Source: Spongiibacter tropicus DSM 19543
GTDB lineage: Bacteria; Pseudomonadota; Gammaproteobacteria; Pseudomonadales; Spongiibacteraceae
Assembly (NCBI RefSeq): GCF_000420325.1
Contig: NZ_ATUS01000001.1
Span: 934,463 to 998,462 of the forward strand
DNA: 64,000 nt
Reading direction: 5' to 3'
A model generated the notes under the pieces. The model was not told where the DNA came from, did not search any database, and saw only the letters and a program-made list of their open reading frames with translations. The translations under genes were made by a program, and so were the position numbers. This document shows positions 1 to 64,000 of this stretch, piece after piece; position 1 is the first letter of the stretch; each line of letters begins with the position of its first letter.

Positions 1-982
1 TGACAACCGCCGGGTTGGCGTAAGTAATATTCAGGTCGGCATCGCAAATCATGAAGTTGGCATCTGCCCCATCCATTGCCGACTGCAGGCGTGCCACTTC
101 TGTTTCGCGTGCCCGCTGTGCCGTCACGTCCAACCACTCCAGCGTATTGCCCACATAGTTGCCCTTGCTGTCGATCTGGGCCGTCACATTGATATTGAAC
201 GTAAGGTCACCCACGTGAATATCGGCGGAATGTGGCAGGTTGGCCGGATCCGCCAGCATGCGGCGCTGATGTTCCGGGTGTTTGTGGAAGATATCGATAC
301 AGGTGCCGACAATGTTGTCGACATCAAAAGTGGGATACACCGACTGCAGGGCATCGCGGTGATTGCTCATCAAGGTGTTGGTCGCCCCGTTCACATAGGT
401 CACCACAAAGTCGCGATCAATCATCATGATCGCGGTCATGGCATTGTCCACCGCCGTTTGCAAACGCGCGACCTGTACTTCGTGAGCGCGCTCTTCGGTC
501 ACATCGAGCCATTCCAGCGTGTTGCCGATGTAATTGCCTTTGTCGTCAATCTGCGCCGTGACGTTGATATTGAAGATCAGCTCGCCCACGTGAATATCCG
601 CGGAGTGAGGCAGATTGGCCGGATCGGCCAGCATGCCACGCTGGTGCGCAGGGTTCTTGTGGAAAACGTCGATGCAGGTGCCAATAATATTTTCGACATC
701 GAAGCCGGGGTAGACGCTTGCCAGTGCATCGCCGTGACGGCTCAGCAGCTCGCGTGTTGCATCGTTGACGTAGGTCACCACCAGGTCACGGTCGACCATC
801 ATGATCGCCGTCATGGCGCCACCGACCGCCGTTCGCCAGCGCGCAATCTCGGTTTGCAATGCTGCACTGCTCGTCGTTGACCGGGGTTTCGCCGCCGCGG
901 TTTTACGGGCGGCAGGCTTGCGAGCCGCCGTCTTCTTGGTCGCACTGGCCTTGCCCGGTGCCTGATCGTTCTGTGCAGCCAT
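1..982 (-). CDS. PAS-repeat methyl-accepting chemotaxis protein, 5' part
   Basis: Only the N-terminal ~327 residues are in the window; the frame is open to the left edge. The start is the ATG at 982, preceded by a GGAGAG ribosome-binding site. An Ala/Lys/Arg-rich, histone-tail-like leader (about residues 8-35) is followed by two near-identical PAS domains of 125 residues each and the beginning of a third, different PAS (ANFMICDADLNITYANP). There is no membrane segment in the visible part, so it is probably a cytoplasmic sensor. A methyl-accepting signalling domain is expected downstream, but this is an inference from family architecture and from the location at the end of a chemotaxis operon just after cheR. 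A PAS-only adaptor or PAS-histidine kinase remains possible until the rest is read. Confidence 0.7.
   Translation of the reverse strand, partial: MAAQNDQAPGKASATKKTAARKPAARKTAAAKPRSTTSSAALQTEIARWRTAVGGAMTAIMMVDRDLVVTYVNDATRELLSRHGDALASVYPGFDVENIIGTCIDVFHKNPAHQRGMLADPANLPHSADIHVGELIFNINVTAQIDDKGNYIGNTLEWLDVTEERAHEVQVARLQTAVDNAMTAIMMIDRDFVVTYVNGATNTLMSNHRDALQSVYPTFDVDNIVGTCIDIFHKHPEHQRRMLADPANLPHSADIHVGDLTFNINVTAQIDSKGNYVGNTLEWLDVTAQRARETEVARLQSAMDGADANFMICDADLNITYANPAVV
131..870 (-). repeat. Tandem 375-bp PAS-coding repeat
   Basis: Two direct repeats with a 375-bp (125-codon) period lie inside the sensor gene. The first copy begins near 131 and the second near 506. Both encode the same succession of motifs (AMTAIMM-D-RD-VVTYVN, FDV-NI-GTCID-FHK, LADPANLPHSADIHVG, NINVTAQID-KGNY-GNTLEWLDVT), differing mainly at third codon positions and a few surface residues. 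This indicates an internal domain duplication. Confidence 0.85.
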
Positions 983-1082
983 TTTTTCTCTCCTTTGGAG
1001 CACATGCGACTGAGTTGCGCTGTACTCCGTATTGACTCGTTGTTGGTAAATTTATCGTTCTGCGGCCTGTGACGGCCTTTAT

Positions 1083-1928
1083 TCACTGTCGCTTGTAGAT
1101 CGTTCTGCCGATAAGTTTGTATTGATTGTTTACCGTGGACAGGTTTTCCGAATGTCCAATAATTAAAATGCCGCCGGGGCGCTGAAGCTGCATCAGCTTG
1201 GCAAAGATTTTTCTTTGCAGATCCTTATCGAAATAAATGATGACATTGCGGAAAAAGATCACATCAAAGGGCCCGCGCACCGGCCAGTCATCCAACAGGT
1301 TCAGTTGCTTGAAACTGATCAGCCGACTCAGCTCGGGCTTCACTCTCACCTTCCCTTGAGAGCGACCTTTTCCTTTCAGGAACCAACGCGACTTTCTTTC
1401 GGCAGGAATATCGGCAATGCGGTCGGCGTCGTACACCCCGTCAGCAGCGCGCTGCAATACCGAGGTATCGATATCGGTGGCAAGAATACGAATATCCCAG
1501 GCGTCGGCATTGGGAAGGCTTTCGAGCACGGTCATGGCAATGGTGTAAGGCTCTTCACCGCTGCTGCAGCCCAGCGACCATATCCGCAAGCGTCGACTGC
1601 CGTTGCCGCCGTTATTCAAATACTCACGCAGAAAATCAAAATGGTGGGGCTCGCGATAAAAGCTGGTGAAGTTGGTGGTAATCGCATTGATGAATTCAAC
1701 GCGCTCATCATCGCCATTCGCTGAATCAAGAAAGTCGATGTAATCCGAAAAGTCTTTTAAACCGAGGCGTCGAATACGTTTGGCAAAGCGGCTGTAAACC
1801 AATTGGCGCTTCTCGTCGCTGATATTAATTCCAGTGCGACTGATCACCATATCTTTAAGACGATTAAAATCCTTGTCAGTAAAGGCAAATTCAAAATTAC
1901 TTGTTGTTGACGGACAGGGACTGCTCAC
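1083..1928 (-). CDS. cheR: Chemotaxis protein methyltransferase CheR
   Basis: Transfers methyl groups from S-adenosylmethionine to glutamates of chemoreceptors during adaptation. The 281-residue length is typical. An N-terminal helical CheR domain (about residues 10-65, with FNRLKDMVISRTGINIS) precedes the SAM-binding methyltransferase domain, which has the motif WSLGCSSGEEPYTIAM and, later, FDVIFFRNVIIYFD and GGILIIGHSE. The start is a GTG at 1928 with only a weak ribosome-binding site; the next ATG would remove part of the N-terminal domain. It lies upstream of the PAS-repeat receptor gene, separated by about 100 bp, and downstream of a DUF454 gene. No CheB partner is visible in the window. 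Confidence 0.95.
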   Translation of the reverse strand: MSSPCPSTTSNFEFAFTDKDFNRLKDMVISRTGINISDEKRQLVYSRFAKRIRRLGLKDFSDYIDFLDSANGDDERVEFINAITTNFTSFYREPHHFDFLREYLNNGGNGSRRLRIWSLGCSSGEEPYTIAMTVLESLPNADAWDIRILATDIDTSVLQRAADGVYDADRIADIPAERKSRWFLKGKGRSQGKVRVKPELSRLISFKQLNLLDDWPVRGPFDVIFFRNVIIYFDKDLQRKIFAKLMQLQRPGGILIIGHSENLSTVNNQYKLIGRTIYKRQ

Positions 1929-2052
1929 AGTTATGGACTCAACACCAAAAGAAGAAAGCGTATTTGAAGTAGATCACAGCGTTTTCTCCGCAAGACATAA
2001 GGAATGACACTTACGCAAATCCCGAAAATGTGCAGCGGCAATACGCAATTAA

Positions 2053-2424
2053 TCAGCGTGCTGAAGCGCAGTTTTTTATTCGTAAAACAACCACCGCACC
2101 GACCGCCAGCAGGGCGAACACCGTCAGCTGCAAACGCGGCTCACTGATCGCAAAAAAGGCCGAGGCGCCACCCACACCGAGACTCGAAAACAAGGCGACA
2201 ACTTTGGTCCGGCAGTTCAGGCAGCGCTGCTGCTCCCAACGCAACAGCCCTGGCCCGAAGGTCGGGCTTTGCAACAGCCACTGATGCCAGCGCTGTGAAC
2301 TCTTGGAAAAACACAGCGCGGCCAGCAGTACAAAAGGGGTAGTCGGCAACAGCGGCAGGACAACGCCTATCGCAGCGAGAATCAGTAGAAAGAAACCTGC
2401 GAGACGATAGAAGTGAATGACCAT
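2053..2424 (-). CDS. DUF454 (YbaN-like) inner-membrane protein
   Basis: A 123-residue protein with the DUF454 signature near the N terminus (PLLPTTPFVLLAALCFSKSS). It has hydrophobic segments at about residues 8-38 and two more at about 75-115, so it is predicted to be a small inner-membrane protein with a basic C terminus. The function of the family is unknown. It sits between cheR and an uncharacterised chemotaxis-cluster gene, ending 124 bp before the cheR start and starting 9 bp after the preceding stop codon. Co-transcription with the che genes is likely, but a role in chemotaxis is not established. Confidence 0.8.
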   Translation of the reverse strand: MVIHFYRLAGFFLLILAAIGVVLPLLPTTPFVLLAALCFSKSSQRWHQWLLQSPTFGPGLLRWEQQRCLNCRTKVVALFSSLGVGGASAFFAISEPRLQLTVFALLAVGAVVVLRIKNCASAR

Positions 2425-2433
2425 GTCGGCGAC

Positions 2434-2898
2434 TCAGGCTGCAATGACAAACGCCAGTTGCCCGCTGCCATATCGGGGCACAGGTACGCTAAAACCTATA
2501 CTTTGATGCCCCCCCATGCTCTCAATCAGCGATTTCGCTTCCGCCCAGTCAACCAGCCGATCGAGCCGCAGATGTACTGACTGATCGTTCATCAGCAGGC
2601 GAGAGCAAATATTCATCACTTCGTAGAAGTTGGCCTCGACCGTCGATGACAGCGATTTTTCATCAACCATGTCCTGCGCACCGCCCTTCGGAAGCATCGA
2701 CAGTGCCGCGCCGGAATAGGCCGCAAACGCAAAATCGCCGACGCCCAGAGCAAGCAGTTGCCCGTCATCGCCAACGTAGACCGCAGCGGGACCTTCCGGC
2801 ATGGCGGTCGAATCGCTCACATCCAGCTCATCGACACCAAACAGCATGGCCAACATGTTTTCGACACTGGCCGCCTTAGGTTTCACCAACGCACTCAT
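2434..2898 (-). CDS. Uncharacterised chemotaxis-cluster protein, possibly CheX-like
   Basis: A 154-residue soluble acidic protein that I do not recognise at family level. The start is an ATG with a good GGAGG site 6-7 bases upstream. The N-terminal half is rich in small residues (VGDDGQLLALGVGDFAFAAYSG). The C-terminal half contains a helix with FYEVMNICSRLLM, in which E93-x2-N96 resembles the ExxN active-site helix of CheC/CheX/FliY phosphatases. The full CheC motif is not present, since residue 89 is Ala rather than Asp/Ser. It lies directly downstream of a cheY gene, which fits a CheY-P phosphatase or CheY partner. That role is an inference. Confidence 0.6.
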   Translation of the reverse strand: MSALVKPKAASVENMLAMLFGVDELDVSDSTAMPEGPAAVYVGDDGQLLALGVGDFAFAAYSGAALSMLPKGGAQDMVDEKSLSSTVEANFYEVMNICSRLLMNDQSVHLRLDRLVDWAEAKSLIESMGGHQSIGFSVPVPRYGSGQLAFVIAA

Positions 2899-2935
2899 AC
2901 TCTGCCTCCATCAGGCCAATATCACGACGGCACAA

Positions 2936-3295
2936 TCACATGATTGCGCTGAGTACTTTCTGAAAAGATTCCACTGAGAAGGGCTTTGAAATGAGAAACT
3001 TCGCGCCACCTGCAGTGGCCTTGGCGCGCATATCTGCGGTGGCTTCGGTAGTGATAAATCCGAACTTGGTTTTAAGGCCCTCAGCATTCATTGCTTCGAG
3101 CAATTCGATACCGGTCATGTTGGGCATGTTCCAGTCGGCAAGCACCAAGTCCGGAAGGCTCTGCTTGACCGCCGCCAGCGCAACGGCGCCGTCTTCCGCC
3201 TGCGTGACCTCATTGCCATCGAAGCCCGCCTGGCGAAGAGTGCGAATAATCATATTGCGCATGGCGGCACTGTCGTCGACGACCAATATATTCAT
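2936..3295 (-). CDS. cheY: CheY-type single-domain response regulator
   Basis: A 119-residue receiver domain with no output domain. Asp7/Asp8 form the acidic pocket (ILVVDDS), Asp54 is the phosphoacceptor (VLADWNMPNMTG), Thr83 is the switch threonine and Lys104 the conserved lysine (ISKPF). It would carry the signal from CheA to the flagellar motor or another effector. It is one of two cheY genes in this cluster; the other lies immediately upstream of cheA. It is separated from cheD by a 169-bp non-coding gap, so it may have its own promoter and head a second transcript with the unknown protein, DUF454, cheR and the receptor. Confidence 0.95.
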   Translation of the reverse strand: MNILVVDDSAAMRNMIIRTLRQAGFDGNEVTQAEDGAVALAAVKQSLPDLVLADWNMPNMTGIELLEAMNAEGLKTKFGFITTEATADMRAKATAGGAKFLISKPFSVESFQKVLSAIM

Positions 3296-3464
3296 GTGTT
3301 AGCTACCTGTTCTATGCCGATGAAAAAAGAAAAGTTTCCAGGCGTCAGTTCATCACAGCGGGTATCGCCCACCCTATTCGTGATGGTACTTATCGGCATT
3401 GGGATAAATGGTTGATGTGACCCAAGACAAAACTAATCATAGCCGTTATTGGCGTGATCAAGGG

Positions 3465-4109
3465 TTAATCGAAAAGCTCGATATCGTCGCTGACTGCTGT
3501 CTTGCGAATGCTGCGTTCGTAACACACTTCCTCTTGAACCACTTCTTTTGCGCGAGAAGCGGGAAGTCGTTTAACGAGCACACGCCCGGTTGCGGGGAAG
3601 TAATGAATCTTGCGGGAGAATTCTCCGCCCAGGTCTTCGGCGGTAATGCCATAGCCTTCAACACGGATGAATTCGCGGACAAAGCGAATATTCTTTTCAC
3701 CCACATCGCTGAGCCCGCTCAGAATTCGCCCACCGCCAAATAGCTTTATTTCCAGACGATCGCGCCGGCCGCCGCGCTTGAGAATATCGTTAATCAGGTG
3801 TTCCATGGCGTGCACACCATAGCGAGACGCCAGACCATCCAAGTCACCCTCGCCATCGGGCAACATGAAATGGTTCAGTCCACCGACACGCACGGCGGGA
3901 TCGCGAATACACGCGGCAATACAAGACCCCAACAGTGTGCTGATCATTTCATCGGGGCGGTCCGTCACATAATACTGGCCGGGCAATACTCTGGCGGCGA
4001 AGACACCATGACTGCTGTCCCAGTGGCGATGAATATTCGGATACTCGTCGCAGGGTTCGCGTCGGGGCTGCCGGTAGACACCGGATGTGGGCGATCTGCC
4101 GGTATTCAT
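3465..4109 (-). CDS. cheD: Chemoreceptor glutamine deamidase CheD
   Basis: A 214-residue CheD that deamidates glutamines of chemoreceptors and may bind CheC-type phosphatases. The catalytic cysteine is Cys63 (STLLGSCIAACIRD) and the catalytic histidine His80 (GGLNHFMLP). The RYGVHAMEHLIN and KLFGGG motifs are family hallmarks. The N terminus is extended by roughly 30 residues relative to many CheD proteins. The start codon overlaps the stop of the upstream CheZ-like gene by four bases (ATGA), which indicates translational coupling. Confidence 0.93.
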   Translation of the reverse strand: MNTGRSPTSGVYRQPRREPCDEYPNIHRHWDSSHGVFAARVLPGQYYVTDRPDEMISTLLGSCIAACIRDPAVRVGGLNHFMLPDGEGDLDGLASRYGVHAMEHLINDILKRGGRRDRLEIKLFGGGRILSGLSDVGEKNIRFVREFIRVEGYGITAEDLGGEFSRKIHYFPATGRVLVKRLPASRAKEVVQEEVCYERSIRKTAVSDDIELFD

Positions 4110-4513
4110 TCCACCGACTCTCGCTGGGCGCTGGCGGCCTGAATAATGGCGCGTTCAGCATCACAACAACTGCTGCTGGCCAGACGCTCCTGCAGACTGG
4201 CGATCGCACCGTGATTGGGCGACGGCGATACCGCCAGCAAGTCCGCCAAGGCCTGCTGACTGGCCGCCACATGGGCAAGACGCTGGCTGAGCAGATCAAA
4301 GCACTGCATGGCGGCAATCGCCTTGTTTAATTCCTGACGCAAGGAGGCCAGATCGAGGGTCCGCTCGTCGGCATGGCGAAAAGCCAGCATGAAGCTGTCC
4401 AGCAGCGCCGTCACATCGGCTTGCACGTCGGCATCTGCCGCGCAGATTAACTGGCGGTGCAGGGCCACAAGACCTGACAGTGACGTATCGCTATGCTCTC
4501 CAGCACTACTCAT
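4106..4513 (-). CDS. Small all-helical CheZ-like protein
   Basis: 135 residues, predicted largely helical, no membrane segment. The ATG at 4513 is preferred to an upstream GTG because it has GAGGAG five bases upstream. The segment MQCFDLLSQRLAHV contains Asp73-x3-Gln77, the same spacing as the Asp143/Gln147 catalytic pair of CheZ, and the surrounding helix (hydrophobic, then SQRL) resembles CheZ-type phosphatase helices. The protein is shorter than CheZ (about 214 residues). It sits between the STAS protein and cheD in the che operon, where no canonical CheZ or CheC is seen. A CheY-P phosphatase role is an inference; it could instead be a structural adaptor. Confidence 0.55.
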   Translation of the reverse strand: MSSAGEHSDTSLSGLVALHRQLICAADADVQADVTALLDSFMLAFRHADERTLDLASLRQELNKAIAAMQCFDLLSQRLAHVAASQQALADLLAVSPSPNHGAIASLQERLASSSCCDAERAIIQAASAQRESVE

Positions 4514-4532
4514 GCACACTCCTCGCCACCGC

Positions 4533-5057
4533 TCAGGCAGCGGATGCCTCTAGACCGGGAAGAATGCCGTCGACGCCGTAGCGCTGGTAATCGCCATACA
4601 GCGATTCCGCGATATCTTCGATCCGCAGGTGTCGCCCCAGCTGCTGCATTTTTTGCTTAAACAGGCCAAGCAACTGCCAACCGGCGCTATCCAGGTAGTC
4701 GCAACTTGCCAAGCTGATGGTCAGCTCGCCGCTGGTTTCACTCAGCCATTCCGCCAACTGCTGATATACCTCCGCAACTTGCGCGACCCCCAGCTCACTG
4801 CCCAGCCATGCTTTCGGGCCATCGATACGCAGAGCCTCAATATCAGCGGAGGGCTCATCAAGCAAAACCACAAAGCCATTGTCTTCGCTCGAGGCGGAAT
4901 CATTCTGCACCGCGCTGTCAGCAGCATCGTCGCCGGGGCCGTCCTCGCCGAGCAAAATCACGAAACCGTCGTCTTTCGACGGTTGGTCCGTGTTGGCTTC
5001 AGCAGCCTTTTCGCTCGGCTCATCGCCCAGCAGAATGACAAATTCCTGATCGCTCAC
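4533..5057 (-). CDS. STAS-domain protein with triple N-terminal peptide repeat
   Basis: 174 residues. The GTG at 5057 is chosen because TGAGGAG (overlapping the cheW stop) lies six to seven bases upstream. Residues about 70-174 form a STAS domain of the anti-sigma-antagonist type, with the conserved serine in CDYLDSAGWQLLG (Ser124), the residue that is phosphorylated in SpoIIAA-like proteins. Residues 1-70 are acidic and probably disordered, with three copies of a short hydrophobic motif, EFVILLGDE (5-13), GFVILLGED (31-39) and GFVVLLDEP (61-69). STAS proteins occur in several che operons, but the role of this N-terminal repeat is unknown to me. It follows cheW and precedes the CheZ-like gene. 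Confidence 0.8.
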   Translation of the reverse strand: MSDQEFVILLGDEPSEKAAEANTDQPSKDDGFVILLGEDGPGDDAADSAVQNDSASSEDNGFVVLLDEPSADIEALRIDGPKAWLGSELGVAQVAEVYQQLAEWLSETSGELTISLASCDYLDSAGWQLLGLFKQKMQQLGRHLRIEDIAESLYGDYQRYGVDGILPGLEASAA

Positions 5058-5068
5058 AGGCGGACTCC

Positions 5069-5587
5069 TCAAGCACTCGCCGCGAGCTTGTGGCTGTCTT
5101 TGGCAATGTCATCCACGCTGAGCAGACAATCGACATCCAGCAGAATAAGCATTTTGTCATCGACCGTAGACAGGCCTTTGACAAACTCCTGCCTCAACTG
5201 ACGCCCCATCTCCGGCATGGCCTGTACTTCATCGTTGTCGATGCGGTACACCTCGGAAACACCGTCAACGACCATACCCAGCGTTCGGGTTCGATCGCTG
5301 CCTTCGACTCTCACCACCACAATGACCGTGGTGGGGCCGTAGGGAATGGTGTCCATCGCGAAGCGTTTGCGTAAATCGATGATGGGGACGATTTCGCCAC
5401 GCAGGTTCATCACCCCCAGAACATACTCAGGCGAATTCGGAATTGGCGTGACCGAATCCCAACCTTGAATGCCCTGCACTCGGAGGATTTCCACGCCGTA
5501 TTCTTCGCCATTCAACATGAAGGTCAGATACTGCTGGCTATCGCCCTGGTCGTCGCTACTGCTGCGCTCGATATCCTGTTGATACAT
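5069..5587 (-). CDS. cheW: Chemotaxis coupling protein CheW
   Basis: Couples chemoreceptors to CheA in signalling arrays. The ATG at 5587 has a GAGGAA site at good distance, giving 172 residues, a normal CheW length; the open frame extends further upstream into cheA but without support. CheW-domain features include QQYLTFMLNGEEYGVEILRV, a NLRGEIVPIIDLRKRF segment and TTVIVVV. A CheW-binding acidic N terminus (about residues 1-18) precedes the domain. It begins 28 bases after the cheA stop codon and its stop overlaps the Shine-Dalgarno of the STAS gene. Confidence 0.96.
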   Translation of the reverse strand: MYQQDIERSSSDDQGDSQQYLTFMLNGEEYGVEILRVQGIQGWDSVTPIPNSPEYVLGVMNLRGEIVPIIDLRKRFAMDTIPYGPTTVIVVVRVEGSDRTRTLGMVVDGVSEVYRIDNDEVQAMPEMGRQLRQEFVKGLSTVDDKMLILLDVDCLLSVDDIAKDSHKLAASA

Positions 5588-5615
5588 TATTGAGTTCCTC
5601 GCGAAAACCCGGCTC

Positions 5616-7670
5616 TCAGGCCGCGTTGGATTCCGGTGTCGCTGTCGGGTCCGGCATCGTTTCCGGGCCATTTTCAAGGTGCTGTACCAGGCTGGGTACA
5701 TCCACGATCAACGCGACACTGCCATCACCGAGAATCGTGGCACCGGCCAGACCTGATACCGGCAGGTAATTTTCTTCCAGACTTTTTATGACCACTTGCT
5801 GCTGATCGAGCAATTCGTCGACAAACAGGCCAACGCGATGCCCATCCGTTTCAACCACAACCATCAACTGACCGCCCCGCTCCAGATACGTCGCCGACGG
5901 TTGCTCGCAATCGAGGTTGAAATAGTCGCGCAACCGCACCGTGGGGATATATTCGTCACGCAAGCGATAAACGCTGCCCTTGCCTGCAAGACTGTTAAGC
6001 TCCGCCGGGGATACCAGTACGGTTTCAACAATCGAGCGCAATGAAAAGATGTAAACATCGTTGCCAACCCTGACCAGCTGACCATCCAGTATGGCGAGTG
6101 TCAGCGGCAGACGGATTTTCAGGCAGGAGCCCTGCCCCTGTGTGGAACGAATATCAATCCGCCCGCCCAAATCCGTAATATTGCGGCGCACCACGTCCAT
6201 GCCGACTCCGCGACCGGACAGATCGCTGAGTGCCGCAGCCGTCGAGAAGCCCGGCTGAAAAATCAGCTGGTGAATCTGCTCTTCCGAAAGTTGCTCATGG
6301 GGCGATACCAGTCCCCGCTCGATAGCCTTGGCGAGAATGCGCTCTTTATTCAAGCCGGCACCATCGTCCTCAACCTGAATCACGATGCTGCCACCTTCGT
6401 GGTAGGCGCTAAGATGGAGTACTCCGGTTTCCGGCTTGCCAGCCGCCCGGCGTTCCTCCGGCATTTCGATGCCGTGATCCAGCGAGTTTCGAACCAAGTG
6501 CACCAGCGGGTCACTCATTTTCTCGAGAACCGTTTTATCCAGCTCGGTTTCTTCGCCGCTCAGTTTCAACTCTACTTTCTTGCCAAGTTTGGCGCTGATA
6601 TCCCTCACCAGACGCTTGAAGCGATTAAAACTGGCCCCGATGGGAAGCATGCGAATCTGCATGGCACTTTCCTGCAGCTCTCGGGTATGGCGCTCCAATA
6701 CCATCAGGCCGTCTCTCAGTCCCTGCGTGCTGCCGCTCTGCTCGCGATCGCCAAAGCGCGCCAACATCGATTGGGTAATCACCAGCTCGCCGACCAAATT
6801 CAGCAGCGCATCAATCTTGTCGATACTGACGCGGATTGAGCCGGAATCTTTCGCCGCCGCCGCAGGCCTTGCCGCAGGCTCGTCGCTTGATACGGCGGCC
6901 GGCAACGGCGCTGGCGCAACACTCCCCGCATTTTTCTTGGCGGTAGCGGCTTCGGCATCGAGGGTCGGTGCGGTGATTTCCAGCTCACACTGGTCACGCA
7001 CCCAGTCAAAGCAGGCTTCGATCTCATCTCTGGCAACATCGCCACGCAACGTCAACTGCCACTGGCAATAACAGTCCTCGGGATCGATATCGTCGAAATC
7101 AATGCTCTGCTGCAAAGCGGTGTTGACCGTCAGTTCACCCAGTTGCGACAGCTCGCGAAAAATCCGGCTGGGTTCATTGCCGGTTTTGAAAATATCTGCC
7201 TGTGGCACGAAACGAATCTGCCATTCGCCTGCCAGGCTCTCTGTTGCAGATGCCGACGAAGCCGGAGCGGCCGAGGCGCGCTCGCCGCTGAGCTGCTGGT
7301 CGATATCGGCCTGACAACGGGCAATGGCATCAGTATCGGGATTGCGACCCTGCTGAAAGGCTTCGAGCATGTCGCGAATCACGTCGACGGAGGCCAGCAG
7401 CACACCCACCAGCTCGTCACTGACCTGACGCTGACCACTTCGCAGCTGGTCCAGGAGGGTTTCGACACCGTGAGTAAAATCCGAGACCGCAGAAAAACCA
7501 AACGTGGCCGCACCGCCTTTGATGGAGTGTGCCGCGCGAAAGATGGTATTGATCAGTTCGCTGTCGGTGCTCTGCGCATCCAGTTTCAGCAAACCGGCTT
7601 CCATCGTATCCACCCCTTCGAAGCTCTCTTCGAAGAAAATGGCGTGAATTTCGTTCATGTCCATGGACAT
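5616..7670 (-). CDS. cheA: Chemotaxis histidine kinase CheA
   Basis: 684 residues. The N-terminal HPt domain (P1) has the phosphorylated His48 in FRAAHSIKGGAATFGF. A P2-like region (about 150-245) begins WQIRFVPQADIFKTG and ends FDWVRDQCELEI. The P3 dimerisation helices start near SIRVSIDKIDALLNLVGEL. The P4 ATPase has the N box LVHLVRNSLDHGIE, G1 DDGAGL and G2 GRGVGMDVV. The CheW-like P5 domain covers the C terminus. It autophosphorylates and passes phosphate to the CheY proteins. The ATG is one base beyond the stop codon of the upstream cheY, with GGAG upstream. P2 of this kind is typical of Che2-like cytoplasmic or alternative systems, which is an inference. Confidence 0.97.
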   Translation of the reverse strand: MSMDMNEIHAIFFEESFEGVDTMEAGLLKLDAQSTDSELINTIFRAAHSIKGGAATFGFSAVSDFTHGVETLLDQLRSGQRQVSDELVGVLLASVDVIRDMLEAFQQGRNPDTDAIARCQADIDQQLSGERASAAPASSASATESLAGEWQIRFVPQADIFKTGNEPSRIFRELSQLGELTVNTALQQSIDFDDIDPEDCYCQWQLTLRGDVARDEIEACFDWVRDQCELEITAPTLDAEAATAKKNAGSVAPAPLPAAVSSDEPAARPAAAAKDSGSIRVSIDKIDALLNLVGELVITQSMLARFGDREQSGSTQGLRDGLMVLERHTRELQESAMQIRMLPIGASFNRFKRLVRDISAKLGKKVELKLSGEETELDKTVLEKMSDPLVHLVRNSLDHGIEMPEERRAAGKPETGVLHLSAYHEGGSIVIQVEDDGAGLNKERILAKAIERGLVSPHEQLSEEQIHQLIFQPGFSTAAALSDLSGRGVGMDVVRRNITDLGGRIDIRSTQGQGSCLKIRLPLTLAILDGQLVRVGNDVYIFSLRSIVETVLVSPAELNSLAGKGSVYRLRDEYIPTVRLRDYFNLDCEQPSATYLERGGQLMVVVETDGHRVGLFVDELLDQQQVVIKSLEENYLPVSGLAGATILGDGSVALIVDVPSLVQHLENGPETMPDPTATPESNAA

Positions 7671-7671
7671 G

Positions 7672-8046
7672 TCAGCTCCGCCCCGGATCCAGTACGCGAT
7701 CCAACACGCGATTCAGCGAGTCGGGATTAAACGGTTTGACGATCCATCCGGTCGCACCTGCATTCTTTCCCTGCATTTTCATCTCGCTGGCCGACTCGGT
7801 AGTCAGAACCAAGACCGGGATAAATCGGCAGTGATTGAGTTTTCGCAGTTCGCGGGTGAAGGTAATACCGTCCATCACGGGCATGTGCACATCGGTGATG
7901 ACAACATCGTAGTTGCCAGCTTTGGCTTTATTCAGCGCTTCAGCACCATCCTCTGCAGACTCGACATCATGGCCTGCCTGCTGCAGGGTCATTGATACCA
8001 GCCGCCGTATAGATGGCGAGTCATCCACCGCCAGTATTTTTGCCAT
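7672..8046 (-). CDS. cheY: CheY-type response regulator, first gene of the che operon
   Basis: 124 residues from the ATG at 8046; the longer frame to 8130 has no supporting ribosome-binding site and would add an unrelated N terminus. A single receiver domain: Asp8/Asp9 pocket (ILAVDDS), phosphoacceptor Asp52 (VVITDVHMPVMDG), TTES switch region and VKPF lysine. It is the first gene of the operon, ending next to the cheA start codon, and is probably the direct CheA partner. It differs clearly from the second cheY at 2936-3295, which suggests separate outputs or a phosphate-sink arrangement. Confidence 0.95.
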   Translation of the reverse strand: MAKILAVDDSPSIRRLVSMTLQQAGHDVESAEDGAEALNKAKAGNYDVVITDVHMPVMDGITFTRELRKLNHCRFIPVLVLTTESASEMKMQGKNAGATGWIVKPFNPDSLNRVLDRVLDPGRS

Positions 8047-8079
8047 ATTCGCATTCCCGGACTCACGCCAAAAACAGAC

Positions 8080-8106
8080 AGCAGTGGTGACTGTGTAGCC
8101 ACTGCT
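8080..8106 (-). promoter_or_regulatory. Perfect hairpin in the cheY-cheA leader
   Basis: Inverted repeat AGCAGTGG / CCACTGCT with perfect 8-base arms and an 11-base loop, ending 34 bases upstream of the first cheY start codon. No T-run follows on either strand, so it is not an ordinary terminator. It could be an operator or an mRNA leader stem. Confidence 0.45.
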
Positions 8107-8314
8107 ATGCTCAGGTAGTACACAGTTCACACTGCAAATTAAGTATTCGTAGTTCTACTAACGCCTATTTCCGTGCAATACAGGATGCTCGCCAGACGCA
8201 ATCCAGCGGCCTGCCAATCCCGTAAAATGCAATATGACCGAGGAAATAAGCGACGCGCCTCGGGACTTTCCTCATGGGAACTAGGTAAAAGCGCTAATCG
8301 CGGGCAAATGCAGG

Positions 8315-8330
8315 CTGCCTATACTGGCAG
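8315..8330 (+). promoter_or_regulatory. Probable -10 element enclosed in an inverted repeat
   Basis: TATACT (8320-8325) is flanked exactly by CTGCC and GGCAG, giving CTGCC-TATACT-GGCAG. It lies 50 bases upstream of the ATG of the 51-aa ORF. The -35 region is poor, so an activator or an alternative factor may be involved. Confidence 0.4.
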
Positions 8331-8375
8331 TCACGTTAGCCATCAATGTGAAATAACACCTTCGGGAGGCGTGCC

Positions 8376-8531
8376 ATGAATCAACGACGCAACGGCAGTT
8401 TGATGATTTTCGCCAATGCTAGCTTACTCGCACTGAGCAGTGCGTTTGCGCCCGGTGGCGTAAGCATTGTGGCTGGCTTGGCTCTGGCAGCTGTGTTGTT
8501 ACTGAGTGCAACAGCTCTCAGCGCTGAGTGA
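8376..8531 (+). CDS. 51-residue membrane peptide
   Basis: A short open frame starting with ATG six bases after a strong GGGAGG ribosome-binding site. The 51-residue product has a basic N terminus (MNQRRNG) and is otherwise almost entirely hydrophobic and small-residue-rich, with one or two membrane spans (about residues 9-25 and 28-50), ending in Glu. No cysteine and no charged residue lie within the hydrophobic part. I do not recognise a family. It stands alone between the che operon and the HPt/GGDEF pair, with its own candidate promoter and a weak stem-loop after the stop (arms GGCGTC/GACGCC at 8557-8577). It could alternatively be an exported peptide with a long signal sequence. Confidence 0.55.
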   Translation: MNQRRNGSLMIFANASLLALSSAFAPGGVSIVAGLALAAVLLLSATALSAE

Positions 8532-8663
8532 GTCGGTCGATAGGTGTTACACCGGAGGCGTCAGTTATTCGGACGCCATCGGCTTTGTTTGCGAAAATCA
8601 ATGCAGTTAGCGGCATAACCGGGCATCATTTGCGGTCTACAGTTCAGATTAGATCAGCGTATT

Positions 8664-8686
8664 GAGGCACCAACGACTGGTGCCTC
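8664..8686. other. Strong 9-bp stem-loop before the HPt gene
   Basis: GAGGCACCA / TGGTGCCTC, perfect 9-base arms with a 5-base ACGAC loop. No T-run follows, so a Rho-independent terminator is not supported. It lies about 88 bases upstream of the HPt start and could be a leader structure or protein-binding site. Confidence 0.4.
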
Positions 8687-8773
8687 CCGGCCTGCATTGA
8701 CGCCAGCATTATGTTCCACCTCATAATTCCGGTGTTCGCGGCAACAGAAAGATGTAAGGAGAACATCGACAAC

Positions 8774-9109
8774 ATGATCCTCGATGAAGCCCGCCTGAGG
8801 GAAATCACTCGCAATAAGCCAGCCCTGATGGCGACATTGGCCAAGCTGTTTCTGGATGAATTCCCCTCCATGGTCGACGGTATTGAGGAGTGTTACCGCA
8901 CAGCCGACCGCCAAGCGGTCTCCCACGCGGTGCATCGTATGAAGAGCGCGCTGGGCAATTTTGCCACCCGGGAATTTTACGACGCCTTTGCCACTCTGGA
9001 ATCGTCAGCCATGACCCAAGATCTGGATGCCTGGCATCTCGACTGGCAGCGCAAACGGGAAAAGCTGGATCAGCTTCGTCAGGAACTGGGACAGTTGGCG
9101 GAGGGCTGA
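8774..9109 (+). CDS. Stand-alone HPt phosphotransfer protein
   Basis: 111 residues from the ATG at 8774, which follows AAGGAG (spacing somewhat long); the open frame upstream has no better start. Helical HPt fold with the active-site motif HAVHRMKSALGNF, in which His54 is the phosphorylated residue and Lys57 the conserved lysine. It relays phosphate between a kinase receiver and a response regulator. The start of the following REC-GGDEF gene is five bases after its stop, so this protein is probably the phosphodonor or regulator of that diguanylate cyclase. The kinase may be the neighbouring CheA or an unlinked hybrid kinase; the sequence does not tell. Confidence 0.85.
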   Translation: MILDEARLREITRNKPALMATLAKLFLDEFPSMVDGIEECYRTADRQAVSHAVHRMKSALGNFATREFYDAFATLESSAMTQDLDAWHLDWQRKREKLDQLRQELGQLAEG

Positions 9110-9113
9110 ACGC

Positions 9114-10007
9114 GTGGATATTCTGATTGTTGATGATGACCCCATCACCCGTCTCGCCCTGTGTGCTGCGGTAGAGGACTGGGGATTCACCCCAGTACTC
9201 GCCAATTGCGGTGAAGAAGCGCTGACCATTCTCGGCGAAGACAACCCGCCGCATTTGCTGGTGATCGACTGGTCGATGCCCGGCATGACCGGCCCGGAAC
9301 TTTGCACGGCGTTGCGCAGCCGCGACGACGGTCAGTTTTTTTATATCCTGATGCTGACAGGCAAAGAAGGTAATGACGCAATCATCGAGGCAATGGAGTC
9401 GGGCGCCGATGATTTCCTGAGCAAACCCTTCGACCACCGAGTGCTGAAAGTCCGCCTCGCCGCGGGCAGTCGTATTGTTCGCCTCGAACAGACTCTCAAC
9501 CAGCTTGCCTCTCGCGACGCACTTACCCAGTGCTGGAACCGGCGAATGATCGACGAGTTGCTCAATGCATCGATCGCCGAAGCACAGCGCAAGCAGTCGC
9601 CACTGTCGATCATGGTGCTGGATATCGACCATTTTAAGCAGGTGAATGACAACTACGGTCACGCTGTCGGCGATACCGCGCTCAAACACATGGTTAACAT
9701 CCTGAACAATAATTTGCGGGAGTACGACCAGGTTGGCCGCTATGGGGGGGAGGAGTTCATTGTCATCCTGCCGTCCACAGACAAAGACTCCGCCTGGGGC
9801 GTCGCGGAGCGTATCCGTTCATCACTGCAGTATCACCCTGCACACATCGACAGTGAGCGGGACATCCCGATGACAGTGAGTATTGGCCTGGCCCAACTGA
9901 ATCACTACGGCCAGGACAGTCGCCACAGTCTGTTTGAACGCGCCGATAAGGCACTCTACGAAGCCAAACAGGCGGGAAGAAACCGGGTGGTTTACCGCTC
10001 GTCGTAA
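9114..10007 (+). CDS. REC-GGDEF response regulator diguanylate cyclase
   Basis: 297 residues from a GTG at 9114, chosen because the receiver domain starts exactly there (DILIVDDD) and GGAGGG lies upstream. An N-terminal receiver has Asp52 (VIDWSMPGMTG) as phosphoacceptor and KPF lysine. The C-terminal GGDEF domain (about 130-297) has an intact GGEEF active site (211-215) and an RxxD inhibitory site (REYD, ending six residues before it), so it should make c-di-GMP from two GTP with product inhibition. Predicted to be phosphorylation-controlled, like WspR or PleD. Coupled to the HPt gene upstream. Its presence next to the che cluster suggests cross-talk between chemosensing and c-di-GMP, which is an inference. 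Confidence 0.93.
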   Translation: MDILIVDDDPITRLALCAAVEDWGFTPVLANCGEEALTILGEDNPPHLLVIDWSMPGMTGPELCTALRSRDDGQFFYILMLTGKEGNDAIIEAMESGADDFLSKPFDHRVLKVRLAAGSRIVRLEQTLNQLASRDALTQCWNRRMIDELLNASIAEAQRKQSPLSIMVLDIDHFKQVNDNYGHAVGDTALKHMVNILNNNLREYDQVGRYGGEEFIVILPSTDKDSAWGVAERIRSSLQYHPAHIDSERDIPMTVSIGLAQLNHYGQDSRHSLFERADKALYEAKQAGRNRVVYRSS

Positions 10008-10121
10008 GCACCCGACTGTGTTTTTGCGCAAATTTAATATAGGCTTATTAATCGCTCGGGGCGGCATCGCATTTACTCCTGGGCACGTATAGCTATCACC
10101 GCACTGCCACGGACGAACCCC

Positions 10122-10916
10122 ATGATTTCCAGTACTGCCGCTTCGATCCTAGATTCCGCTGATATTCGCCCCCCGGCCCTGAGTGACACTGTCTCAGAGT
10201 TCTGGCGAGCAACGCGCGAGTGCCAGCAGCTGCTTTGCAGCCATTCACGACTGCGCCGACTCCCCAGAGGCGACGGCCACACGGTTATGACGCTCCCCGG
10301 CTACGGTGGCGACGACGGCAGCATGGCAGCCATTCGCTACTGGCTGAAAAAGTGGAACTACCGCCCTGAGCCCTGGCTGCTCGGGCGCAATATTCCCGCC
10401 GACCGCATTTCTCAGATGGAGCATATGCACGAGTTTCAGGAGGCGATGCTTGGCCGCATCCAGCAGCGCGTCGACGCCCTGTATGAGGAAAATGGCGGCT
10501 CGCCGATCACCCTGATCGGCTGGAGCCTGGGTGGTATATACGCCAATGCTATGGCGCAACGGGAACCGGAGAAAATCCGCGCCATCATCAGCCTCGGTAC
10601 GCCCTATGGCGATCCCCGCGGCACCGCCGCCTGGGCGATTCTCAAGCGTCTGAACCGCAGCACAACCCCGGATCACGAACAGGACACCGGACACTGGATC
10701 AAACTGAATTCCGGCCCTCGCTCCGTGCCCACCTATGTGATTTACAGCCCCAGAGACGGTGTAGTATCGCCAGCCATCGCCAAGCTCAGCGGCGACAATA
10801 TCCACAATATTTCAGTGCCCTCCAGCCACCTGGCCTTCGCCTGGAACCCCGCCGTAATGACGGAAATTGCCAGCATTCTGGCCGCCTCCCAGCGCACCAC
10901 CGCGACAAACCGTTAG
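10122..10916 (+). CDS. Alpha/beta hydrolase (lipase/esterase-like)
   Basis: 264 residues. The nucleophile elbow is GWSLGG (Ser135), the oxyanion region follows VMTLPGYGGDDGSM, and a C-terminal SPRDGVV aspartate and SSHLAF histidine complete the triad. No signal peptide or membrane segment, so it is probably cytoplasmic. The sequence is related to PGAP1/LipA-like esterases, where a lid-like insertion precedes the elbow. The substrate cannot be predicted. Transcribed alone, 114 bases after the diguanylate cyclase and before a TonB-dependent receptor. The ATG has no strong ribosome-binding site, and another in-frame start within the first 20 codons is possible. Confidence 0.8.
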   Translation: MISSTAASILDSADIRPPALSDTVSEFWRATRECQQLLCSHSRLRRLPRGDGHTVMTLPGYGGDDGSMAAIRYWLKKWNYRPEPWLLGRNIPADRISQMEHMHEFQEAMLGRIQQRVDALYEENGGSPITLIGWSLGGIYANAMAQREPEKIRAIISLGTPYGDPRGTAAWAILKRLNRSTTPDHEQDTGHWIKLNSGPRSVPTYVIYSPRDGVVSPAIAKLSGDNIHNISVPSSHLAFAWNPAVMTEIASILAASQRTTATNR

Positions 10917-11063
10917 AAGCGTCTATACTCCTCAGCAGCCCGGTGCAAAACCGGGCGCGACTTCACGCCACTAGTACAAACGGCTTATTGCACGATATAG
11001 GTTAATGTGTTTTAACTAACGGTGGTTATTCTATAAAAATAAACGGTCCCCACGGAGCGCCTA

Positions 11064-13595
11064 GTGAAGACAACAATCCCAGTAACGGCAGGGCTATGCC
11101 TGCTCGCCAGTAGCATTTCACAAATCACCTATGCTCAAAATGAGAAGCCTCGCGGCCTGGAAGAAGTGATTGTTACCGCCCAAAAGAAAGCGGAATCACT
11201 GCAGGATACGCCCATCTCGCTGACCGCGTTTGGCGAGGAGCGTCTCGAAGTCGACGGCATCAGCAATTTGGGCGATATCGGCTCAAAAGTCCCGGCAATG
11301 ACGATCGAGCCCTTCCCGATCAACAACGCAACCCTGCGTATTTTTATCCGCGGCATTGGCCCCTCTGACGCACAGGTCACACAGGATCCCGCCATCGGCA
11401 TCTACGTCGACGGGGTTTACATCGCTCGCTCCACCGGCACCGCGCTGGACGTCGCGGAACTTCAGCGCATCGAAGTTCTCCGTGGCCCTCAAGGCACACT
11501 GTACGGTCGTAACACCACGGGCGGCGCGATCAATATGATCACCAAGCGTCCAACAACCGAAGGCTTTGAGTTCAAGCAGAAACTCACTGTCGGCAACCGC
11601 AGTCAGTTCACCTCAAAAACCTCCGCCAACATCCCCGTGACAGATTCGGTGGCGATCAAGCTGGGTTATCTGGCCACGCAGATGGATGGCTTCATCGAAA
11701 ACAAAGGCCCTGGCGGCGATTTCGGTGACCGTGAAGTTGAAGGGATGCGCTTCGACCTGCGCTGGGATATCAACGACACCACCACGCTGGACTTCGCCTA
11801 CGACAAATCTGACTTCGGCTACTATAACTACATGTACCAGGCGATCAGTCCGGCCGTGCTGAACAAAGGCCAGGCGGAGCCAGTGCGAAGCTTTGCTAAT
11901 TCGCAGGCGATGTACGGCAGTGATCGTTTCGATGAAATGACAACCTTCCGCCCCTATGAAGAATCCAAGACCAAAATCGAAGGCTACTCGCTGATTCTGA
12001 CCAAGAACTTTGAGAATTCTCAGTTCAAGTATATCGGCGCCTATCGAGAGCTCTACGACGCGTCCTACGCTGACTTGGGTGGCGGCGCCGGCTCCGGCGA
12101 CTACCGCATCGACTCTCACGAATACTGCGGCCCCGCGGTTCGCGTGCAAACCGGTGCAGACTGCCTGCCATTAGTTGTGCCGCAAATTTCGCAAGAGCAG
12201 TCTTCGCACGAACTGCAGTGGAGCGGCTCACTGTTCGATGACTCCGTCGACTACATCGTCGGCCTGTACTACTTCGAAGAGGAAGCCACAGAAGATAACT
12301 CACCGCTTCATCACCAGTTCAGCTCAACCATCAGTAACGACGCCATTCCCATCCCGGTTTTGGGCGAGCTGCTGGGCGGCATCATATTCGGTGCCGGCGA
12401 TGTGGGTATCGTGAACATGGTGTCTCAGCGTTACGACATTGAGAACACCGCGAAAGCCGCGTTTGGCCAGTTCACCTGGACACCGAACATCATGGACCAG
12501 CGCCTGCACCTGACCTTTGGTGCGCGCTACTCCGAGGATGAGCGCCAGGCACTGAAAAACCAGACCGACAAAACCTACTTCGAGGTTAAAAACCTCGGCG
12601 TGGCCATCGATGCAGAGGATATCGATCCACTGTCGCCGATTCTCGCTCAGGCCGGTTTCCTGTTACCGGGTGATCGCAGCTTCCTCGACGTTTACGCCGA
12701 GAAGAAATTCACCGACACCTCGTTCAGCTTTATCGCCGAATTTGACCTGACCGACGACATCAACGTCTACGGTAAATATATTCAGGCCTACAAGTCGGGC
12801 GGCTTCAATACCCGCGACCCTCAACGCGGCTCTACCGGCGTTCCTGCGGGCACCCCCGGCAGCGGTGACGATACCGCAGAAGAAGCACCCGATGGCATCG
12901 TGTATGGCTACGGCTTCGCCGATGGCTTCGACGAAGAGCATGTCGACTCTATTGAGTTTGGTATCAAGAGCGAGCTGATGGATCGCCGCCTGCGGATCAA
13001 TACCAATGTGTTCTACAGCGAATACACTGATATCCAGCTGAACTTCATTCTCGCGGGCACCGTGGCGGATACCAAAGTCGCCAACGCCGGTGAAGCAGAA
13101 ATGATGGGGCTTGAAACCGACATCACCTTCATGGCGACCGAAAACCTGATGCTGATGTTGAACTACGCCTACCTGGATACCGAAGTCACCAAGGCAACGG
13201 ACCGGGCAGGCAACGATGTAGCGGATTCCTTCGTGTTCTTCTCTGCACCGGAAAACAGCTACACCGTGTCAGCGGACTGGACCATCGCCGCGACCGACTG
13301 GGGTGTGTTGTCAGCCAACGTCAGCTACAACTTCATGGATGACCGGAACGGCGGCTCCCGCGCAGACAATGTTAAGAACACCTTTAACGCGTCTTACAGC
13401 CTCTGGAACGGTCGCCTGAGCCTGAGTCAAATGCCCGTCGGGCGCTTCGGCTCACTCAACATTGGTCTGTGGGGTAAAAACCTGCTGGACGAGGAGTACG
13501 TGATTTCAGCCATCGACAACCTGATCCACACCGATCGCGGTGTGATCTGGGGCGAATCCCGTACCTACGGTCTGGATCTGATTTACGAATACTGA
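11064..13595 (+). CDS. TonB-dependent outer-membrane receptor
   Basis: 843 residues starting with a GTG (GGAG upstream). A signal peptide (MKTTIPVTAGLCLLASSISQ, cleaved after TYA) precedes a TonB box (EEVIVTAQK), the plug domain (with LRGPQGTLYGRNTTGGAIN) and a 22-strand barrel ending in the aromatic C terminus YGLDLIYEY. It moves a bulky substrate across the outer membrane using energy from TonB. This receptor subtype is abundant in marine gammaproteobacteria and sphingomonads. The ligand is unknown: no transporter, siderophore or sugar gene is adjacent. A second receptor of the same type lies at 59702-62221. Confidence 0.95.
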   Translation: MKTTIPVTAGLCLLASSISQITYAQNEKPRGLEEVIVTAQKKAESLQDTPISLTAFGEERLEVDGISNLGDIGSKVPAMTIEPFPINNATLRIFIRGIGPSDAQVTQDPAIGIYVDGVYIARSTGTALDVAELQRIEVLRGPQGTLYGRNTTGGAINMITKRPTTEGFEFKQKLTVGNRSQFTSKTSANIPVTDSVAIKLGYLATQMDGFIENKGPGGDFGDREVEGMRFDLRWDINDTTTLDFAYDKSDFGYYNYMYQAISPAVLNKGQAEPVRSFANSQAMYGSDRFDEMTTFRPYEESKTKIEGYSLILTKNFENSQFKYIGAYRELYDASYADLGGGAGSGDYRIDSHEYCGPAVRVQTGADCLPLVVPQISQEQSSHELQWSGSLFDDSVDYIVGLYYFEEEATEDNSPLHHQFSSTISNDAIPIPVLGELLGGIIFGAGDVGIVNMVSQRYDIENTAKAAFGQFTWTPNIMDQRLHLTFGARYSEDERQALKNQTDKTYFEVKNLGVAIDAEDIDPLSPILAQAGFLLPGDRSFLDVYAEKKFTDTSFSFIAEFDLTDDINVYGKYIQAYKSGGFNTRDPQRGSTGVPAGTPGSGDDTAEEAPDGIVYGYGFADGFDEEHVDSIEFGIKSELMDRRLRINTNVFYSEYTDIQLNFILAGTVADTKVANAGEAEMMGLETDITFMATENLMLMLNYAYLDTEVTKATDRAGNDVADSFVFFSAPENSYTVSADWTIAATDWGVLSANVSYNFMDDRNGGSRADNVKNTFNASYSLWNGRLSLSQMPVGRFGSLNIGLWGKNLLDEEYVISAIDNLIHTDRGVIWGESRTYGLDLIYEY

Positions 13596-13652
13596 TGTTG
13601 GCGGGGCGGTATCTACCGCCCCAATCAGTGTCGGAACTCTGATTCCACAGCA

Positions 13653-13686
13653 ATAAAAAAAGCCGCCCTGACAGGCGGCTTTTTTC
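13653..13686. terminator. Bidirectional Rho-independent terminator
   Basis: AAAAAAGCCGCC-CTGACA-GGCGGCTTTTTT: a 12-base-arm stem with an A-run on one side and a T-run on the other. It lies between the convergent TonB receptor and the anti-sigma gene and can serve both strands. Confidence 0.95.
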
Positions 13687-13700
13687 GTTCCGGCGATCGC

Positions 13701-14354
13701 TTAAATTTTGAAGATAGGCTGCAGCATCTTCGCGATCAGCCCCTTGAAGGCCAATGGCGCATCCATCCCGGCCAGACAGATACAGTCCTCGTCGGCGTCG
13801 GCTATCGGCTGATGTTCAACACTGCCATCGAGCTCGGCAAAATCACCGGCATTGAACTTGCCCAGACTGTCGCTGTAGCCACCTCGCAAAATCAGGGTCA
13901 GCTCGTTGCCTTGATGGCTGTGAACCGGCATTTTCTTGCCCGCAGCAATGCGCAGCAACTTGGCTTCGCCTTCGCCAAGTTTCAAATCCACCTGTTTCAT
14001 TCCCGGAACAATGCTCTTCCAGGGCAGGGAATCGAAATCGTCGTGACCAACCAGATTTCTCAGCAGTCCGGGAACCTCGATTGCCACTTTTCGTGGAGCG
14101 GGCTCCTCCGCCTTTTGAGCTGGCGTGGCGTCCAGCAAGGCCATCATCGACTCACGACGCCCCTGTGAAAGCGGCTTTTCGTCGAGACTCGCCAACAAGT
14201 CGCCTCCAAACGCCTCGCCTTGCGCCGCCAGCGCACGACATTGTGGGCAATACTGCAAATGGCAGCCCACGACCAGCGCTAATGCCGCAGGCAGGGCACC
14301 GGCGGCATAACTGTATACCGTCTCCTCGCTGGGATGATGTTCAATACGACTCAT
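13701..14354 (-). CDS. chrR: ChrR-type anti-sigma factor with cupin domain
   Basis: 217 residues. The N-terminal anti-sigma domain has the zinc ligands His/Cys in CHLQYCPQC, and the C-terminal half is a cupin (PVHSHQGNELTLILRGGYSD, with further His in VEHQPI). This arrangement is that of ChrR, which holds an ECF sigma factor inactive until singlet oxygen or organic peroxide releases it. The ATG at 14354 overlaps the sigma factor stop by one base (TGATG); a GTG three bases earlier is possible. The coupled sigma-anti-sigma order is that of the ECF11 group. Confidence 0.92.
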   Translation of the reverse strand: MSRIEHHPSEETVYSYAAGALPAALALVVGCHLQYCPQCRALAAQGEAFGGDLLASLDEKPLSQGRRESMMALLDATPAQKAEEPAPRKVAIEVPGLLRNLVGHDDFDSLPWKSIVPGMKQVDLKLGEGEAKLLRIAAGKKMPVHSHQGNELTLILRGGYSDSLGKFNAGDFAELDGSVEHQPIADADEDCICLAGMDAPLAFKGLIAKMLQPIFKI

Positions 14355-14914
14355 CACGCGTTTTCTCCAAAATGCTGGCGAAACGCTCGTATCGCCAGAC
14401 GCAAACTTGATTTCACACTGCCCAGCGGCATCCCAGTTTCCTGAGCTATTTCGCTGTGACTTTTTCCTTCGTAGTACGACTTGTACACCACCTGCGCCTG
14501 ATTATTCGGAAGCTGCTCCATCAACTTCTTCAGCCGATCTCCGTCGGCGTTGACGCTGGGTTCGGGCTCATAGGTCTCTACCAGACTGTCTTCTGACTCA
14601 TACGCAACACCACGCTGTTTGCGCAACTTGTCGATCCACAAGTTCCGCGCCACGCGAAACAGCCACGTGCTTACCGCGGCTTTGTCACGCTTGTACAGGT
14701 GCGCCTTGTTCCAAAGTGCCAATAGCGCATCCTGTGTCAGGTCCTCTGCCATAGAGGCTTCGACGCCCTGCCCAAGCAGGTAGGCATTCACTCTGGGAGA
14801 AAAATGATCGAACAGCATCATAAAGCTCTGCTTGTCGCGATCATTGGCAACGCGCTCCATGCAATCTGCCCAGAATGCCCCGTCTCGCTCTACTTTGGTG
14901 GCATCTTCAGCCAT
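14354..14914 (-). CDS. ECF sigma factor of the RpoE/ChrR (ECF11) type
   Basis: 186 residues. The sigma-2 region has FDHFSPRVNAYLL and DLTQDALLALWNKAHLYK, with VSTWLFRVARNLWIDKLRK. Sigma-4 has LPNNQAQVVYKSYYEGKSHSEIA, a helix-turn-helix and SVKSSLRLAIRAFR. Directs RNA polymerase to a stress regulon, most likely photo-oxidative stress because of its ChrR partner. A promoter matching the group consensus lies just upstream (14936-14964), suggesting autoregulation. The usual targets of this sigma (photolyase, cyclopropane synthase) are not in the window. Confidence 0.93.
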   Translation of the reverse strand: MAEDATKVERDGAFWADCMERVANDRDKQSFMMLFDHFSPRVNAYLLGQGVEASMAEDLTQDALLALWNKAHLYKRDKAAVSTWLFRVARNLWIDKLRKQRGVAYESEDSLVETYEPEPSVNADGDRLKKLMEQLPNNQAQVVYKSYYEGKSHSEIAQETGMPLGSVKSSLRLAIRAFRQHFGENA

Positions 14915-14935
14915 GTATTACCCTCTTGTACGCTA

Positions 14936-14964
14936 TCCTACGTCGGCGAAGCCGCTATAGATCA
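14936..14964 (-). promoter_or_regulatory. Candidate ECF11-type autoregulatory promoter
   Basis: On the minus strand TGATCT (14959-14964), 18 bases, then TAGGA (14936-14940). The known Rhodobacter RpoE consensus is about TGATCC-N18-TAAGA; I see one mismatch in each box. It ends 22 bases before the sigma factor ATG and overlaps the 3' end of the DoxX-like gene. Confidence 0.5.
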
Positions 14965-15338
14965 ATCGCGCGTTTATTGTCTGTTGTTGCCCACAGAATA
15001 GCTGCTATCAGCACAAACTGCAGCGGAATACGCAGCCAGAGAAACGACTCGGGCAAGTCTCCGCCAACCCCCTCCACACCACTGATCGCCTGATAAATAT
15101 TGGCCGGCAGCACCAGCAGGCAGTAAAGCGCCATCAGCTTACCCACCTGCTCCCGATAGCGCGGCCAAAATACCATCGGCGCCATGATCAGTTCGGCGAC
15201 GCCCGTCAACCAGACAATCGCCAGCGGCCAGGGCAGAAAAGGGGGAACAATGGCGGCAAAGCCCTCCGCCACGAGAAAATGCGCCACCCCGCCACCGAGA
15301 AAAAACAGGCAGATCAGCACACGAATCACGTTCTTCAA
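14955..15338 (-). CDS. DoxX-like small membrane protein
   Basis: 127 residues with four predicted membrane helices (about residues 5-25, 38-60, 70-88 and 103-122). The segments GGGVAHFLVAEGFAAIVPPF and WLTGVAELIMAP resemble the DoxX/DUF4267 group of small inner-membrane proteins. The biochemical role is unknown. It is upstream of the ECF sigma factor in the same direction, with its stop 40 bases before the sigma start, so partial co-transcription is possible. It diverges from the cysteine synthase gene. Confidence 0.75.
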   Translation of the reverse strand: MKNVIRVLICLFFLGGGVAHFLVAEGFAAIVPPFLPWPLAIVWLTGVAELIMAPMVFWPRYREQVGKLMALYCLLVLPANIYQAISGVEGVGGDLPESFLWLRIPLQFVLIAAILWATTDNKRAIDL

Positions 15339-15498
15339 GGACGGCTCCTTTTCTTATGAGAGTGACAACCATATCACCCCTGAAGGTCTGCCAGTATGGC
15401 GCGATTTGGCATTTTCCCTGACATCTCAAGTCGCAGTATGGCTTGTGGGGCTGCGCCCTCCCCGATACCATGAAGCCATAAGACGTGGAGAAACATTG

Positions 15499-16500
15499 AT
15501 GACGTTCAACAGCATGCCCGAGCTCATCGGCAACACCCCCCTGATAAAACTTCAACAGGTTTCAGAACTCACTGGCTGTACCATTCTCGGCAAAGCGGAA
15601 TTCCTGAACCCCGGCGGCTCAGTCAAAGACCGCACTGCCTTGGGCATCATCCGAGCGGCAGAGCGCGACGGCAGCCTGCGACCCGGAGGCACGATCGTGG
15701 AAGGCACCGCCGGTAATACGGGAATCGGCCTGACCTTGATCGCCAACGCGCTGGGTTACAAAAGCGTAGTGGTCATGCCGCACAGTCAAAGTCGGGAAAA
15801 AATCGAACTTCTCGATCTTTACGGTGCAGACCTGCGTCTGGTGCACGCTACCGGCTACAGTGATCCGAACCACTACATTCACACTGCCCGACGTCTTGCC
15901 GAAAGCCTCAGCGAAACCGAGCCCAATGGCGCCATCTGGGCACGGCAGTTCGACAACACTGCCAATGCAGACATTCACGAAACCACAACCGGCCAGGAAA
16001 TCTGGACGCAGACCGAGGGCAAGGTCGATGGCTTTATCTGCGCAGTGGGCACTGGCGGTACGCTGGCCGGTGTGAGCCGCGCGCTGAAGGCGCACAACAA
16101 GGATATCCGTATCGGCTTGGCCGATCCCCAGGGCTCTGCGCTTTACAATTATTACACCCACGGGGAGCTGAGCGGCGAAGGGCGTTCACTGGCCGAGGGT
16201 ATTGGCATCAGTCTGATGACCGACAATCTGCGACTCGCCGATGTGGATAACGCCTATCAGATCAGCGACGCCGAGGCGCTACCTTACATCTTCGACCTGC
16301 TTCGGCATGAAGGGCTGTGCCTCGGCGGTTCATCGGCGGTCAATATCGCCGGTGCGGTCAATCTCGCCCGCGAAATGGGTCCCGGCCACACGATTGTCAC
16401 GATCCTTTGCGACTATGGCGATCGGTATAAAAGCAAACTGTACAACCCGGTATATCTGGAGAACATGGGCCTGCCAGCTCCCGACTGGATGCGCAACTAA
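15499..16500 (+). CDS. cysK: Cysteine synthase (PLP-dependent)
   Basis: 333 residues from the ATG at 15499 with GGAG eight bases upstream; the longer frame to 15184 runs through the divergent DoxX gene and is not supported. It makes cysteine from O-acetylserine and sulfide. PLP is bound by Lys43 (NPGGSVKDR), the substrate loop is EGTAGNTG and the phosphate loop GTGGTLAG. The EGTAGNTG loop and the C terminus (YLENMGLPAPDWM) are more like the cystathionine-beta-synthase-related cysteine synthases than CysK of enteric bacteria, so cystathionine beta-synthase-like activity is possible. It stands alone. Confidence 0.88.
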   Translation: MTFNSMPELIGNTPLIKLQQVSELTGCTILGKAEFLNPGGSVKDRTALGIIRAAERDGSLRPGGTIVEGTAGNTGIGLTLIANALGYKSVVVMPHSQSREKIELLDLYGADLRLVHATGYSDPNHYIHTARRLAESLSETEPNGAIWARQFDNTANADIHETTTGQEIWTQTEGKVDGFICAVGTGGTLAGVSRALKAHNKDIRIGLADPQGSALYNYYTHGELSGEGRSLAEGIGISLMTDNLRLADVDNAYQISDAEALPYIFDLLRHEGLCLGGSSAVNIAGAVNLAREMGPGHTIVTILCDYGDRYKSKLYNPVYLENMGLPAPDWMRN

Positions 16501-16537
16501 GGCGGGGCCGACAGCGGCAAGACTGAGATCGCCGTCG

Positions 16538-16566
16538 TATTGTTTGCCAACGGCCGGGACTATACT
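16538..16566 (+). promoter_or_regulatory. Candidate sigma-70 promoter for lemA
   Basis: TATACT (16561-16566) as -10, preceded by TATTGT (16538-16543) at 17 bases. It starts about 30 bases upstream of the lemA ATG. The -35 box is imperfect. Confidence 0.45.
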
Positions 16567-16598
16567 GAACGTTTATTGACATCGACAGAGGCTATGCC

Positions 16599-17174
16599 AT
16601 GGGAATAGGCACAATGGTAGTTCTGGCAGTGGCGGTATTCGCTGTGCTCTACCTGATTCTGATGTACAACGGACTGGTCAACCTCAAACACAATGTTGCC
16701 AAGCACCGCGCCAACATTGATGTGCTGCTCAAGCAGCGGAACGATGAGCTGCCGAAACTGGTAGAGACCTGCAAGCAATACATGGAATTCGAACAGGAGA
16801 CGCTGGAGAAAGTTATCCGCGCGCGCTCACAAGTCGCGTCTGCTCAAGCGGGCAACGATATGAAAGCGCTGGGACAGGCGGAAAGCGGGCTGCGCAGCAG
16901 CCTCGGCCAGTTATTTGCCCTGGCGGAAGGCTACCCTGAACTGAAAGCTGATCAGAGCTTCAGCCAGTTGCAGAACCGGATCTCGTCACTGGAAAATGCG
17001 ATTGCCGATCGCCGAGAAGTCTACAATGAGGCGGTGAACAACAATAATGTCCGCATCGAGCAGTTTCCCGACGTACTGGTAGCCAGGCTGTTTAACTTCT
17101 CCGCATTTGAGTTATTGGAATTCGACAAGGCGCAGTTGAAGGACGTGAATATCAAGTCGCTGTTTGGTCAATAA
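16599..17174 (+). CDS. lemA: LemA family membrane protein
   Basis: 191 residues with one N-terminal membrane helix (about residues 4-22, VVLAVAVFAVLYLILMYNGL) followed by the coiled-coil-rich LemA domain facing the periplasm. Family motifs seen: YNGLVNLKHNV, QRNDELPKLVETCKQYM, AEGYPELKADQSFSQLQ and RREVYNEAVNNNNVRIEQFP. The role of LemA proteins in bacteria is unclear. It is followed seven bases later by a GIDE-domain gene, a common pairing in gammaproteobacteria that points to a shared membrane-associated process. Confidence 0.92.
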   Translation: MGIGTMVVLAVAVFAVLYLILMYNGLVNLKHNVAKHRANIDVLLKQRNDELPKLVETCKQYMEFEQETLEKVIRARSQVASAQAGNDMKALGQAESGLRSSLGQLFALAEGYPELKADQSFSQLQNRISSLENAIADRREVYNEAVNNNNVRIEQFPDVLVARLFNFSAFELLEFDKAQLKDVNIKSLFGQ

Positions 17175-17180
17175 GGTACT

Positions 17181-18083
17181 GTGAACAGCGATCTTATCGG
17201 GCTCGGAATACTTGCACTGGTCGGCGTATTCTGTGGCGCCGCCAGTCTCTCGCAACTGCGTCGCGCGCGCATCATCGAAGACACCCCCACCTCCAAAATT
17301 CGCTCGGCACATCAGGGCTACGTCGAACTGATTGGCAGCGCGATGCTGCCTGAGAACGAAGCTCCGCTGTTAAGTACATTGGCCGGAGAACCCTGCCTGT
17401 GGTTTCGCTATCGAATAGAGCGCTATGAACGAAGCGGCAAAAACAGTAGCTGGCGAACCATAGAAAGCCACAGCAGTACCCGCCCGTTCATATTGAGTGA
17501 CGGCACCGGCATCTGCCTGGTCTACCCGGAGCGAGCCGAGGTCAAGAGCCACCGCCGCCGCCAGTGGCACGGTAGCAGTCGCCGCCCGTCACCGGGTATC
17601 TCCACCACCAGCCTGCTGCTCGGCAGACGCTATCGTTACACGGAGGAACGCCTCTGTGAAAATGACCTCATTTACGCGCTGGGCATTTTCGACACCCGCC
17701 ATCCGCCCAGCGACACCGAGACCAATTCTGCACGCATGGCTGAAATTCTCTCGGAGTGGAAACAGGACTACGACCGTCTGGTCGCGCGCTTCGATCGCAA
17801 TGGCGATGGCCTGATAAGCCCCGAAGAATGGGAGCTTGCGCGCCGTGAGGCCCTTCGCAAAGCCGAGCGGGAACAGCGCGGCAAGCCCTCGCTGGACGCG
17901 ATCAACACCCTGCGTTATTCGCCCTCCAGGCAACAACCGTTTATTATCGCTACCTCTGAACCCGAATCACTCAGTCGACGCTACCGCTGGCAGTCACTGG
18001 CATGGCTATTGGGAAGCCTGGCATGCATTGCCGGCGTTGCCTGGCTCGTGCAATCCGGCGCAGTATCGATGACGGCAGGATAG
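17181..18083 (+). CDS. GIDE-domain membrane protein with EF-hand
   Basis: 300 residues from a GTG. The N-terminal membrane helix (about residues 4-24) and a C-terminal one (about 272-294) enclose a GIDE-type domain of the family related to eukaryotic E3 ubiquitin ligases (features VELIGSAMLP, LSTLAGEPCLWFRYRIERYE). The RING part of the eukaryotic proteins is absent. Between them, at about residue 200, the loop DRNGDGLISPEE is a canonical EF-hand calcium site (Asp1, Asn3, Asp5, Glu12). Paired with lemA. The function is unknown; calcium binding is inferred from the motif and is not usual for this family as I know it. Confidence 0.8.
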   Translation: MNSDLIGLGILALVGVFCGAASLSQLRRARIIEDTPTSKIRSAHQGYVELIGSAMLPENEAPLLSTLAGEPCLWFRYRIERYERSGKNSSWRTIESHSSTRPFILSDGTGICLVYPERAEVKSHRRRQWHGSSRRPSPGISTTSLLLGRRYRYTEERLCENDLIYALGIFDTRHPPSDTETNSARMAEILSEWKQDYDRLVARFDRNGDGLISPEEWELARREALRKAEREQRGKPSLDAINTLRYSPSRQQPFIIATSEPESLSRRYRWQSLAWLLGSLACIAGVAWLVQSGAVSMTAG

Positions 18084-18092
18084 GAAAGCGAC

Positions 18093-18704
18093 ATGGCAAC
18101 ACGCCGGAACACCCGGGAACGCATTCTGGAAATCGCAGAAGAGCGCTTCGCGAAACAGGGCTTCGCCGCCACCTCAATCAGCGAAATCGCGGTGAGAGTC
18201 GGCATCAGCAGCCCTGGCATCTACAAACATTTCAGCAATAAGCTGGCTATCTATGAAGCCGTTTGCGAGAAGCTGATGGCGCCGCTTGTCGAAGCCACCA
18301 GCCAACTGGATACCGCCTCTAACTTTCAGGAAATGAGTCAGCAGATTCAGGCAGCAATGAGCGCGCTGAGTGACAGGCCGAATATCGCCCGACTGGTCCA
18401 GCATGCCACGCTGGCGCAAGACGAAACGCTGACGCTGCTCAGCGACAGGTGGTATCGCAAATTCTTTGCCTTTCTCAGCGATGGCGCCAGCGATCCCGAT
18501 AACGAAGTGATCAGCGCATCAACCGCGATTGCCTTCCACTGCATGATTCTCGGTTACGTCACCCTCGCGCCATTGCACCAATCCATCTTTGGCTTTGATC
18601 CGCTCACGCCGGATCAGCTCAACGCGCAATTCCAATTGCAACAGGATATGGTGAACGGACTCAACAAGCTGTCGACTAAAAGCGGCAAAGTCGCTACCGC
18701 CTGA
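18093..18704 (+). CDS. TetR-family transcriptional regulator
   Basis: 203 residues with a TetR DNA-binding domain at the N terminus (RERILEIAEERFAKQGF, then the helix-turn-helix ISEIAVRVGISSPGIYKHF). The ligand-binding C-terminal domain is not recognisable. It follows the GIDE-domain gene by nine bases and so probably belongs to the lemA transcript. It ends one base before the convergent DUF2489 stop. The target genes are unknown; there is no divergent gene that it would obviously control. Confidence 0.9.
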   Translation: MATRRNTRERILEIAEERFAKQGFAATSISEIAVRVGISSPGIYKHFSNKLAIYEAVCEKLMAPLVEATSQLDTASNFQEMSQQIQAAMSALSDRPNIARLVQHATLAQDETLTLLSDRWYRKFFAFLSDGASDPDNEVISASTAIAFHCMILGYVTLAPLHQSIFGFDPLTPDQLNAQFQLQQDMVNGLNKLSTKSGKVATA

Positions 18705-18705
18705 A

Positions 18706-19194
18706 TCAGCCCTGCCCCGACAGCCTGCGTGCAGCTTGCTCCATCGCGTCTCGGTGTTCAGCTTCGAGGCGCGTCATGGTATCGCGGTGCTGATCTCGCT
18801 CTTCCCGCGACAGCGACTTCCACGCCTGATGCGTTGGCACGTCGGCCAATACTTCAGCGACCACCGTGAATACCCGGCCCTGCTCGCGCAACTCGGCATC
18901 CACCACGGGCTGATCCAGCAATACCGCGATGCGCAACGCAGCTTCACTGCCGCCGACCTGCCCGTCGAGATAACAGCGTGCCAGCACCTGAATGCTCTCT
19001 TCCGCGCCGAGGCGGTGCTGCGCGGGTTCTACCTCCGCAGCGGGCGCTACCATGCCCACCGCAGACTGCGCCCGCTGAGCATCCTCAAGCGCGCGGCGCT
19101 GCTCGCGAAGCCGCCACAGCAGATAGCCTGCATACCCGGCCAGCGCGGCGATAATGACGCCACCAGCCACGAACCACGGCCAGTACTGGCTCAT
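18706..19194 (-). CDS. DUF2489 family protein
   Basis: 162 residues from the ATG at 19194 (strong GGGGGA site); the longer frame would begin upstream without support. One N-terminal membrane helix (YWPWFVAGGVIIAALAGYAG) anchors a helical, acidic cytoplasmic domain (LGAEESIQVLARCYLDGQVG, EAALRIAVLLDQP). The C terminus is rich in Arg/Glu/Asp. The DUF2489 assignment comes from these features; the function is unknown. It is divergent from mtnA and convergent with the TetR gene. Confidence 0.7.
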   Translation of the reverse strand: MSQYWPWFVAGGVIIAALAGYAGYLLWRLREQRRALEDAQRAQSAVGMVAPAAEVEPAQHRLGAEESIQVLARCYLDGQVGGSEAALRIAVLLDQPVVDAELREQGRVFTVVAEVLADVPTHQAWKSLSREERDQHRDTMTRLEAEHRDAMEQAARRLSGQG

Positions 19195-19259
19195 AATTCC
19201 CCCTGAAACTCTGTGCAAAGCGCCAAGTTTACCTGCTATCGGCAAGCAACACCCTGCTT

Positions 19260-19265
19260 TATAAT
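19260..19265 (+). promoter_or_regulatory. -10 box for the mtn operon
   Basis: A perfect TATAAT 28 bases before the GTG of mtnA. The -35 region does not show a clear TTGACA. The location in the short divergent space makes it the likely promoter of mtnABDC. Confidence 0.55.
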
Positions 19266-19292
19266 GGCGCCCCCTAAAAACGGAGGCCCGCC

Positions 19293-20342
19293 GTGTCTAC
19301 ACCTGACGCCATTCGCTGGAATGAGGACCACCTCGAACTTCTCGACCAGCGCATACTGCCTGGAACCAGCCAGTACCTGTCGTACCGCGACCCCTTCTCC
19401 GTCGCTGACGCCATTCGCGACATGGTGGTTCGCGGCGCACCGGCGATTGGCATTACCGCCGCCTACGGTATGGCACTGGCCGCCGCCGCGCAGGCGCCGC
19501 AACCCAGTGTTGCCGCCTGGACGACAGCACTGAGCGGGGCCCGTCAAGCGCTGGCAGACAGCCGCCCCACCGCCGTCAATCTGTTCTGGGCACTGCAACG
19601 CTGCGATCAGCTTATCGAAACCCACGGCAACGGCGGCGACCTGCCCGCAGCCATGCTGGCGCTGGCCGCCGAAATTCACCGGGAAGACATCGCAATCAAC
19701 CGCGCCATCGGCGATCATGGCGCCGCGTTGATTAACAACGACAGCCTCGTCTACACCCATTGCAATGCCGGCGCCCTGGCCACTGGCGGCTACGGCACCG
19801 CGCTGGGAGTCATTCGATCAGCCTGGAAAAACGGCAGCTTGCGCGGCGTCATCGCCGGTGAGACCCGCCCCTGGTTACAGGGCGCCCGCCTGACCAGCTG
19901 GGAGCTGATGCAAGATGATATTCCCGTCACCCTGGCCATCGAAGGCGCGGCCGCGCAACTCATGCGCGAGCATCGCCCAAGCTGGGTGATCGTCGGCGCC
20001 GACCGGGTGGCAGCCAATGGTGACGTCGCCAATAAGATCGGCACCTACAACCTGGCCATTATCGCCCGCCATCACGGGGTAAAAATGATGGTTGCCGCAC
20101 CGACCAGCACCTTCGACCGCCAGATTGACGGCCCGCAGATCCCGATTGAGCAGCGTCCCGCTGAGGAAATCACCCACAGCCAAGGCAACGCCGTTGCCCC
20201 TGAGGGTTGCGCCGTGCACAACCCGGCCTTTGACGTGACTCCGGCCGAACTGATCGACGCCATTGTCACTGAGCATGGCATCATTTATCGTCCCGACCGT
20301 GAGGCGGTTGCCGCTCACCTCGACGCAGCGGAGAGGAGCTGA
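19293..20342 (+). CDS. mtnA: Methylthioribose-1-phosphate isomerase
   Basis: 349 residues from a GTG, with GGAGG upstream. It converts 5-methylthioribose 1-phosphate to 5-methylthioribulose 1-phosphate in methionine salvage. The signature includes Cys157 (YTHCNAGALATGGYGTA) and Asp237 (GADRVAANGDVANKIGTYN), the two catalytic residues. RAPAIG-type motif: VVRGAPAIGITAAYG. It belongs to the eIF2B-like isomerase family. First gene of the mtnABDC operon; the gap to mtnB is two bases. No mtnK or mtnP is seen next to it, so the start of the salvage route must be encoded elsewhere. Confidence 0.96.
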   Translation: MSTPDAIRWNEDHLELLDQRILPGTSQYLSYRDPFSVADAIRDMVVRGAPAIGITAAYGMALAAAAQAPQPSVAAWTTALSGARQALADSRPTAVNLFWALQRCDQLIETHGNGGDLPAAMLALAAEIHREDIAINRAIGDHGAALINNDSLVYTHCNAGALATGGYGTALGVIRSAWKNGSLRGVIAGETRPWLQGARLTSWELMQDDIPVTLAIEGAAAQLMREHRPSWVIVGADRVAANGDVANKIGTYNLAIIARHHGVKMMVAAPTSTFDRQIDGPQIPIEQRPAEEITHSQGNAVAPEGCAVHNPAFDVTPAELIDAIVTEHGIIYRPDREAVAAHLDAAERS

Positions 20343-20344
20343 CT

Positions 20345-20968
20345 ATGCGCAAGAACAAGGCGTTTTTCGACAAGGCTATCGCCCTGGCAGCCGCCGGCGC
20401 CGACCTGTATCAGCGCGGCTGGGTCCCCGCCACCAGCGGCAATTTTTCCCTGCGACTGGATGACGACAGCGCGCTGCTGACGGCCTCGGGCAAGCACAAG
20501 GGACAGCTCGCGCCAACCGACTTCATCGCCGTTGACCTCGATGGCCAGCCACTGAGCGACGGCAAACCCTCTGCTGAAACCCTGCTGCACACCAGTCTGT
20601 ACCGCCGCTTTCCGAACCTGGGCGCCGTGCTCCACTGCCACAGTCCGGACGCCACATTGATCTCACGACTGCATGCACAGAGTGGCTATATCGCACTGCG
20701 TGACTACGAGTTGCTCAAAGCCTTTCCCGGCATCGACAGTCACGACTGCGCGGTGAATATCCCGATTTTTGCCAATACGCAGGATATCGCCGCACTGGCG
20801 ATCGAAGTCGACGAATACCTGGCCGAGCGACCCGACTGCCCCGGCTACCTGATTCAGGGACATGGCCTGTACTGCTGGGGCAATACGCTGGAAGACTGCA
20901 TGCGCAATCTCGAGGCCCTGGAATTCATGCTGCACTGCGAACTGGAAATGCAGCGCTTGAAGCGCTGA
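20345..20968 (+). CDS. mtnB: Methylthioribulose-1-phosphate dehydratase
   Basis: 207 residues, class II aldolase-like fold. Zinc ligands are the histidines in LGAVLHCHSPDATLI and in LIQGHGLYCWG, and the substrate loop is TSGNFSLRLDDD. Removes water from methylthioribulose 1-phosphate to give 2,3-diketo-5-methylthiopentyl 1-phosphate. The start is the ATG at 20345 with GAGGAG upstream, two bases after the mtnA stop. Confidence 0.95.
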   Translation: MRKNKAFFDKAIALAAAGADLYQRGWVPATSGNFSLRLDDDSALLTASGKHKGQLAPTDFIAVDLDGQPLSDGKPSAETLLHTSLYRRFPNLGAVLHCHSPDATLISRLHAQSGYIALRDYELLKAFPGIDSHDCAVNIPIFANTQDIAALAIEVDEYLAERPDCPGYLIQGHGLYCWGNTLEDCMRNLEALEFMLHCELEMQRLKR

Positions 20969-20985
20969 ATACGAGGAAATACCCA

Positions 20986-21531
20986 ATGAGCGAACTGCGC
21001 ATCTACGCCGACGACCAGCCACAACAGACACTGGAACGCAGCACCGACCCGGCCGAGATTACCGGCCTGCTCAATGCGGCCGGCATACGCTTTGAGCAGT
21101 GGCAAACTCGTGATGACATCGCCGCTGGCGACGACGCCGAGGCCGTACTCGCGGCCTATGAGCAGGATGTGCAACGACTGGTCGACGAGCAGGGCTACCA
21201 GAGCGTTGACGTGATCAGCCTGAATGCCAGTAATCCCGCCAAGGATGAGCTTCGCCAGAAGTTCCTCTCCGAGCACCGCCACAGTGAAGATGAAGTGCGC
21301 TTCTTTGTTCAGGGTCAGGGACTGTTCGCGCTGCATATCGGCGGCAAGGTTTACGAAATTCTCTGCGAAAAAGGCGACTTGCTAAGCGTACCCGCCAATA
21401 CCCCGCACTGGTTCGATCTCGGCCCGCAACCAGAACTGGTCGCCATCCGCTTCTTCAACAACCCGGATGGCTGGGTCGCGCACTATACCGACAGCGACAT
21501 TGCCGATAGCTTTTCACGCTTGGAGAACTGA
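20986..21531 (+). CDS. mtnD: Acireductone dioxygenase
   Basis: 181 residues, cupin fold. The metal ligands are in EHRHSEDEVRFFVQG (His, His and Glu) with a fourth His in NTPHWFDLG. It oxidises acireductone to the keto acid of methionine and formate (iron form) or to an off-pathway product with CO (nickel form). The gene overlaps mtnC by one base (TGATG), an example of tight coupling. The order mtnA-B-D-C is a common proteobacterial arrangement. Confidence 0.96.
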   Translation: MSELRIYADDQPQQTLERSTDPAEITGLLNAAGIRFEQWQTRDDIAAGDDAEAVLAAYEQDVQRLVDEQGYQSVDVISLNASNPAKDELRQKFLSEHRHSEDEVRFFVQGQGLFALHIGGKVYEILCEKGDLLSVPANTPHWFDLGPQPELVAIRFFNNPDGWVAHYTDSDIADSFSRLEN

Positions 21532-22220
21532 TGATCAAGGCCATAGTCACCGACATTGAAGGCACGACCAGCGCCATCGACTTTGTTACCCAAACCCTGT
21601 TCCCCTATGCCCGCCAGCGCATGGCGGCATTTATTCAGGAGCACAGCGACGACAGCCGGGTTAAGCCGCTGTTGCGCGAAGCTGCGAGAGCCGCGAATCT
21701 CCCTGAGCACGACCTTCCCGCGCTGGCAGAACAGCTGGAGCGCTGGATAGATGAAGACCGCAAGATCACTCCGTTGAAGGGGCTACAGGGACTAATCTGG
21801 GAACACGGCTACCGAAACGGCGATTTTCTCGCCCACGTATACCCCGATGCCGTCACCACGCTCGAGCAGTGGCACCGGCAGGGACTGTCGCTTTATGTCT
21901 ACAGTTCTGGCTCGATTCTGGCTCAGAAACTGTTTTTTGGTCACAGTGAGGCGGGAGACCTTCGTCCGCTGTTCCGTGATTACTTCGACACCACCAGCGG
22001 CCCGAAACGTGAAGCGGCGTCATACCGCACCATCAGCCGTGATATCGACATGCCTGCCCTGCACATTGTCTTTCTTTCCGATATCGTGGAAGAACTGGAC
22101 GCCGCAGCTGAAGCCGGAATGAAGACCGTATGGGTGCAGCGCAGTGATACCCCCCTTCACCATGAACGGCACCAGGTTGTCAGCCGCTTCGACGACATCT
22201 GCCTGGATGCGCTTTACTGA
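21531..22220 (+). CDS. mtnC: Enolase-phosphatase
   Basis: 229 residues of the HAD superfamily with the nucleophile motif DIEGTTSAIDFV, the SSGSI loop (YVYSSGSILAQKLFFG) and the acidic pair near FLSDIVEELDAA. It converts the diketo phosphate to acireductone in two steps (enolisation and dephosphorylation). The ATG lies in the mtnD stop (ATGA... TGATG). The final seven bases overlap the end of the convergent lipoprotein gene. Confidence 0.96.
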   Translation: MIKAIVTDIEGTTSAIDFVTQTLFPYARQRMAAFIQEHSDDSRVKPLLREAARAANLPEHDLPALAEQLERWIDEDRKITPLKGLQGLIWEHGYRNGDFLAHVYPDAVTTLEQWHRQGLSLYVYSSGSILAQKLFFGHSEAGDLRPLFRDYFDTTSGPKREAASYRTISRDIDMPALHIVFLSDIVEELDAAAEAGMKTVWVQRSDTPLHHERHQVVSRFDDICLDALY

Positions 22221-22603
22221 GCTTCCCCGACTTTTTCCATACGCGACAGCTGCTCGGCACGACAACTGCGGTCGGGGCCCATCCAAAGTGAGTCCCCCGC
22301 AGCAAAGGAGTCAGCATCGCCCCCCAAGCGCAAGCGGGATTCGGGATGCAGTTGACAGCTTTCATTAAGTTGCAGCAGGTAAGTTGCCTCCCGTGCAATC
22401 AGCAGTAGCTGTCGCGGCCCCAGATACTGCCAGGACTCGAGCCCCGAACGGGGCAAGCGCTCCAGATCTTCCGCCGGGCGCAGCCCGATATCCGCCAGTC
22501 TCGAATCCAGATCAGGCCGCCGCTCTGGCGGCGCGCAGGCAACGGCCAAGGCACTGAGCAGTGCCACGCCTAATGCAGCTTTGATGGTTGTAGTCCTTGG
22601 CAT
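22214..22603 (-). CDS. Putative lipoprotein, DUF6491-like
   Basis: 129 residues from the ATG at 22603, whose ribosome-binding site is GGGGGA. The signal peptide ends in the lipobox LAVAC, so the mature protein is probably lipidated at that cysteine and anchored to a membrane. The C-terminal part (YLLQLNESCQL, then a DRSCRAEQLSRMEKV tail) contains two further cysteines and resembles the DUF6491 family, but I am not certain. Function unknown. It overlaps the end of mtnC and diverges from liuR. Confidence 0.7.
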   Translation of the reverse strand: MPRTTTIKAALGVALLSALAVACAPPERRPDLDSRLADIGLRPAEDLERLPRSGLESWQYLGPRQLLLIAREATYLLQLNESCQLHPESRLRLGGDADSFAAGDSLWMGPDRSCRAEQLSRMEKVGEAQ

Positions 22604-22719
22604 TTGAGATTCCCCCGTCTGCCTCTGACTCATCCGAAGCCCAGCGGTTCGCCACTAGCAGAAATTTTCTCAGCATCGCGTTCTATTTTCTCAAGCCCTA
22701 TTCGCAAAACCAAAGTTAC

Positions 22720-22749
22720 GTTGACGTTAACGTCAACTTGATTTATAAC
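22720..22749 (+). promoter_or_regulatory. LiuR operator overlapping the liu promoter
   Basis: A perfect 18-bp palindrome GTTGACGTTAACGTCAAC (22720-22737) covers a -35 TTGACG (22721-22726), and TATAAC (22744-22749) sits 17 bases downstream. It lies 27 bases before the liuR start codon. The core TTGACGTTAACGTCAA resembles the published LiuR-type motif, as I recall it. Confidence 0.8.
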
Positions 22750-22776
22750 GTCACAAACCCCTCAGGAATGTCGCTA

Positions 22777-23178
22777 ATGAGTCGCCAGTACAGCATCTCC
22801 GAGCTCGCCTCGGAGTTCGACATCACTACCCGCAGCATTCGCTTCTATGAAGAGAAAGGCCTACTGCGGCCGACGCGAAACGGCCAGACCCGCATTTACA
22901 GCGCGGCCGACCGCACCAAGTTGCGACTGATTCTGCGGGGGAAGCGCCTCGGCCTGTCTCTCGAGGAGAGCCGCGACATTATCGAAATGTACGATCCACA
23001 GCGTGATAACAGCCCCCAGCTACAACGCCTGATCGACAAAATTCGCGAGAAGCGTGAGATGCTGCAACGCCAGCTCCGTGACATCGAAACCCTGCTGCAG
23101 GACCTCGATGACGCGGAAGCCCGCTGTGTCGACGCCCTGCAAACCATAAAAACGCCAATTACCAGCCAGGAGTCTTGA
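22777..23178 (+). CDS. liuR: MerR-family regulator of the liu operon
   Basis: 133 residues from the second ATG at 22777, because CAGGA is nine bases upstream; the first ATG at 22768 is too close to it. The N-terminal winged helix-turn-helix ([23 protein letters not shown]) and the C-terminal dimerisation coiled coil ([19 protein letters not shown]) are those of MerR regulators. It has no metal-binding cysteine cluster; its one cysteine is near the C terminus. It is the first gene of the liuRABCDE operon, one base before liuA, and presumably responds to a branched-chain acyl-CoA at the palindrome upstream. Confidence 0.93.
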
Positions 23179-23179
23179 G

Positions 23180-24349
23180 ATGAGCACCCCCTACCCCAGC
23201 CTGAACTTTGGTCTCGGTGAAGAGATCGACATGCTCCGCGACACGGTCTACCGCTTTGCCCAGGCGGAAATCGCCCCCCGCGCCGAGCAGATCGACAAAG
23301 ACAACCAGTTCCCCATGGATTTGTGGCGCAAATTTGGCGACCTCGGCCTGCTGGGCATGACGGTGAGCGAAGAGTACGGCGGCAGCGAGATGGGCTATCT
23401 GGCCCATGTGGTCGCGATGGAAGAAATCAGCCGCGCCTCGGCGTCGGTGGGCCTGTCTTACGGCGCCCACTCCAACCTCTGCGTGAACCAGATTTACAAA
23501 AACGGCAACGACTTCCAGCGCGAGAAGTACCTGCCCAAGCTGTGCAGCGGCGAACACATCGGCGCCCTGGCGATGTCAGAACCCAACGCCGGCTCCGACG
23601 TGGTCAGCATGAAACTGCGCGCCGAGAAGAAAGGCGACCGCTACGTTCTCAATGGCAGCAAAATGTGGATCACCAACGGCCCCGACGCCAACACGTATCT
23701 GATCTACGCCAAAACCGACCCACAGGGTGGCTCCAAAGGCATCAGCGCCTTCATCGTCGAACGCGACTTTCCCGGCTTCTCCCGTTCACCCAAACTCGAC
23801 AAACTGGGCATGCGCGGCTCCAACACTTGCGAACTGGCGTTTCAGGACTGCGAAGTCCCCGCCGAGAACCTGATCGGCAAAGAAGGCGACGGCGCCCGCA
23901 TTCTGATGAGCGGCCTCGACTACGAGCGCACCGTACTCTCCGGAGGCCCTACCGGCATTATGCTGGCCTGCATGGATATCGTCGTTCCCTATCTTCACGA
24001 GCGCACGCAGTTCGGCAAAAGCATCGGCGAATTCCAGCTCATGCAGGGCAAGGTCGCCGATATGTACTGCGACCTGAATGCCAGTCGCGCCTACCTCTAC
24101 ACCGTGGCTAAAGGCTGTGACCGGGGTGAGGAAACCCGCAAAGACGCCGCGGCCGTCATTCTCTACACCGCCGAAAAGGCAACTCAGATGGCGCTGCAAG
24201 CCATTCAAACGCTCGGGGGCAACGGCTATATCAACGATTACCCCACCGGGCGACTGCTGCGCGACGCCAAGTTGTATGAGATCGGCGCGGGCACCTCGGA
24301 AGTGCGCCGTATGTTGATTGGCCGCGAACTCTTCAACGAAACCCGCTAA
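23180..24349 (+). CDS. liuA: Isovaleryl-CoA dehydrogenase
   Basis: 389 residues, an FAD-dependent acyl-CoA dehydrogenase. It oxidises isovaleryl-CoA to 3-methylcrotonyl-CoA in leucine breakdown. FAD-binding and family motifs seen: [24 protein letters not shown] and [13 protein letters not shown]. The catalytic glutamate is placed as in isovaleryl-CoA dehydrogenases, in [12 protein letters not shown] (Glu249), rather than at the position of most other acyl-CoA dehydrogenases. First enzyme of the operon, starting just after liuR. Confidence 0.95.
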
Positions 24350-24365
24350 GCGTCAGGAGCCGACC

Positions 24366-25973
24366 ATGACTGTGATCACCAGCCGCCTCGACCGCCACAG
24401 CGAGGACTTCATCGCCAATCGCGACGCCCTCGCCGCGCAGGTCGCCGAACTGCGCGCCAAAGCCGAAGAGATTGCCCAGGGCGGGGGCGAAAAAGCCCGT
24501 CAGCGCCACCACGAGCGCGGCAAAATGCTGGCCCGCGAGCGCATCGACGCATTGCTGGACCCCGGCGCCGCGTTTCTGGAAATTTCCCAATTGGCCGCCG
24601 AAGGCGTGTATGGCGAAGACGTGCCCGCCGCCGGTGTGGTGGCGGGCATCGGCCAGGTGTGCGGCGTGGAGTGCATGATTGTGGCCAACGACGCCACGGT
24701 CAAAGGCGGCTCCTATTATCCACTCACGGTAAAAAAGCATCTGCGCGCCCAGACCATTGCCGAGCAGAACCACCTGCCCTGTATTTATCTGGTGGACTCC
24801 GGCGGTGCCAACCTGCCCCGGCAGGATGAGGTCTTCCCCGACCGCGAGCACTTCGGCCGCATCTTCTACAATCAGGCCAATATGTCTGCCAAAAACATCC
24901 CGCAGATCGCGGTGGTCATGGGCTCCTGCACCGCCGGTGGCGCCTACGTACCCGCCATGGCCGACGAAACCATTATCGTCAAACAACAGGGCACGATATT
25001 CCTGGCCGGACCGCCGCTGGTGAAAGCCGCCACCGGCGAAGTCGTCACGGCGGAAGAGTTGGGCGGCGCCGATGTGCACTGCCGGGAATCCGGTGTGGCC
25101 GACCACTACGCCGACAACGACGAACACGCGCTGCAACTGGCCCGTCAGGCGGTTTCCAAGCTCAACCGCAAAAAAACCCAGCAACTGCAACAGCTCGACA
25201 GTCGCGAGCCGCTGTATCCCCCGGAAGAGCTCTACGGCGTGATCCCCCGCGACAGCCGCAAACCCTTCGATGTGCGCGAGGTGATCGCCCGCATTGTCGA
25301 TGGCTCTGACTTCGATGAGTTCAAAGCCCTGTTCGGCACCACGCTGGTTTGCGGCTTTGCCCGGCTTTACGGCTCCCCTGTGGGTATCGTCGCCAACAAT
25401 GGCATTCTGTTCAGTGAGTCGGCCCAGAAAGGCGCGCACTTCATCGAACTCTGCGCCCAGCGCAAAATCCCGCTGATTTTCCTGCAAAACATCACCGGCT
25501 TTATGGTCGGCAAACAATATGAGGCGGGCGGCATCGCTCGCCACGGCGCCAAAATGGTTATGGCGGTTGCCTGCGCCCAGGTACCCAAATTCACCGTGGT
25601 CATTGGCGGCTCTTACGGCGCCGGTAACTATGGCATGTGCGGCCGCGCCTATGAGCCGCGCTTTATGTACATGTGGCCCAATGCCCGCATCGGCGTGATG
25701 GGCGGCGAGCAGGCGGCAGGTGTGCTGGCGGACATTAAACGCGCCCAGTACCAGCGTCAGGGCGAGGATTGGAGCGACGAGCAGGAAGCGGCGTTCAAAC
25801 AGCCCATCCTCGATAAATTCGCCGAGCAGAGCCACCCCTTCTATGCCTCGGCCCGCCTTTGGGACGACGGCGTCATTGACCCCGCCGATACCCGCCGGGT
25901 ACTCGGCATGAGCCTGTCTGCCAGCCTCAACAAAGCCATCGACGACAGCCGCTTCGGCGTCTTCCGGATGTAA
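24366..25973 (+). CDS. liuB: Methylcrotonyl-CoA carboxylase beta subunit
   Basis: 535 residues from the ATG at 24366 with AGGAG upstream, 16 bases after liuA. Carboxyltransferase subunit that puts the biotin-carried CO2 on 3-methylcrotonyl-CoA. Crotonase-like N and C domains, with [16 protein letters not shown] and [16 protein letters not shown] loops and the NNGILFSE segment typical of MccB. The C terminus ends in GVFRM, as in MCC beta proteins. Confidence 0.96.
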
Positions 25974-25982
25974 GGGGGCAAC

Positions 25983-26774
25983 ATGGACAACGCAATTCTC
26001 AGTCAGATTGATGAACGCGGCGTCGCCCGCCTCACCCTGAATCGCCCGGCGATTCACAATGCTTTTGACGACAGCATTATTGCCGCGCTGAGCGCCGAAC
26101 TCCGCACGCTGGCCAAGCACGCGGAGGTTCGCCTGCTGGTATTGGCCGCCGAGGGCAAGAGCTTCTCCGCTGGAGCCGACGCCAATTGGATGCGCCGCAT
26201 GGCCGGCTACACCGTGGAGGAAAACCGCCGCGATGCCGAGGCGCTGGCCGAGCTGCTGTCACGGCTGGACAACTTCCCCCACCCGACGCTCGCCCGCGTG
26301 CAAGGTGCCGCATTCGGTGGCGGCGTCGGGCTGGTCAGCTGCTGCGATATCGCCATCGGCTCGCCGCGCGCGAGCTTCTGCCTCAGTGAAGTCAAGATTG
26401 GCCTGATCCCGGCCACGATCAGCCCCTATGTGATTAACGCCATCGGCCCCCGTGCGGCGCGACGCTATTTCATCAGCGCCGAACGCTTTGACGCCGATAC
26501 GGCTCTGCAGCTGGGCCTGCTCAGCCAGTGCGTGGAAGAAGAGCAACTCGATGACGCGGTTGAGACCTGTATTGCGCAGCTGCTCAACAACGGCCCCGCC
26601 GCCATGCAGGCGGCCAAGCGACTGCTGCTGGACTACCAGAATCAGCCGCTCAGTGACGCCCTGATCGCCGATAGCTGCGAGCGCATCGCCGATATTCGTG
26701 TATCCCCCGAAGGCCAGGAAGGGCTCAGTGCCTTTCTGGAAAAGCGCCGTCCCAACTGGCAGCGTGGAGACTAA
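25983..26774 (+). CDS. liuC: Methylglutaconyl-CoA hydratase
   Basis: 263 residues of the crotonase superfamily with the oxyanion loops SFSAGADANWM and GAAFGGGVGLVSCCDIAIGS. Adds water to 3-methylglutaconyl-CoA to give HMG-CoA. The identification as the methylglutaconyl hydratase rather than a general enoyl-CoA hydratase rests on its place between liuB and liuD. The start is nine bases after liuB; its stop is one base before liuD. Confidence 0.93.
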   Translation: MDNAILSQIDERGVARLTLNRPAIHNAFDDSIIAALSAELRTLAKHAEVRLLVLAAEGKSFSAGADANWMRRMAGYTVEENRRDAEALAELLSRLDNFPHPTLARVQGAAFGGGVGLVSCCDIAIGSPRASFCLSEVKIGLIPATISPYVINAIGPRAARRYFISAERFDADTALQLGLLSQCVEEEQLDDAVETCIAQLLNNGPAAMQAAKRLLLDYQNQPLSDALIADSCERIADIRVSPEGQEGLSAFLEKRRPNWQRGD

Positions 26775-26775
26775 T

Positions 26776-28758
26776 ATGTTCAGCAAAATTCTGATTGCCA
26801 ATCGCGGTGAAATTGCCTGCCGCGTTATTGCCACCGCCAAGCGACTGGGCATTGCCACCGTTGCGGTGTACAGCGACGCCGACCGCGACGCCAAGCACAC
26901 CAGTCTGGCCGACGAGGCCTATTACCTCGGCCCCGCAGCCGCGTCTGAATCCTATCTGCGCGGCGAAGCCATTCTCGACATCGCCCAGCGCAGCGGCGCC
27001 CAGGCCATTCATCCCGGCTACGGCTTCCTGTCGGAAAACGCCGACTTCTGCCGCCGCTGTGACGACGCTGGCGTGGTATTTATCGGCCCGCCGGTGGCCG
27101 CCATCGAAGCCATGGGCTCCAAGTCAGCCGCCAAGCGTATTATGGCGGAAGCCGCCGTGCCGCTGCTGCCGGGCTACCACGGTGACGATCAGGATGATGC
27201 CATTCTGAAAGCCGCCGCCGACGACATCGGTTATCCGGTACTGCTCAAAGCCAGCGCCGGTGGCGGTGGCAAGGGCATGCGCATTATCTGGAATACCGAG
27301 GAATTCGACAGCGCTCTGGCGGCCACCCGCCGCGAAGCCCGCAACGCCTTTGGCGACGATAAGATGCTGGTTGAGAAATACCTGACCGGCCCCCGCCATG
27401 TAGAACTGCAGGTGTTCTGCGACCAGCACGGCAATGCCGTACACCTGTTTGAGCGCGATTGCTCCCTGCAGCGCCGCCACCAGAAAGTGATCGAAGAAGC
27501 CCCCGCCCCCGGCATGAGCGAGACCCTGCGTCAGGCAATGGGCGACGCCGCGCTGCAAGCGGCGCGCGCCATCGGTTATCAGGGCGCGGGCACCGTGGAG
27601 TTTTTACTCGGCGATGACGGCGGTTTTTACTTTATGGAAATGAATACCCGCCTACAGGTTGAGCATCCCGTCACCGAGATGATCAGCGGTCAGGACCTGG
27701 TCGAATGGCAGCTGTTGGTCGCCAGCGGCAGTCCCCTGCCCTGCGCGCAAAGCGATTTGCAGATTCGCGGTCACGCCTTTGAAGCCCGGCTCTACGCCGA
27801 AGATGCCGAGCAGGGCTTTCTGCCCCAGACCGGACGCCTCAATCACCTGCAATTCCCCGAAGAAAGTAACGCAATTCGCGTAGATTCCGGCGTGCGCAGC
27901 GGCGACAGCATCAGCATGTATTACGACCCGATGATTGCCAAACTGATTGCCTGGGACGAAGACCGCGACCGCGCGCTGCGCCGCCTGCAGGGGGCATTAG
28001 CCAAGTGCCAGATAGACGGCCTGACCACCAACCGCGACTTCCTGCTGCAACTGGCCAGCCACCCGACCTTTGCCGCCTCGGATTTCGACACCGGCTTTAT
28101 CGACAAGCACTATGAGCAGATGAAAGCCGATGCCGAGCAGCGCCGCGCCCAACAACAGCAGGAGCACGCGGCACTGGCCGCCCTGCACTGCCTGCTCAGC
28201 GAACAAGCCCAAACCGCGACCGTCGCCACGCCCTGGCGCGCCGACAACTGGCGCTTAAACCTGCCAAAAGCGCGGGTCTTGTCGCTCGACATCAACGGCC
28301 AGCCTATCGACATCCGCGCCCGCGCCCAAGACGGCGCTTGGCAATTTCACATCGGCGACCGCAGCCTGGCGGCCAGCGGTGAACTGCGCGAGACCCGACT
28401 CAGCGCGGAACTCGGCGGTCGCCGCCTGAGCGCAAACAGCGTGAGTGATGGCGATAAGCAGGTGCTGTTTCTGGAAGACGGCAGCACCCTTCGCTATCAG
28501 CTGCGGCGATATCAAAGCGGCGAACAGGAACAGCACGGCGGGCTGTTGGCGCCGATGAACGGTCGCATTGTTAGCCTACTCGTAAAACCGCAGCAGACCG
28601 TTAAGAAAGGCGAAGTGCTGCTGATTATGGAAGCGATGAAAATGGAACACAGCGTGACCGCCCCCGCCGACGGCAGCGTGATGCAGTTCCATTTTGCCGA
28701 AGGCGAGCTGGTGGAAGGCGGCGCCGCGCTGCTGGCATTTGAGGAGGCCTCCGCATGA
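26776..28758 (+). CDS. liuD: Methylcrotonyl-CoA carboxylase alpha subunit
   Basis: 660 residues from the ATG at 26776. A biotin carboxylase domain ([16 protein letters not shown]-grasp loop [39 protein letters not shown]) is followed by a linker and a C-terminal biotin-carrier domain, where Lys622 in EAMKMEH is the biotin site. It carboxylates biotin with bicarbonate and ATP and hands it to LiuB. The last four bases (ATGA) overlap the start of liuE. Confidence 0.96.
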
Positions 28759-29657
28759 TCCCCGATTCCGTCAAAATTGTGGAAGTCGGTCCCCGCGATG
28801 GCCTGCAAAACGAAGCTCAGGCGATTTCCGTGGCGGACAAACTCACCCTGATTCGCCTGCTGGCCGAAGCCGGGCTGCAAAATATTGAAGCGGGCAGTTT
28901 CGTGAACCCCAAATGGGTACCGCAAATGGCCAGCAGCGAGGAGGTCTTCGCCGGGCTGCCCAAGGATGGTCGCTGTTACAGCGCGCTCACCCCGAACGTC
29001 AAAGGGCTTGAGCGTGCACTCGCCGCGGGATCCAGCGAGGTAGCCATTTTTGGTGCCGCGTCGGAAGGGTTTTCTCAAAAAAACATCAACTGCAGCATTG
29101 CCGAGAGCCTGCAGCGCTTCGACGGCGTGATGAGCATGGCCCGCGACGCGGGCGTGCCGGTGCGCGGCTATGTCTCCTGTGTCATCGCCTGCCCCTACGA
29201 TGGCAGCACGGCGCCGGAAAAAGTGCTGGAGGTGAGTCAGCAGTTGCTGGACATGGGCTGTTATGAAATTTCGCTGGGCGACACCACCGGCGTTGGCACG
29301 CCTGCCAGTGTGAACCGCTTACTGGATAGCTTGCTGCTTCAAATTCCCCCATCAAAACTGGCAGTGCATTTTCACGATACCTATGGCCAGGCGATTGCCA
29401 ATATCTACGCCGCGCTGCAACGCGGCATTGCCACGGTCGATAGCGCGGTTGCCGGCCTGGGCGGCTGCCCCTATGCCAAAGGCGCATCGGGCAATGTCGC
29501 CAGCGAGGATCTGGTCTATCTCCTCAACGGCCTGGGCATTGCCCATGGCGTCGACCTGCAGAAGTTGATCGCGGCGGGCGAGTTCATCTCCGGCCGCCTG
29601 GGCAGGCCCAGCCAATCAAAAGTGGCTCGCGCCATGCCCACCGAGAACGACGAATAA
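28755..29657 (+). CDS. liuE: Hydroxymethylglutaryl-CoA lyase
   Basis: 300 residues, a DRE-TIM metallolyase. It splits HMG-CoA into acetyl-CoA and acetoacetate. [12 protein letters not shown] is the substrate/metal loop with the catalytic Arg-Asp pair, [14 protein letters not shown] follows, [14 protein letters not shown] holds metal-binding histidines and [16 protein letters not shown] has the catalytic cysteine. Translationally coupled to liuD through an ATGA overlap. Confidence 0.97.
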
Positions 29658-29676
29658 GACAGAAAAGGGAATCGTC

Positions 29677-31659
29677 ATGACCGCATCGCAAACACCGCTC
29701 TGGTCACCCAGCCCGGAGCAGATTGCCAACAGTCAGTTGTCGCGTTTTCAAGCTCAGCTTCAGGCCCGACTCAATGTGCATTTCGATGACTACGCGGCGC
29801 TGCACCGCTGGTCGGTTGAACAGCGCGAAAGCTTTTGGGAGCAGCTCTGGCAGTTTGCCGATGTGCGTGCCAGCCAGCCTTATGAGGCGGTGCTGCGCGA
29901 GGGTGAGCGTTTTCCCGGCAGCCAATGGTTTCCCGGCAGTCGCCTGAACTTTGCCGAAAACCTGCTCCGCCGACGCGATGACAAGACCGCGCTGGTCGCG
30001 CTGCGTGAAGACGGACAGCGACGCACGCTGACTTACGCCGAGCTGTTTGAACAGGTCGCGCTGTTGGCCGCAGCGATGCGCCAACGCGGTGTGGTCGCCG
30101 GCGATCGCGTGGCGGGCTTTATGCCCAATACACTGGAAACCGTCGTCGCCATGCTCGCGGCCAGCAGCCTCGGCGCCATCTGGTCATCCTGCTCCCCCGA
30201 CTTCGGACTGAGTGGCGTGCTGGACCGTTTCAGCCAGATTCGCCCCAAGCTGCTGTTTGCGGTGGACGGCTATCGCTATAACGGCAAAGCCATCGACACG
30301 CTGGAACGGGTCAACGCGATCAGCTCACAATTGGACAGCCTTGAGGCCGTCGTGGTGGTGCCGTTTCTCAGCGGCGAAACCGCGGAGCTGAAAGGTATCG
30401 ACAGGGCCGTGTGCTACCGCGCGGTGATGGCCGAGTTCGCGACGGATGACGCGGTTGCCGCCATGCAGTTCGCGCCGCTCCCCTTCGACCACCCGCTGTA
30501 TATCATGTACTCCTCGGGCACCACTGGCGTACCCAAGTGCATCGTGCACGGTGCGGGCGGCACGCTGCTGCAGCACCTGAAAGAACACCGTCTGCACTGC
30601 GATATCAGCGACGACGATGTGGTGTTCTATTTCACCACCTGCGGTTGGATGATGTGGAACTGGCTGGTCTCGGCACTGGCCTGCGAGGCCACCGTGGTGC
30701 TGTATGACGGCTCACCGATGCTGGACAATGGGCGTCCACTGCTGGAGGCCATTGATCGCGAGGGCATCAGCGTCTTCGGCACCAGTGCGAAATTCCTCAG
30801 TGCCATTCAGAAAACCGGTGTCTGCCCTGCACGGGACTATTCACTGGCGAGCCTGCGCGCCATTCTCTCCACCGGCTCGCCGCTGAGTGAAGAGAGTTAC
30901 CACTACGTTTACCGCGATATCAAAGCCGATCTGCAGCTCAGCTCGATCAGTGGCGGCACGGATATTATCTCCTGCTTTGTACTGGGCAACCCGACACTGC
31001 CGGTGTACGCCGGAGAGATTCAATGCATCGGCCTGGGCATGGCGGTGGAAATCTGGGATGACGATGGCACGGCTCTTGGCGCCGGGGAAGGTAAAGGCGA
31101 GCTGGTCTGTACCCGCAGCTTTCCCTCCTGCCCCATCGGCTTCTGGAACGATGACCACGGCGAGAAATTTCACAAGGCCTATTTTGACCGCTTCGAGAAT
31201 ATCTGGGCTCACGGCGACTTTGCCGAGTTGACCCGCCACGGCGGCATTATCATTCACGGCCGCAGCGATGCCATTCTCAACCCCGGCGGCGTTCGGATTG
31301 GCTCGGCGGAAATCTATCGGCAATTGGAACCGCTGGACGCGATTCTCGATTCGGTCGTTATCGGTCAGCGCTGGCAGGATGATGTTCGCGTGGTACTGTT
31401 TGTGGTACTTCGGGAAGGCGTCAGGCTCGACGACACTCTACAGCAGCAGATTCGCCAGCAAATCCGCCAGCACACCACGCCCCGCCATGTGCCGGCCAAA
31501 ATTCTGCAGGTCAGCGATATTCCGCGCACCATCAGCGGTAAAATCGCCGAGCTGGCCGTGCGCAATTGCGTACATGGCGAAGCGGTCAAAAACACCGACG
31601 CGCTGGCCAACCCCGACGCGCTGGATCAGTTCAGAGGCCGCAGCGAGCTGGATGACTAG
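29677..31659 (+). CDS. aacS: Acetoacetyl-CoA synthetase
   Basis: 660 residues, acyl-adenylating family. The P-loop is [16 protein letters not shown], the adenylate-binding motif follows [15 protein letters not shown], and the C-terminal domain has [12 protein letters not shown] and the catalytic lysine in [10 protein letters not shown]. It activates the acetoacetate produced by LiuE, so that the operon returns the whole leucine skeleton to acetyl-CoA-level intermediates. Nineteen bases after liuE, probably the last gene of the liu transcript. Its TAG stop shares the bases CTAG with the opposite-strand stop of the TauE-like gene. Confidence 0.95.
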
Positions 31660-32444
31660 TGCTGATGATGGGCGGGAGACATCCCGTCCATAGCGCTGTC
31701 ACTTGCCTCTGGCTCTGGCATCGCGGTGCTGTGTACACCGCCGTGTATACCTTCGTGGCCACCACCGGTATGTGGCATAAACAGTGTTGATGCGGAATAC
31801 AGTGCCCAGGCAATCATCGACACCGCCACCAGATTGCGGATCCACTGACGCTTGAGCCAGGCGAGCGCACTGCGGTGGGCAGCACTGACCGCCAGCATCG
31901 ACGGCAAGGTGCCCAGTCCGAAACAGAACATCAGCCACGCCGACTGCGCCGCACTGGCGCTGGTGCTCGCCCAGGCCAGACTGCTGTAAATCAGCCCGCA
32001 AGGCAGAAAACCCCAGAGCCCACCCAATGCCAGCGCCTTCGGCAGGCGGTCTGCGGGCAGCAGACGTTTCACCAACGGTTGCAGACGTCGCCACAGCTTG
32101 GCACCAGCCACTTCAATCAGGGTGCTGCCCTTCCACCAGCCAGCCAGCGATACCGCCACCACAATCAGTAAAACGCTCGCCAGCACCCGCAGGGTTTTGC
32201 CGACGATCATAAACTCGCCAGCCATCACCGCGGCCACACCACCGCCGATGGCGCCAATTAATGCGTAACTGCTGATGCGCCCCAACTGAAAGCCCAGCGG
32301 TAACAGCCAGGTCGAGCTCCCCCGACGGGGCTGGCTGCTGACACTGCTCAGCGCACTGATCGCGCCACACATGCCCAAACAATGCGGGCTGCCCATCAGT
32401 CCCAGCATAAAGGCGGCCAGCGCGTTGAGTTCAATCGCGCTCAT
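31656..32444 (-). CDS. TauE/SafE-family protein with metal-binding-like tail
   Basis: 262 residues from the ATG at 32444; the frame above it belongs to ccoS. Six or more membrane helices and the signature SPHCLGMCGAISAL of the cytochrome-oxidase-linked branch of the TauE/SafE (DsbD-like) family. The C-terminal ~35 residues are rich in His and Met ([26 protein letters not shown]), which could bind copper. It is the last gene of the ccoNOQPGHIS transcript and overlaps ccoS by 14 bases, so a role in metal or redox supply for the cbb3 oxidase is inferred. The function of this branch is not settled. Confidence 0.75.
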   Translation of the reverse strand: MSAIELNALAAFMLGLMGSPHCLGMCGAISALSSVSSQPRRGSSTWLLPLGFQLGRISSYALIGAIGGGVAAVMAGEFMIVGKTLRVLASVLLIVVAVSLAGWWKGSTLIEVAGAKLWRRLQPLVKRLLPADRLPKALALGGLWGFLPCGLIYSSLAWASTSASAAQSAWLMFCFGLGTLPSMLAVSAAHRSALAWLKRQWIRNLVAVSMIAWALYSASTLFMPHTGGGHEGIHGGVHSTAMPEPEASDSAMDGMSPAHHQH

Positions 32445-32607
32445 CGTCGTCCCGCTTTGGGTCTGCAGGGTCCTTGTCGAACAGGATGCGGCGCGCTTCC
32501 CGGTCCAGGTCGTCAAACTGGCGATGATTGACCGCCCAGATAAACGCGGCGCAGATCAGCGCGAAAAATATCAGCGCGATGGGCAGCAAAATATACAAAC
32601 TAGACAC
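32431..32607 (-). CDS. ccoS: Cbb3 oxidase assembly protein CcoS
   Basis: 58 residues, below the usual length cut-off, starting at a GTG with GGAGG upstream. One N-terminal membrane helix (SLYILLPIALIFFALICAAF) followed by the short acidic tail typical of CcoS (WAVNHRQFDDLDREA). It is needed for cofactor (copper/heme) insertion into the cbb3 oxidase. The start overlaps the ccoI stop by eight bases, and the next gene begins before its end. Confidence 0.93.
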   Translation of the reverse strand: MSSLYILLPIALIFFALICAAFIWAVNHRQFDDLDREARRILFDKDPADPKRDDDERD

Positions 32608-35038
32608 CGGCTTCCTCCAACTTCCTTAATTCGGCCTGATGCGCGGCGCGCTGCTCGCGGCGATCCAGGCGCAGCGCATTCAGCACCACCACCAGCGAGC
32701 TGGCAGACATGCCCAACGCCGCCAGCCAGGGTGGGACTAATCCCATGGCCGCCGCAGGCAATGCCGTGCCGTTGTACAGCAGTGCCCAGAAAATATTCTG
32801 ACGCAGTACTCGCCGCATCTGCACTGCTTTTTCAAATACCGTTTCGATCAAGCTGAGCCGGTTACTCAGCAGCGCCACGTCGGCGCAGGACCGGGTGAGA
32901 TCACTGGCCGCGGCCATCGCGATCGACACATCCGCAGCCGCGATCACTGGCGCATCGTTCACGCCGTCACCGACCATCATTACCGTCGCGCCCTGAGCCT
33001 GCAATTCGCGAATACGCGCCAGTTTATCCGCTGCCGAGCATGCCGCCCGGTATTCGTCGAAGTGGAGTTGCCCGGCCAGCCAGGCAACCTGATCCGAGTC
33101 GTCACCACTGAGGAGCAGACTGCGGATTCCCCTCGACTGCAAGGCCGATACAGCCTGCTTGGCCTCTTCACGCAAGCTGTCCTGCAAAACAAAGCGAGCC
33201 AGCAGCACACCGTCCCGGACCAGATAGACGGTCATATTGCCGTCGTCAGCCTCTGTGGCATCGGGGAGGCAGAAACGGCGACTGCCGATGCGATAACGCA
33301 GCCCATCGACATCGCCCTCCACGCCCTCACCGGCGCGCAGCTCCAGGTTGCTGGCGTGCAGAGTCATCGGCGTAAAACCGGCATCAGCCAGCCTGTCCCG
33401 AGCAAACGCCTGAGCAATAGGGTGCGAGGATTCCAGCTCCAGCGCGGAAGCAATGCCCAGTAACCGCGCCTCCTCTATCTCACTGTCACGCTCAATCGCC
33501 ATCAAACGCGGCCGCCCCTCGGTCAGCGTACCGGTTTTATCGAAGATGACATGACTGATATGTTCCAGATTTTCCAGCACTGCCGCATTCGCCACCAGTG
33601 CGCCGCGTCGGCGCAGGGCGCTGATCGCCGCCGCGTAGCTGCTGGGAGTCGCCAGTGACAGCGCGCAGGGGCAACTCACGACCAGCACCGCCAGCGCGGT
33701 AAGAAACGCGCTGTGGCCGGGATGAACCGACCAGTAAAAAAATGCCGCCCCGCTGCAAAACAACACGAACAGCGTGAAGTAGCCGCTGAGCCGATCGGCC
33801 AGCTCGGCAATCGGCGGCCGGTTAAGCCGCGCGCTGTCTAACAGTTGATCAATCTGGGAAAGCCGGCTCTGCCCGACTTCTGCGCCGACGCGGAGGTAGA
33901 GGCTGCCATCAATATTGTGACTGCCCGCCAGCACCATATCGCCCACCGCTTTGCGCTTGGGCATAAATTCACCGGTAAAGGCACTGTCTTCCACGCTGCT
34001 GCTACCGGCAATAATCGTGGCATCCACCGGCACGACCTCACCCGGCTGCACCACAATTTCGTCGCCAGGCTCCAGCGCTGACAGCGCCAGCCACTGATTG
34101 CTGCCATCGGCGAGAAGTTTGCGAGCGGTCATCGGTAGCAGCGGACGCATGGTCTGCTCGCGGCGCAACTGGAGGTTATTCTGAATAAAGCGGCTGAGCA
34201 GAAGAAAGAAACAGAACATGCTCACCGTATCAAAATAGACATGCCCCTCGCCGCGAACCGTGGCTTGCAGGCTCGCCAGATAAGCGGCAATCAGCGCCAG
34301 AGACACCGGCACATCCATTCCCAGACGGCGGCTGCGCAATCCGCGCCAGGCCCCTTTGAAAAACGGCTGCGATGAATAGGCAATGACGGGAGTCGCCAGC
34401 GCCAGACTGAACCAGCGCAGCAGGCTGCGGGTATCATCGTCAATCCCCTGAAAATCTCCGGCGTAGAGCGCGACCGCCACCATCATCAACTGCATCATCG
34501 CGACACCGGCCAGCCCCAGGCGACGCAACAGACCGCGCTGCTGCTCGCGCATCTGTTCCAGATGCCCTTCGGCTGACCAGGGTTGTACGCCGTACCCCAG
34601 GCGATAGATAGCATCAAAAACCGCACTGAGTTTTACCGTGGCGGGGTCCCACTCCACAGTCGCCATCCCCCGCTGGAGGTTAACGCGGATAGAACGGACG
34701 CCGTCCATCATGCCCAGTCGATGCTCAATCAACCACGCGCAGGCGGCACAATGCATATCACCAATGCTGAGCTGGCTCTGCCACAAGCCATTGCGCGAGG
34801 AGGAGAATTGCTGGAATACAGCAGGGCTGTCGTATTGCAGGAAATCTTCGGCGCCATCGTTCGGCCTGCTGGCCTGCTGGTCGCGCAGACGGTAGTAATC
34901 GTCGAGACCGGCACCGAGGATGGTCTCACTGACGGCGACACAGGCGGGGCAACACATGGCCCGTTCCTGGCCATCAATAATCAGACTGTAATGGCCCTTG
35001 GCGGGTAATGGCTCTCCGCAGTGGTAGCAGCCCCCCAT
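32600..35038 (-). CDS. ccoI: Copper-translocating P-type ATPase CcoI
   Basis: 812 residues from the ATG at 35038; a GTG three bases earlier is also possible. The N terminus has a zinc-ribbon-like CYHCGEPLP and CCPACVA, then a heavy-metal domain with MHCAAC. Eight membrane helices include the CPC metal site (VVSCPCALSLATP). The phosphorylation site is DKTGTLTEGRP, with GDGVNDAPV near the hinge. It exports copper to the periplasm for assembly of the cbb3 oxidase CuB centre. Two bases separate the frame from the ccoH stop. Confidence 0.96.
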   Translation of the reverse strand: MGGCYHCGEPLPAKGHYSLIIDGQERAMCCPACVAVSETILGAGLDDYYRLRDQQASRPNDGAEDFLQYDSPAVFQQFSSSRNGLWQSQLSIGDMHCAACAWLIEHRLGMMDGVRSIRVNLQRGMATVEWDPATVKLSAVFDAIYRLGYGVQPWSAEGHLEQMREQQRGLLRRLGLAGVAMMQLMMVAVALYAGDFQGIDDDTRSLLRWFSLALATPVIAYSSQPFFKGAWRGLRSRRLGMDVPVSLALIAAYLASLQATVRGEGHVYFDTVSMFCFFLLLSRFIQNNLQLRREQTMRPLLPMTARKLLADGSNQWLALSALEPGDEIVVQPGEVVPVDATIIAGSSSVEDSAFTGEFMPKRKAVGDMVLAGSHNIDGSLYLRVGAEVGQSRLSQIDQLLDSARLNRPPIAELADRLSGYFTLFVLFCSGAAFFYWSVHPGHSAFLTALAVLVVSCPCALSLATPSSYAAAISALRRRGALVANAAVLENLEHISHVIFDKTGTLTEGRPRLMAIERDSEIEEARLLGIASALELESSHPIAQAFARDRLADAGFTPMTLHASNLELRAGEGVEGDVDGLRYRIGSRRFCLPDATEADDGNMTVYLVRDGVLLARFVLQDSLREEAKQAVSALQSRGIRSLLLSGDDSDQVAWLAGQLHFDEYRAACSAADKLARIRELQAQGATVMMVGDGVNDAPVIAAADVSIAMAAASDLTRSCADVALLSNRLSLIETVFEKAVQMRRVLRQNIFWALLYNGTALPAAAMGLVPPWLAALGMSASSLVVVLNALRLDRREQRAAHQAELRKLEEAGV

Positions 35039-35041
35039 CAC

Positions 35042-35563
35042 TCACAGTGACCTGCTAGACAATTCCAGCTGTGCCGTCTTGTTCAGATTAATCTCACCCT
35101 TGAGTCGCCAGTCATCGGCCTCTGCGGTATCGCCGGTAAAGCTCTTAAGCGTTATATACCAGCGCCCGCTCAAGGGTGCGTCCAAGGTTTGGGTGTAGTG
35201 CCCGGCGCCCTGATTCGCCAGAACAAGACGCAGATCCTGCTCGCGATCAGTGGGGTGTTGCAGCAACAGTTGCAGTTCGCTCGGATAACGGTCGAGCCCC
35301 AAGGGCAGTTGCACCATGATGCGCGAGCCGCCCATCGCCAATCTCGCGGTGATATCCTGCTCGGCAGCGTGGCGGTCCAGCGACAGCTTGCGGTTAATTG
35401 CCAAGCCTTCCTTGTAGTACTCGTCGACGACCAGATTGTCGGCATGACGGACGGCAATCACCACCGTGCTCAGGCCAGCGACAACAACGGTGCCCGGCAG
35501 AACAATGAGAAACCAAGGCCAAAACTGGCGATACCAGGGTTTGCTGTCCATCGTCACTGCCAT
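35042..35563 (-). CDS. ccoH: Cbb3 oxidase maturation protein CcoH (FixH)
   Basis: 173 residues from the ATG at 35563 (GAGAG upstream). An N-terminal membrane helix (WFLIVLPGTVVVAGLSTVVI) and a periplasmic FixH domain with VDEYYKEGLAINRKLS, the family hallmark. It is required for assembly or stability of cbb3 oxidase. The start follows the ccoG stop by 10 bases. Confidence 0.93.
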   Translation of the reverse strand: MAVTMDSKPWYRQFWPWFLIVLPGTVVVAGLSTVVIAVRHADNLVVDEYYKEGLAINRKLSLDRHAAEQDITARLAMGGSRIMVQLPLGLDRYPSELQLLLQHPTDREQDLRLVLANQGAGHYTQTLDAPLSGRWYITLKSFTGDTAEADDWRLKGEINLNKTAQLELSSRSL

Positions 35564-35573
35564 TTCATACTCT

Positions 35574-37025
35574 CTATCGTTTCGGCGCGGGGCCAAAGAA
35601 GCTGCTTTCCACTTCAGCAATGCTGTCATCGTTGTCCATTTGACGAACGATGACCGTCAGCGGCATGCGGGCGCCACCCACATCCTCGGGGCGCGCATGA
35701 AGTCGCAGCGGTAAATCCAACAGCTCGCCGGGCTCCAAGGTGACCGGGCTGGCACTGAAGCCCTGCAGCACAACCGGGGTCTCGATATCCACTTCGTAAC
35801 GGTGGGTGCTCTGCGTCTTGTTCGCAAGCTTCACCACGTAACGGTTTTCGATCAAGCCATCCGCTGTTGTCTCATACAATGCCTGACGGTCACGCAGCAC
35901 GCTCAGCTCCATAACGTCGCGATCAACAATGCGGTAACCAAGCAGGCCGATCATCAGCGCCACGGCAACAAAATAACCGATCAAACGTGGCCGCATGATG
36001 TGCGTGGTTTTACCCTCGAGGCTGTTTTCTGTCGCGTAGCGAATCAGCCCTTTGGGGTAGTCCATTTTTTCCATCACCGAATTACAGGCATCCACGCACA
36101 ATGCGCAGCCAATACACTCGTATTGCAGGCCATCGCGAATATCAATGCCCGTCGGACACACCTGAACACAGAGCTGGCAATCAATACAATCCCCGAGCCC
36201 GACGTCGGCAGGTTTTTCATCGCGCTTGCGGGAACCCCTCGGTTCGCCCCGCGCTTTGTCGTAGCTGATAATCAAGGTATCGGGGTCGAACATTACCGAC
36301 TGGAATCGCGCATAGGGGCACATATAGAGGCACACCTGCTCACGCATCCAGCCCGCATTGATGTAGGTTGCCGCTGCAAAGAAGGCAATCCAGAATCCCG
36401 CCCAGGCATTGACACTGAATCCCAGTACGTCGATGCCCAACTGCCGGATCGGCGTAAAATAGCCAACAAAGGTAAATGCAGTCCAGAACGCAAATCCCAG
36501 CCACATCGTGTGTTTCAGCGCCTTTTTGCGGACTTTCTCGAAGCTCAGCGGCGACTGGTCCAGCTTGATACGCTGGTTGCGCGTGCCCTCCGCTTTCTGC
36601 TCCATCCACATGAAAATACTGGTCCACACCGTCTGCGGGCAGCTATAGCCACACCACACCCGTCCGGCCAGATTGGTCACAGCGAACAGCAGAAACGCCG
36701 AGATAATCAGTACCCAAGCCAGCATCACCATATCCTGAGGCCAGAAGGTGATCCCCAGTACATGGAACTGACGTGCAGGCAGGTCGAACAAGACGGACTG
36801 CCGATCACCCCAATTCAGCCAGGGCAGAATGAAATAGCCCAACAGCAGCGGCCAGCCGGTGAAGACCCGTATACGCTGATAGAAGCCTTCAATCGCGCGG
36901 GTATAGATCTTTTCGCGTTTCTGATAAAGATCCATCTCCGACACTTCTGCCGGAACCACAATTTCCACCGCGAGATTTTCTGGCTGAGAGGACGCCTTCT
37001 GTCCCCGTTCGCTGCTGCTATTCAT
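35574..37025 (-). CDS. ccoG: Cbb3 oxidase accessory protein CcoG
   Basis: 483 residues. Membrane helices (about 60-80, 90-115, 160-180, 195-215 and 340-360) surround ferredoxin-like 4Fe-4S motifs, CIDCQLCVQVCP and CIGCALCVDAC. CGYSCPQTVWTSIFMWME is the NapH-like motif. The C-terminal ~110 residues form an IG-like periplasmic domain. CcoG reduces copper on its way to the cbb3 oxidase (a copper-reductase role has been proposed). It lies between ccoP and ccoH. Confidence 0.95.
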   Translation of the reverse strand: MNSSSERGQKASSQPENLAVEIVVPAEVSEMDLYQKREKIYTRAIEGFYQRIRVFTGWPLLLGYFILPWLNWGDRQSVLFDLPARQFHVLGITFWPQDMVMLAWVLIISAFLLFAVTNLAGRVWCGYSCPQTVWTSIFMWMEQKAEGTRNQRIKLDQSPLSFEKVRKKALKHTMWLGFAFWTAFTFVGYFTPIRQLGIDVLGFSVNAWAGFWIAFFAAATYINAGWMREQVCLYMCPYARFQSVMFDPDTLIISYDKARGEPRGSRKRDEKPADVGLGDCIDCQLCVQVCPTGIDIRDGLQYECIGCALCVDACNSVMEKMDYPKGLIRYATENSLEGKTTHIMRPRLIGYFVAVALMIGLLGYRIVDRDVMELSVLRDRQALYETTADGLIENRYVVKLANKTQSTHRYEVDIETPVVLQGFSASPVTLEPGELLDLPLRLHARPEDVGGARMPLTVIVRQMDNDDSIAEVESSFFGPAPKR

Positions 37026-37031
37026 AAGACT

Positions 37032-37919
37032 CTATGGCTCCTGCCGGGAAAGCTGATACACGTAAGAACTGAGCAGGTGAATCTTGGCCTCGCTGAGCAT
37101 CTCTGCGTGCCGAGGCATTTTGCCCGAGCGTCCCTTGGTCAGGGTCTGCATGATGCTGCCAGCGTCGCCACCGTAGAGCCAGATGTCGTCGTTCAAGCGC
37201 GGTGCACCCATGGCAATGTTGCCGTCGCCTGTCGGGCCGTGGCAGGCCGAGCAGAACATCGCATACTTTTGCTTCGACTCGGCAAGCTCTGGTGCGTCGG
37301 TATTGCCGGAACTCAGTGCCTGCACATACGCCGCCATGGAGGCCACGCCCTCATTGCCCAGCGCCGACAGCCAGCTTGGCATCACTCCGCTGCGACCATC
37401 GTGAATCGATTGCGCGATCTGAGCAGGCTCGCCGCCATATAACCAATCGTTGTCAGTCAGGTTAGGAAAGCCGTAGCTGCCTTTTCCGTCGGTGCCGTGG
37501 CAAACCGCACAGTTATTGGCAAAGACACGTTTGGCGATACGCATGGCCTGATCATTCTCCGCCAGCGTCGCAGCGTCCTGTTCCAGAAAGCCTGCGTACA
37601 GCGCCTCGTTTTCAAGGCGGGCTTCTTCAACGTCGCCCTCCCACTGCTGCACAGACGTCCAGTTGAGCAGGCCAGGCCACTTACCCAGCCCGGGGTAAGC
37701 GATCAGATAGCCAATACCGAACAGCATGGTCAGCACAAACATCTTGATCCACCATGCCGGCATTGGGTTGTCGTACTCTTCAATGCCGTCGTATACGTGG
37801 CCGGTTGTCTTTTCTTCACCCGTCTGAGTAATTTTGCGGTTACCCAGCAGCAGCCACGCCAGTAACACATAGGTAATGGCGGTAAGAACAATGATCCAGC
37901 CACTCCAGAAATCAGTCAT
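37032..37919 (-). CDS. ccoP: Cbb3 oxidase diheme cytochrome c subunit CcoP
   Basis: 295 residues. Two N-terminal membrane helices (WIIVLTAITYVLLAWLLL and IKMFVLTMLFGIGYLIA) and two heme-binding motifs, CAVCHG and CSACHG, each with a downstream Met. It transfers electrons from soluble cytochromes to CcoO and the CcoN active site. The ATG overlaps the ccoQ stop (ATGA). Confidence 0.97.
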   Translation of the reverse strand: MTDFWSGWIIVLTAITYVLLAWLLLGNRKITQTGEEKTTGHVYDGIEEYDNPMPAWWIKMFVLTMLFGIGYLIAYPGLGKWPGLLNWTSVQQWEGDVEEARLENEALYAGFLEQDAATLAENDQAMRIAKRVFANNCAVCHGTDGKGSYGFPNLTDNDWLYGGEPAQIAQSIHDGRSGVMPSWLSALGNEGVASMAAYVQALSSGNTDAPELAESKQKYAMFCSACHGPTGDGNIAMGAPRLNDDIWLYGGDAGSIMQTLTKGRSGKMPRHAEMLSEAKIHLLSSYVYQLSRQEP

Positions 37920-38095
37920 TGCTCATCTCCTCTACCTTTGCCCTTCACATCCGCGTCGTCATCGACGAAGGGCAGATTCGCAGCCTCGTCGTAAAATTCT
38001 TTCCGGCTTCCTCTGTAAACGCTGATGCACACGCCGATAAAGGCAATGAACAGCATCAATGTAGACAGAGATCTGAGATCATTTTGGTCAATCAT
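37916..38095 (-). CDS. ccoQ: Cbb3 oxidase small subunit CcoQ
   Basis: 59 residues, a short frame starting with ATG about eight bases downstream of GGGAG. A single membrane helix (STLMLFIAFIGVCISVY) and the typical tail RGSRKEFYDEAANLPF, followed by an acidic C terminus. CcoQ stabilises the association of CcoP with the enzyme. It is between ccoO (17 bases away) and ccoP (four-base overlap). Confidence 0.95.
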   Translation of the reverse strand: MIDQNDLRSLSTLMLFIAFIGVCISVYRGSRKEFYDEAANLPFVDDDADVKGKGRGDEQ

Positions 38096-38112
38096 CGCAG
38101 TGCTACTCCCGA

Positions 38113-38721
38113 TTAACGCTTGTATTTAATCAGCGTGCCGAGTTGTTGCAGGTAAACAACCAGTGCGTCGATTTCCTTCATGCCTTCCACTTTTGAGGTG
38201 GCATTGGCAATGTCCTCGTCGGTATACGGCACACCAACCTTGCGCAGCGCCTCCATCTTCCCAGGCACTGACGCAGCATCTACGTCGTTGTGAAACAGCC
38301 AGGGATAGGACGGCATGATGGATTCGGGAACCACATCGCGCGGGTTGTACAGGTGCGCGCGATGCCACTCGTCGCTGTAGCGTCCACCCAGACGAGCGAG
38401 ATCAGGTCCAGTGCGCTTGGAGCCCCAGAGGAAGGGATGCTCATAAACCGACTCACCCGCCACTGAGTAGTGACCGTAGCGCTCGGTTTCAGAGCGCATG
38501 GGGCGCACCATCTGAGAGTGACAGACATGGCAGCCTTCGCGGATATAAATATCGCGTCCGCTCAACTCGACCGCATTGAGCGGGCGGAGCCCTGCGATCG
38601 GTTCAGTGGTCTGCTTCTGGAAGAACAGCGGCACAATCTCTACCAGGGCGCCGAAGCTGATCGCCACGATGATCAGCACGACCATCAAGCCAATATTTTT
38701 CTCTACTACGTCGTGATTCAT
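38113..38721 (-). CDS. ccoO: Cbb3 oxidase monoheme cytochrome c subunit CcoO
   Basis: 202 residues with an N-terminal membrane anchor ([20 protein letters not shown]) and one heme motif ([14 protein letters not shown]). The [20 protein letters not shown] segment is a family hallmark. It passes electrons from CcoP to the catalytic subunit. The ATG overlaps the ccoN stop by four bases. Confidence 0.97.
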
Positions 38722-40151
38722 GCCTCGGCTCCCACAGTGTTGACGGCAACTGCCGGTTTTTCCTCGCTACGAATCGTCTTCCAGACGTTCCAAGCCATCA
38801 GCAGCATGCCGATCAGGAACAGGAAGCCACCGAACAGGCGGACAATATAGCCGGGATGACTGGCGACAACGGATTCCATAAAGCTGTAAGTCAGGCTGCC
38901 GTCGGCGTTATAGGCGCGCCACATCAAGCCCTGAATAATGCCGTTCACCCACATAGAGGCGATGTACAACACTGTGCCGATGGTCGACAGCCAGAAGTGC
39001 GTGTTAATCATCGGGATGCTGAACATCTGCTTGCGGCCGAAGACCACCGGCGTCAGGTGGTACACCATGCCGATCGAAATCATTGCTACCCAGCCCAGTG
39101 CGCCAGAGTGCACGTGACCAATGGTCCAGTCGGTGTAATGCGACAGAGAGTTAACGGTCTTGATTGACATCATCGGCCCCTCGAAGGTCGACATGCCATA
39201 GAACGACAGCGACACAATCAGGAAGCGCAAAATCGGGTCAGTACGCAGCTTGTGCCAGGCGCCAGACAGCGTCATCACACCATTGATCATGCCACCCCAA
39301 GACGGCGCCAGCAGAATCAGCGACATCACCATACCCAGACTCTGTGTCCAGTCAGGCAGCGCGGTGTAATGCAGGTGGTGCGGACCGGCCCAGATGTACA
39401 CGGAAATCAGTGCCCAGAAGTGAACGATCGACAGCCGATACGAGTACACCGGGCGCTCAGCCTGCTTGGGCACGAAGTAGTACATCATGCCCAAGAAGCC
39501 CGCGGTCAGGAAGAAGCCCACGGCGTTGTGCCCGTACCACCACTGAATCATGGCATCCACGGCACCAGAGTAGACGGAGTAGGATTTAGTCAGCGACACC
39601 GGCACCGCCATGCTGTTAACGATATGCAGCACCGCAACCGTGACGATGAAAGCCCCGTAGAACCAGTTCGCCACATAGATGTGGTCGGTTTTGCGCTTCA
39701 TGATGGTGCCGAAGAACAGCACCGCATACGCCACCCAGACAATGGCGATCAAAATATCAATCGGCCACTCCAACTCGGCGTATTCTTTGGTGCTGGTCAT
39801 GCCCATCGGCAGGGTGATTGCCGCCAGCACAATAACCAGCTGCCAGCCCCAGAACACAAACCCCGCGAGGCGCGTCGACAACAGCGCAGTTTGACAAGTT
39901 CGCTGTACCACAAAGAGCGACGACCCCATGAGGGCACAGCCCCCAAAGGCAAAAATCACCGCATTCGTATGCAGTGGCCGCAGGCGGCCGAAGCTGAACC
40001 AGGGGGTGTCAAAGTTAAGCTGAGGCCACACCAGCTGTGCCGCAATCAGCACACCGACAGCCATGCCGACAATGCCCCACACCACGGTCATCACGGTAAA
40101 TTGCCGCACGACTTTGTAGTTGTAGATTGGATGTTCTAGTGAAGACGCCAT
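38718..40151 (-). CDS. ccoN: Cbb3 cytochrome oxidase catalytic subunit CcoN
   Basis: 477 residues with twelve membrane helices. Heme b and CuB ligands appear in [39 protein letters not shown] and [11 protein letters not shown]. The Tyr of the cross-linked His-Tyr site is in the [11 protein letters not shown] region. It reduces oxygen to water with proton pumping at low oxygen. First gene of the ccoNOQP-GHIS-tauE block. A candidate Anr half-site pair (40266-40279) and a strong inverted repeat (40296-40316) lie upstream. Confidence 0.98.
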
Positions 40152-40265
40152 GACGATTCATGTTCCTCTAGAGTGGACGGCGCTCAAGATACGGTTTTTC
40201 ATGCATATCTGAGGCGAGGTTTGAAAAAATGTGGCTAATTGTGTCAGCCTGCGGCGGCGAGGATG

Positions 40266-40279
40266 CTGACTCAGATCAA
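40266..40279 (-). promoter_or_regulatory. Imperfect Anr/Fnr box for ccoN
   Basis: Reading the minus strand, TTGAT-CTGA-GTCAG matches the consensus TTGAT-N4-ATCAA perfectly in the distal half and at three of five bases in the other. A -10-like CACAAT lies at 40238-40243, the distance expected for a site centred near -41.5. The ATG of ccoN is 114 bases downstream. Confidence 0.45.
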
Positions 40280-40295
40280 CGAAAATCGGAACCGC

Positions 40296-40316
40296 TCTGC
40301 GACAATATGTCGCAGA
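40296..40316. promoter_or_regulatory. Perfect 21-bp inverted repeat upstream of ccoN
   Basis: TCTGCGACA-ATA-TGTCGCAGA, nine-base arms with a three-base spacer. It lies between the Anr box of ccoN and the end of the Yip1 gene. No T-run follows, so it is unlikely to be a terminator. A redox-regulator operator (for example a RegA/RoxR-like one, whose motif contains GCGAC/GTCGC) is possible. Confidence 0.5.
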
Positions 40317-40365
40317 AAATCTGAGCCTTCGCTCCTGCCTCCACCCACGCTATAACTCAATCACG

Positions 40366-40974
40366 CTAATCCGTGAAAACCGGGGTAATCCCCATATCCC
40401 AGAGGATGACAACACAGCCCATCAGCGCCATGAAAATCACCATGCAAATGGCCACAACGGCCGAGGCATACAGAAAGCCCCGATCCTCAGGAATTCCCAT
40501 TACCAGCGGAATGCCGAGATAGAGCAGGTATACGGCCCACCCCAGCGCAGCAATACCCAGTGCCAGGTCTACCCAGAACACCGGGTAGAAACCCACCAGT
40601 CCGGCAATGAACAAGGGCGTTGCGGTGTAGCCCGCAACCACCATGCCCTTCATGACCGATGAATTTGCCCCGTAGGTTTCCGACATCCAGTTAATCGAGT
40701 AACCGATGATCGCGAGGGAAACCAACATCGCAAAGTAGAAAGCAATAACGATTTGCAGCGCACTCTGGTCAGTCAGGCGCACAATCTCGCCGTCGCCGAC
40801 TGTCCAGCCGATCCTGCTGGCACCGTAGTACCACGCGATACAGGGTCCAGCAGCCAGAACAATGGGGTACAGCAGCTTCGATGCCAGCGAACTGTCACTG
40901 AGCTCTGACACCTTTTGCCACTGCTTGCGGGGAGTGAACAGAAAACCGAAGGGATTGCTTATTATTGCGCTCAC
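40366..40974 (-). CDS. Yip1/DUF1282 family membrane protein
   Basis: 202 residues with five predicted membrane helices (about 35-52, 72-95, 108-128, 133-152 and 165-190). The N-terminal segment ISNPFGFLFTPRKQW and LVMGIPEDRGFLYASAVV are typical of the Yip1 (DUF1282) family. The function is unknown. It stands between ccoN and anr with a strong Anr box upstream, implying induction at low oxygen together with the cbb3 oxidase. Confidence 0.85.
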   Translation of the reverse strand: MSAIISNPFGFLFTPRKQWQKVSELSDSSLASKLLYPIVLAAGPCIAWYYGASRIGWTVGDGEIVRLTDQSALQIVIAFYFAMLVSLAIIGYSINWMSETYGANSSVMKGMVVAGYTATPLFIAGLVGFYPVFWVDLALGIAALGWAVYLLYLGIPLVMGIPEDRGFLYASAVVAICMVIFMALMGCVVILWDMGITPVFTD

Positions 40975-41011
40975 GGCCTAGTCTCTTTTCTGGTGGAAGG
41001 TTTAGTTCCAG

Positions 41012-41052
41012 AGTCTAGCCGGAGTTCAGGAGATTTGCTTGATTTGCGTCAA
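41012..41052 (-). promoter_or_regulatory. Anr/Fnr box and -10 for the Yip1 gene
   Basis: The box lies at 41039-41052. Minus strand: TTGAC-GCAA-ATCAA, nine of ten consensus positions. A -10 TAGACT at 41012-41017 is in the position expected for a class II activation site, with the gene starting 38 bases downstream. Confidence 0.75.
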
Positions 41053-41076
41053 GCGGAAAACGTAAATCGACGGTAA

Positions 41077-41808
41077 CTAGAGGTTTGCGACGGTTTTCAG
41101 CTTTTCCACATCAAGCTGACTGATTTCTTTGTTGTCGATTTTAACCAGTTCCTGCTTGGCGAAACGGCTCAGCACACGACTGACTGTCTCCACCGTCAAG
41201 CCTAAAAAGCTGGCGATATCCGCTCTCGCCATCGGCAGACGGAACGCCGATGCCGACAACTGCCGACGCGCCTGACGCGCAGAAATGCTGACCAACAAGG
41301 AAGCGACCCGCTCATCGGCGGTATTCTTGCTCAACAGGGTGATATGCCGCTGGTCATCGACAATCTCGCTGCTGAGCAGCTTGAAGAAATGCCGCTGCAG
41401 GTTGGGTAGCTGGCCACTGAGGTCTTCAATCTGCGCAAAGGGAATTTCACAAATAGCCGAGACTTCCAGCGCAACCGCCGAGCTGGCATAGCGGTTCTGA
41501 CCAATACCGTCGAGCCCGACGACTTCGCCGGGGAAGTAAAAGCCGGTCACCTGCTCGTCACCCGCATCGGTAATGCTGTAGGTTTTCACCGCCCCCGAAC
41601 GCACGGCATAGACCGAGGTGAAGACATCGCCTTCGCGGAACAGATGGTGGCTTTTCTGCAATGGACGACCGCGCTGAACAATATTGTCCAGACGCACAAT
41701 CTCGTCACTTTCCAGAGCAAGGGGGAGGCAGATGCCACTCAACCGGCAATTATTACAACTTACTGCAGGATTGTGCGGGCAAGCTTTCGTTGCGTTGACG
41801 GGTTGCAT
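41077..41808 (-). CDS. anr: Anr/Fnr oxygen-sensing transcriptional regulator
   Basis: 243 residues. The N-terminal cysteines (CNNCRLSGICLP, together with the distal cysteine in EVSAICEIPF) form the [4Fe-4S] oxygen sensor. A cyclic-nucleotide-binding-like barrel (REGDVFTSVYAVRSGAVKTY) and a C-terminal helix-turn-helix (RADIASFLGLTVETVSRVLSRF, with the E-SR recognition residues) complete the Fnr family architecture. It activates low-oxygen genes at TTGAT-N4-ATCAA sites; such sites lie before three neighbouring transcription units. Confidence 0.96.
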   Translation of the reverse strand: MQPVNATKACPHNPAVSCNNCRLSGICLPLALESDEIVRLDNIVQRGRPLQKSHHLFREGDVFTSVYAVRSGAVKTYSITDAGDEQVTGFYFPGEVVGLDGIGQNRYASSAVALEVSAICEIPFAQIEDLSGQLPNLQRHFFKLLSSEIVDDQRHITLLSKNTADERVASLLVSISARQARRQLSASAFRLPMARADIASFLGLTVETVSRVLSRFAKQELVKIDNKEISQLDVEKLKTVANL

Positions 41809-41926
41809 GCGGCCTCCAGACGCTAAACGGCATAGTCAGACTGTCGCCATTGAACGCCTATCACCGCAAAGGGTCAAGTCTGCATCCGGCTATTTTACCC
41901 GATTAAAACGTCTCTCTGGCTAATGA

Positions 41927-43318
41927 CTACAGCGTCTTGGAGTACGCGCCCTGATGCTGCTCCAGGCTTTGATCAAACAACATACAAATATTGCGCAACA
42001 ACAAGCGACCACGATCGTTGATCCGCAGCTCATCCGGCATCAGCGTGACGACGCCTTCTCGCTCCATCGCTTCCAACTCGGGAATCGCGTCGGCAAACTT
42101 GCGACGGAAAAACACATGAAAGCGGTCGTAGAGATCGACGTAACTGAGGCGCAGATTACAGGCCAACTGCATAATCACATAACGCCGCAACAGATCCTCG
42201 GCGTTCAGGGTGAGCCCTTTTGCCACCGGCAGTTGTCCGGCATCGATGGCCGCGTAGTACTCCTCCAGAGATTTATGGTTTTGTGCATAGCAGCGCCCCA
42301 GAGAACTGATCGCTGACACGCCCATCCCAATCACATCCGGAGAACGACAGGTGGAGTAGCCCTGAAAATTCCGCTGTAAACGCCCTTCCTGCTGAAATTT
42401 GGCGAGTTCGTCTTCTGGTTTCACAAAGTGGTCCATGCCGATATTGATATAACCGGCTTCGCTGAGGCGCTGCTCGGCCAGCAGGAATATCGACAGCTTC
42501 TCTTCGCTGTTCGGCATCGGGTGGCGATCCATCGACTTCTGCCACTTAAACCGCTGAGGCAAATGAGCGTAGTGGTAAAGGGCGATGCGCTCGGGCGACA
42601 AGGCAATGACATCGTCCAGCGTCCGCGAGAAGGTCTCCAGCGTCTGCCGCGGCAGGCCGTAAATCAAATCCATACTCACCGAGCGGAAATTGTAGCGGCG
42701 GGCGGCACCCATCAGACGGGCGATCATATCCGTGCTCTGTACGCGATTAATCGCCTCCTGCACCCGCAGATCAGTGTCCTGAATGCCCATGCTGATGCGA
42801 TTGAACCCCAAGCCCTTTAACAGGGCGAGATAGTCCTCATCGACCGAGCGCGGATCGAGTTCAATGGAGAACTCCCGCTCACTGCCGTCATCAAGATTGA
42901 AGTGCGTGGCCAGGGAGTGCACCAGTTCCGTCATCTCGGCCTTGTCCAGATAATTGGGCGTGCCGCCGCCCAAATGCAGCTGGGTAACCCGACGCCCCGG
43001 CCCCAATCTGTCCGAGAGCATTTCAAGCTCTTTATGCAGATGATCCAGATAACGCCGACTGGCATTGGGGTCGCGTGTAATCACTTTGTTGCAGGCGCAG
43101 TAATAGCAAAGGCTGTGACAGAACGGCACGTGCACATACAGAGACAGCGGCGACGGGCTGCGTCGCGCCTCTTTCAAAAAAGCATCGTAGTCCGCCACGC
43201 CGAAGTCGTCGCGAAAATTCAGTGCTGTGGGATAAGAGGTGTACCGTGGCCCCTGCACCGCATAACGGCGCACCAGCTCACCGGCATCGTGCATGCTTTC
43301 AGCTAACGCAACAGACAT
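41927..43318 (-). CDS. hemN: Oxygen-independent coproporphyrinogen III oxidase
   Basis: 463 residues, a radical SAM enzyme. The cluster motif is FCHSLCYYCAC (Cys-x3-Cys-x2-Cys), and LHLGGGTPNYL and GMDHFVKPEDEL are family motifs. It decarboxylates coproporphyrinogen III to protoporphyrinogen IX without oxygen, supplying heme at low oxygen. The start has AGGAG upstream; it lies 36 bases after the hemerythrin gene and probably shares its Anr-controlled promoter. The anr gene begins 118 bases beyond its stop. Confidence 0.97.
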   Translation of the reverse strand: MSVALAESMHDAGELVRRYAVQGPRYTSYPTALNFRDDFGVADYDAFLKEARRSPSPLSLYVHVPFCHSLCYYCACNKVITRDPNASRRYLDHLHKELEMLSDRLGPGRRVTQLHLGGGTPNYLDKAEMTELVHSLATHFNLDDGSEREFSIELDPRSVDEDYLALLKGLGFNRISMGIQDTDLRVQEAINRVQSTDMIARLMGAARRYNFRSVSMDLIYGLPRQTLETFSRTLDDVIALSPERIALYHYAHLPQRFKWQKSMDRHPMPNSEEKLSIFLLAEQRLSEAGYINIGMDHFVKPEDELAKFQQEGRLQRNFQGYSTCRSPDVIGMGVSAISSLGRCYAQNHKSLEEYYAAIDAGQLPVAKGLTLNAEDLLRRYVIMQLACNLRLSYVDLYDRFHVFFRRKFADAIPELEAMEREGVVTLMPDELRINDRGRLLLRNICMLFDQSLEQHQGAYSKTL

Positions 43319-43354
43319 CTCACACTCCTGGCGCCCTGAGCGCCGACATCATTA

Positions 43355-43918
43355 TTAGTGAACAAAGGCGCCGTCAAAGGCGGGACGCTGCAACGGCAAC
43401 GCGGCGAGATAGGCATCGCGCTCGGCGAGGCGGTCTTCGCCGACCTCAACCGTAATCGCCTGCTGGATTTCCTCCCAGTCAGCCGGGGTAAAAAGCTGAT
43501 CGGCAACCGAAAAAATGCTGCGCTCTTCATGAATATGGGAAATCTGTCGGCTGTGATAGTGGCGTGCCAGGCGCACAAGACTCGGGCGCAGTGTCTGCTC
43601 GCCCATGCGCAACTCGGCAAAAATCAGCGACAGCTGTTCGCTCAGCGCTTCGAGCATGCTGTGGTCTCGCATTACATTGTTCAGGGCGTAGTGATTGATG
43701 CCCAGTTTGGAGTGAAGCTGGCGAAATACCACATGTTCCACCGGATGGTGCCAGGCTTCGGGAAAGGTCTGGATGTAATCCAGGCCGTTCAGGATGGTAT
43801 CCAGATTGGCGGGAGTGACGTGCATGCCGGAAAAGCGTTCGATCTCGTGAATCAACTCGTAAAGCATCCGTTGCATTCGCTGATGATCGGCCTCGAGCTG
43901 CTGAAAAATACTGTGCAT
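43355..43918 (-). CDS. Hemerythrin HHE-domain protein
   Basis: 187 residues from the ATG at 43918, which has GGGAG eight bases upstream; the longer frame crosses the promoter. Histidine-rich four-helix bundle with LEADHQRMQRMLYELI, HHPVEHVVFRQL, RDHSMLEAL, HYHSRQISHIHEE. The many His/Glu residues fit a hemerythrin-type di-iron site, and relatives take part in sensing or binding oxygen or nitric oxide. It is the first gene of an Anr-controlled unit with hemN, which suits a role under low oxygen. Confidence 0.88.
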   Translation of the reverse strand: MHSIFQQLEADHQRMQRMLYELIHEIERFSGMHVTPANLDTILNGLDYIQTFPEAWHHPVEHVVFRQLHSKLGINHYALNNVMRDHSMLEALSEQLSLIFAELRMGEQTLRPSLVRLARHYHSRQISHIHEERSIFSVADQLFTPADWEEIQQAITVEVGEDRLAERDAYLAALPLQRPAFDGAFVH

Positions 43919-43948
43919 GCCATACACTCCCATGGGTTGATGCTCAGC

Positions 43949-43990
43949 ACTGTAACGCCAGCGCCGGACCAGCCGCTTGACCTGAATCAA
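43949..43990 (-). promoter_or_regulatory. Anr/Fnr box and -10 for hemerythrin-hemN
   Basis: Box at 43977-43990: on the minus strand TTGAT-TCAG-GTCAA, nine of ten consensus positions. A -10 TACAGT at 43949-43954 has the class II spacing. The ATG is 30 bases beyond the -10. Confidence 0.8.
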
Positions 43991-44088
43991 GCGGCGACCG
44001 CATTGGAAGATAGGGGTATTACCGGATAGGACGAGAAAACGGCGAGCAAGAGAACACCGGCCGGGCGTCATTGCCCGACCGGTCGGCA

Positions 44089-44865
44089 TCAGCCCTGCTT
44101 GGGGCCGCCGTTTTCACCCAGCCAGCGGGAACCGCCGATGGTGTCAGAAAACGGGGTGAACGCGTCAGCATCCAGAGCCCCTTCGAGAGTCAGGCGGCGA
44201 TCCAGAAAGATCGGTGACCACAGCCAGGCCTCGGGCTCACTGCGCACCGGCAGCTCGCTGGCGAGCGGGTCCCAGGGACTCGGATTGAGCGTCAGCTGCC
44301 CCTGCAGCTTCTCGATCTGCGCCGTGCCGTATTTGGAGTACACGCGCACCACGTGCGGCGGAAAATCCCAGGTCACGTTCTCTGCCGTCGAGTCCACGCC
44401 TCTCAGCTGTTTAATCCACCACTCATTGGTTTCAAACTCCGGCGGAATTTCACCCGGCCCGGTCACCTGTCCTTTGAACTCCAGAAAGGTGTAGCCCCGG
44501 TGAGTGACTTTTGCGGAGATAAAATCCATCAGCCGATAATACTGGGTTTCCGCATAGTACTTCGGCTGTCCCCAGCGTTCCTGGCTGATGTAGATAGCGG
44601 CTTCCTGATCAATGGCAATGCCAAGTGTGTACTCGCCCTCAATGCCGTTGTACTCGGCATCGACATTCACCACGCAACCGTACTCGGGCTCATTGAGCAC
44701 CGGAAAATTGTAGATGGTAATGGTGACGCCCGGCTGCTTGCCGGGATTAATGCCCGGCGGCAGCAGCTTGGCAATGCTGGCGGGGTCGCTCATGTAGCGA
44801 ATCTTCAACATAGGCCAGTTGAGGATATCTCCCGGCTTTCCCATGATAGCGCTTGTCTCACTCAT
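44089..44865 (-). CDS. Acetoacetate decarboxylase-like protein
   Basis: 258 residues of the acetoacetate decarboxylase superfamily. The Schiff-base lysine is probably Lys102 in ERWGQPKYYAE. The neighbouring second lysine of true decarboxylases is replaced by Tyr103, so the reaction may differ. Strongly coupled in context with a Rieske oxygenase, an SDR and a P450; a role in degradation of a ring compound is inferred. The start has GAGGGA upstream and lies 57 bases after the Rieske stop. Confidence 0.8.
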   Translation of the reverse strand: MSETSAIMGKPGDILNWPMLKIRYMSDPASIAKLLPPGINPGKQPGVTITIYNFPVLNEPEYGCVVNVDAEYNGIEGEYTLGIAIDQEAAIYISQERWGQPKYYAETQYYRLMDFISAKVTHRGYTFLEFKGQVTGPGEIPPEFETNEWWIKQLRGVDSTAENVTWDFPPHVVRVYSKYGTAQIEKLQGQLTLNPSPWDPLASELPVRSEPEAWLWSPIFLDRRLTLEGALDADAFTPFSDTIGGSRWLGENGGPKQG

Positions 44866-44922
44866 TATTATCCCTCTTATTGTGTTGGAACGATGCTCAA
44901 GGCGCGCAGCACCCGCCGCCGC

Positions 44923-45897
44923 TTATGCGGCGTAGAACTGATCAAACCATTTACGGTAACGGGCAATCGGACCATCGCCGTCGCAGAGTGTGGGCTCTTC
45001 GAGATACACCTTGTTCTCCCAGATCGGAATGTCCTGACCGACCTGCCGCACAATTTCGTCGCGGAACGCATTGGCGTAGAGCGTGTGCTCTGAGGTTTGC
45101 TGTTTGGGCATGCTGAAGCTAAAGCGCATGTGGATATTCTGATCGTCAATCGGCGTAATGGTCCCCATCATCACAATGTCGAACATCCGCGAGAATTTCT
45201 GAAAGGTCTGACCCGGCCCAAAGGAATAAGTCTCCAACCGCCCCTGGTCATAGTTTTCACCGCTCAGGTCGACATTGCCCTGCTCGTCGATGGCGTGCTG
45301 CTGACTGTCCATGATGGTCCAGCGTCGATAGCCCTCAATCGTCACCTTGCCGTCAGGCATTTCCGGCGAACCATGCACTGTGACAAAGTGCGCGATATCC
45401 ACCGCATTCTCGCCGGTTTCCTGAATAATGGAATTGATCTGCCAGTCGTAGGTGTCCATGGGCGTCCACTCGTCAGAGTGCAACTCGGCGTGGCGCTCCA
45501 CTTCCCACATCGGCGCGGCACCCTCGGGGTGGTACCAGGCCCAGATCATCTGATTGACCTCAACCACCGGGTAGCGGCCAATGGCCTGCTTATCGACCAC
45601 CTTAGGCGGCATATTCTTGGCATAGGGCACCTTGGTACAGAAGCCGCGGCCATCGAATTCCCAGGCGTGAAAGGGACAGGCGATGTTCTCGCCATGGACT
45701 TCGCCACCGTGCCCGAGGTGGGCACCAAGGTGGGGACAGTGGGCATCGAGAATCACTGCCTCACCCGACTCAGTGCGAAACAGCACCAGATCTCGACCAA
45801 AGTAGGTCAGGGGTTTCACATCCTTCGGCGCCAGATCCTTGCTGTATTCAATGGCAAACCAGCCGCACGGGATGGGCTTGTTATATCTATTATTCAT
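44923..45897 (-). CDS. Rieske non-heme iron oxygenase, DAF-36/KshA-like
   Basis: 324 residues. The Rieske [2Fe-2S] ligands are Cys54/His56 and Cys74/His77 (HCPHLGAHLG, CPFHAWEFDG). The mononuclear iron site is near ENAVDIAHFVTVHG. The CPHLGAHLG/CPFHAWEFDGRG pattern and the 324-residue length are like cholesterol 7-desaturase and KshA-type steroid hydroxylases. The substrate cannot be read from the sequence. It needs a reductase, which is not in the window. The start has GGAGGGA upstream. Confidence 0.85.
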   Translation of the reverse strand: MNNRYNKPIPCGWFAIEYSKDLAPKDVKPLTYFGRDLVLFRTESGEAVILDAHCPHLGAHLGHGGEVHGENIACPFHAWEFDGRGFCTKVPYAKNMPPKVVDKQAIGRYPVVEVNQMIWAWYHPEGAAPMWEVERHAELHSDEWTPMDTYDWQINSIIQETGENAVDIAHFVTVHGSPEMPDGKVTIEGYRRWTIMDSQQHAIDEQGNVDLSGENYDQGRLETYSFGPGQTFQKFSRMFDIVMMGTITPIDDQNIHMRFSFSMPKQQTSEHTLYANAFRDEIVRQVGQDIPIWENKVYLEEPTLCDGDGPIARYRKWFDQFYAA

Positions 45898-46039
45898 GCT
45901 CCCTCCGAACCCTTATTCAAAAAAGGTAACTACGTTGTAAAAAAACTATATGGTTTACTTATTCGGGTCAAGAGGGCAGCGCTTAATTGCGGCAAGAAAG
46001 CGCTGGGGAGATCACATTGGGGAGAAGAAGGGGAAAAGC

Positions 46040-46648
46040 TCAGTCGTTGCGCAGCATGCTGGAAACAATAAACGCCCACAGTTCGCGGTAGCGGGATGGA
46101 GAGTCATACTCGGTGTCGTGCACCCAGTTCAAGGTAATGGCGTTCAGCATTCCCACCGTCACTTCCGCACAAAACGCCGTACTCAGCTCCGGCTTCAGCA
46201 CCTCGCGATGGTGTTCGTAAAAGCGCAGGAAAATACTGTTGATAAAGGCGAGCTGCCCCGCCCCCTCATGAATATTCGCCGCCAGTGCGCCCACCGAGAA
46301 GGCGATCAGCTCCCGCTCAACCCCACCGGCTCGCTGTTCACGGCGAATAAAGACATTGATCATGTCTTCAAGCTGTTCAGCGAAGGGCTTACCGCTTTCA
46401 ATGACCTCATCAATCAGCTTATCGGTGCCGCGCAGCAACTCCTCCTGACACAGCTCACTGATCAGTTCATTTTTGGTCGCGTAGTAGTTGTAGAAGGTTT
46501 TTTTCGCGATATCGACACAGTCGCAGATCGCATCAATTGTCAGCCCTTCAACGCCGTGTCGACCAATCAGCCGAAGGCTTTCCGCGCGAATCGCTTCTCT
46601 TACTGCTTTCTTCTTCCGCTCGCGACGCCCAAGTTGACTTACCGGCAC
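46040..46648 (-). CDS. TetR-family regulator of the oxidation locus
   Basis: 202 residues from a GTG at 46648, chosen for its AAGGAG at six bases; the ATG at 46720 gives 226 residues and is the main alternative. The DNA-binding domain has RERKKKAVREAIRAESLRLI and the helix-turn-helix ICDCVDIAKKTFYNYYATK. The C-terminal ligand domain is unrecognised. It lies at the end of the SDR and Rieske region and probably represses the divergent SDR/P450 promoters through the inverted repeat at 47705-47726. Confidence 0.85.
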   Translation of the reverse strand: MPVSQLGRRERKKKAVREAIRAESLRLIGRHGVEGLTIDAICDCVDIAKKTFYNYYATKNELISELCQEELLRGTDKLIDEVIESGKPFAEQLEDMINVFIRREQRAGGVERELIAFSVGALAANIHEGAGQLAFINSIFLRFYEHHREVLKPELSTAFCAEVTVGMLNAITLNWVHDTEYDSPSRYRELWAFIVSSMLRND

Positions 46649-46741
46649 CGGCTTCTCCTTATTCTTCGCCAAAGCGCCGGATAGTAGCGCATGATCGGCG
46701 AGCACGTCACCGTCTGCCATTATGACGTGCCCCCGGTGCGC

Positions 46742-47620
46742 TTACAGAACATTCGGCGGCGTGGGCGTCGTGCCCTCCAAAATACTCTGGGTACGCGCGA
46801 CAAATGCGGCACGGGACTTCTCGGACATTGGCGAAATCCAGAACTTCTCGGCGCGGATGCCGTTCAGCGCAAACGCCGCCACCTCCTCGGGTTCGGTGGT
46901 CTTCAGCTCCATGTCGTACTGCGCCATGATGGCTTTCATGTCGTCGACCGAATGAATGCCCGAATCCGGTTTATTCGGATCGACCGGCAAATCCTGCGGG
47001 CGATTGCGCTCGGAATTGAAAATACCGGTGTTCACCACATTCGGGCCGGGAAACAGGGCGTTGACCTTTACCGGTGATTGCTGCGCCTGCAGTTGGTAGT
47101 GCAGATTCTCGGTAATCGCCTGAACAGCCGCTTTCGTGGCGGTGTAGATAGGCGTATCCGGCAACACCAGAAATGCCCCGTTGCCGGAACCGGTCACCAC
47201 AAAATGCGCCTCTTCGCCCTGCTCGACCAGCTTCGGTAAAAAGGCGTTAATGGTGTGGATCAGGCCCCAGGTATTCACCCGAAAGCCCCACTCCCAGTCG
47301 TTGAGGTTGTAGTCCCACATATTGCCGCCTTCGCCGGTGCCGACACCGGCATTGGCAAAGACCAGGTGAACAGCGCCGAATTTTTTCCAGGCGGCCTCGG
47401 CCAGCGCCTGCATCGATGCCGGGTCGGTCACATCGGCGCGCTGCCCCAGGCACTCGCAACCCATTTCTGTCAGTTCTGCCACACCGCGCTCAAGCGCCTG
47501 CGTCTCAATGTCTGCAATCACGACTTTGGCGCCCTCATTGGCCAGCGCCAGTGCCAGTGCGCGCCCGACACCACTGGCGCCGCCGGTGATCACCGCCACC
47601 TTGTTATTGAACTCCTGCAT
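46742..47620 (-). CDS. Short-chain dehydrogenase/reductase
   Basis: 292 residues. Rossmann motif TGGASGVGRALA, active site with Ser in GSGNGAF and Tyr-x3-Lys in YTATKAA, and the NAG motif FANAGVG. It uses NAD(P)H to oxidise or reduce an alcohol/ketone, and it appears to be the partner of the P450 and Rieske enzymes in a catabolic route for a cyclic terpenoid or steroid (inference). GAGGAG before the ATG. It is divergent from the P450 gene, 173 bases apart. Confidence 0.92.
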   Translation of the reverse strand: MQEFNNKVAVITGGASGVGRALALALANEGAKVVIADIETQALERGVAELTEMGCECLGQRADVTDPASMQALAEAAWKKFGAVHLVFANAGVGTGEGGNMWDYNLNDWEWGFRVNTWGLIHTINAFLPKLVEQGEEAHFVVTGSGNGAFLVLPDTPIYTATKAAVQAITENLHYQLQAQQSPVKVNALFPGPNVVNTGIFNSERNRPQDLPVDPNKPDSGIHSVDDMKAIMAQYDMELKTTEPEEVAAFALNGIRAEKFWISPMSEKSRAAFVARTQSILEGTTPTPPNVL

Positions 47621-47704
47621 GACAACTCCTCGATCTATTTAGGCTTATTATTTCGAACAGCGGATTGAAGCGTTTCGGCAACTACAAAAATCTCACTTGA
47701 GAAT

Positions 47705-47726
47705 AAAGATACACGGTAGTATCTTT
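47705..47726. promoter_or_regulatory. Inverted-repeat operator between SDR and P450
   Basis: AAAGATAC-ACGGTA-GTATCTTT: perfect eight-base arms with a six-base spacer, centrally placed between divergent genes, 68 bases before the P450 ATG. The size and symmetry suit a TetR-family operator. Confidence 0.6.
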
Positions 47727-47793
47727 TTTGCAAACCGGTATTGCAGAGCGCAGGCCCGGCTGCGCGCCAACAATAATGACAAGGAGCAAAGCA

Positions 47794-49044
47794 ATGCTGC
47801 AGGAAGAACAACAGAGCCAACTGCCGCCCATTGAAACCCTGTTCAATCCGAATTCCATGGAGTACGCGCTGGATCCCGGACCTCAGTGTCAGGCGCTCTC
47901 GGAACGTGGCCGACTGGTCTGGTATGCGCCGTGGATGTGCTGGATCATGACCCGTATGCCCGACATCATGGAGTGCTGGAAACAGGAGTACCTGAGTTCC
48001 GACTTTTACGATTGGGAATTCGCTCCGCCGCGCCCCACCGAAGAAAGCTGGACCAACTTTGAAAAAGCACTGGTGGGCCACAGCCTGCTGGCGGACCCGG
48101 ACCACCATCGCCTGATTCGCAAAATCACCTCACCGGCGTTTTCACGGAACGTCGTCGATAACATCAACCGCCGTATTGAGCCCGACATACAGCGCCTGTT
48201 TAAGGAACTGGGCGACGTGGAAGAGTTCGACTACATCGAACAGGTCGCCAAGCACATTCCGTTTATTTCCATTACCCGCATGGTCGGCATTCCCGAAAAA
48301 TACTGGCCGCAAATCAAACAGACCGTGCTCACTTTTACCGAGACCTGGAATCCCACGATTTCGGAAGAGCGCCGCGCCAAGGCGCAGGAAGACAGCAACC
48401 GTGCCATCGACATCCTGCTTGAGGTGATTGCCGAGCGCCGCGCCTCCCCCGGCGGCGAGGAAGATTTTCTCAGCGCCCTGTTGAAAGTCGAGGCCGAAAA
48501 CGACGATTTCGACGAGTGGGATATTGTGACCCTGATCCTCGCCCTGATCGGCGCCGGTGCTGACACCACGCTGGTCGCACAACAGTGGTCGGCCTACGCC
48601 CTGCTCACTAACCCGGATCAGGTGCCGCTGGCGCTTGAATCGACGGCCGCATTCTCTAACGCCTTCAGTGAGATCATGCGCTGGGCTGCCAACTCCAAAA
48701 TGGGCTTTGCCCGCTATATCCCCGAAGACCGAGAGCTATTGGGCCAACAGGTGAAGAAGGGGCAGATGGTATTGATGATGCCGCACCTGAAGGATCACGA
48801 TCCCAACTTCTTCGACAAGCCTAACGATCTGGATGTGCGCCGCCACTTCGATCCCGATGTGCTGTTCGGCTACGGCCCGCGCTATTGCATCGGTGCAGCA
48901 CTTGCCAAGCACCAGCTCTATCTGAGCATGAGCGAATTGTTCAAGCGCTTCCCCAATGCCAGTCTGGCGGAGGAACCCGAGCGCGACCTGGAAGACCACA
49001 ACAGCATCACCTTCAAGTCACTACGGGTGAAAACCGGCCTGTAA
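47794..49044 (+). CDS. Cytochrome P450
   Basis: 416 residues from the ATG at 47794 with AAGGAG upstream; an upstream extension is not supported. The heme-ligand cysteine is Cys365 (FGYGPRYCIGAAL), the I-helix has AGADTT (Asp257-Thr259) and the ExxR pair is Glu293/Arg296. It uses a ferredoxin and reductase that are not visible in the window. Bacterial class I size. Together with the SDR and the Rieske oxygenase it suggests hydroxylation of a steroid, terpene or fatty acid. The substrate is unknown. Confidence 0.95.
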   Translation: MLQEEQQSQLPPIETLFNPNSMEYALDPGPQCQALSERGRLVWYAPWMCWIMTRMPDIMECWKQEYLSSDFYDWEFAPPRPTEESWTNFEKALVGHSLLADPDHHRLIRKITSPAFSRNVVDNINRRIEPDIQRLFKELGDVEEFDYIEQVAKHIPFISITRMVGIPEKYWPQIKQTVLTFTETWNPTISEERRAKAQEDSNRAIDILLEVIAERRASPGGEEDFLSALLKVEAENDDFDEWDIVTLILALIGAGADTTLVAQQWSAYALLTNPDQVPLALESTAAFSNAFSEIMRWAANSKMGFARYIPEDRELLGQQVKKGQMVLMMPHLKDHDPNFFDKPNDLDVRRHFDPDVLFGYGPRYCIGAALAKHQLYLSMSELFKRFPNASLAEEPERDLEDHNSITFKSLRVKTGL

Positions 49045-49129
49045 GCCCCGCGGCGGCTTTTGCCGCCGCCAAATCATGACAGCCCCCAGCACACGCGCTA
49101 TGCTGTGACCTTTCCCCGCAGGAACCCCC

Positions 49130-50584
49130 ATGAGTCCAGCGCCACGCGGCACAGTCATTGTTGCCCTGATCCCACTGTTACTCGTTCTGCTGTTGCTTGG
49201 CATTAACGTCGCCCTGTACGGCGACGCCGGGATTGAGGGCGCCAACCAGCTCGCCCTGCTATTGGGCGGCGGCCTCGCCGCGCTGATCGGTCTGCGCCGG
49301 GGCCTGCACTGGCGCGAGCTTCAAGAGGGAATGCTCAAAGTCGTCGGTGTGGCTATTGTGCCGATGATGATGTTGCTGCTGATCGGCGCGCTGTCCAGCA
49401 CCTGGACCGTCGCGGGCATCGTGCCCACGCTGATTTACTACGGCCTGCAATTGGCAGACCCTGCGTGGTTCTACGCGGGCGTGGCCGTTGTCTGTGCCAT
49501 CGTCTCTACCGCCATCGGCAGCTCATGGACGACCGCCGCCACCCTCGGCATTGCCATGATGGCCACCGGTGCGGGACTGGGCATGAGTGAAACCATCACC
49601 GCCGGGGCCGTTATTTCCGGTGCCTATTTCGGCGACAAGCTGTCGCCACTGTCAGACACCACCAACCTCGCCGCGGGCGTCTGCGGTGTCGAACTGTTCA
49701 GCCATGTGCGCTACCTGGCACTGACCACCCTGCCCTCCTTTGCCATCGCCCTGCTGATCTTCCTCGCCATTGGCCTGCAACACAGTGGCAACGGCGCCAT
49801 CGTGCAGGCCGACATTATGCTCAAGGCCCTCACCCACAGCATGGTGATTTCCGGCTGGCTGTTGCTGGCCCCGTTGCTGGTTGTAATTCTTATCGTTCGC
49901 CGCGTCCCGGCCCTGCCAGTGATGTTTATCGCCACCTTGCTGGGCAGCCTGCTGTCTGCACTGGTGCAGCCCGATATTGTTCAGCAGATCGGCGGCAGTG
50001 ACGACTGGCTGGGAATGTATCGAGGACTGGTGCAGACGATTGTTGGCGACAGCCAGATTGAAACCGGCCATGAATTCAGCAATGAACTGCTCAGCAGCAG
50101 CGGCATGGCAGGGATGCTCAATACAATCTGGTTGATACTCTGCGCCGTGGTTTTCGGCGGTCTGATGGAGGCCTCTGGCCTGCTCGGGGATATCACCTCC
50201 GCGCTGAAACGCGTGGCACGTAACCGCACGGCGCTGGTTGCGACCACAGCGGGCAGTTGCGGCATTCTCAATCTGACCGCCGCCGAACAGTACCTGACGA
50301 TTCTGATCAGTGGGCGCATGTACGGCGATCTGTACCGGCAGCACGGTCTCAGTCCGCGCAATCTCAGCCGCACGCTCGAAGACGCCGGTACAGCCACATC
50401 GGTTCTGGTTCCCTGGAATACCTGCGGCGCGTTTCACGCTACCGCCCTAGGCGTCGCCACCCTCAGCTACCTGCCCTTCTGCTTCTTCAATCTGATCAGT
50501 CCGCTGATGTCGATGCTCTACATGCGCTTCAACATCGCTATTGAGGAATACCCCGCGCCTCAGGAAAGTGACGCGCATAGATAG
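49130..50584 (+). CDS. NhaC-family Na+/H+ antiporter
   Basis: 484 residues with about twelve membrane helices. The central motif ISGAYFGDKLSPLSDTTNLA is the NhaC family signature; the sodium site includes the Asp of GDKLSP and SDTTN. Exchanges sodium for protons, or possibly another substrate such as malate/lactate. The C-terminal half (GTATSVLVPWNTCGAFHA) also fits the family. The last 25 bases overlap the convergent phosphopantetheinyl transferase gene. Confidence 0.92.
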   Translation: MSPAPRGTVIVALIPLLLVLLLLGINVALYGDAGIEGANQLALLLGGGLAALIGLRRGLHWRELQEGMLKVVGVAIVPMMMLLLIGALSSTWTVAGIVPTLIYYGLQLADPAWFYAGVAVVCAIVSTAIGSSWTTAATLGIAMMATGAGLGMSETITAGAVISGAYFGDKLSPLSDTTNLAAGVCGVELFSHVRYLALTTLPSFAIALLIFLAIGLQHSGNGAIVQADIMLKALTHSMVISGWLLLAPLLVVILIVRRVPALPVMFIATLLGSLLSALVQPDIVQQIGGSDDWLGMYRGLVQTIVGDSQIETGHEFSNELLSSSGMAGMLNTIWLILCAVVFGGLMEASGLLGDITSALKRVARNRTALVATTAGSCGILNLTAAEQYLTILISGRMYGDLYRQHGLSPRNLSRTLEDAGTATSVLVPWNTCGAFHATALGVATLSYLPFCFFNLISPLMSMLYMRFNIAIEEYPAPQESDAHR

Positions 50585-51294
50585 GTGAACACCACTCCGT
50601 CGCAGCATTGCCAATGGACGGTGAATCGCTGCCCGCAACGCTCGGGATGCTGACAGCGCAGCAACTCCAGCTCCATGCATTGCTGCTCGGGCAAAAAGCG
50701 CTTCAAGCTCACGTCGAGAAAATCGACATAGTGCCGGAGTGCCGGGAACAGCGCTTTGTAGAGACTTTCTTTTGCCGAAAACAGAATACTGATGGCCTCG
50801 GCCTCCGGCATACCGCTCTCTCTGAGCAATCGTCGCTCAGAAAGATGGCCGACCAGCCCCGCTACCTCGCGACAAACCTCCGGCCTCATCACCCTCTCCA
50901 GGTCGATACCGGGAAAGCCCTCCCGGCTGACTATGCACAAGGCGTGATCCCCGTGGTGACTGATCGCGCCCTGCAATCCCGGCGGCCACAGCACTTCTCC
51001 GGAGGCGCCGCGCAAGGGTGCGACCTCATCGGCCCCGGCCATCGCCAGTGCCTGACGCGCAGCACAGCGCCCCGCCAGGTAATCGGCACAGCGCGAGTCC
51101 TTCGCGCCCGCCAGCTTGGCAGGCATGGCTATATCCAGCAGTTCGAACAGTGCCGGTCGGTAATGATTTACGTCGAACTGGCAAATCACCGCCTGCTGAG
51201 CCGTGCCCGGCAGATCGAGCAATGAAAACCTTTTCAGGAAAGGATCGTAGGGAAGACGCGATGGAGTGTCTGTGTTCGCCAGCGCGCTCAGCAT
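50560..51294 (-). CDS. 4'-phosphopantetheinyl transferase, EntD-like
   Basis: 244 residues of the EntD family. The signature residues are FPGIDLERV (magnesium-binding Asp) and FSAKESLYKALFP (the second motif with Glu and Lys), and ISHHGDHALCIV binds coenzyme A. It converts apo-carrier domains to the holo form. Six bases downstream of the glycosyltransferase stop, so it forms part of the NRPS operon and probably activates the T domain at Ser1034 of the NRPS. The C terminus overlaps the antiporter gene. Confidence 0.93.
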   Translation of the reverse strand: MLSALANTDTPSRLPYDPFLKRFSLLDLPGTAQQAVICQFDVNHYRPALFELLDIAMPAKLAGAKDSRCADYLAGRCAARQALAMAGADEVAPLRGASGEVLWPPGLQGAISHHGDHALCIVSREGFPGIDLERVMRPEVCREVAGLVGHLSERRLLRESGMPEAEAISILFSAKESLYKALFPALRHYVDFLDVSLKRFLPEQQCMELELLRCQHPERCGQRFTVHWQCCDGVVFTYLCASLS

Positions 51295-51300
51295 GCCCTG

Positions 51301-52590
51301 CTAAGCGGCCGAGCCGGCGAGTTGAAAGTCGGGCATACCCGGCAACAACTGCCAGCGCTGTAGCTGGGCAATGGCCTCATCGACGCCGTCTTCGGCGCGG
51401 ATGCGCTGCCCCAGCTCCGCCGCCTTATCCTGACAAGGCGCGGTCAGCGCGTAGCGCAAGGCTTCCGTGGCCGAATCCACACTCAGGGTCTTGCGAGTGA
51501 CGGCAGCGGGCGCCGCGCCGAGGCTGGCAAGCCGCCAGGCCCAGAACGGCTGATCGCCGAAAAAGGGCATCACCACCGATGGCACACCCGCCTTCGCTGC
51601 AGCCGCAGTAGTGCCCGCGCCGCCGTGGTGGACCGCCGCCGCCACACGGGGAAACAGCCAGTCATGAGGCGCGGCACTCAGGCAGAATATCTGCGCGTCA
51701 TCGACGGCCGTGAGCCCTCCCCAGCCCGTGGCAAAAATGCCGCGCTGCCCGGTATTACGCAAGGCCTGGCGCCAAATATCGCTGAGCCGCTGCGCATCGC
51801 CCCCCAGCATGCTGCCAAAACCGACATAGACCGGCTTCGGCCCGGCAGCGAGGAATTCACTCAGGGCGAGGGGCGGTTGCCAGCGCTCGCCTTCATCCAA
51901 AAACCAGTTGCCCGCCACCTTGACGTTCTCGGGCCAATGGGGAGACGGCGGAATCAGGCTCGGGCTGAAACCATACAGCACCCGGTGGGGCAGTTTGCGC
52001 CGGTAAAACGGCCCGTACCACGGCAGCGGTGGCAGCTTGAGCTGCTCGCGAACCGCGGCATATGCGGGCGCCATCATTTGCCAGGTCAGTACCCGACAAG
52101 CGTGATAGAGCCCCTGATTAATCACGCCGGGTCGCGGCCGCTGAGGCGGCGGCAACATCATCGGCGGAATGTCCGGACAGGGGCTCACCGGCTGTAGATG
52201 GGTTTCTACCATCGGAATATCAAAGCGTTCTGCCAGTGCCGATGCCAGCGCAGCCACCATGCCGTTGCCCATCAGCAAGCTGGCACCCCGCGCCGCGCTC
52301 ATCGCCTGTTCCGGCCAGTCTGCCGACATGGCCTTGAGTTCCCGGCGGGCCGTTTTCAGCAGTGCCAGGGGGTTCAAGCCGCGCTGCAGCACTTCCGGAT
52401 CTCTGGCCATCACTTCGAGAAAGTCGGCGGTCAGCGGCGCGTAATCCAATCCGCTGTCGCGCACCAATGCCTCACAGCTTTTGCCGGTGGCGATGCACAC
52501 CCGGTGACCCTTTGCCTGCAGACCAACACCCAGTGCCACAAAGGGGCGTACATCGCCCTGCGTACCGATAGAAAAAATGCAGATATTCAC
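51301..52590 (-). CDS. Family-1 (MGT-type) glycosyltransferase
   Basis: 429 residues from a GTG whose first bases overlap the NRPS stop (GTGA). GT-B fold: the N-terminal acceptor domain begins MNICIFSIGTQGDVRPFVAL, and the C-terminal nucleotide-sugar domain has the PSPG-like box VHHGGAGTTAAAAKAGVPSV and MPFFGDQPFWA. It transfers a sugar from a nucleotide-activated donor to a lipid or natural-product acceptor; relatives glycosylate antibiotics and sterols. The NRPS product is the obvious candidate acceptor because of translational coupling. Confidence 0.92.
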   Translation of the reverse strand: MNICIFSIGTQGDVRPFVALGVGLQAKGHRVCIATGKSCEALVRDSGLDYAPLTADFLEVMARDPEVLQRGLNPLALLKTARRELKAMSADWPEQAMSAARGASLLMGNGMVAALASALAERFDIPMVETHLQPVSPCPDIPPMMLPPPQRPRPGVINQGLYHACRVLTWQMMAPAYAAVREQLKLPPLPWYGPFYRRKLPHRVLYGFSPSLIPPSPHWPENVKVAGNWFLDEGERWQPPLALSEFLAAGPKPVYVGFGSMLGGDAQRLSDIWRQALRNTGQRGIFATGWGGLTAVDDAQIFCLSAAPHDWLFPRVAAAVHHGGAGTTAAAAKAGVPSVVMPFFGDQPFWAWRLASLGAAPAAVTRKTLSVDSATEALRYALTAPCQDKAAELGQRIRAEDGVDEAIAQLQRWQLLPGMPDFQLAGSAA

Positions 52591-55500
52591 GAGGCCTCCC
52601 GCAGGCCACTCAGCAATGCCGCGGCAATCTGCGGACCAATTTCAGCCAGCGGTCCGGCCTCCAGCATCGCCTGGTGATGACAATTCACCGGATGTACATG
52701 CAGGCCTGCCACCTTGTCGTGCCACACGCTCGGACAATGCTGGATGCTTTCGGAACGCGCTGTATCCAGTGCCTGGAAGAAGTGCATGGGCACATCCACC
52801 GCGCCCGGTGCAAAGCCTTGCAACAGCGACAGGTTATTCGCAATCACCGCCGCCACATCTTCCAACAGGTTGCTGTGCTGATCCTGCAAGCCTTTGACGA
52901 TATCCATATTCAGCACATCGTACTCCCGGCACAGGAAGTCGCTCATCTCTGCCATGGAGGCTGGCGCACGCGCGGCGTCCAGACCGAGGAAATCGACAAT
53001 ACCCAGCGCGACCTCCGCTTCACTGGCACCGTTTTCCAACTTGAAGGGGTAGGCATCGAGTACCCCCAGGAAACCGACCGACTCGCCACTGTCGCGAAGT
53101 TGACGCGCCATTTCCTGCGCCACAATACCGCCCATGGACCAGCCCAACAGGCGGTAGGGGCCACTGGGCTGAATCTGGCGAAGCTGGAAAATATAGTCGG
53201 CGGCCACTTCTTCAATGCTGCCGGGCAGCTCTGCCTGTCCATCCAGTCCCCGCGACTGCAAACCATACAGCGCCGTGTCTTTGCCCAGGTACTGCCCCAG
53301 ACCAGCAAAGCCCCAGCTCAGCCCCAGCACCGGGTGAATACAGAACAGTGGCTCCCCTTCGTGGCGGGCGGCAGCCGTATTGAGGGTCTGGCAGCAAGCC
53401 AGCGGGTCCAGTTGCGAACCCCGTTGCAGGTGTTCGGCCAGTTCGGCAATGGTGGTGGCCTCAAACGCCGCTGCCAGTGGCACATCGCGCCCCAACAGCA
53501 GGCGCAGACGAGCAACCATCCGCGCGGCGGTGAGCGAATCGGCGCCCAGATCGAAGAAGCTGTCGTGCACACCAATGCGATCCAGCTGGAAAATCTCGCA
53601 CCACAGCTCCGCAAGCTTTTCCTCCAGCGGTGTGCGTGGCGCCGTGTACTCGCTCAGACACTGCCAATGGGGCTCGGGTAAGGCCTTGCGATCGAGCTTG
53701 CCGTTAACATTCAGCGGCAGGTCGCTCACCAGTTCGTAGTGCGACGGCAACATGTAGTCAGGCAGGCTGGTCTCGATCTGCAAGCGCAAGGCTGAGGCCT
53801 GCAGCGCTTCGCTGTCGGCATCAAAACCCTCTTCGGGAAGCAGATAGGCCACCAGTCTCGGCTGCCCGGCTGGATCTTTACGCAGGGCAACAGCGGCCCG
53901 GCGCACTCCGACACAACGCAGCAGATGGGTTTCGATTTCTTCTGTTTCCACCCGGAAGCCACGGATTTTAATCTGGAAGTCGTTGCGTCCGAGGTATTCC
54001 AATACCCCGTCGCGTCGCCAGCGGGCCTGATCGCCGGTTTTGTACAGGCGCCCCTCGCCGTAGGGATTGTCGACAAAGCGCTCAGCCGTCAAATCAGGAC
54101 GGTTGTGATAGCCCAGTGCCACACCTGCACCACCAATATACAACTCGCCGGGCACACCGGGCGGCAGCAGTGCCATCTTCTCGTCCAACACATAGACCTG
54201 TGTGTTGGCGATAGGTCGGCCGATAGGCGGTGCACTGTTGCCGATCTTGTCGAGAATCATCATCGTCGACCAGATCGTGGTCTCGGTGGGGCCGTAGAGA
54301 TTAACCAGTGGTTGACCGAGTCGGCGCATACGGTGAGCCAACTCGGTGGGAAGTGCCTCGCCACCCACCAGTGGACGAATCCCCTGCAGCACATCACCGT
54401 GCTCTTCCAGCAGCGCCTGCCAGTGTGAAGGGGTGGCCTGCAGAGTGGTAATGCCCTGCTTGGCAATCACCGCTGCCAACGCCGCCGGATCGCGGGCAAC
54501 ATCGCGACTGGCAATGTGCACGCGTGCGCCAGCCAGCATGGGCAGGAACAGCTCCAGCACCGCAATATCAAAGGACACCGTAGTGAGCGCCAGCAAGCTG
54601 TCGTCCGGCGTCAGCGACAGGGATTGCTGCATTGCCAGCAGGAAGTTCTGCAGCCCCAGGTGAGGCACCACAACACCTTTGGGACGCCCCGTCGAACCGG
54701 AGGTATAAATAATATAGGCGGGCATATCACCGGCAATCGCAACATCCGGCAATGCCCTGGCAGGGTAATCACTCAGCGTCAGCGATTCCCACAACAGACA
54801 GGGAACGCCCGTGTCTGGCAGGCCCTGCTGGCAGTCCTTGCTGCTCAGAATCAGGTCTGGCCGCGCATCCTCAAGAATCATCGCCACCCGCTCGGCGGGG
54901 GTGCCAGGGTCCAGTGGCAAATACGCCGCCCCGCTTTTCAGAATGGCCAGCAGCGCTGTCGGCAAACAATTTTCTCGGGGCAAGGCAACGGCGACGACCT
55001 TGCCCGGACCAATACCGCGTTCGCGCAGTAGCTGACACAGCGGGTTTACCCGATCCGCCAGCTCACGGTAGCTCATTACCGCCGACGCATCGCTGAGGAC
55101 CGGGCGATCGGCAAAGTGAGCAACACTTTGCTCAAACAACCCCGGCCAGAAAGCTGCAGGCAACGGCGACTCGGTGTCGTTCCAAGCCTGCAACTGGCTG
55201 CGACGCTCATCCGCCGACAACAGATCGAAGTCACCAATAGGGCTGTTCGGCGCCTGAATCATGGCCTCGACCAGACGACCGAGGCGGTCGCGATGCTCAT
55301 CCAGTTCCAACTGGCTGTACAGCGCCGGGTTGGCATCGATAACAATGTGCAGCCCCTGCTTTTCGCCACGGTCAAAGACAAACACGGTCATGTCTTCAAC
55401 AGTGCCATTGGAGAGGTTGTGAATACTGCAATGGTGGCCGCCGAAGCCAAAGTCATAATCAAAGGGCTCGATATTCACGCCCATCCAGGAAATCTGCTGG

Positions 55501-56636
55501 CCGCTGCCCAGCAGACCGAGATCGCGCCGCAGCTCTTCGTAGCGATACTGCTGATGGCGCAGCGCGCTGCGCACGACCTTGGCCGTCTGCCCCAGCAACT
55601 CGACAAGACTCTGCTCATCGCCCATCGCCAAGCGAATCGCCACGGCATTCGCCATCATCGACGGAATGCTGCGCAGACGACGATTCACCCTTGCCGTCAC
55701 CGGCATACCGAAGACCAGATCCTGTTGACCACTCATTCGATAGGTATACGCCGCCAGCATGCTGATCAACAGCTGCGGCACACTTCCCCCCGCCTGCTGT
55801 GCGATGTCACGCAACTGTGCGGAGCGCTCCAGCGACAGGACCAGCGCGCTGCGACGCAGGCCGCCGCTGCGCGGAGCACTGCGCTGCGACAGGGAAATGG
55901 CATCGGGCAGGCCGGCCAGTTGAGACTTCCAATAGTCGCGATCGCGCTCAATACGCGATGACTCCCGGTAGGCCTTTTCTTCTTCCAACTGCTGCACCAA
56001 CGGCAGAAACGGGCTTTCTCCGATGTCGCCGCCAGCGAGCAGGCCGTTATAGATATCCGCCAGACGACGGGCCAACAAACCGCCGCCAAAGCCGTCCAAG
56101 GTGATGTGGTGACAGCGCTGATACCAGAAATAACGCTGTTCAGATAACTTGATCAGTACGCCCAGCCAAAGGGCTTCTCGCTCCAGGTCCACGGGACGCG
56201 AGACCTCATCATTCATCCAGCGCAGAGCGTGCGCCTCTGCATCGTCTTCGGCGCTGAAATCGAGGAAAGGGAATTCACCCGGATACTGTTCATTGACTAA
56301 CTGGCGCGCACCCTCTGCGGTCTCCACAATCTGCACGCGGGTGGATTCCGCCTCTTTCGTGAGCAGCTGACTGGCTTTCAGAAACGTCGGCACATCGACG
56401 TCACCGCCAATATCCACATATTCAGCCAGCTTGTAGACCGCATCGCTGGGGCCGATTTTCTCACCCATCCACATGCCGCGTTGAGCACTTGCGATGGGTA
56501 GCAGTCGATTAAATGCCTCGTCATCCGATGGCGTAGTGCCTGGACGGCGGAAGGGTTCGGTGTTCAGCGGAGCAGGTCTTTCCCGTTTGCTCTGCGGCTT
56601 GTTGTAGTCCGTTTGTTGGGGCGGCGGCTGTTCCAT
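52587..56636 (-). CDS. Single-module NRPS (C-A-T-TE), predicted glycine-activating
   Basis: 1349 residues from the ATG at 56636; frame upstream is not supported. Domains: EntF-like condensation (about 50-480; HHITLDG at 176-182), adenylation (about 500-990; core YIIYTSGSTGRPKG, YGPTETTIW, NGKLDRKAL), carrier (Ser1034 in DLGADSL) and thioesterase (Ser1167 in GWSMGG; a late CHHQAML holds the likely histidine). By alignment with GrsA positions, the pocket reads D-I-L-Q-L-G-L-I-W-K, a classical glycine code. It should therefore load glycine, condense it with an unknown acyl donor and release it by the TE. No other NRPS, aryl-carrier protein or aryl acid pathway is nearby. Coupled to the glycosyltransferase and phosphopantetheinyl transferase. 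Confidence 0.95.
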   Translation of the reverse strand: MEQPPPQQTDYNKPQSKRERPAPLNTEPFRRPGTTPSDDEAFNRLLPIASAQRGMWMGEKIGPSDAVYKLAEYVDIGGDVDVPTFLKASQLLTKEAESTRVQIVETAEGARQLVNEQYPGEFPFLDFSAEDDAEAHALRWMNDEVSRPVDLEREALWLGVLIKLSEQRYFWYQRCHHITLDGFGGGLLARRLADIYNGLLAGGDIGESPFLPLVQQLEEEKAYRESSRIERDRDYWKSQLAGLPDAISLSQRSAPRSGGLRRSALVLSLERSAQLRDIAQQAGGSVPQLLISMLAAYTYRMSGQQDLVFGMPVTARVNRRLRSIPSMMANAVAIRLAMGDEQSLVELLGQTAKVVRSALRHQQYRYEELRRDLGLLGSGQQISWMGVNIEPFDYDFGFGGHHCSIHNLSNGTVEDMTVFVFDRGEKQGLHIVIDANPALYSQLELDEHRDRLGRLVEAMIQAPNSPIGDFDLLSADERRSQLQAWNDTESPLPAAFWPGLFEQSVAHFADRPVLSDASAVMSYRELADRVNPLCQLLRERGIGPGKVVAVALPRENCLPTALLAILKSGAAYLPLDPGTPAERVAMILEDARPDLILSSKDCQQGLPDTGVPCLLWESLTLSDYPARALPDVAIAGDMPAYIIYTSGSTGRPKGVVVPHLGLQNFLLAMQQSLSLTPDDSLLALTTVSFDIAVLELFLPMLAGARVHIASRDVARDPAALAAVIAKQGITTLQATPSHWQALLEEHGDVLQGIRPLVGGEALPTELAHRMRRLGQPLVNLYGPTETTIWSTMMILDKIGNSAPPIGRPIANTQVYVLDEKMALLPPGVPGELYIGGAGVALGYHNRPDLTAERFVDNPYGEGRLYKTGDQARWRRDGVLEYLGRNDFQIKIRGFRVETEEIETHLLRCVGVRRAAVALRKDPAGQPRLVAYLLPEEGFDADSEALQASALRLQIETSLPDYMLPSHYELVSDLPLNVNGKLDRKALPEPHWQCLSEYTAPRTPLEEKLAELWCEIFQLDRIGVHDSFFDLGADSLTAARMVARLRLLLGRDVPLAAAFEATTIAELAEHLQRGSQLDPLACCQTLNTAAARHEGEPLFCIHPVLGLSWGFAGLGQYLGKDTALYGLQSRGLDGQAELPGSIEEVAADYIFQLRQIQPSGPYRLLGWSMGGIVAQEMARQLRDSGESVGFLGVLDAYPFKLENGASEAEVALGIVDFLGLDAARAPASMAEMSDFLCREYDVLNMDIVKGLQDQHSNLLEDVAAVIANNLSLLQGFAPGAVDVPMHFFQALDTARSESIQHCPSVWHDKVAGLHVHPVNCHHQAMLEAGPLAEIGPQIAAALLSGLREAS

Positions 56637-57063
56637 CGTAGTCGTCTCTCGGCTAGGCAAATTTTTAAACAGACGAACTCTTCTCACGGCAAGCGGGAGT
56701 TCTTGGTCTGCGAAGTTTCTTATTATTGAGAAGGAACAGCGCGTGGCGTCGGCTTGGCTGTTCGTTAGGTCGATAATAGAGAGATAGGCGATTGGACAGG
56801 CGTGATACACATCACAGAGAAAACATGAAAATACGAATTTCCCCTTATTTTTCAATGCATTACTACACACTTACACCGAACTGTGACACACACAATAATG
56901 TAGAAATGTGCTGTAGTGGCGAGCAGAGGAACACCTTCCTCAAGGGAATCAATAAGTTATAACAAGAAGCAATATCATTACCAGAAGAGTCGCGGCGGAC
57001 AGGCAAAATGCTGACAGCAACGTCAAGAAAATAGACAAAAGGGTGACTGAAGAAAGAAGCCTA
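56637..57063. other. Leader region of the NRPS operon
   Basis: 427 bases between the NRPS and the sulfotransferase stop. It is AT-rich compared with neighbouring genes. It contains a CRP/Vfr-like site (56801-56816) and a poor Fur-like match (13 of 19) at 56964-56982. No gene is supported; the frame extending upstream of the NRPS start lacks a ribosome-binding site. Confidence 0.6.
56801..56816. promoter_or_regulatory. CRP/Vfr-like binding site
   Basis: CGTGA-TACACA-TCACA, nine of ten bases of the consensus TGTGA-N6-TCACA. It lies 165 bases upstream of the NRPS ATG, inside the AT-rich leader. Confidence 0.45.
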
Positions 57064-58071
57064 TCAGGCTGGCTTGGCGGCGCGCATTGCCTTATCAACC
57101 TGCCTGTTCAAGGATGCCTCATACGCCTTCAGAATCGGGTGCACTGAATGCCGGGGCTTCGCCGCACGCAAGCCCAACTCGTCGACATTGCGCAGGGATA
57201 AGTCCAGAAACTCCGCCAGCGCCGTCATTGTCTCGCCGGGGTTTTGCACCAGCTGTGCGTAGTCCACCTCTACGGCCTGATTGCCCGGCATCGCTGCCAG
57301 TTGTTGGCGATAACTGACGACTTCCCTGGCCACGTGTCTGGCCAGCATGGGCCGAGCGAGCAGCGCTATCGCCCGTTCTCCCAGCACTGCTCGCAGACCA
57401 CGCATCAACAACCAAATCAGGTAGCCCTTGCGATATCCCTTACGACCATTGCCTGTATCCAGCAGCATTTCCAAGTAGTGTTGAGGACCGTCGAGGTAGG
57501 CGAGAAATGCATTGAGCATGCTGTTTAACACCGCAATCGGTTCGCGACTGATATAAATGAACCGGGCTTGCTCATAGCGCCCGGCAATCCAGCGCGCATT
57601 CGCGGTATCCCAAGGGTTTTTGAGCAATACCGCTTCGCTGTCGGGTTCCAGGGCCAACAGCTTGCGGCACATTTCCTCAAACAGTGGCGCTGTATCATCA
57701 CTAAGCTTGAAACTGCCTCCCAATCGCCGCAGCAGAAAACCGTACTCTTCCACCTCATCGGCCGCGACCGGCACGCTGTCAATTTTGCGGTCGCGAATGC
57801 CCAGTGCCGCAAAACAGGCATCCAGTTTCCGCTGATCCACGTCTGCTTGTCCGTCTCTTGCGTTGCAGAGCAAGCGCCGATAGTAAAAAAGTCGGTAGAG
57901 GCTTAGCTGGGAAAGCGGGAAAGCACGGGCCACACTGTCGTAGAGAAACGTGGTGCCCGATCGGTGCAGGCCCATGATAAATACGGGCCGCACAGGCAAG
58001 CTGGCCAGCGGCGCAATCAGCTCACGATCTTCATCACTGCGGGGAAAATCGGGATCGACGGGGTATTGCAC
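57064..58071 (-). CDS. PAPS-dependent sulfotransferase family protein
   Basis: 335 residues from a GTG at 58071 with GGAGG at good spacing; a GTG at 58110 would add 13 residues. The 5'-phosphosulfate loop is FIMGLHRSGTTFLYD and the 3'-phosphate site includes YISREPIAVLNSM. This is the Sulfotransfer_3-like family, whose members sulfate carbohydrates, lipids or small molecules. It lies upstream of the NRPS in the same direction, 427 bases from it. The substrate is unknown; sulfation of the NRPS product is possible but not shown. Confidence 0.85.
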   Translation of the reverse strand: MQYPVDPDFPRSDEDRELIAPLASLPVRPVFIMGLHRSGTTFLYDSVARAFPLSQLSLYRLFYYRRLLCNARDGQADVDQRKLDACFAALGIRDRKIDSVPVAADEVEEYGFLLRRLGGSFKLSDDTAPLFEEMCRKLLALEPDSEAVLLKNPWDTANARWIAGRYEQARFIYISREPIAVLNSMLNAFLAYLDGPQHYLEMLLDTGNGRKGYRKGYLIWLLMRGLRAVLGERAIALLARPMLARHVAREVVSYRQQLAAMPGNQAVEVDYAQLVQNPGETMTALAEFLDLSLRNVDELGLRAAKPRHSVHPILKAYEASLNRQVDKAMRAAKPA

Positions 58072-58171
58072 AAACTCCTCCAGAGTGAGCAAGATGACTG
58101 GGCAGCACACTCTAGCGGATTAATGCATAAAAAATACCTACCCAGTCGCCGTTTTATGGCGAGAGCGGCAG

Positions 58172-59632
58172 CTACAACTCTCCCGCACGGCGCAGCAGGT
58201 GATAGTAAATCCTTACCGCCTGCACATAACTGGCTTGTGATACCCGCTCATCGGTACCGTGAATCCCGCGCATTTCTTCGGGACCGATTTCAAACCCCAC
58301 AAAACGGTAGCTATTCTCAGCGACCGCCTCGTAATGACGCGCATCCGTCGCCGCCACGACTAAACGCGGTGCCACAATGGCCTCCGGGGCAATTTGTGAA
58401 ACCAGTTCACCCAGCACACGGAAGCCTGCAGAATCGGGTGAAGCCACTTTGGACGGGTTGCTGCCAAAGCCGCCATAGGGGCGAATGCTCACCCGGGGGT
58501 CATCAACAATTGCGGTCACCGCCTTGATCACCGACTCTACCGTATCGCCCGGCAGAATACGGAAGTTGACGACGGCACTGGCCTTAATCGGCAACACATT
58601 ATCCTGCACGCTGCCCTGCAGCATGGTGACTGCCGTTGTGGTGCGCAGCCCCGCATTAATCGCCGGCTCTGCAGCCAACTGCCGCTCCAGCAGCGGGCCG
58701 AACAACCAGGTATTGGCAAACAACAGGCGCTGATAAAACGGGATGGCATCGCCGAGATAGCGGATAAAATCCACCGTATAGTCCAGGGTCGCTGGCAGCG
58801 GATTGGCTTCCAGGCGGGCAACAGCCGCCGCAATCACACCCGCCGCCGTTTGTGGCGGCGGCATGGACGAATGTCCACCACCGCCAGACGCGCTGAACTC
58901 GAGACTGAGAAAGCCTTTTTCTGCCGGACCAATCAGGGCAAGCGGTTCATCGACACCGGGCAACATCCCCTTGGCAATCGCCCCGCCCTCATCCAGCAAA
59001 AACGCCAGGGAGATGCCACGTTCACCCAACCAGGCAGCCATGGCTTTGGCGCCTTCGCCTCCGACTTCTTCGTCAGCGCCGAAGCCGAGATAGATATCGC
59101 GAGGGGGCACAAAACCTTCGCCCAGCAAACGCTCGGCAGACTCCAGTATCCCCATCAGACTGGCTTTGTCATCCAGCGCCCCACGGCCCCAGATATAACC
59201 GTCAACCAGCGTGCCGCTGAACGGCGGGTAGCTCCAGTCCTCTTCCGTACCGGGAATCACCGGCACAACGTCCTGATGCGCAATCAGCATAATCGGCTTG
59301 GCAGCCGAATCAGCGCCCGCCCAATGCAGCAGCAGGCTGTTATCAAAACGCTGTACCGAGAGTGTTTCAAACACCTGCGGGAAACGCTGGCGTAGAAAGT
59401 CGTGGAAATCGGCAAACGCCTGTTGATCAACTTTTTGGGGATCGTCATAGGAAATGGTGGGATAGCGCAGGGCTGCCGCGAGCCCGTCAACAAGCGGCTC
59501 AGCCTGCCACTCGACCTCTACCAGTGAATTCCCTACCGCCTGTTCTGGCGGCACAAATTGCAGCGTTCTTACGACCAGAACGGCGATCAGCAGACACAGC
59601 GCTGCAGCCAGCCCGACCAAAATACGTTTCAT
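58172..59632 (-). CDS. M20 peptidase, PM20D1-like
   Basis: 486 residues. An N-terminal membrane helix or signal anchor (about residues 4-22), then the M20 catalytic domain with HQDVVPV, GRGALDDKASLMG, the FGADEEVGGEGAK general base and metal glutamates, an inserted dimerisation domain and the C-terminal His in MRGIHGTDERV. The closest family that I recognise is PM20D1/carboxypeptidase S, which can hydrolyse or form N-fatty-acyl amino acids. It is upstream of the sulfotransferase by 61 to 100 bases. A role in handling an N-acyl amino acid would fit a glycine-activating NRPS (inference). Confidence 0.9.
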   Translation of the reverse strand: MKRILVGLAAALCLLIAVLVVRTLQFVPPEQAVGNSLVEVEWQAEPLVDGLAAALRYPTISYDDPQKVDQQAFADFHDFLRQRFPQVFETLSVQRFDNSLLLHWAGADSAAKPIMLIAHQDVVPVIPGTEEDWSYPPFSGTLVDGYIWGRGALDDKASLMGILESAERLLGEGFVPPRDIYLGFGADEEVGGEGAKAMAAWLGERGISLAFLLDEGGAIAKGMLPGVDEPLALIGPAEKGFLSLEFSASGGGGHSSMPPPQTAAGVIAAAVARLEANPLPATLDYTVDFIRYLGDAIPFYQRLLFANTWLFGPLLERQLAAEPAINAGLRTTTAVTMLQGSVQDNVLPIKASAVVNFRILPGDTVESVIKAVTAIVDDPRVSIRPYGGFGSNPSKVASPDSAGFRVLGELVSQIAPEAIVAPRLVVAATDARHYEAVAENSYRFVGFEIGPEEMRGIHGTDERVSQASYVQAVRIYYHLLRRAGEL

Positions 59633-59701
59633 TACACTACTCCTGCTAAAAAACTACGGCTTGGCAGCGTTCAACGCTGCCAAGCCGCTCACGCTGTCTG
59701 C

Positions 59702-62221
59702 TTATTGAAAACGGTAGCTGAATTCCACGCCCAGCTCGCGAGGCGTACCCGGCACCCGGTTCGCAACCCCAATCACGCTGGTCACCGCAATCCCCCCAAC
59801 GAAATAGGGCTCGTCTTTAATGTTGTTGACGTAGGCACCCAGCCCCATCTGCTCGTTGATTTCCCAGCGGACGCGCGCATTGTAAAGCTCGTACTGGCTG
59901 ACCGTTGAGCTGGCATAGTTGCCACTGAGGTAATCGGTGCCGATGAAGATCTCATCACTATAGTAGTACTGAAGCTGGGGCACGATCAGCCCGATAGGCG
60001 AATCCCAGTCATACTGAATATTCAGACCGCGCACGTTCTGCGGTACTTGGGGAAACGCCTCGCCACTGCGATCAACAATAGCGAAGCCGTCGTCGGTATT
60101 CGTGCCCAGGTTATATTCCAGGAAATCACCATCGGTATACCCGGCATTGGCGTTGATGGTGAACGGCCCCAGCAAGGCCGTCAGCTCAAGTTCAAAACCA
60201 TCAACCACCGCCTCACCGGCGTTACCGGTGAACTGTACTACTTCGGTATCGGTGGCGCCCACCTCATACAGTGCCACCTGCAAATCGGTGTAATCCATCT
60301 GATAGGCGGCAACATTGAAGCGCAGTCGGCGGTCAAAGGCATCCAGCTTGAAGCCGATTTCCTTGTTCAGCACCTGCTCGGGCTCGAACTGTTTAATCTC
60401 CGACTCAGTCTGTGTGGTACGCACATCGAGTCCGCCAGACTTAAAGCCCCTGCTCACCGTCGCATACACCATCAAGCTGTCCAAATTCAGCGATTCCAGC
60501 AGCTCATCCCCGGCCAGATAGTTCAGCGTCAAACTCGGCGTCCACTCTTCAAAGTCGGTGTCGCCACGCAGTTTGGGGCCAAAGATCAACGGCACCTCAG
60601 GCGCGTCATAGGCAAGATACTGGGCTCTGGAGACCGGAGAATAAATGCCGTCGCCCAGATGGAAAACCGGCGCCAGAATGGCGAGGTCACTGCCAATCTG
60701 TGCGTTCAGCCGGCTGGCATATTCGCCGTAATCCGGCGTGCCCTGCACATGCACCGACGCCCGCTCCTCTTCGGTGTAACGCACCCCAAGTGTCAGCTGC
60801 CAGTTCTCAGCCAGATCCAGGGTTCCCTGAGCAAAGGCGGCCTTGGTGGTATTCTCATAGTCGGCGATGTTAACCATGTTCGCCTGCACCGGTAACACCG
60901 CCAGTGCCGAGATGGGAATATCGATGCCGACAGCCCCCTCCGGCTTGATTGCGACCAGACCATTGTCACCCACCTCGGTACCGTCCAGAGCATTGTCGAG
61001 AGACTCTTCTGCGTAGAACAGGCCGAAGGTGTAGTTCAGGCGCTCATCCCAGGCGCTGCCGTTAAACTTAATCTCTTGCGAAAACTGCTCGCGCTTGGCA
61101 TCGCCAACGGTTTTGTCCGAGCCGTTCAGCACCTGATAGCCCGCAGCGGGCCCTACTGCAACGGCGCGAATACCGGTGCCATCGGAGTCCCCCCCGATGT
61201 AAATATTGTCCTGCATGGCGTAGCTGGTAATGCTCTCAATATCCAGCCAGTCAGAAACCGGCGCCCGCAGCGTCAAGGCAATCATGTGATTGTCGATGGC
61301 ATACACGCTGTCTTCGGGGTTGAGGCTGACTTCAAAGTCCTTGGCCTGTGCCGAGCTGGCATCACAGGCTTCTTCAAGACTCATATCTTCGGCGCCGCGA
61401 TACACCCCCGAGGTCAGAATGGCGCCATTGTTCTGGAAGGCACAATTGTAGGGCGAACCGCGCTCATCAATTCGGCTGAGGAAACCAAACAGGTCCACTT
61501 CTACATCATCATTCACATACCAGATCAGCCGCGACGACAGCGCCATGCGGTCTTGATCAAACAGCGCGTTATTCGCCGCAGTATTATCGATTGAGCCATC
61601 GCTGCGCTTGCTGTTAAACGCCACGCGCACGGCAAGGTCATCGCTGATTGGCAGGTTGGCGTCCAGTTTGACGTTTTGCTGACCGTAGCTCCCTGCCCCG
61701 AGTTTTACACCGAATTCATAGCCGTCGGTGAAAGGCTTTTTCGAATCCACCAGAATCGCGCCACCGACATTGTTCTTGCCGAACAATGTGCCCTGAGGGC
61801 CACGCAGCACCTGAATAGACGCGACATCAACGGCATCCAGCAACTGGGCGTCGGAGCGCGGTACGTAGATACCATTGAGGTACATGCCGACACCCGGGTC
61901 CAGCACCGGGTTGCCCGAACGCTGCCCCACACCGCGAATGAAAATGGCAGGCGCTTTGTAGTTGGTCTGGGAAAACTGCAGACTGGGCGCCAGGGTTTCC
62001 ACATCTTCTATGTCGCTGATACCCATGTAGTCGAGCATATCGCTGCCCAGCGCAGAGACCGCCACGGGTGTGTCCTGCAAACTTTCCTCACGCCGCCGCG
62101 CAGTGACAACAACCTCTTCAAGCATCACCCGGCTGTCAGCTTGCGCGAAACTCGGCGTCGCAAATAATGCCGACACGGCCGAAACGGCCAGGGGAAGAAG
62201 TAAGGGGGCTTTCGTTTTCAT
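59702..62221 (-). CDS. TonB-dependent outer-membrane receptor
   Basis: 839 residues with a signal peptide (LPLAVSAVSALFATPSFA), a TonB box (EEVVVTARRREESLQDTP), the plug domain (IQVLRGPQGTLFGKNNVGGA), and the beta-barrel ending in a C-terminal aromatic residue (GVEFSYRF plus Gln). It is of the same class as the receptor at 11064-13595. It transcribes towards the M20, sulfotransferase and NRPS genes, 69 bases from the M20 start, and could take up a substrate of these enzymes. The ligand is unknown. Confidence 0.95.
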   Translation of the reverse strand: MKTKAPLLLPLAVSAVSALFATPSFAQADSRVMLEEVVVTARRREESLQDTPVAVSALGSDMLDYMGISDIEDVETLAPSLQFSQTNYKAPAIFIRGVGQRSGNPVLDPGVGMYLNGIYVPRSDAQLLDAVDVASIQVLRGPQGTLFGKNNVGGAILVDSKKPFTDGYEFGVKLGAGSYGQQNVKLDANLPISDDLAVRVAFNSKRSDGSIDNTAANNALFDQDRMALSSRLIWYVNDDVEVDLFGFLSRIDERGSPYNCAFQNNGAILTSGVYRGAEDMSLEEACDASSAQAKDFEVSLNPEDSVYAIDNHMIALTLRAPVSDWLDIESITSYAMQDNIYIGGDSDGTGIRAVAVGPAAGYQVLNGSDKTVGDAKREQFSQEIKFNGSAWDERLNYTFGLFYAEESLDNALDGTEVGDNGLVAIKPEGAVGIDIPISALAVLPVQANMVNIADYENTTKAAFAQGTLDLAENWQLTLGVRYTEEERASVHVQGTPDYGEYASRLNAQIGSDLAILAPVFHLGDGIYSPVSRAQYLAYDAPEVPLIFGPKLRGDTDFEEWTPSLTLNYLAGDELLESLNLDSLMVYATVSRGFKSGGLDVRTTQTESEIKQFEPEQVLNKEIGFKLDAFDRRLRFNVAAYQMDYTDLQVALYEVGATDTEVVQFTGNAGEAVVDGFELELTALLGPFTINANAGYTDGDFLEYNLGTNTDDGFAIVDRSGEAFPQVPQNVRGLNIQYDWDSPIGLIVPQLQYYYSDEIFIGTDYLSGNYASSTVSQYELYNARVRWEINEQMGLGAYVNNIKDEPYFVGGIAVTSVIGVANRVPGTPRELGVEFSYRFQ

Positions 62222-62347
62222 TCACAGGTCTCCAGCATTCTGTGTATCGTTCGGTCCATCGCGCTACGGGACGACATGCTCCGCGGGGCGAATGTTGACA
62301 TGCGTTACATCAACAGTCACTCCCTCACGCAAGAGTCGTGCCGCGAA

Positions 62348-64000
62348 TCATGCACTAATGGGCTCGACACTGACAGGCACGCCATTCAATGCAGCATTGC
62401 CCGACAGCACATCAATAAAGTAGTCATCCGTCAGCGTATTCACGCTCACGCCCGCGTTCGCCTCCGCCAATCGCCACGCGGTACCCTCACCGTGATGCCC
62501 CCAACCATGAGGAATACTGATCACGCCGGGCATGACCTCATCGCTGACTTCGGCGACCACCTCCACACTGCCTACGCGCGAGTGCACGCGCACTTTGCCG
62601 GCATCGCTCACCCCCAAACGTCGGGCATCGTCAGGGTTCAGCAGCGCAGTACAGCGGTTCTTTCCCTTCACCAGGCGCTGGCTGTTATGTAGCCAGGAAT
62701 TATTGCTGCGCACATCCCGACGGCCAATCAATACAAACGGGCTCTGCGCATCGCCGCCAAAAAAACGTGCGTCGACACGCGGCAGATCTGCTAGGAAAAA
62801 ATCGGTATTGAGGTGAATTTTTCTATCTTTATGGAACAGCGCCGCGGGCAGTTGGGGCTGCAGCGGCCCCAGATCAATGCCGTGTGGCGCGGCCTTCAGT
62901 TTGGCCAGGGTCAAGCCCGAAAACGGCCGCCAACCGGCACCGTAGGGGCCGCGACGCAGGAGTAAGGCGAGCATTCCGCCGGGGCCGAGGTGTCGTTCGA
63001 GCTGCCGCCCCAAGCGCTCCTTCAAGGATCGGGGTGGCGCGAGACGATCCCTCAAGCCGAGCAGAATTTGCCAATCGTGCCTCGCATCGGGGCCCGCCTT
63101 GAACAATGCCGGGGCATATCGGGCGTTGTTACGTACCGCCAGCAGGTTAAAGATGATATCGAAATGTTCCCGTTCCAGCGGACTGACCGGCGGCAAAATA
63201 AAATCCGCATGACGACTGCTCTCATTAAGATAAAAGTCGACCGACACCAACAAGTCCAGACCGGCAAAAGCGCGATCGAGCTGCTCTCCGTTCGGCGTGG
63301 ACAGTACCGGATTCCCGGCAACCAGAATCATCCCTTTGATCTGCCCATCGCCAGGTGTGGCAATATCTTCCGCCAGCGCCGAGACCGGCAATTCACCATT
63401 AAACTCGGGTAGCTGACGTACCCGGCTGTGGAAACGCCCCATATTGCCGCGACCGGTCTGCGGCAGAATATTCGCGGCAGGCGTGCTGAACATCAGACCA
63501 CCGGCTTTATCGAGCGTACCGGTCAAGATATTGAACAGCATAATCAGGTACTGACACAGCGCGCCGAACTCCTGTACCGACACTCCCATCCGGCCATACA
63601 GTACCGGCGCCTCCGCCGCGCAGAACTCGTCAACCAACTGCCGTATCGCCGCGGCACTGATACCCGTCGACTCGGCCACCCGCTCGGGCGTGTATGGGGC
63701 GAAGTCACTCGCCAAGGTCATGGGGTCGGTATCCAGCAGTCCCTCGCAGGCCTTCAGCGAGATCTGCTGCGATTGAAACAGGTGATTGAGCATCGCCAAC
63801 AGCAGCAGCACATCGCTACCCGGGCGAATGAAATGGTGTTGGTCTGCAAGCTCTGCCGTCTGACTGCGGCGCGGGTCAATCACCACCACTTTGCCGCGCT
63901 TTTTCACCGCCTTTAGCCGCCCACGCACATCAGCAACACTCATAATACTGCCGTTAGACGCCAGCGGGTTGCCGCCCATAATGACAAAATAATCACTGCG
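62348..64000 (-). CDS. Molybdopterin oxidoreductase, 3' part
   Basis: The reading frame is open at the right edge, so the N-terminal Fe-S domain is missing; 550 C-terminal residues are visible. Molybdopterin-guanine-dinucleotide-binding motifs seen include MGGNPLASN, VLYGRMGVSVQEFGAL, NILTGTLDKAGG, ESSRHADFILPPVSPLERE, and the C-terminal domain NPDDARRLGVSD and IPHGWGHHG. Similar to the formate dehydrogenase/assimilatory-nitrate-reductase-like proteins, for which the exact substrate cannot be given. The stop is 126 bases upstream of the TonB receptor gene in the same direction. Confidence 0.85.
   Translation of the reverse strand, partial: RSDYFVIMGGNPLASNGSIMSVADVRGRLKAVKKRGKVVVIDPRRSQTAELADQHHFIRPGSDVLLLLAMLNHLFQSQQISLKACEGLLDTDPMTLASDFAPYTPERVAESTGISAAAIRQLVDEFCAAEAPVLYGRMGVSVQEFGALCQYLIMLFNILTGTLDKAGGLMFSTPAANILPQTGRGNMGRFHSRVRQLPEFNGELPVSALAEDIATPGDGQIKGMILVAGNPVLSTPNGEQLDRAFAGLDLLVSVDFYLNESSRHADFILPPVSPLEREHFDIIFNLLAVRNNARYAPALFKAGPDARHDWQILLGLRDRLAPPRSLKERLGRQLERHLGPGGMLALLLRRGPYGAGWRPFSGLTLAKLKAAPHGIDLGPLQPQLPAALFHKDRKIHLNTDFFLADLPRVDARFFGGDAQSPFVLIGRRDVRSNNSWLHNSQRLVKGKNRCTALLNPDDARRLGVSDAGKVRVHSRVGSVEVVAEVSDEVMPGVISIPHGWGHHGEGTAWRLAEANAGVSVNTLTDDYFIDVLSGNAALNGVPVSVEPISA

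Follow-up and report, generated by a model that had tools for sequence, protein, structure and literature searches.

A conserved sulfotransferase, NRPS and glycosyltransferase gene set in Spongiibacter and its predicted link to glycine-glucolipid-type lipids

The window analyzed here is a stretch of 64,000 nucleotides from the genome of Spongiibacter tropicus DSM 19543. It carries, on its minus strand, a gene for a nonribosomal peptide synthetase (NRPS) with a single C-A-T-TE module (52587..56636; ATG at 56636 to TGA at 52587, 1349 aa; domains by Pfam), followed by genes for a GT1-type glycosyltransferase (51301..52590; 429 aa; Pfam EryCIII-like_C, Glyco_transf_28 and UDPGT) and an EntD-like 4'-phosphopantetheinyl transferase (PPTase; 50560..51294; 244 aa; Pfam 4PPT_N and ACPS). 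The GTG start of the glycosyltransferase gene at 52590 lies inside the stop of the NRPS gene (GTGA), producing a four-base overlap, and the ATG of the PPTase gene at 51294 sits six bases after the end of the glycosyltransferase gene. Coordinates, Pfam domains and strand thereby bear out the arrangement proposed in the first-pass annotation of this DNA, which had taken these three genes as a whole unit. However, the conserved unit begins farther upstream, at a gene that this annotation had missed, encoding a protein of the Sulfotransfer_3 family (57064..58110, minus strand; 348 aa as called from a GTG; Pfam PF13469, 1.5e-17). It lies directly upstream of the NRPS gene, 427 bases away, and the two may not share a transcript. 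Elsewhere in the window there are a TonB receptor gene at 59702 and, at 44923-49044, genes for a P450, an SDR and a Rieske protein, the last weakly resembling 4beta-methylsterol monooxygenase (65 bits against a cut-off of 600), within a set of catabolic-looking genes spanning 43-49 kb.

The NRPS comprises a condensation domain (residues 46-480; 55197..56501; HHITLDG), an adenylation domain (residues 501-980; 53697..55136; Pfam AMP-binding at 501-844 and its C-terminal domain at 900-980), a carrier domain (residues 1006-1070; 53427..53621; Pfam PP-binding, FFDLGADSL) and a thioesterase domain (52617..53351; Pfam Thioesterase at residues 1096-1200, probably extending to about residue 1340). The open frame reaches up to a GTG at 56870, and homology leaves the exact start unsettled because 13 other homologues from the same genus align only from residues 40-45 of the 1349. 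As had been claimed, the catalytic motifs are intact, with the HHxxxDG, the A3 motif, the carrier serine and the Ser/Asp/His of the thioesterase all present. The ten pocket positions, read again at the usual core motifs, give the previously reported DILQLGLIWK, which we take to be a glycine-type code, and DILQLG(L/V)(I/V)WK recurs in all 15 aligned NRPSs linked to a sulfotransferase, window included; by this code the adenylation domain is predicted to activate glycine. EntF-like homologues of other families carry instead DVWH(F/M)SLVDK, presumably of serine type. The best NCBIfam models, MxcG (710 bits, cut-off 2300) and EntF (706 bits, cut-off 2400), match well below their cut-offs, and the relatives in the PDB include EntF (5ja1). 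In a tree with few references the condensation domain clusters, with support of 100/99, with that of EntF and the first one of a Variovorax NRPS, apart from four domains in elongation positions (the second of the Variovorax NRPS, L006_07_C2 and L007_11_C1 of Streptomyces, and L064_02_C1; the last two are first in their own frames and were taken as elongation domains since other NRPS genes precede them). This phylogeny agrees with the EntF-like character suggested earlier and points to a condensation domain of the initiating (starter) type.

Among solved structures the glycosyltransferase, which contains an HHGGAGTT...FFGDQ segment, is closest to a sterol 3-beta-glucosyltransferase (5xvm, 1.3e-49) and GtfB (1iir, 4.8e-37), with rhamnosyltransferases in the PDB reaching only 3e-4 to 8e-4. 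The PPTase matches the NCBIfam model for EntD with 84 bits, under the cut-off of 169. The sulfotransferase scores 65 bits against PF13469 (cut-off 27), and most of its homologues align from residue 7-18 of the 348-aa call. In 15 aligned sulfotransferases, from 14 genomes of the genus and one of another family (G320), PF13469 is matched throughout (E<=0.01) and the segment GLHRSGTT, which we take to be a PAPS-loop-type motif, is invariant. APS kinase is present in all 18 genomes of the genus, and a supply of PAPS is therefore probably available. A single-sequence search of the PDB with the sulfotransferase gave no match, and the 15-row profile recovered weak matches only, led by a guanylate-binding protein (E 0.0007) and followed at 0.001-0.004 by tyrosine sulfotransferases, two chains labeled "putative uncharacterized protein" and the CurM sulfotransferase. 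An AlphaFold model built from three alignment rows is unusable (mean pLDDT 38) and thus gives no structural hint at the acceptor.

Near full-length homologues of the NRPS, with 48-69% identity and an adjoining glycosyltransferase gene, occur in 13 of the 16 other genomes drawn from the genus, which argues against a chance assembly of genes. The sulfotransferase is present in 15 of 18 genomes of the genus and in every one of these adjoins the NRPS and glycosyltransferase genes, on the same strand as the NRPS; the remaining three yielded no match to any of the three proteins. The type strain Spongiibacter marinus DSM 17750 (G063, locus L003) is among the holders of the set. It adjoins them again in G320, but there in divergent orientation. 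The order of genes noted earlier thus holds in relatives for the NRPS and glycosyltransferase, whereas the PPTase varies most: its homologues (30-42% identity) are located after the glycosyltransferase in 13 of the 15 genus genomes holding the set, window included, a count in which diverged PPTases could be hidden, as neighborhood matches are shown only from 60 bits for loci of the genus (50 bits for the Lysobacter-family loci discussed below). The overlap of four bases is not shared by most relatives: across 16 loci from the genus and G320 it is found only in the window, in L049 and in a paralogous NRPS-glycosyltransferase pair of the same genome as the window (L050), and the other junctions range from -10 to +94 bases, measured to the nearest start codon; over all relatives compared, the span extends to +97 bases. 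No sulfotransferase adjoins that paralogous pair in the stretch read. The genes outside the set vary across most loci. Homologues of the P450 and SDR lie near the cassette in just three of 14 other genomes of the genus (L003/L040, L005/L041 and L049, within the stretch read), and on this ground the catabolic-looking genes were dropped as part of the system. Genome-search alignments flagged an in-frame stop in the sulfotransferase of G252, the glycosyltransferase of G212 and the NRPS of G343.

Beyond the genus, an NRPS gene stands just upstream of the glycosyltransferase gene at 19 of 21 places read in the family of Lysobacter antibioticus, with identities to the window's proteins of 40-48% and 44-49%, respectively. 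Some of these NRPSs carry non-glycine codes, one genome (G983) has two such pairs, and the window's sulfotransferase and PPTase find no match in the 21 stretches. Trees of the NRPS and of the glycosyltransferase both set the Lysobacter-family proteins apart from the lineage of the window. Two further genomes, G344 and G125, have kin of the NRPS with no adjacent glycosyltransferase match, beside genes that by eye read as iron-transport genes. The searches scored two candidates per genome for the NRPS and at most four for the glycosyltransferase, and absence in them is hence weak on its own; likewise, the class-wide glycosyltransferase search, which matched one of 369 genomes, the window's own, is uninformative on the rarity of this enzyme because it had missed the Lysobacter-family glycosyltransferases found later.

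Taken together, we favor, with a probability of roughly 60%, the proposal that an anionic lipid of the glycine-glucolipid type is the product of these four genes and that it most likely carries a sulfate in addition. In such a pathway the PPTase would arm the carrier domain of the NRPS and the adenylation domain would load glycine, to whose amino group the initiating condensation domain could transfer an acyl group, probably a 3-hydroxyacyl from CoA or ACP. The thioesterase would then release an N-acylglycine, the glycosyltransferase would place a sugar, probably glucose, on the acyl chain at its free hydroxyl, and sulfate from PAPS would be added by the sulfotransferase to the sugar or to a hydroxyl. 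In this scheme the acyl chain, the identity of the sugar, the sulfation and its site, the order of steps and a surface-active role are all inferred. Of the product type predicted earlier, a sugar-decorated N-acyl- or N-aryl-glycine, the N-acyl form stands as the most likely. That the sulfotransferase constantly accompanies the NRPS and glycosyltransferase suggests that the lipid occurs in a sulfated form. More tentatively, and at less than even odds, Spongiibacter-like marine bacteria might use the sulfotransferase-NRPS-glycosyltransferase(-PPTase) set to produce glycosyl N-acylglycine lipids that form a sulfated class not described before, the sulfation of their glycine-glucolipid scaffold being an obligatory and co-inherited step. 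The locus suggests that compact loci of surfactant type form a family recognizable from sequence, whose members offer a test set for how a single NRPS module yields a glycine-glucolipid.

It is conceivable, but rather unlikely, that the cassette makes an unsulfated glycosylated N-acylglycine surfactant as in Alcanivorax and that the sulfotransferase is a mere neighbor belonging to another pathway. The gap of 427 bases, which exceeds those within the operon, and the lack of a sulfotransferase match near the paralogous pair or the 19 Lysobacter-family pairs in the stretches read would fit such a situation; however, the linkage is unbroken in all 15 genomes of the genus that have the gene, which was not found in the three devoid of NRPS and glycosyltransferase matches, it persists while the surroundings vary, and it reappears, though divergently oriented, in another family. 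An improbable option is an N-aryl-glycine or catechol product of the siderophore type, comparable to DHB-Gly and bearing a sugar, for which salmochelin provides a precedent of sugar modification. EntF and MxcG are the top models for the NRPS and EntD that for the PPTase, all under their cut-offs; the neighbors of an NRPS in G344 (45% identity) include, as judged by eye, genes for an EntE/isochorismate-synthase pair and for an iron ABC transporter; and the window has its TonB receptor. Yet neither 2,3-dihydroxybenzoate-AMP ligase (best 243 of 724 bits) nor isochorismate synthase (best 185 of 225 bits) reaches its curated cut-off in any of the 18 genomes of the genus, although weaker matches to both occur in all 18. 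With both diagnostic enzymes below cut-off throughout, we lowered the probability of such a product, and with it the N-aryl part of the earlier prediction. Moreover, a close TonB receptor (79%) was seen only at L003/L005 and L040/L041, four loci that represent just two genomes, each included twice.

Most improbable of all is that the cassette conjugates an exogenous acid, such as one of sterol or bile type handled by the 43-49 kb genes, with glycine, sugar and sulfate. The resemblance of the glycosyltransferase to sterol glucosyltransferases and the proximity of the P450, SDR and weakly sterol monooxygenase-like Rieske genes would be in keeping with it, but the association of P450 and SDR homologues with the cassette in only three of 14 other genomes argues against it.

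Several known systems share parts of this organization. EntF has the same C-A-T-TE layout and an initiating condensation domain, and with MxcG is the best relative among curated models; unlike EntF, the window's NRPS scores 706 bits against a cut-off of 2400 and has a glycine-type rather than a serine code. In rhamnolipid synthesis by RhlAB a glycosyltransferase glycosylates a hydroxyacyl lipid, and the likeness drawn here is one of mode of action; by contrast, none of the window's four genes is of the RhlA type, and an amide-linked, NRPS-made glycine is proposed here. A further case is that of the short NRPS genes of Xanthomonas described in the excerpted text of PMC3849588 (2013), in which one-module C-A-PCP-TE genes overlap a glycosyltransferase gene at their 3' end by 4 or 8 bp, as in XALc_0364/0365 and XALc_1145/1144, with a glycine signature in XALc_0364 and starter-type condensation domains reported for such NRPSs. 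The window's gene of about 4 kb, encoding 1349 aa and four domains, agrees in its single C-A-PCP-TE module, its four-base 3' overlap and, as far as the few references in our tree tell, its starter-type condensation domain. This comparison follows the excerpted description, the identities of 40-48% and 44-49% referring to Lysobacter-family genomes, at one of whose loci (L147) the junction distance differs from the published 4-base overlap.

A parallel for all three gene types is in Alcanivorax borkumensis SK2, where, according to the same excerpts, a PPTase, a glycosyltransferase and a one-module NRPS are contiguous (ABO_1782-ABO_1783-ABO_1784; PMC3849588). This species produces a glucosyl-tetra(3-hydroxyacyl)-glycine, whose biosynthetic pathway had not been elucidated as of 2023; the literature covered holds no knock-out linking ABO_1782-1784 to the glycine-glucolipid, and no reported product from the genus of the window. 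The likeness consists of the contiguous gene types as described and of an adenylation domain that by its code would activate glycine. Two differences stand out, in that the window's glycosyltransferase has its nearest solved relatives in sterol glucosyltransferases and GtfB whereas ABO_1783 is described as RhlB-like, and that the window adds a sulfotransferase, which the excerpts do not mention for ABO_1782-1784 and whose sulfate is absent from the published lipid. The earlier statement that no characterized system has exactly this set accordingly finds no support: in the excerpted text the same architecture is described, and for the set of A. borkumensis a lipid that would fit is known from that very species. 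The three-gene architecture was thus already in print in 2013, as these excerpts attest, and the sulfotransferase is the element that the window adds to it.

On the minus strand of the window, four genes succeed one another in order of transcription: a sulfotransferase (58110-57064; Pfam Sulfotransfer_3), a one-module C-A-T-TE synthetase (NRPS; 56636-52587; Pfam Condensation, AMP-binding, PP-binding and Thioesterase), a glycosyltransferase with GT1-type Pfam domains (GT; 52590-51301), and a phosphopantetheinyl transferase (PPTase; 51294-50560; Pfam 4PPT_N and ACPS). The GT gene overlaps that of the NRPS by the four bases GTGA and is separated from the PPTase gene by six; the compact NRPS-GT-PPTase operon proposed in the first-pass annotation is real. 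The core motifs give DILQLGLIWK for the adenylation pocket, which we take to be the glycine code. Elsewhere in the window (44089-49044) lies a catabolic-looking gene set comprising a P450 (47728-49044), an SDR (46742-47620), a Rieske-type protein with weak likeness to 4beta-methylsterol monooxygenase (44923-45897) and, also by weak likeness, an acetoacetate-decarboxylase-like protein (44089-44865).

When 390 genomes of the order were searched with the window NRPS (E<=1e-100) and GT (E<=1e-40), both turned up in the window's genome and in 13 of 16 others drawn from the genus; G272, G291 and G378 gave neither match at these thresholds. The sulfotransferase was found in 15 of the 18 genomes of the genus (E<=1e-30) and at that cut-off was missing from the same three; were the genomes, which are related, independent, our own arithmetic would put the chance of this 15-versus-3 agreement at 1/816. 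All 15 sets (the window, 13 other genomes and G390) have the sulfotransferase, NRPS and GT genes in this order and on a single strand, and in 13 of them a PPTase match follows the GT, the loci L051 and L055 showing none over 60 bits at that position. The alignments carry an in-frame stop flag for the sulfotransferase of G252, the GT of G212 and the NRPS of G343. Beyond the set, genes vary in most loci of the genus, the window's flanks being kept in Spongiibacter marinus DSM 17750 (L003) and Neomelitea salexigens (L005) and partly in L049. Because the flanking genes differ in most loci, the sulfotransferase-NRPS-GT(-PPTase) set behaves as a cassette.

The window's genome also contains a second NRPS-GT pair (G000:C1:804808-810011, read as L050:8009-13221), 53% (NRPS) and 58% (GT) identical to the first. 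Its NRPS is one-module and glycine-type, its GT again overlaps the NRPS by 4 bases, and a LuxR-family regulator comes after the pair, beside which no sulfotransferase or PPTase match was seen. In another family, G320 combines an NRPS-GT pair with a divergently oriented sulfotransferase. NRPS kin of 44-45% identity with the glycine code occur in G344 (L054) and G125 (L056), adjoining genes that by eye resemble iron ABC transporters; G344, where an EntE/isochorismate-synthase-like pair was also read by eye near the NRPS, has no GT match (E<=1e-40), and the 47% GT kin of G125 (L092) lies far from its NRPS. Weaker GT matches (30-40%) in G114 and G142 had no NRPS kin among the reading frames of their loci (L093-L095). 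On a Variovorax paradoxus plasmid (CP063167.1; L155:9025-18070) we observed a two-module NRPS. Its first module shares 45% identity with the window NRPS, its end looks by eye like a reductase domain, and after it come a GT1 gene, whose product is only 25% identical to the window GT, and a gene for MbtH. A Pseudosulfitobacter plasmid (NZ_CP085162.1; L154:9025-12999) bears a solitary NRPS of the window's type (39% identity) that adjoins IS110 and IS30 transposases; the stretch read there contains no GT match.

A class-wide draw found the GT at E 1e-40 in one of 369 genomes, the window's own, and missed the holders in the family of Lysobacter antibioticus, where 56 of 247 genomes have it (E<=1e-40) at 57 places; in L. 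antibioticus itself the NRPS kin (46%) and GT kin (50%) lie on different contigs. We read 21 of these places, all from the 33 with at least 44% identity over most of the query. A one-module NRPS (40-48% identity) stands directly upstream at 19, the exceptions being L099 and L133, and for the sulfotransferase and the PPTase no match exceeded 50 bits at any of the 21. In five NRPSs of this family (L138, L145-L148) the C-domain motif HHxxxDG has Asn or Ser in place of its first His. Both the NRPS tree, built by a quick method, and the GT tree set the Lysobacter-family sequences apart from those of the window's lineage, which is what co-inheritance of the pair would predict. Several branches are long, and the inner branching, in part unsettled, does not agree in every detail between the trees. 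Among 38 NRPSs the codes are DILQLGLIWK in 18, DILQLGLVWK in six, other DILQLG variants in four and different in ten.

Of 32 C domains in a midpoint-rooted tree, 28 form a group that includes those of the window and of E. coli EntF as well as the first one of the two-module Variovorax NRPS; the other four, taken as elongation-position domains, stand apart with 100/99 support. EntF and Variovorax being the sole named references, this is modest evidence that the condensation is an initiating one and uses an acyl or aryl donor. Dihydroxybenzoate-AMP ligase and isochorismate synthase exceeded the curated cut-off in none of the 18 genomes of the genus, weaker relatives being present in all, which favors a putative acyl over a catechol donor. 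The earlier suggestion of a glycosylated N-acyl- or N-aryl-glycine was mostly right: the glycine-type code and the initiating-type C domain agree with it, and the N-aryl option is weakened by the two catechol enzymes staying below cut-off in the genus. APS kinase, which PAPS formation requires, is encoded in all 18 genomes.

The first-pass annotation knew of no characterized system with exactly this set; the kind is already in print. As described in sections of PMC3849588 (BMC Genomics 2013), X. albilineans has one-module C-A-PCP-TE genes overlapping a GT gene by 4 or 8 bp, with starter-type C domains in both and a glycine signature in one, and the Xanthomonas glycine pair is predicted to join a beta-hydroxycarboxylic acid, glycine and a glycosyl residue; an excerpt of PMC4584326 restates that such pairs had been given no precise function in Xanthomonas. 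The same sections of PMC3849588 place a PPTase (ABO_1782), a GT (ABO_1783) and a short NRPS (ABO_1784) contiguously in A. borkumensis SK2, and the likeness of ABO_1783 to RhlB is restated in part of PMC6223728. For the lipid of this species a trimeric 10:0(3)-gly aglycone is reported along with minor alanine and diglycine forms, glycine linkage being suggested to come first and glucose last (PMC10684412, in extract); a portion of PMC10710537 gives its structure and calls its biosynthesis not elucidated. The glucoselipid operon in the text available from PMC12299268 is unrelated to the window set. Among the open-licence papers listed we found none on the sulfotransferase-NRPS-GT-PPTase set, a Spongiibacter NRPS or Spongiibacteraceae clusters. 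Set against the published descriptions of the genes in X. albilineans and A. borkumensis, the window set works like the short NRPS-glycosyltransferase type and is probably a member of it. What it adds to the published kind is the sulfotransferase, which we propose may sulfate the product.
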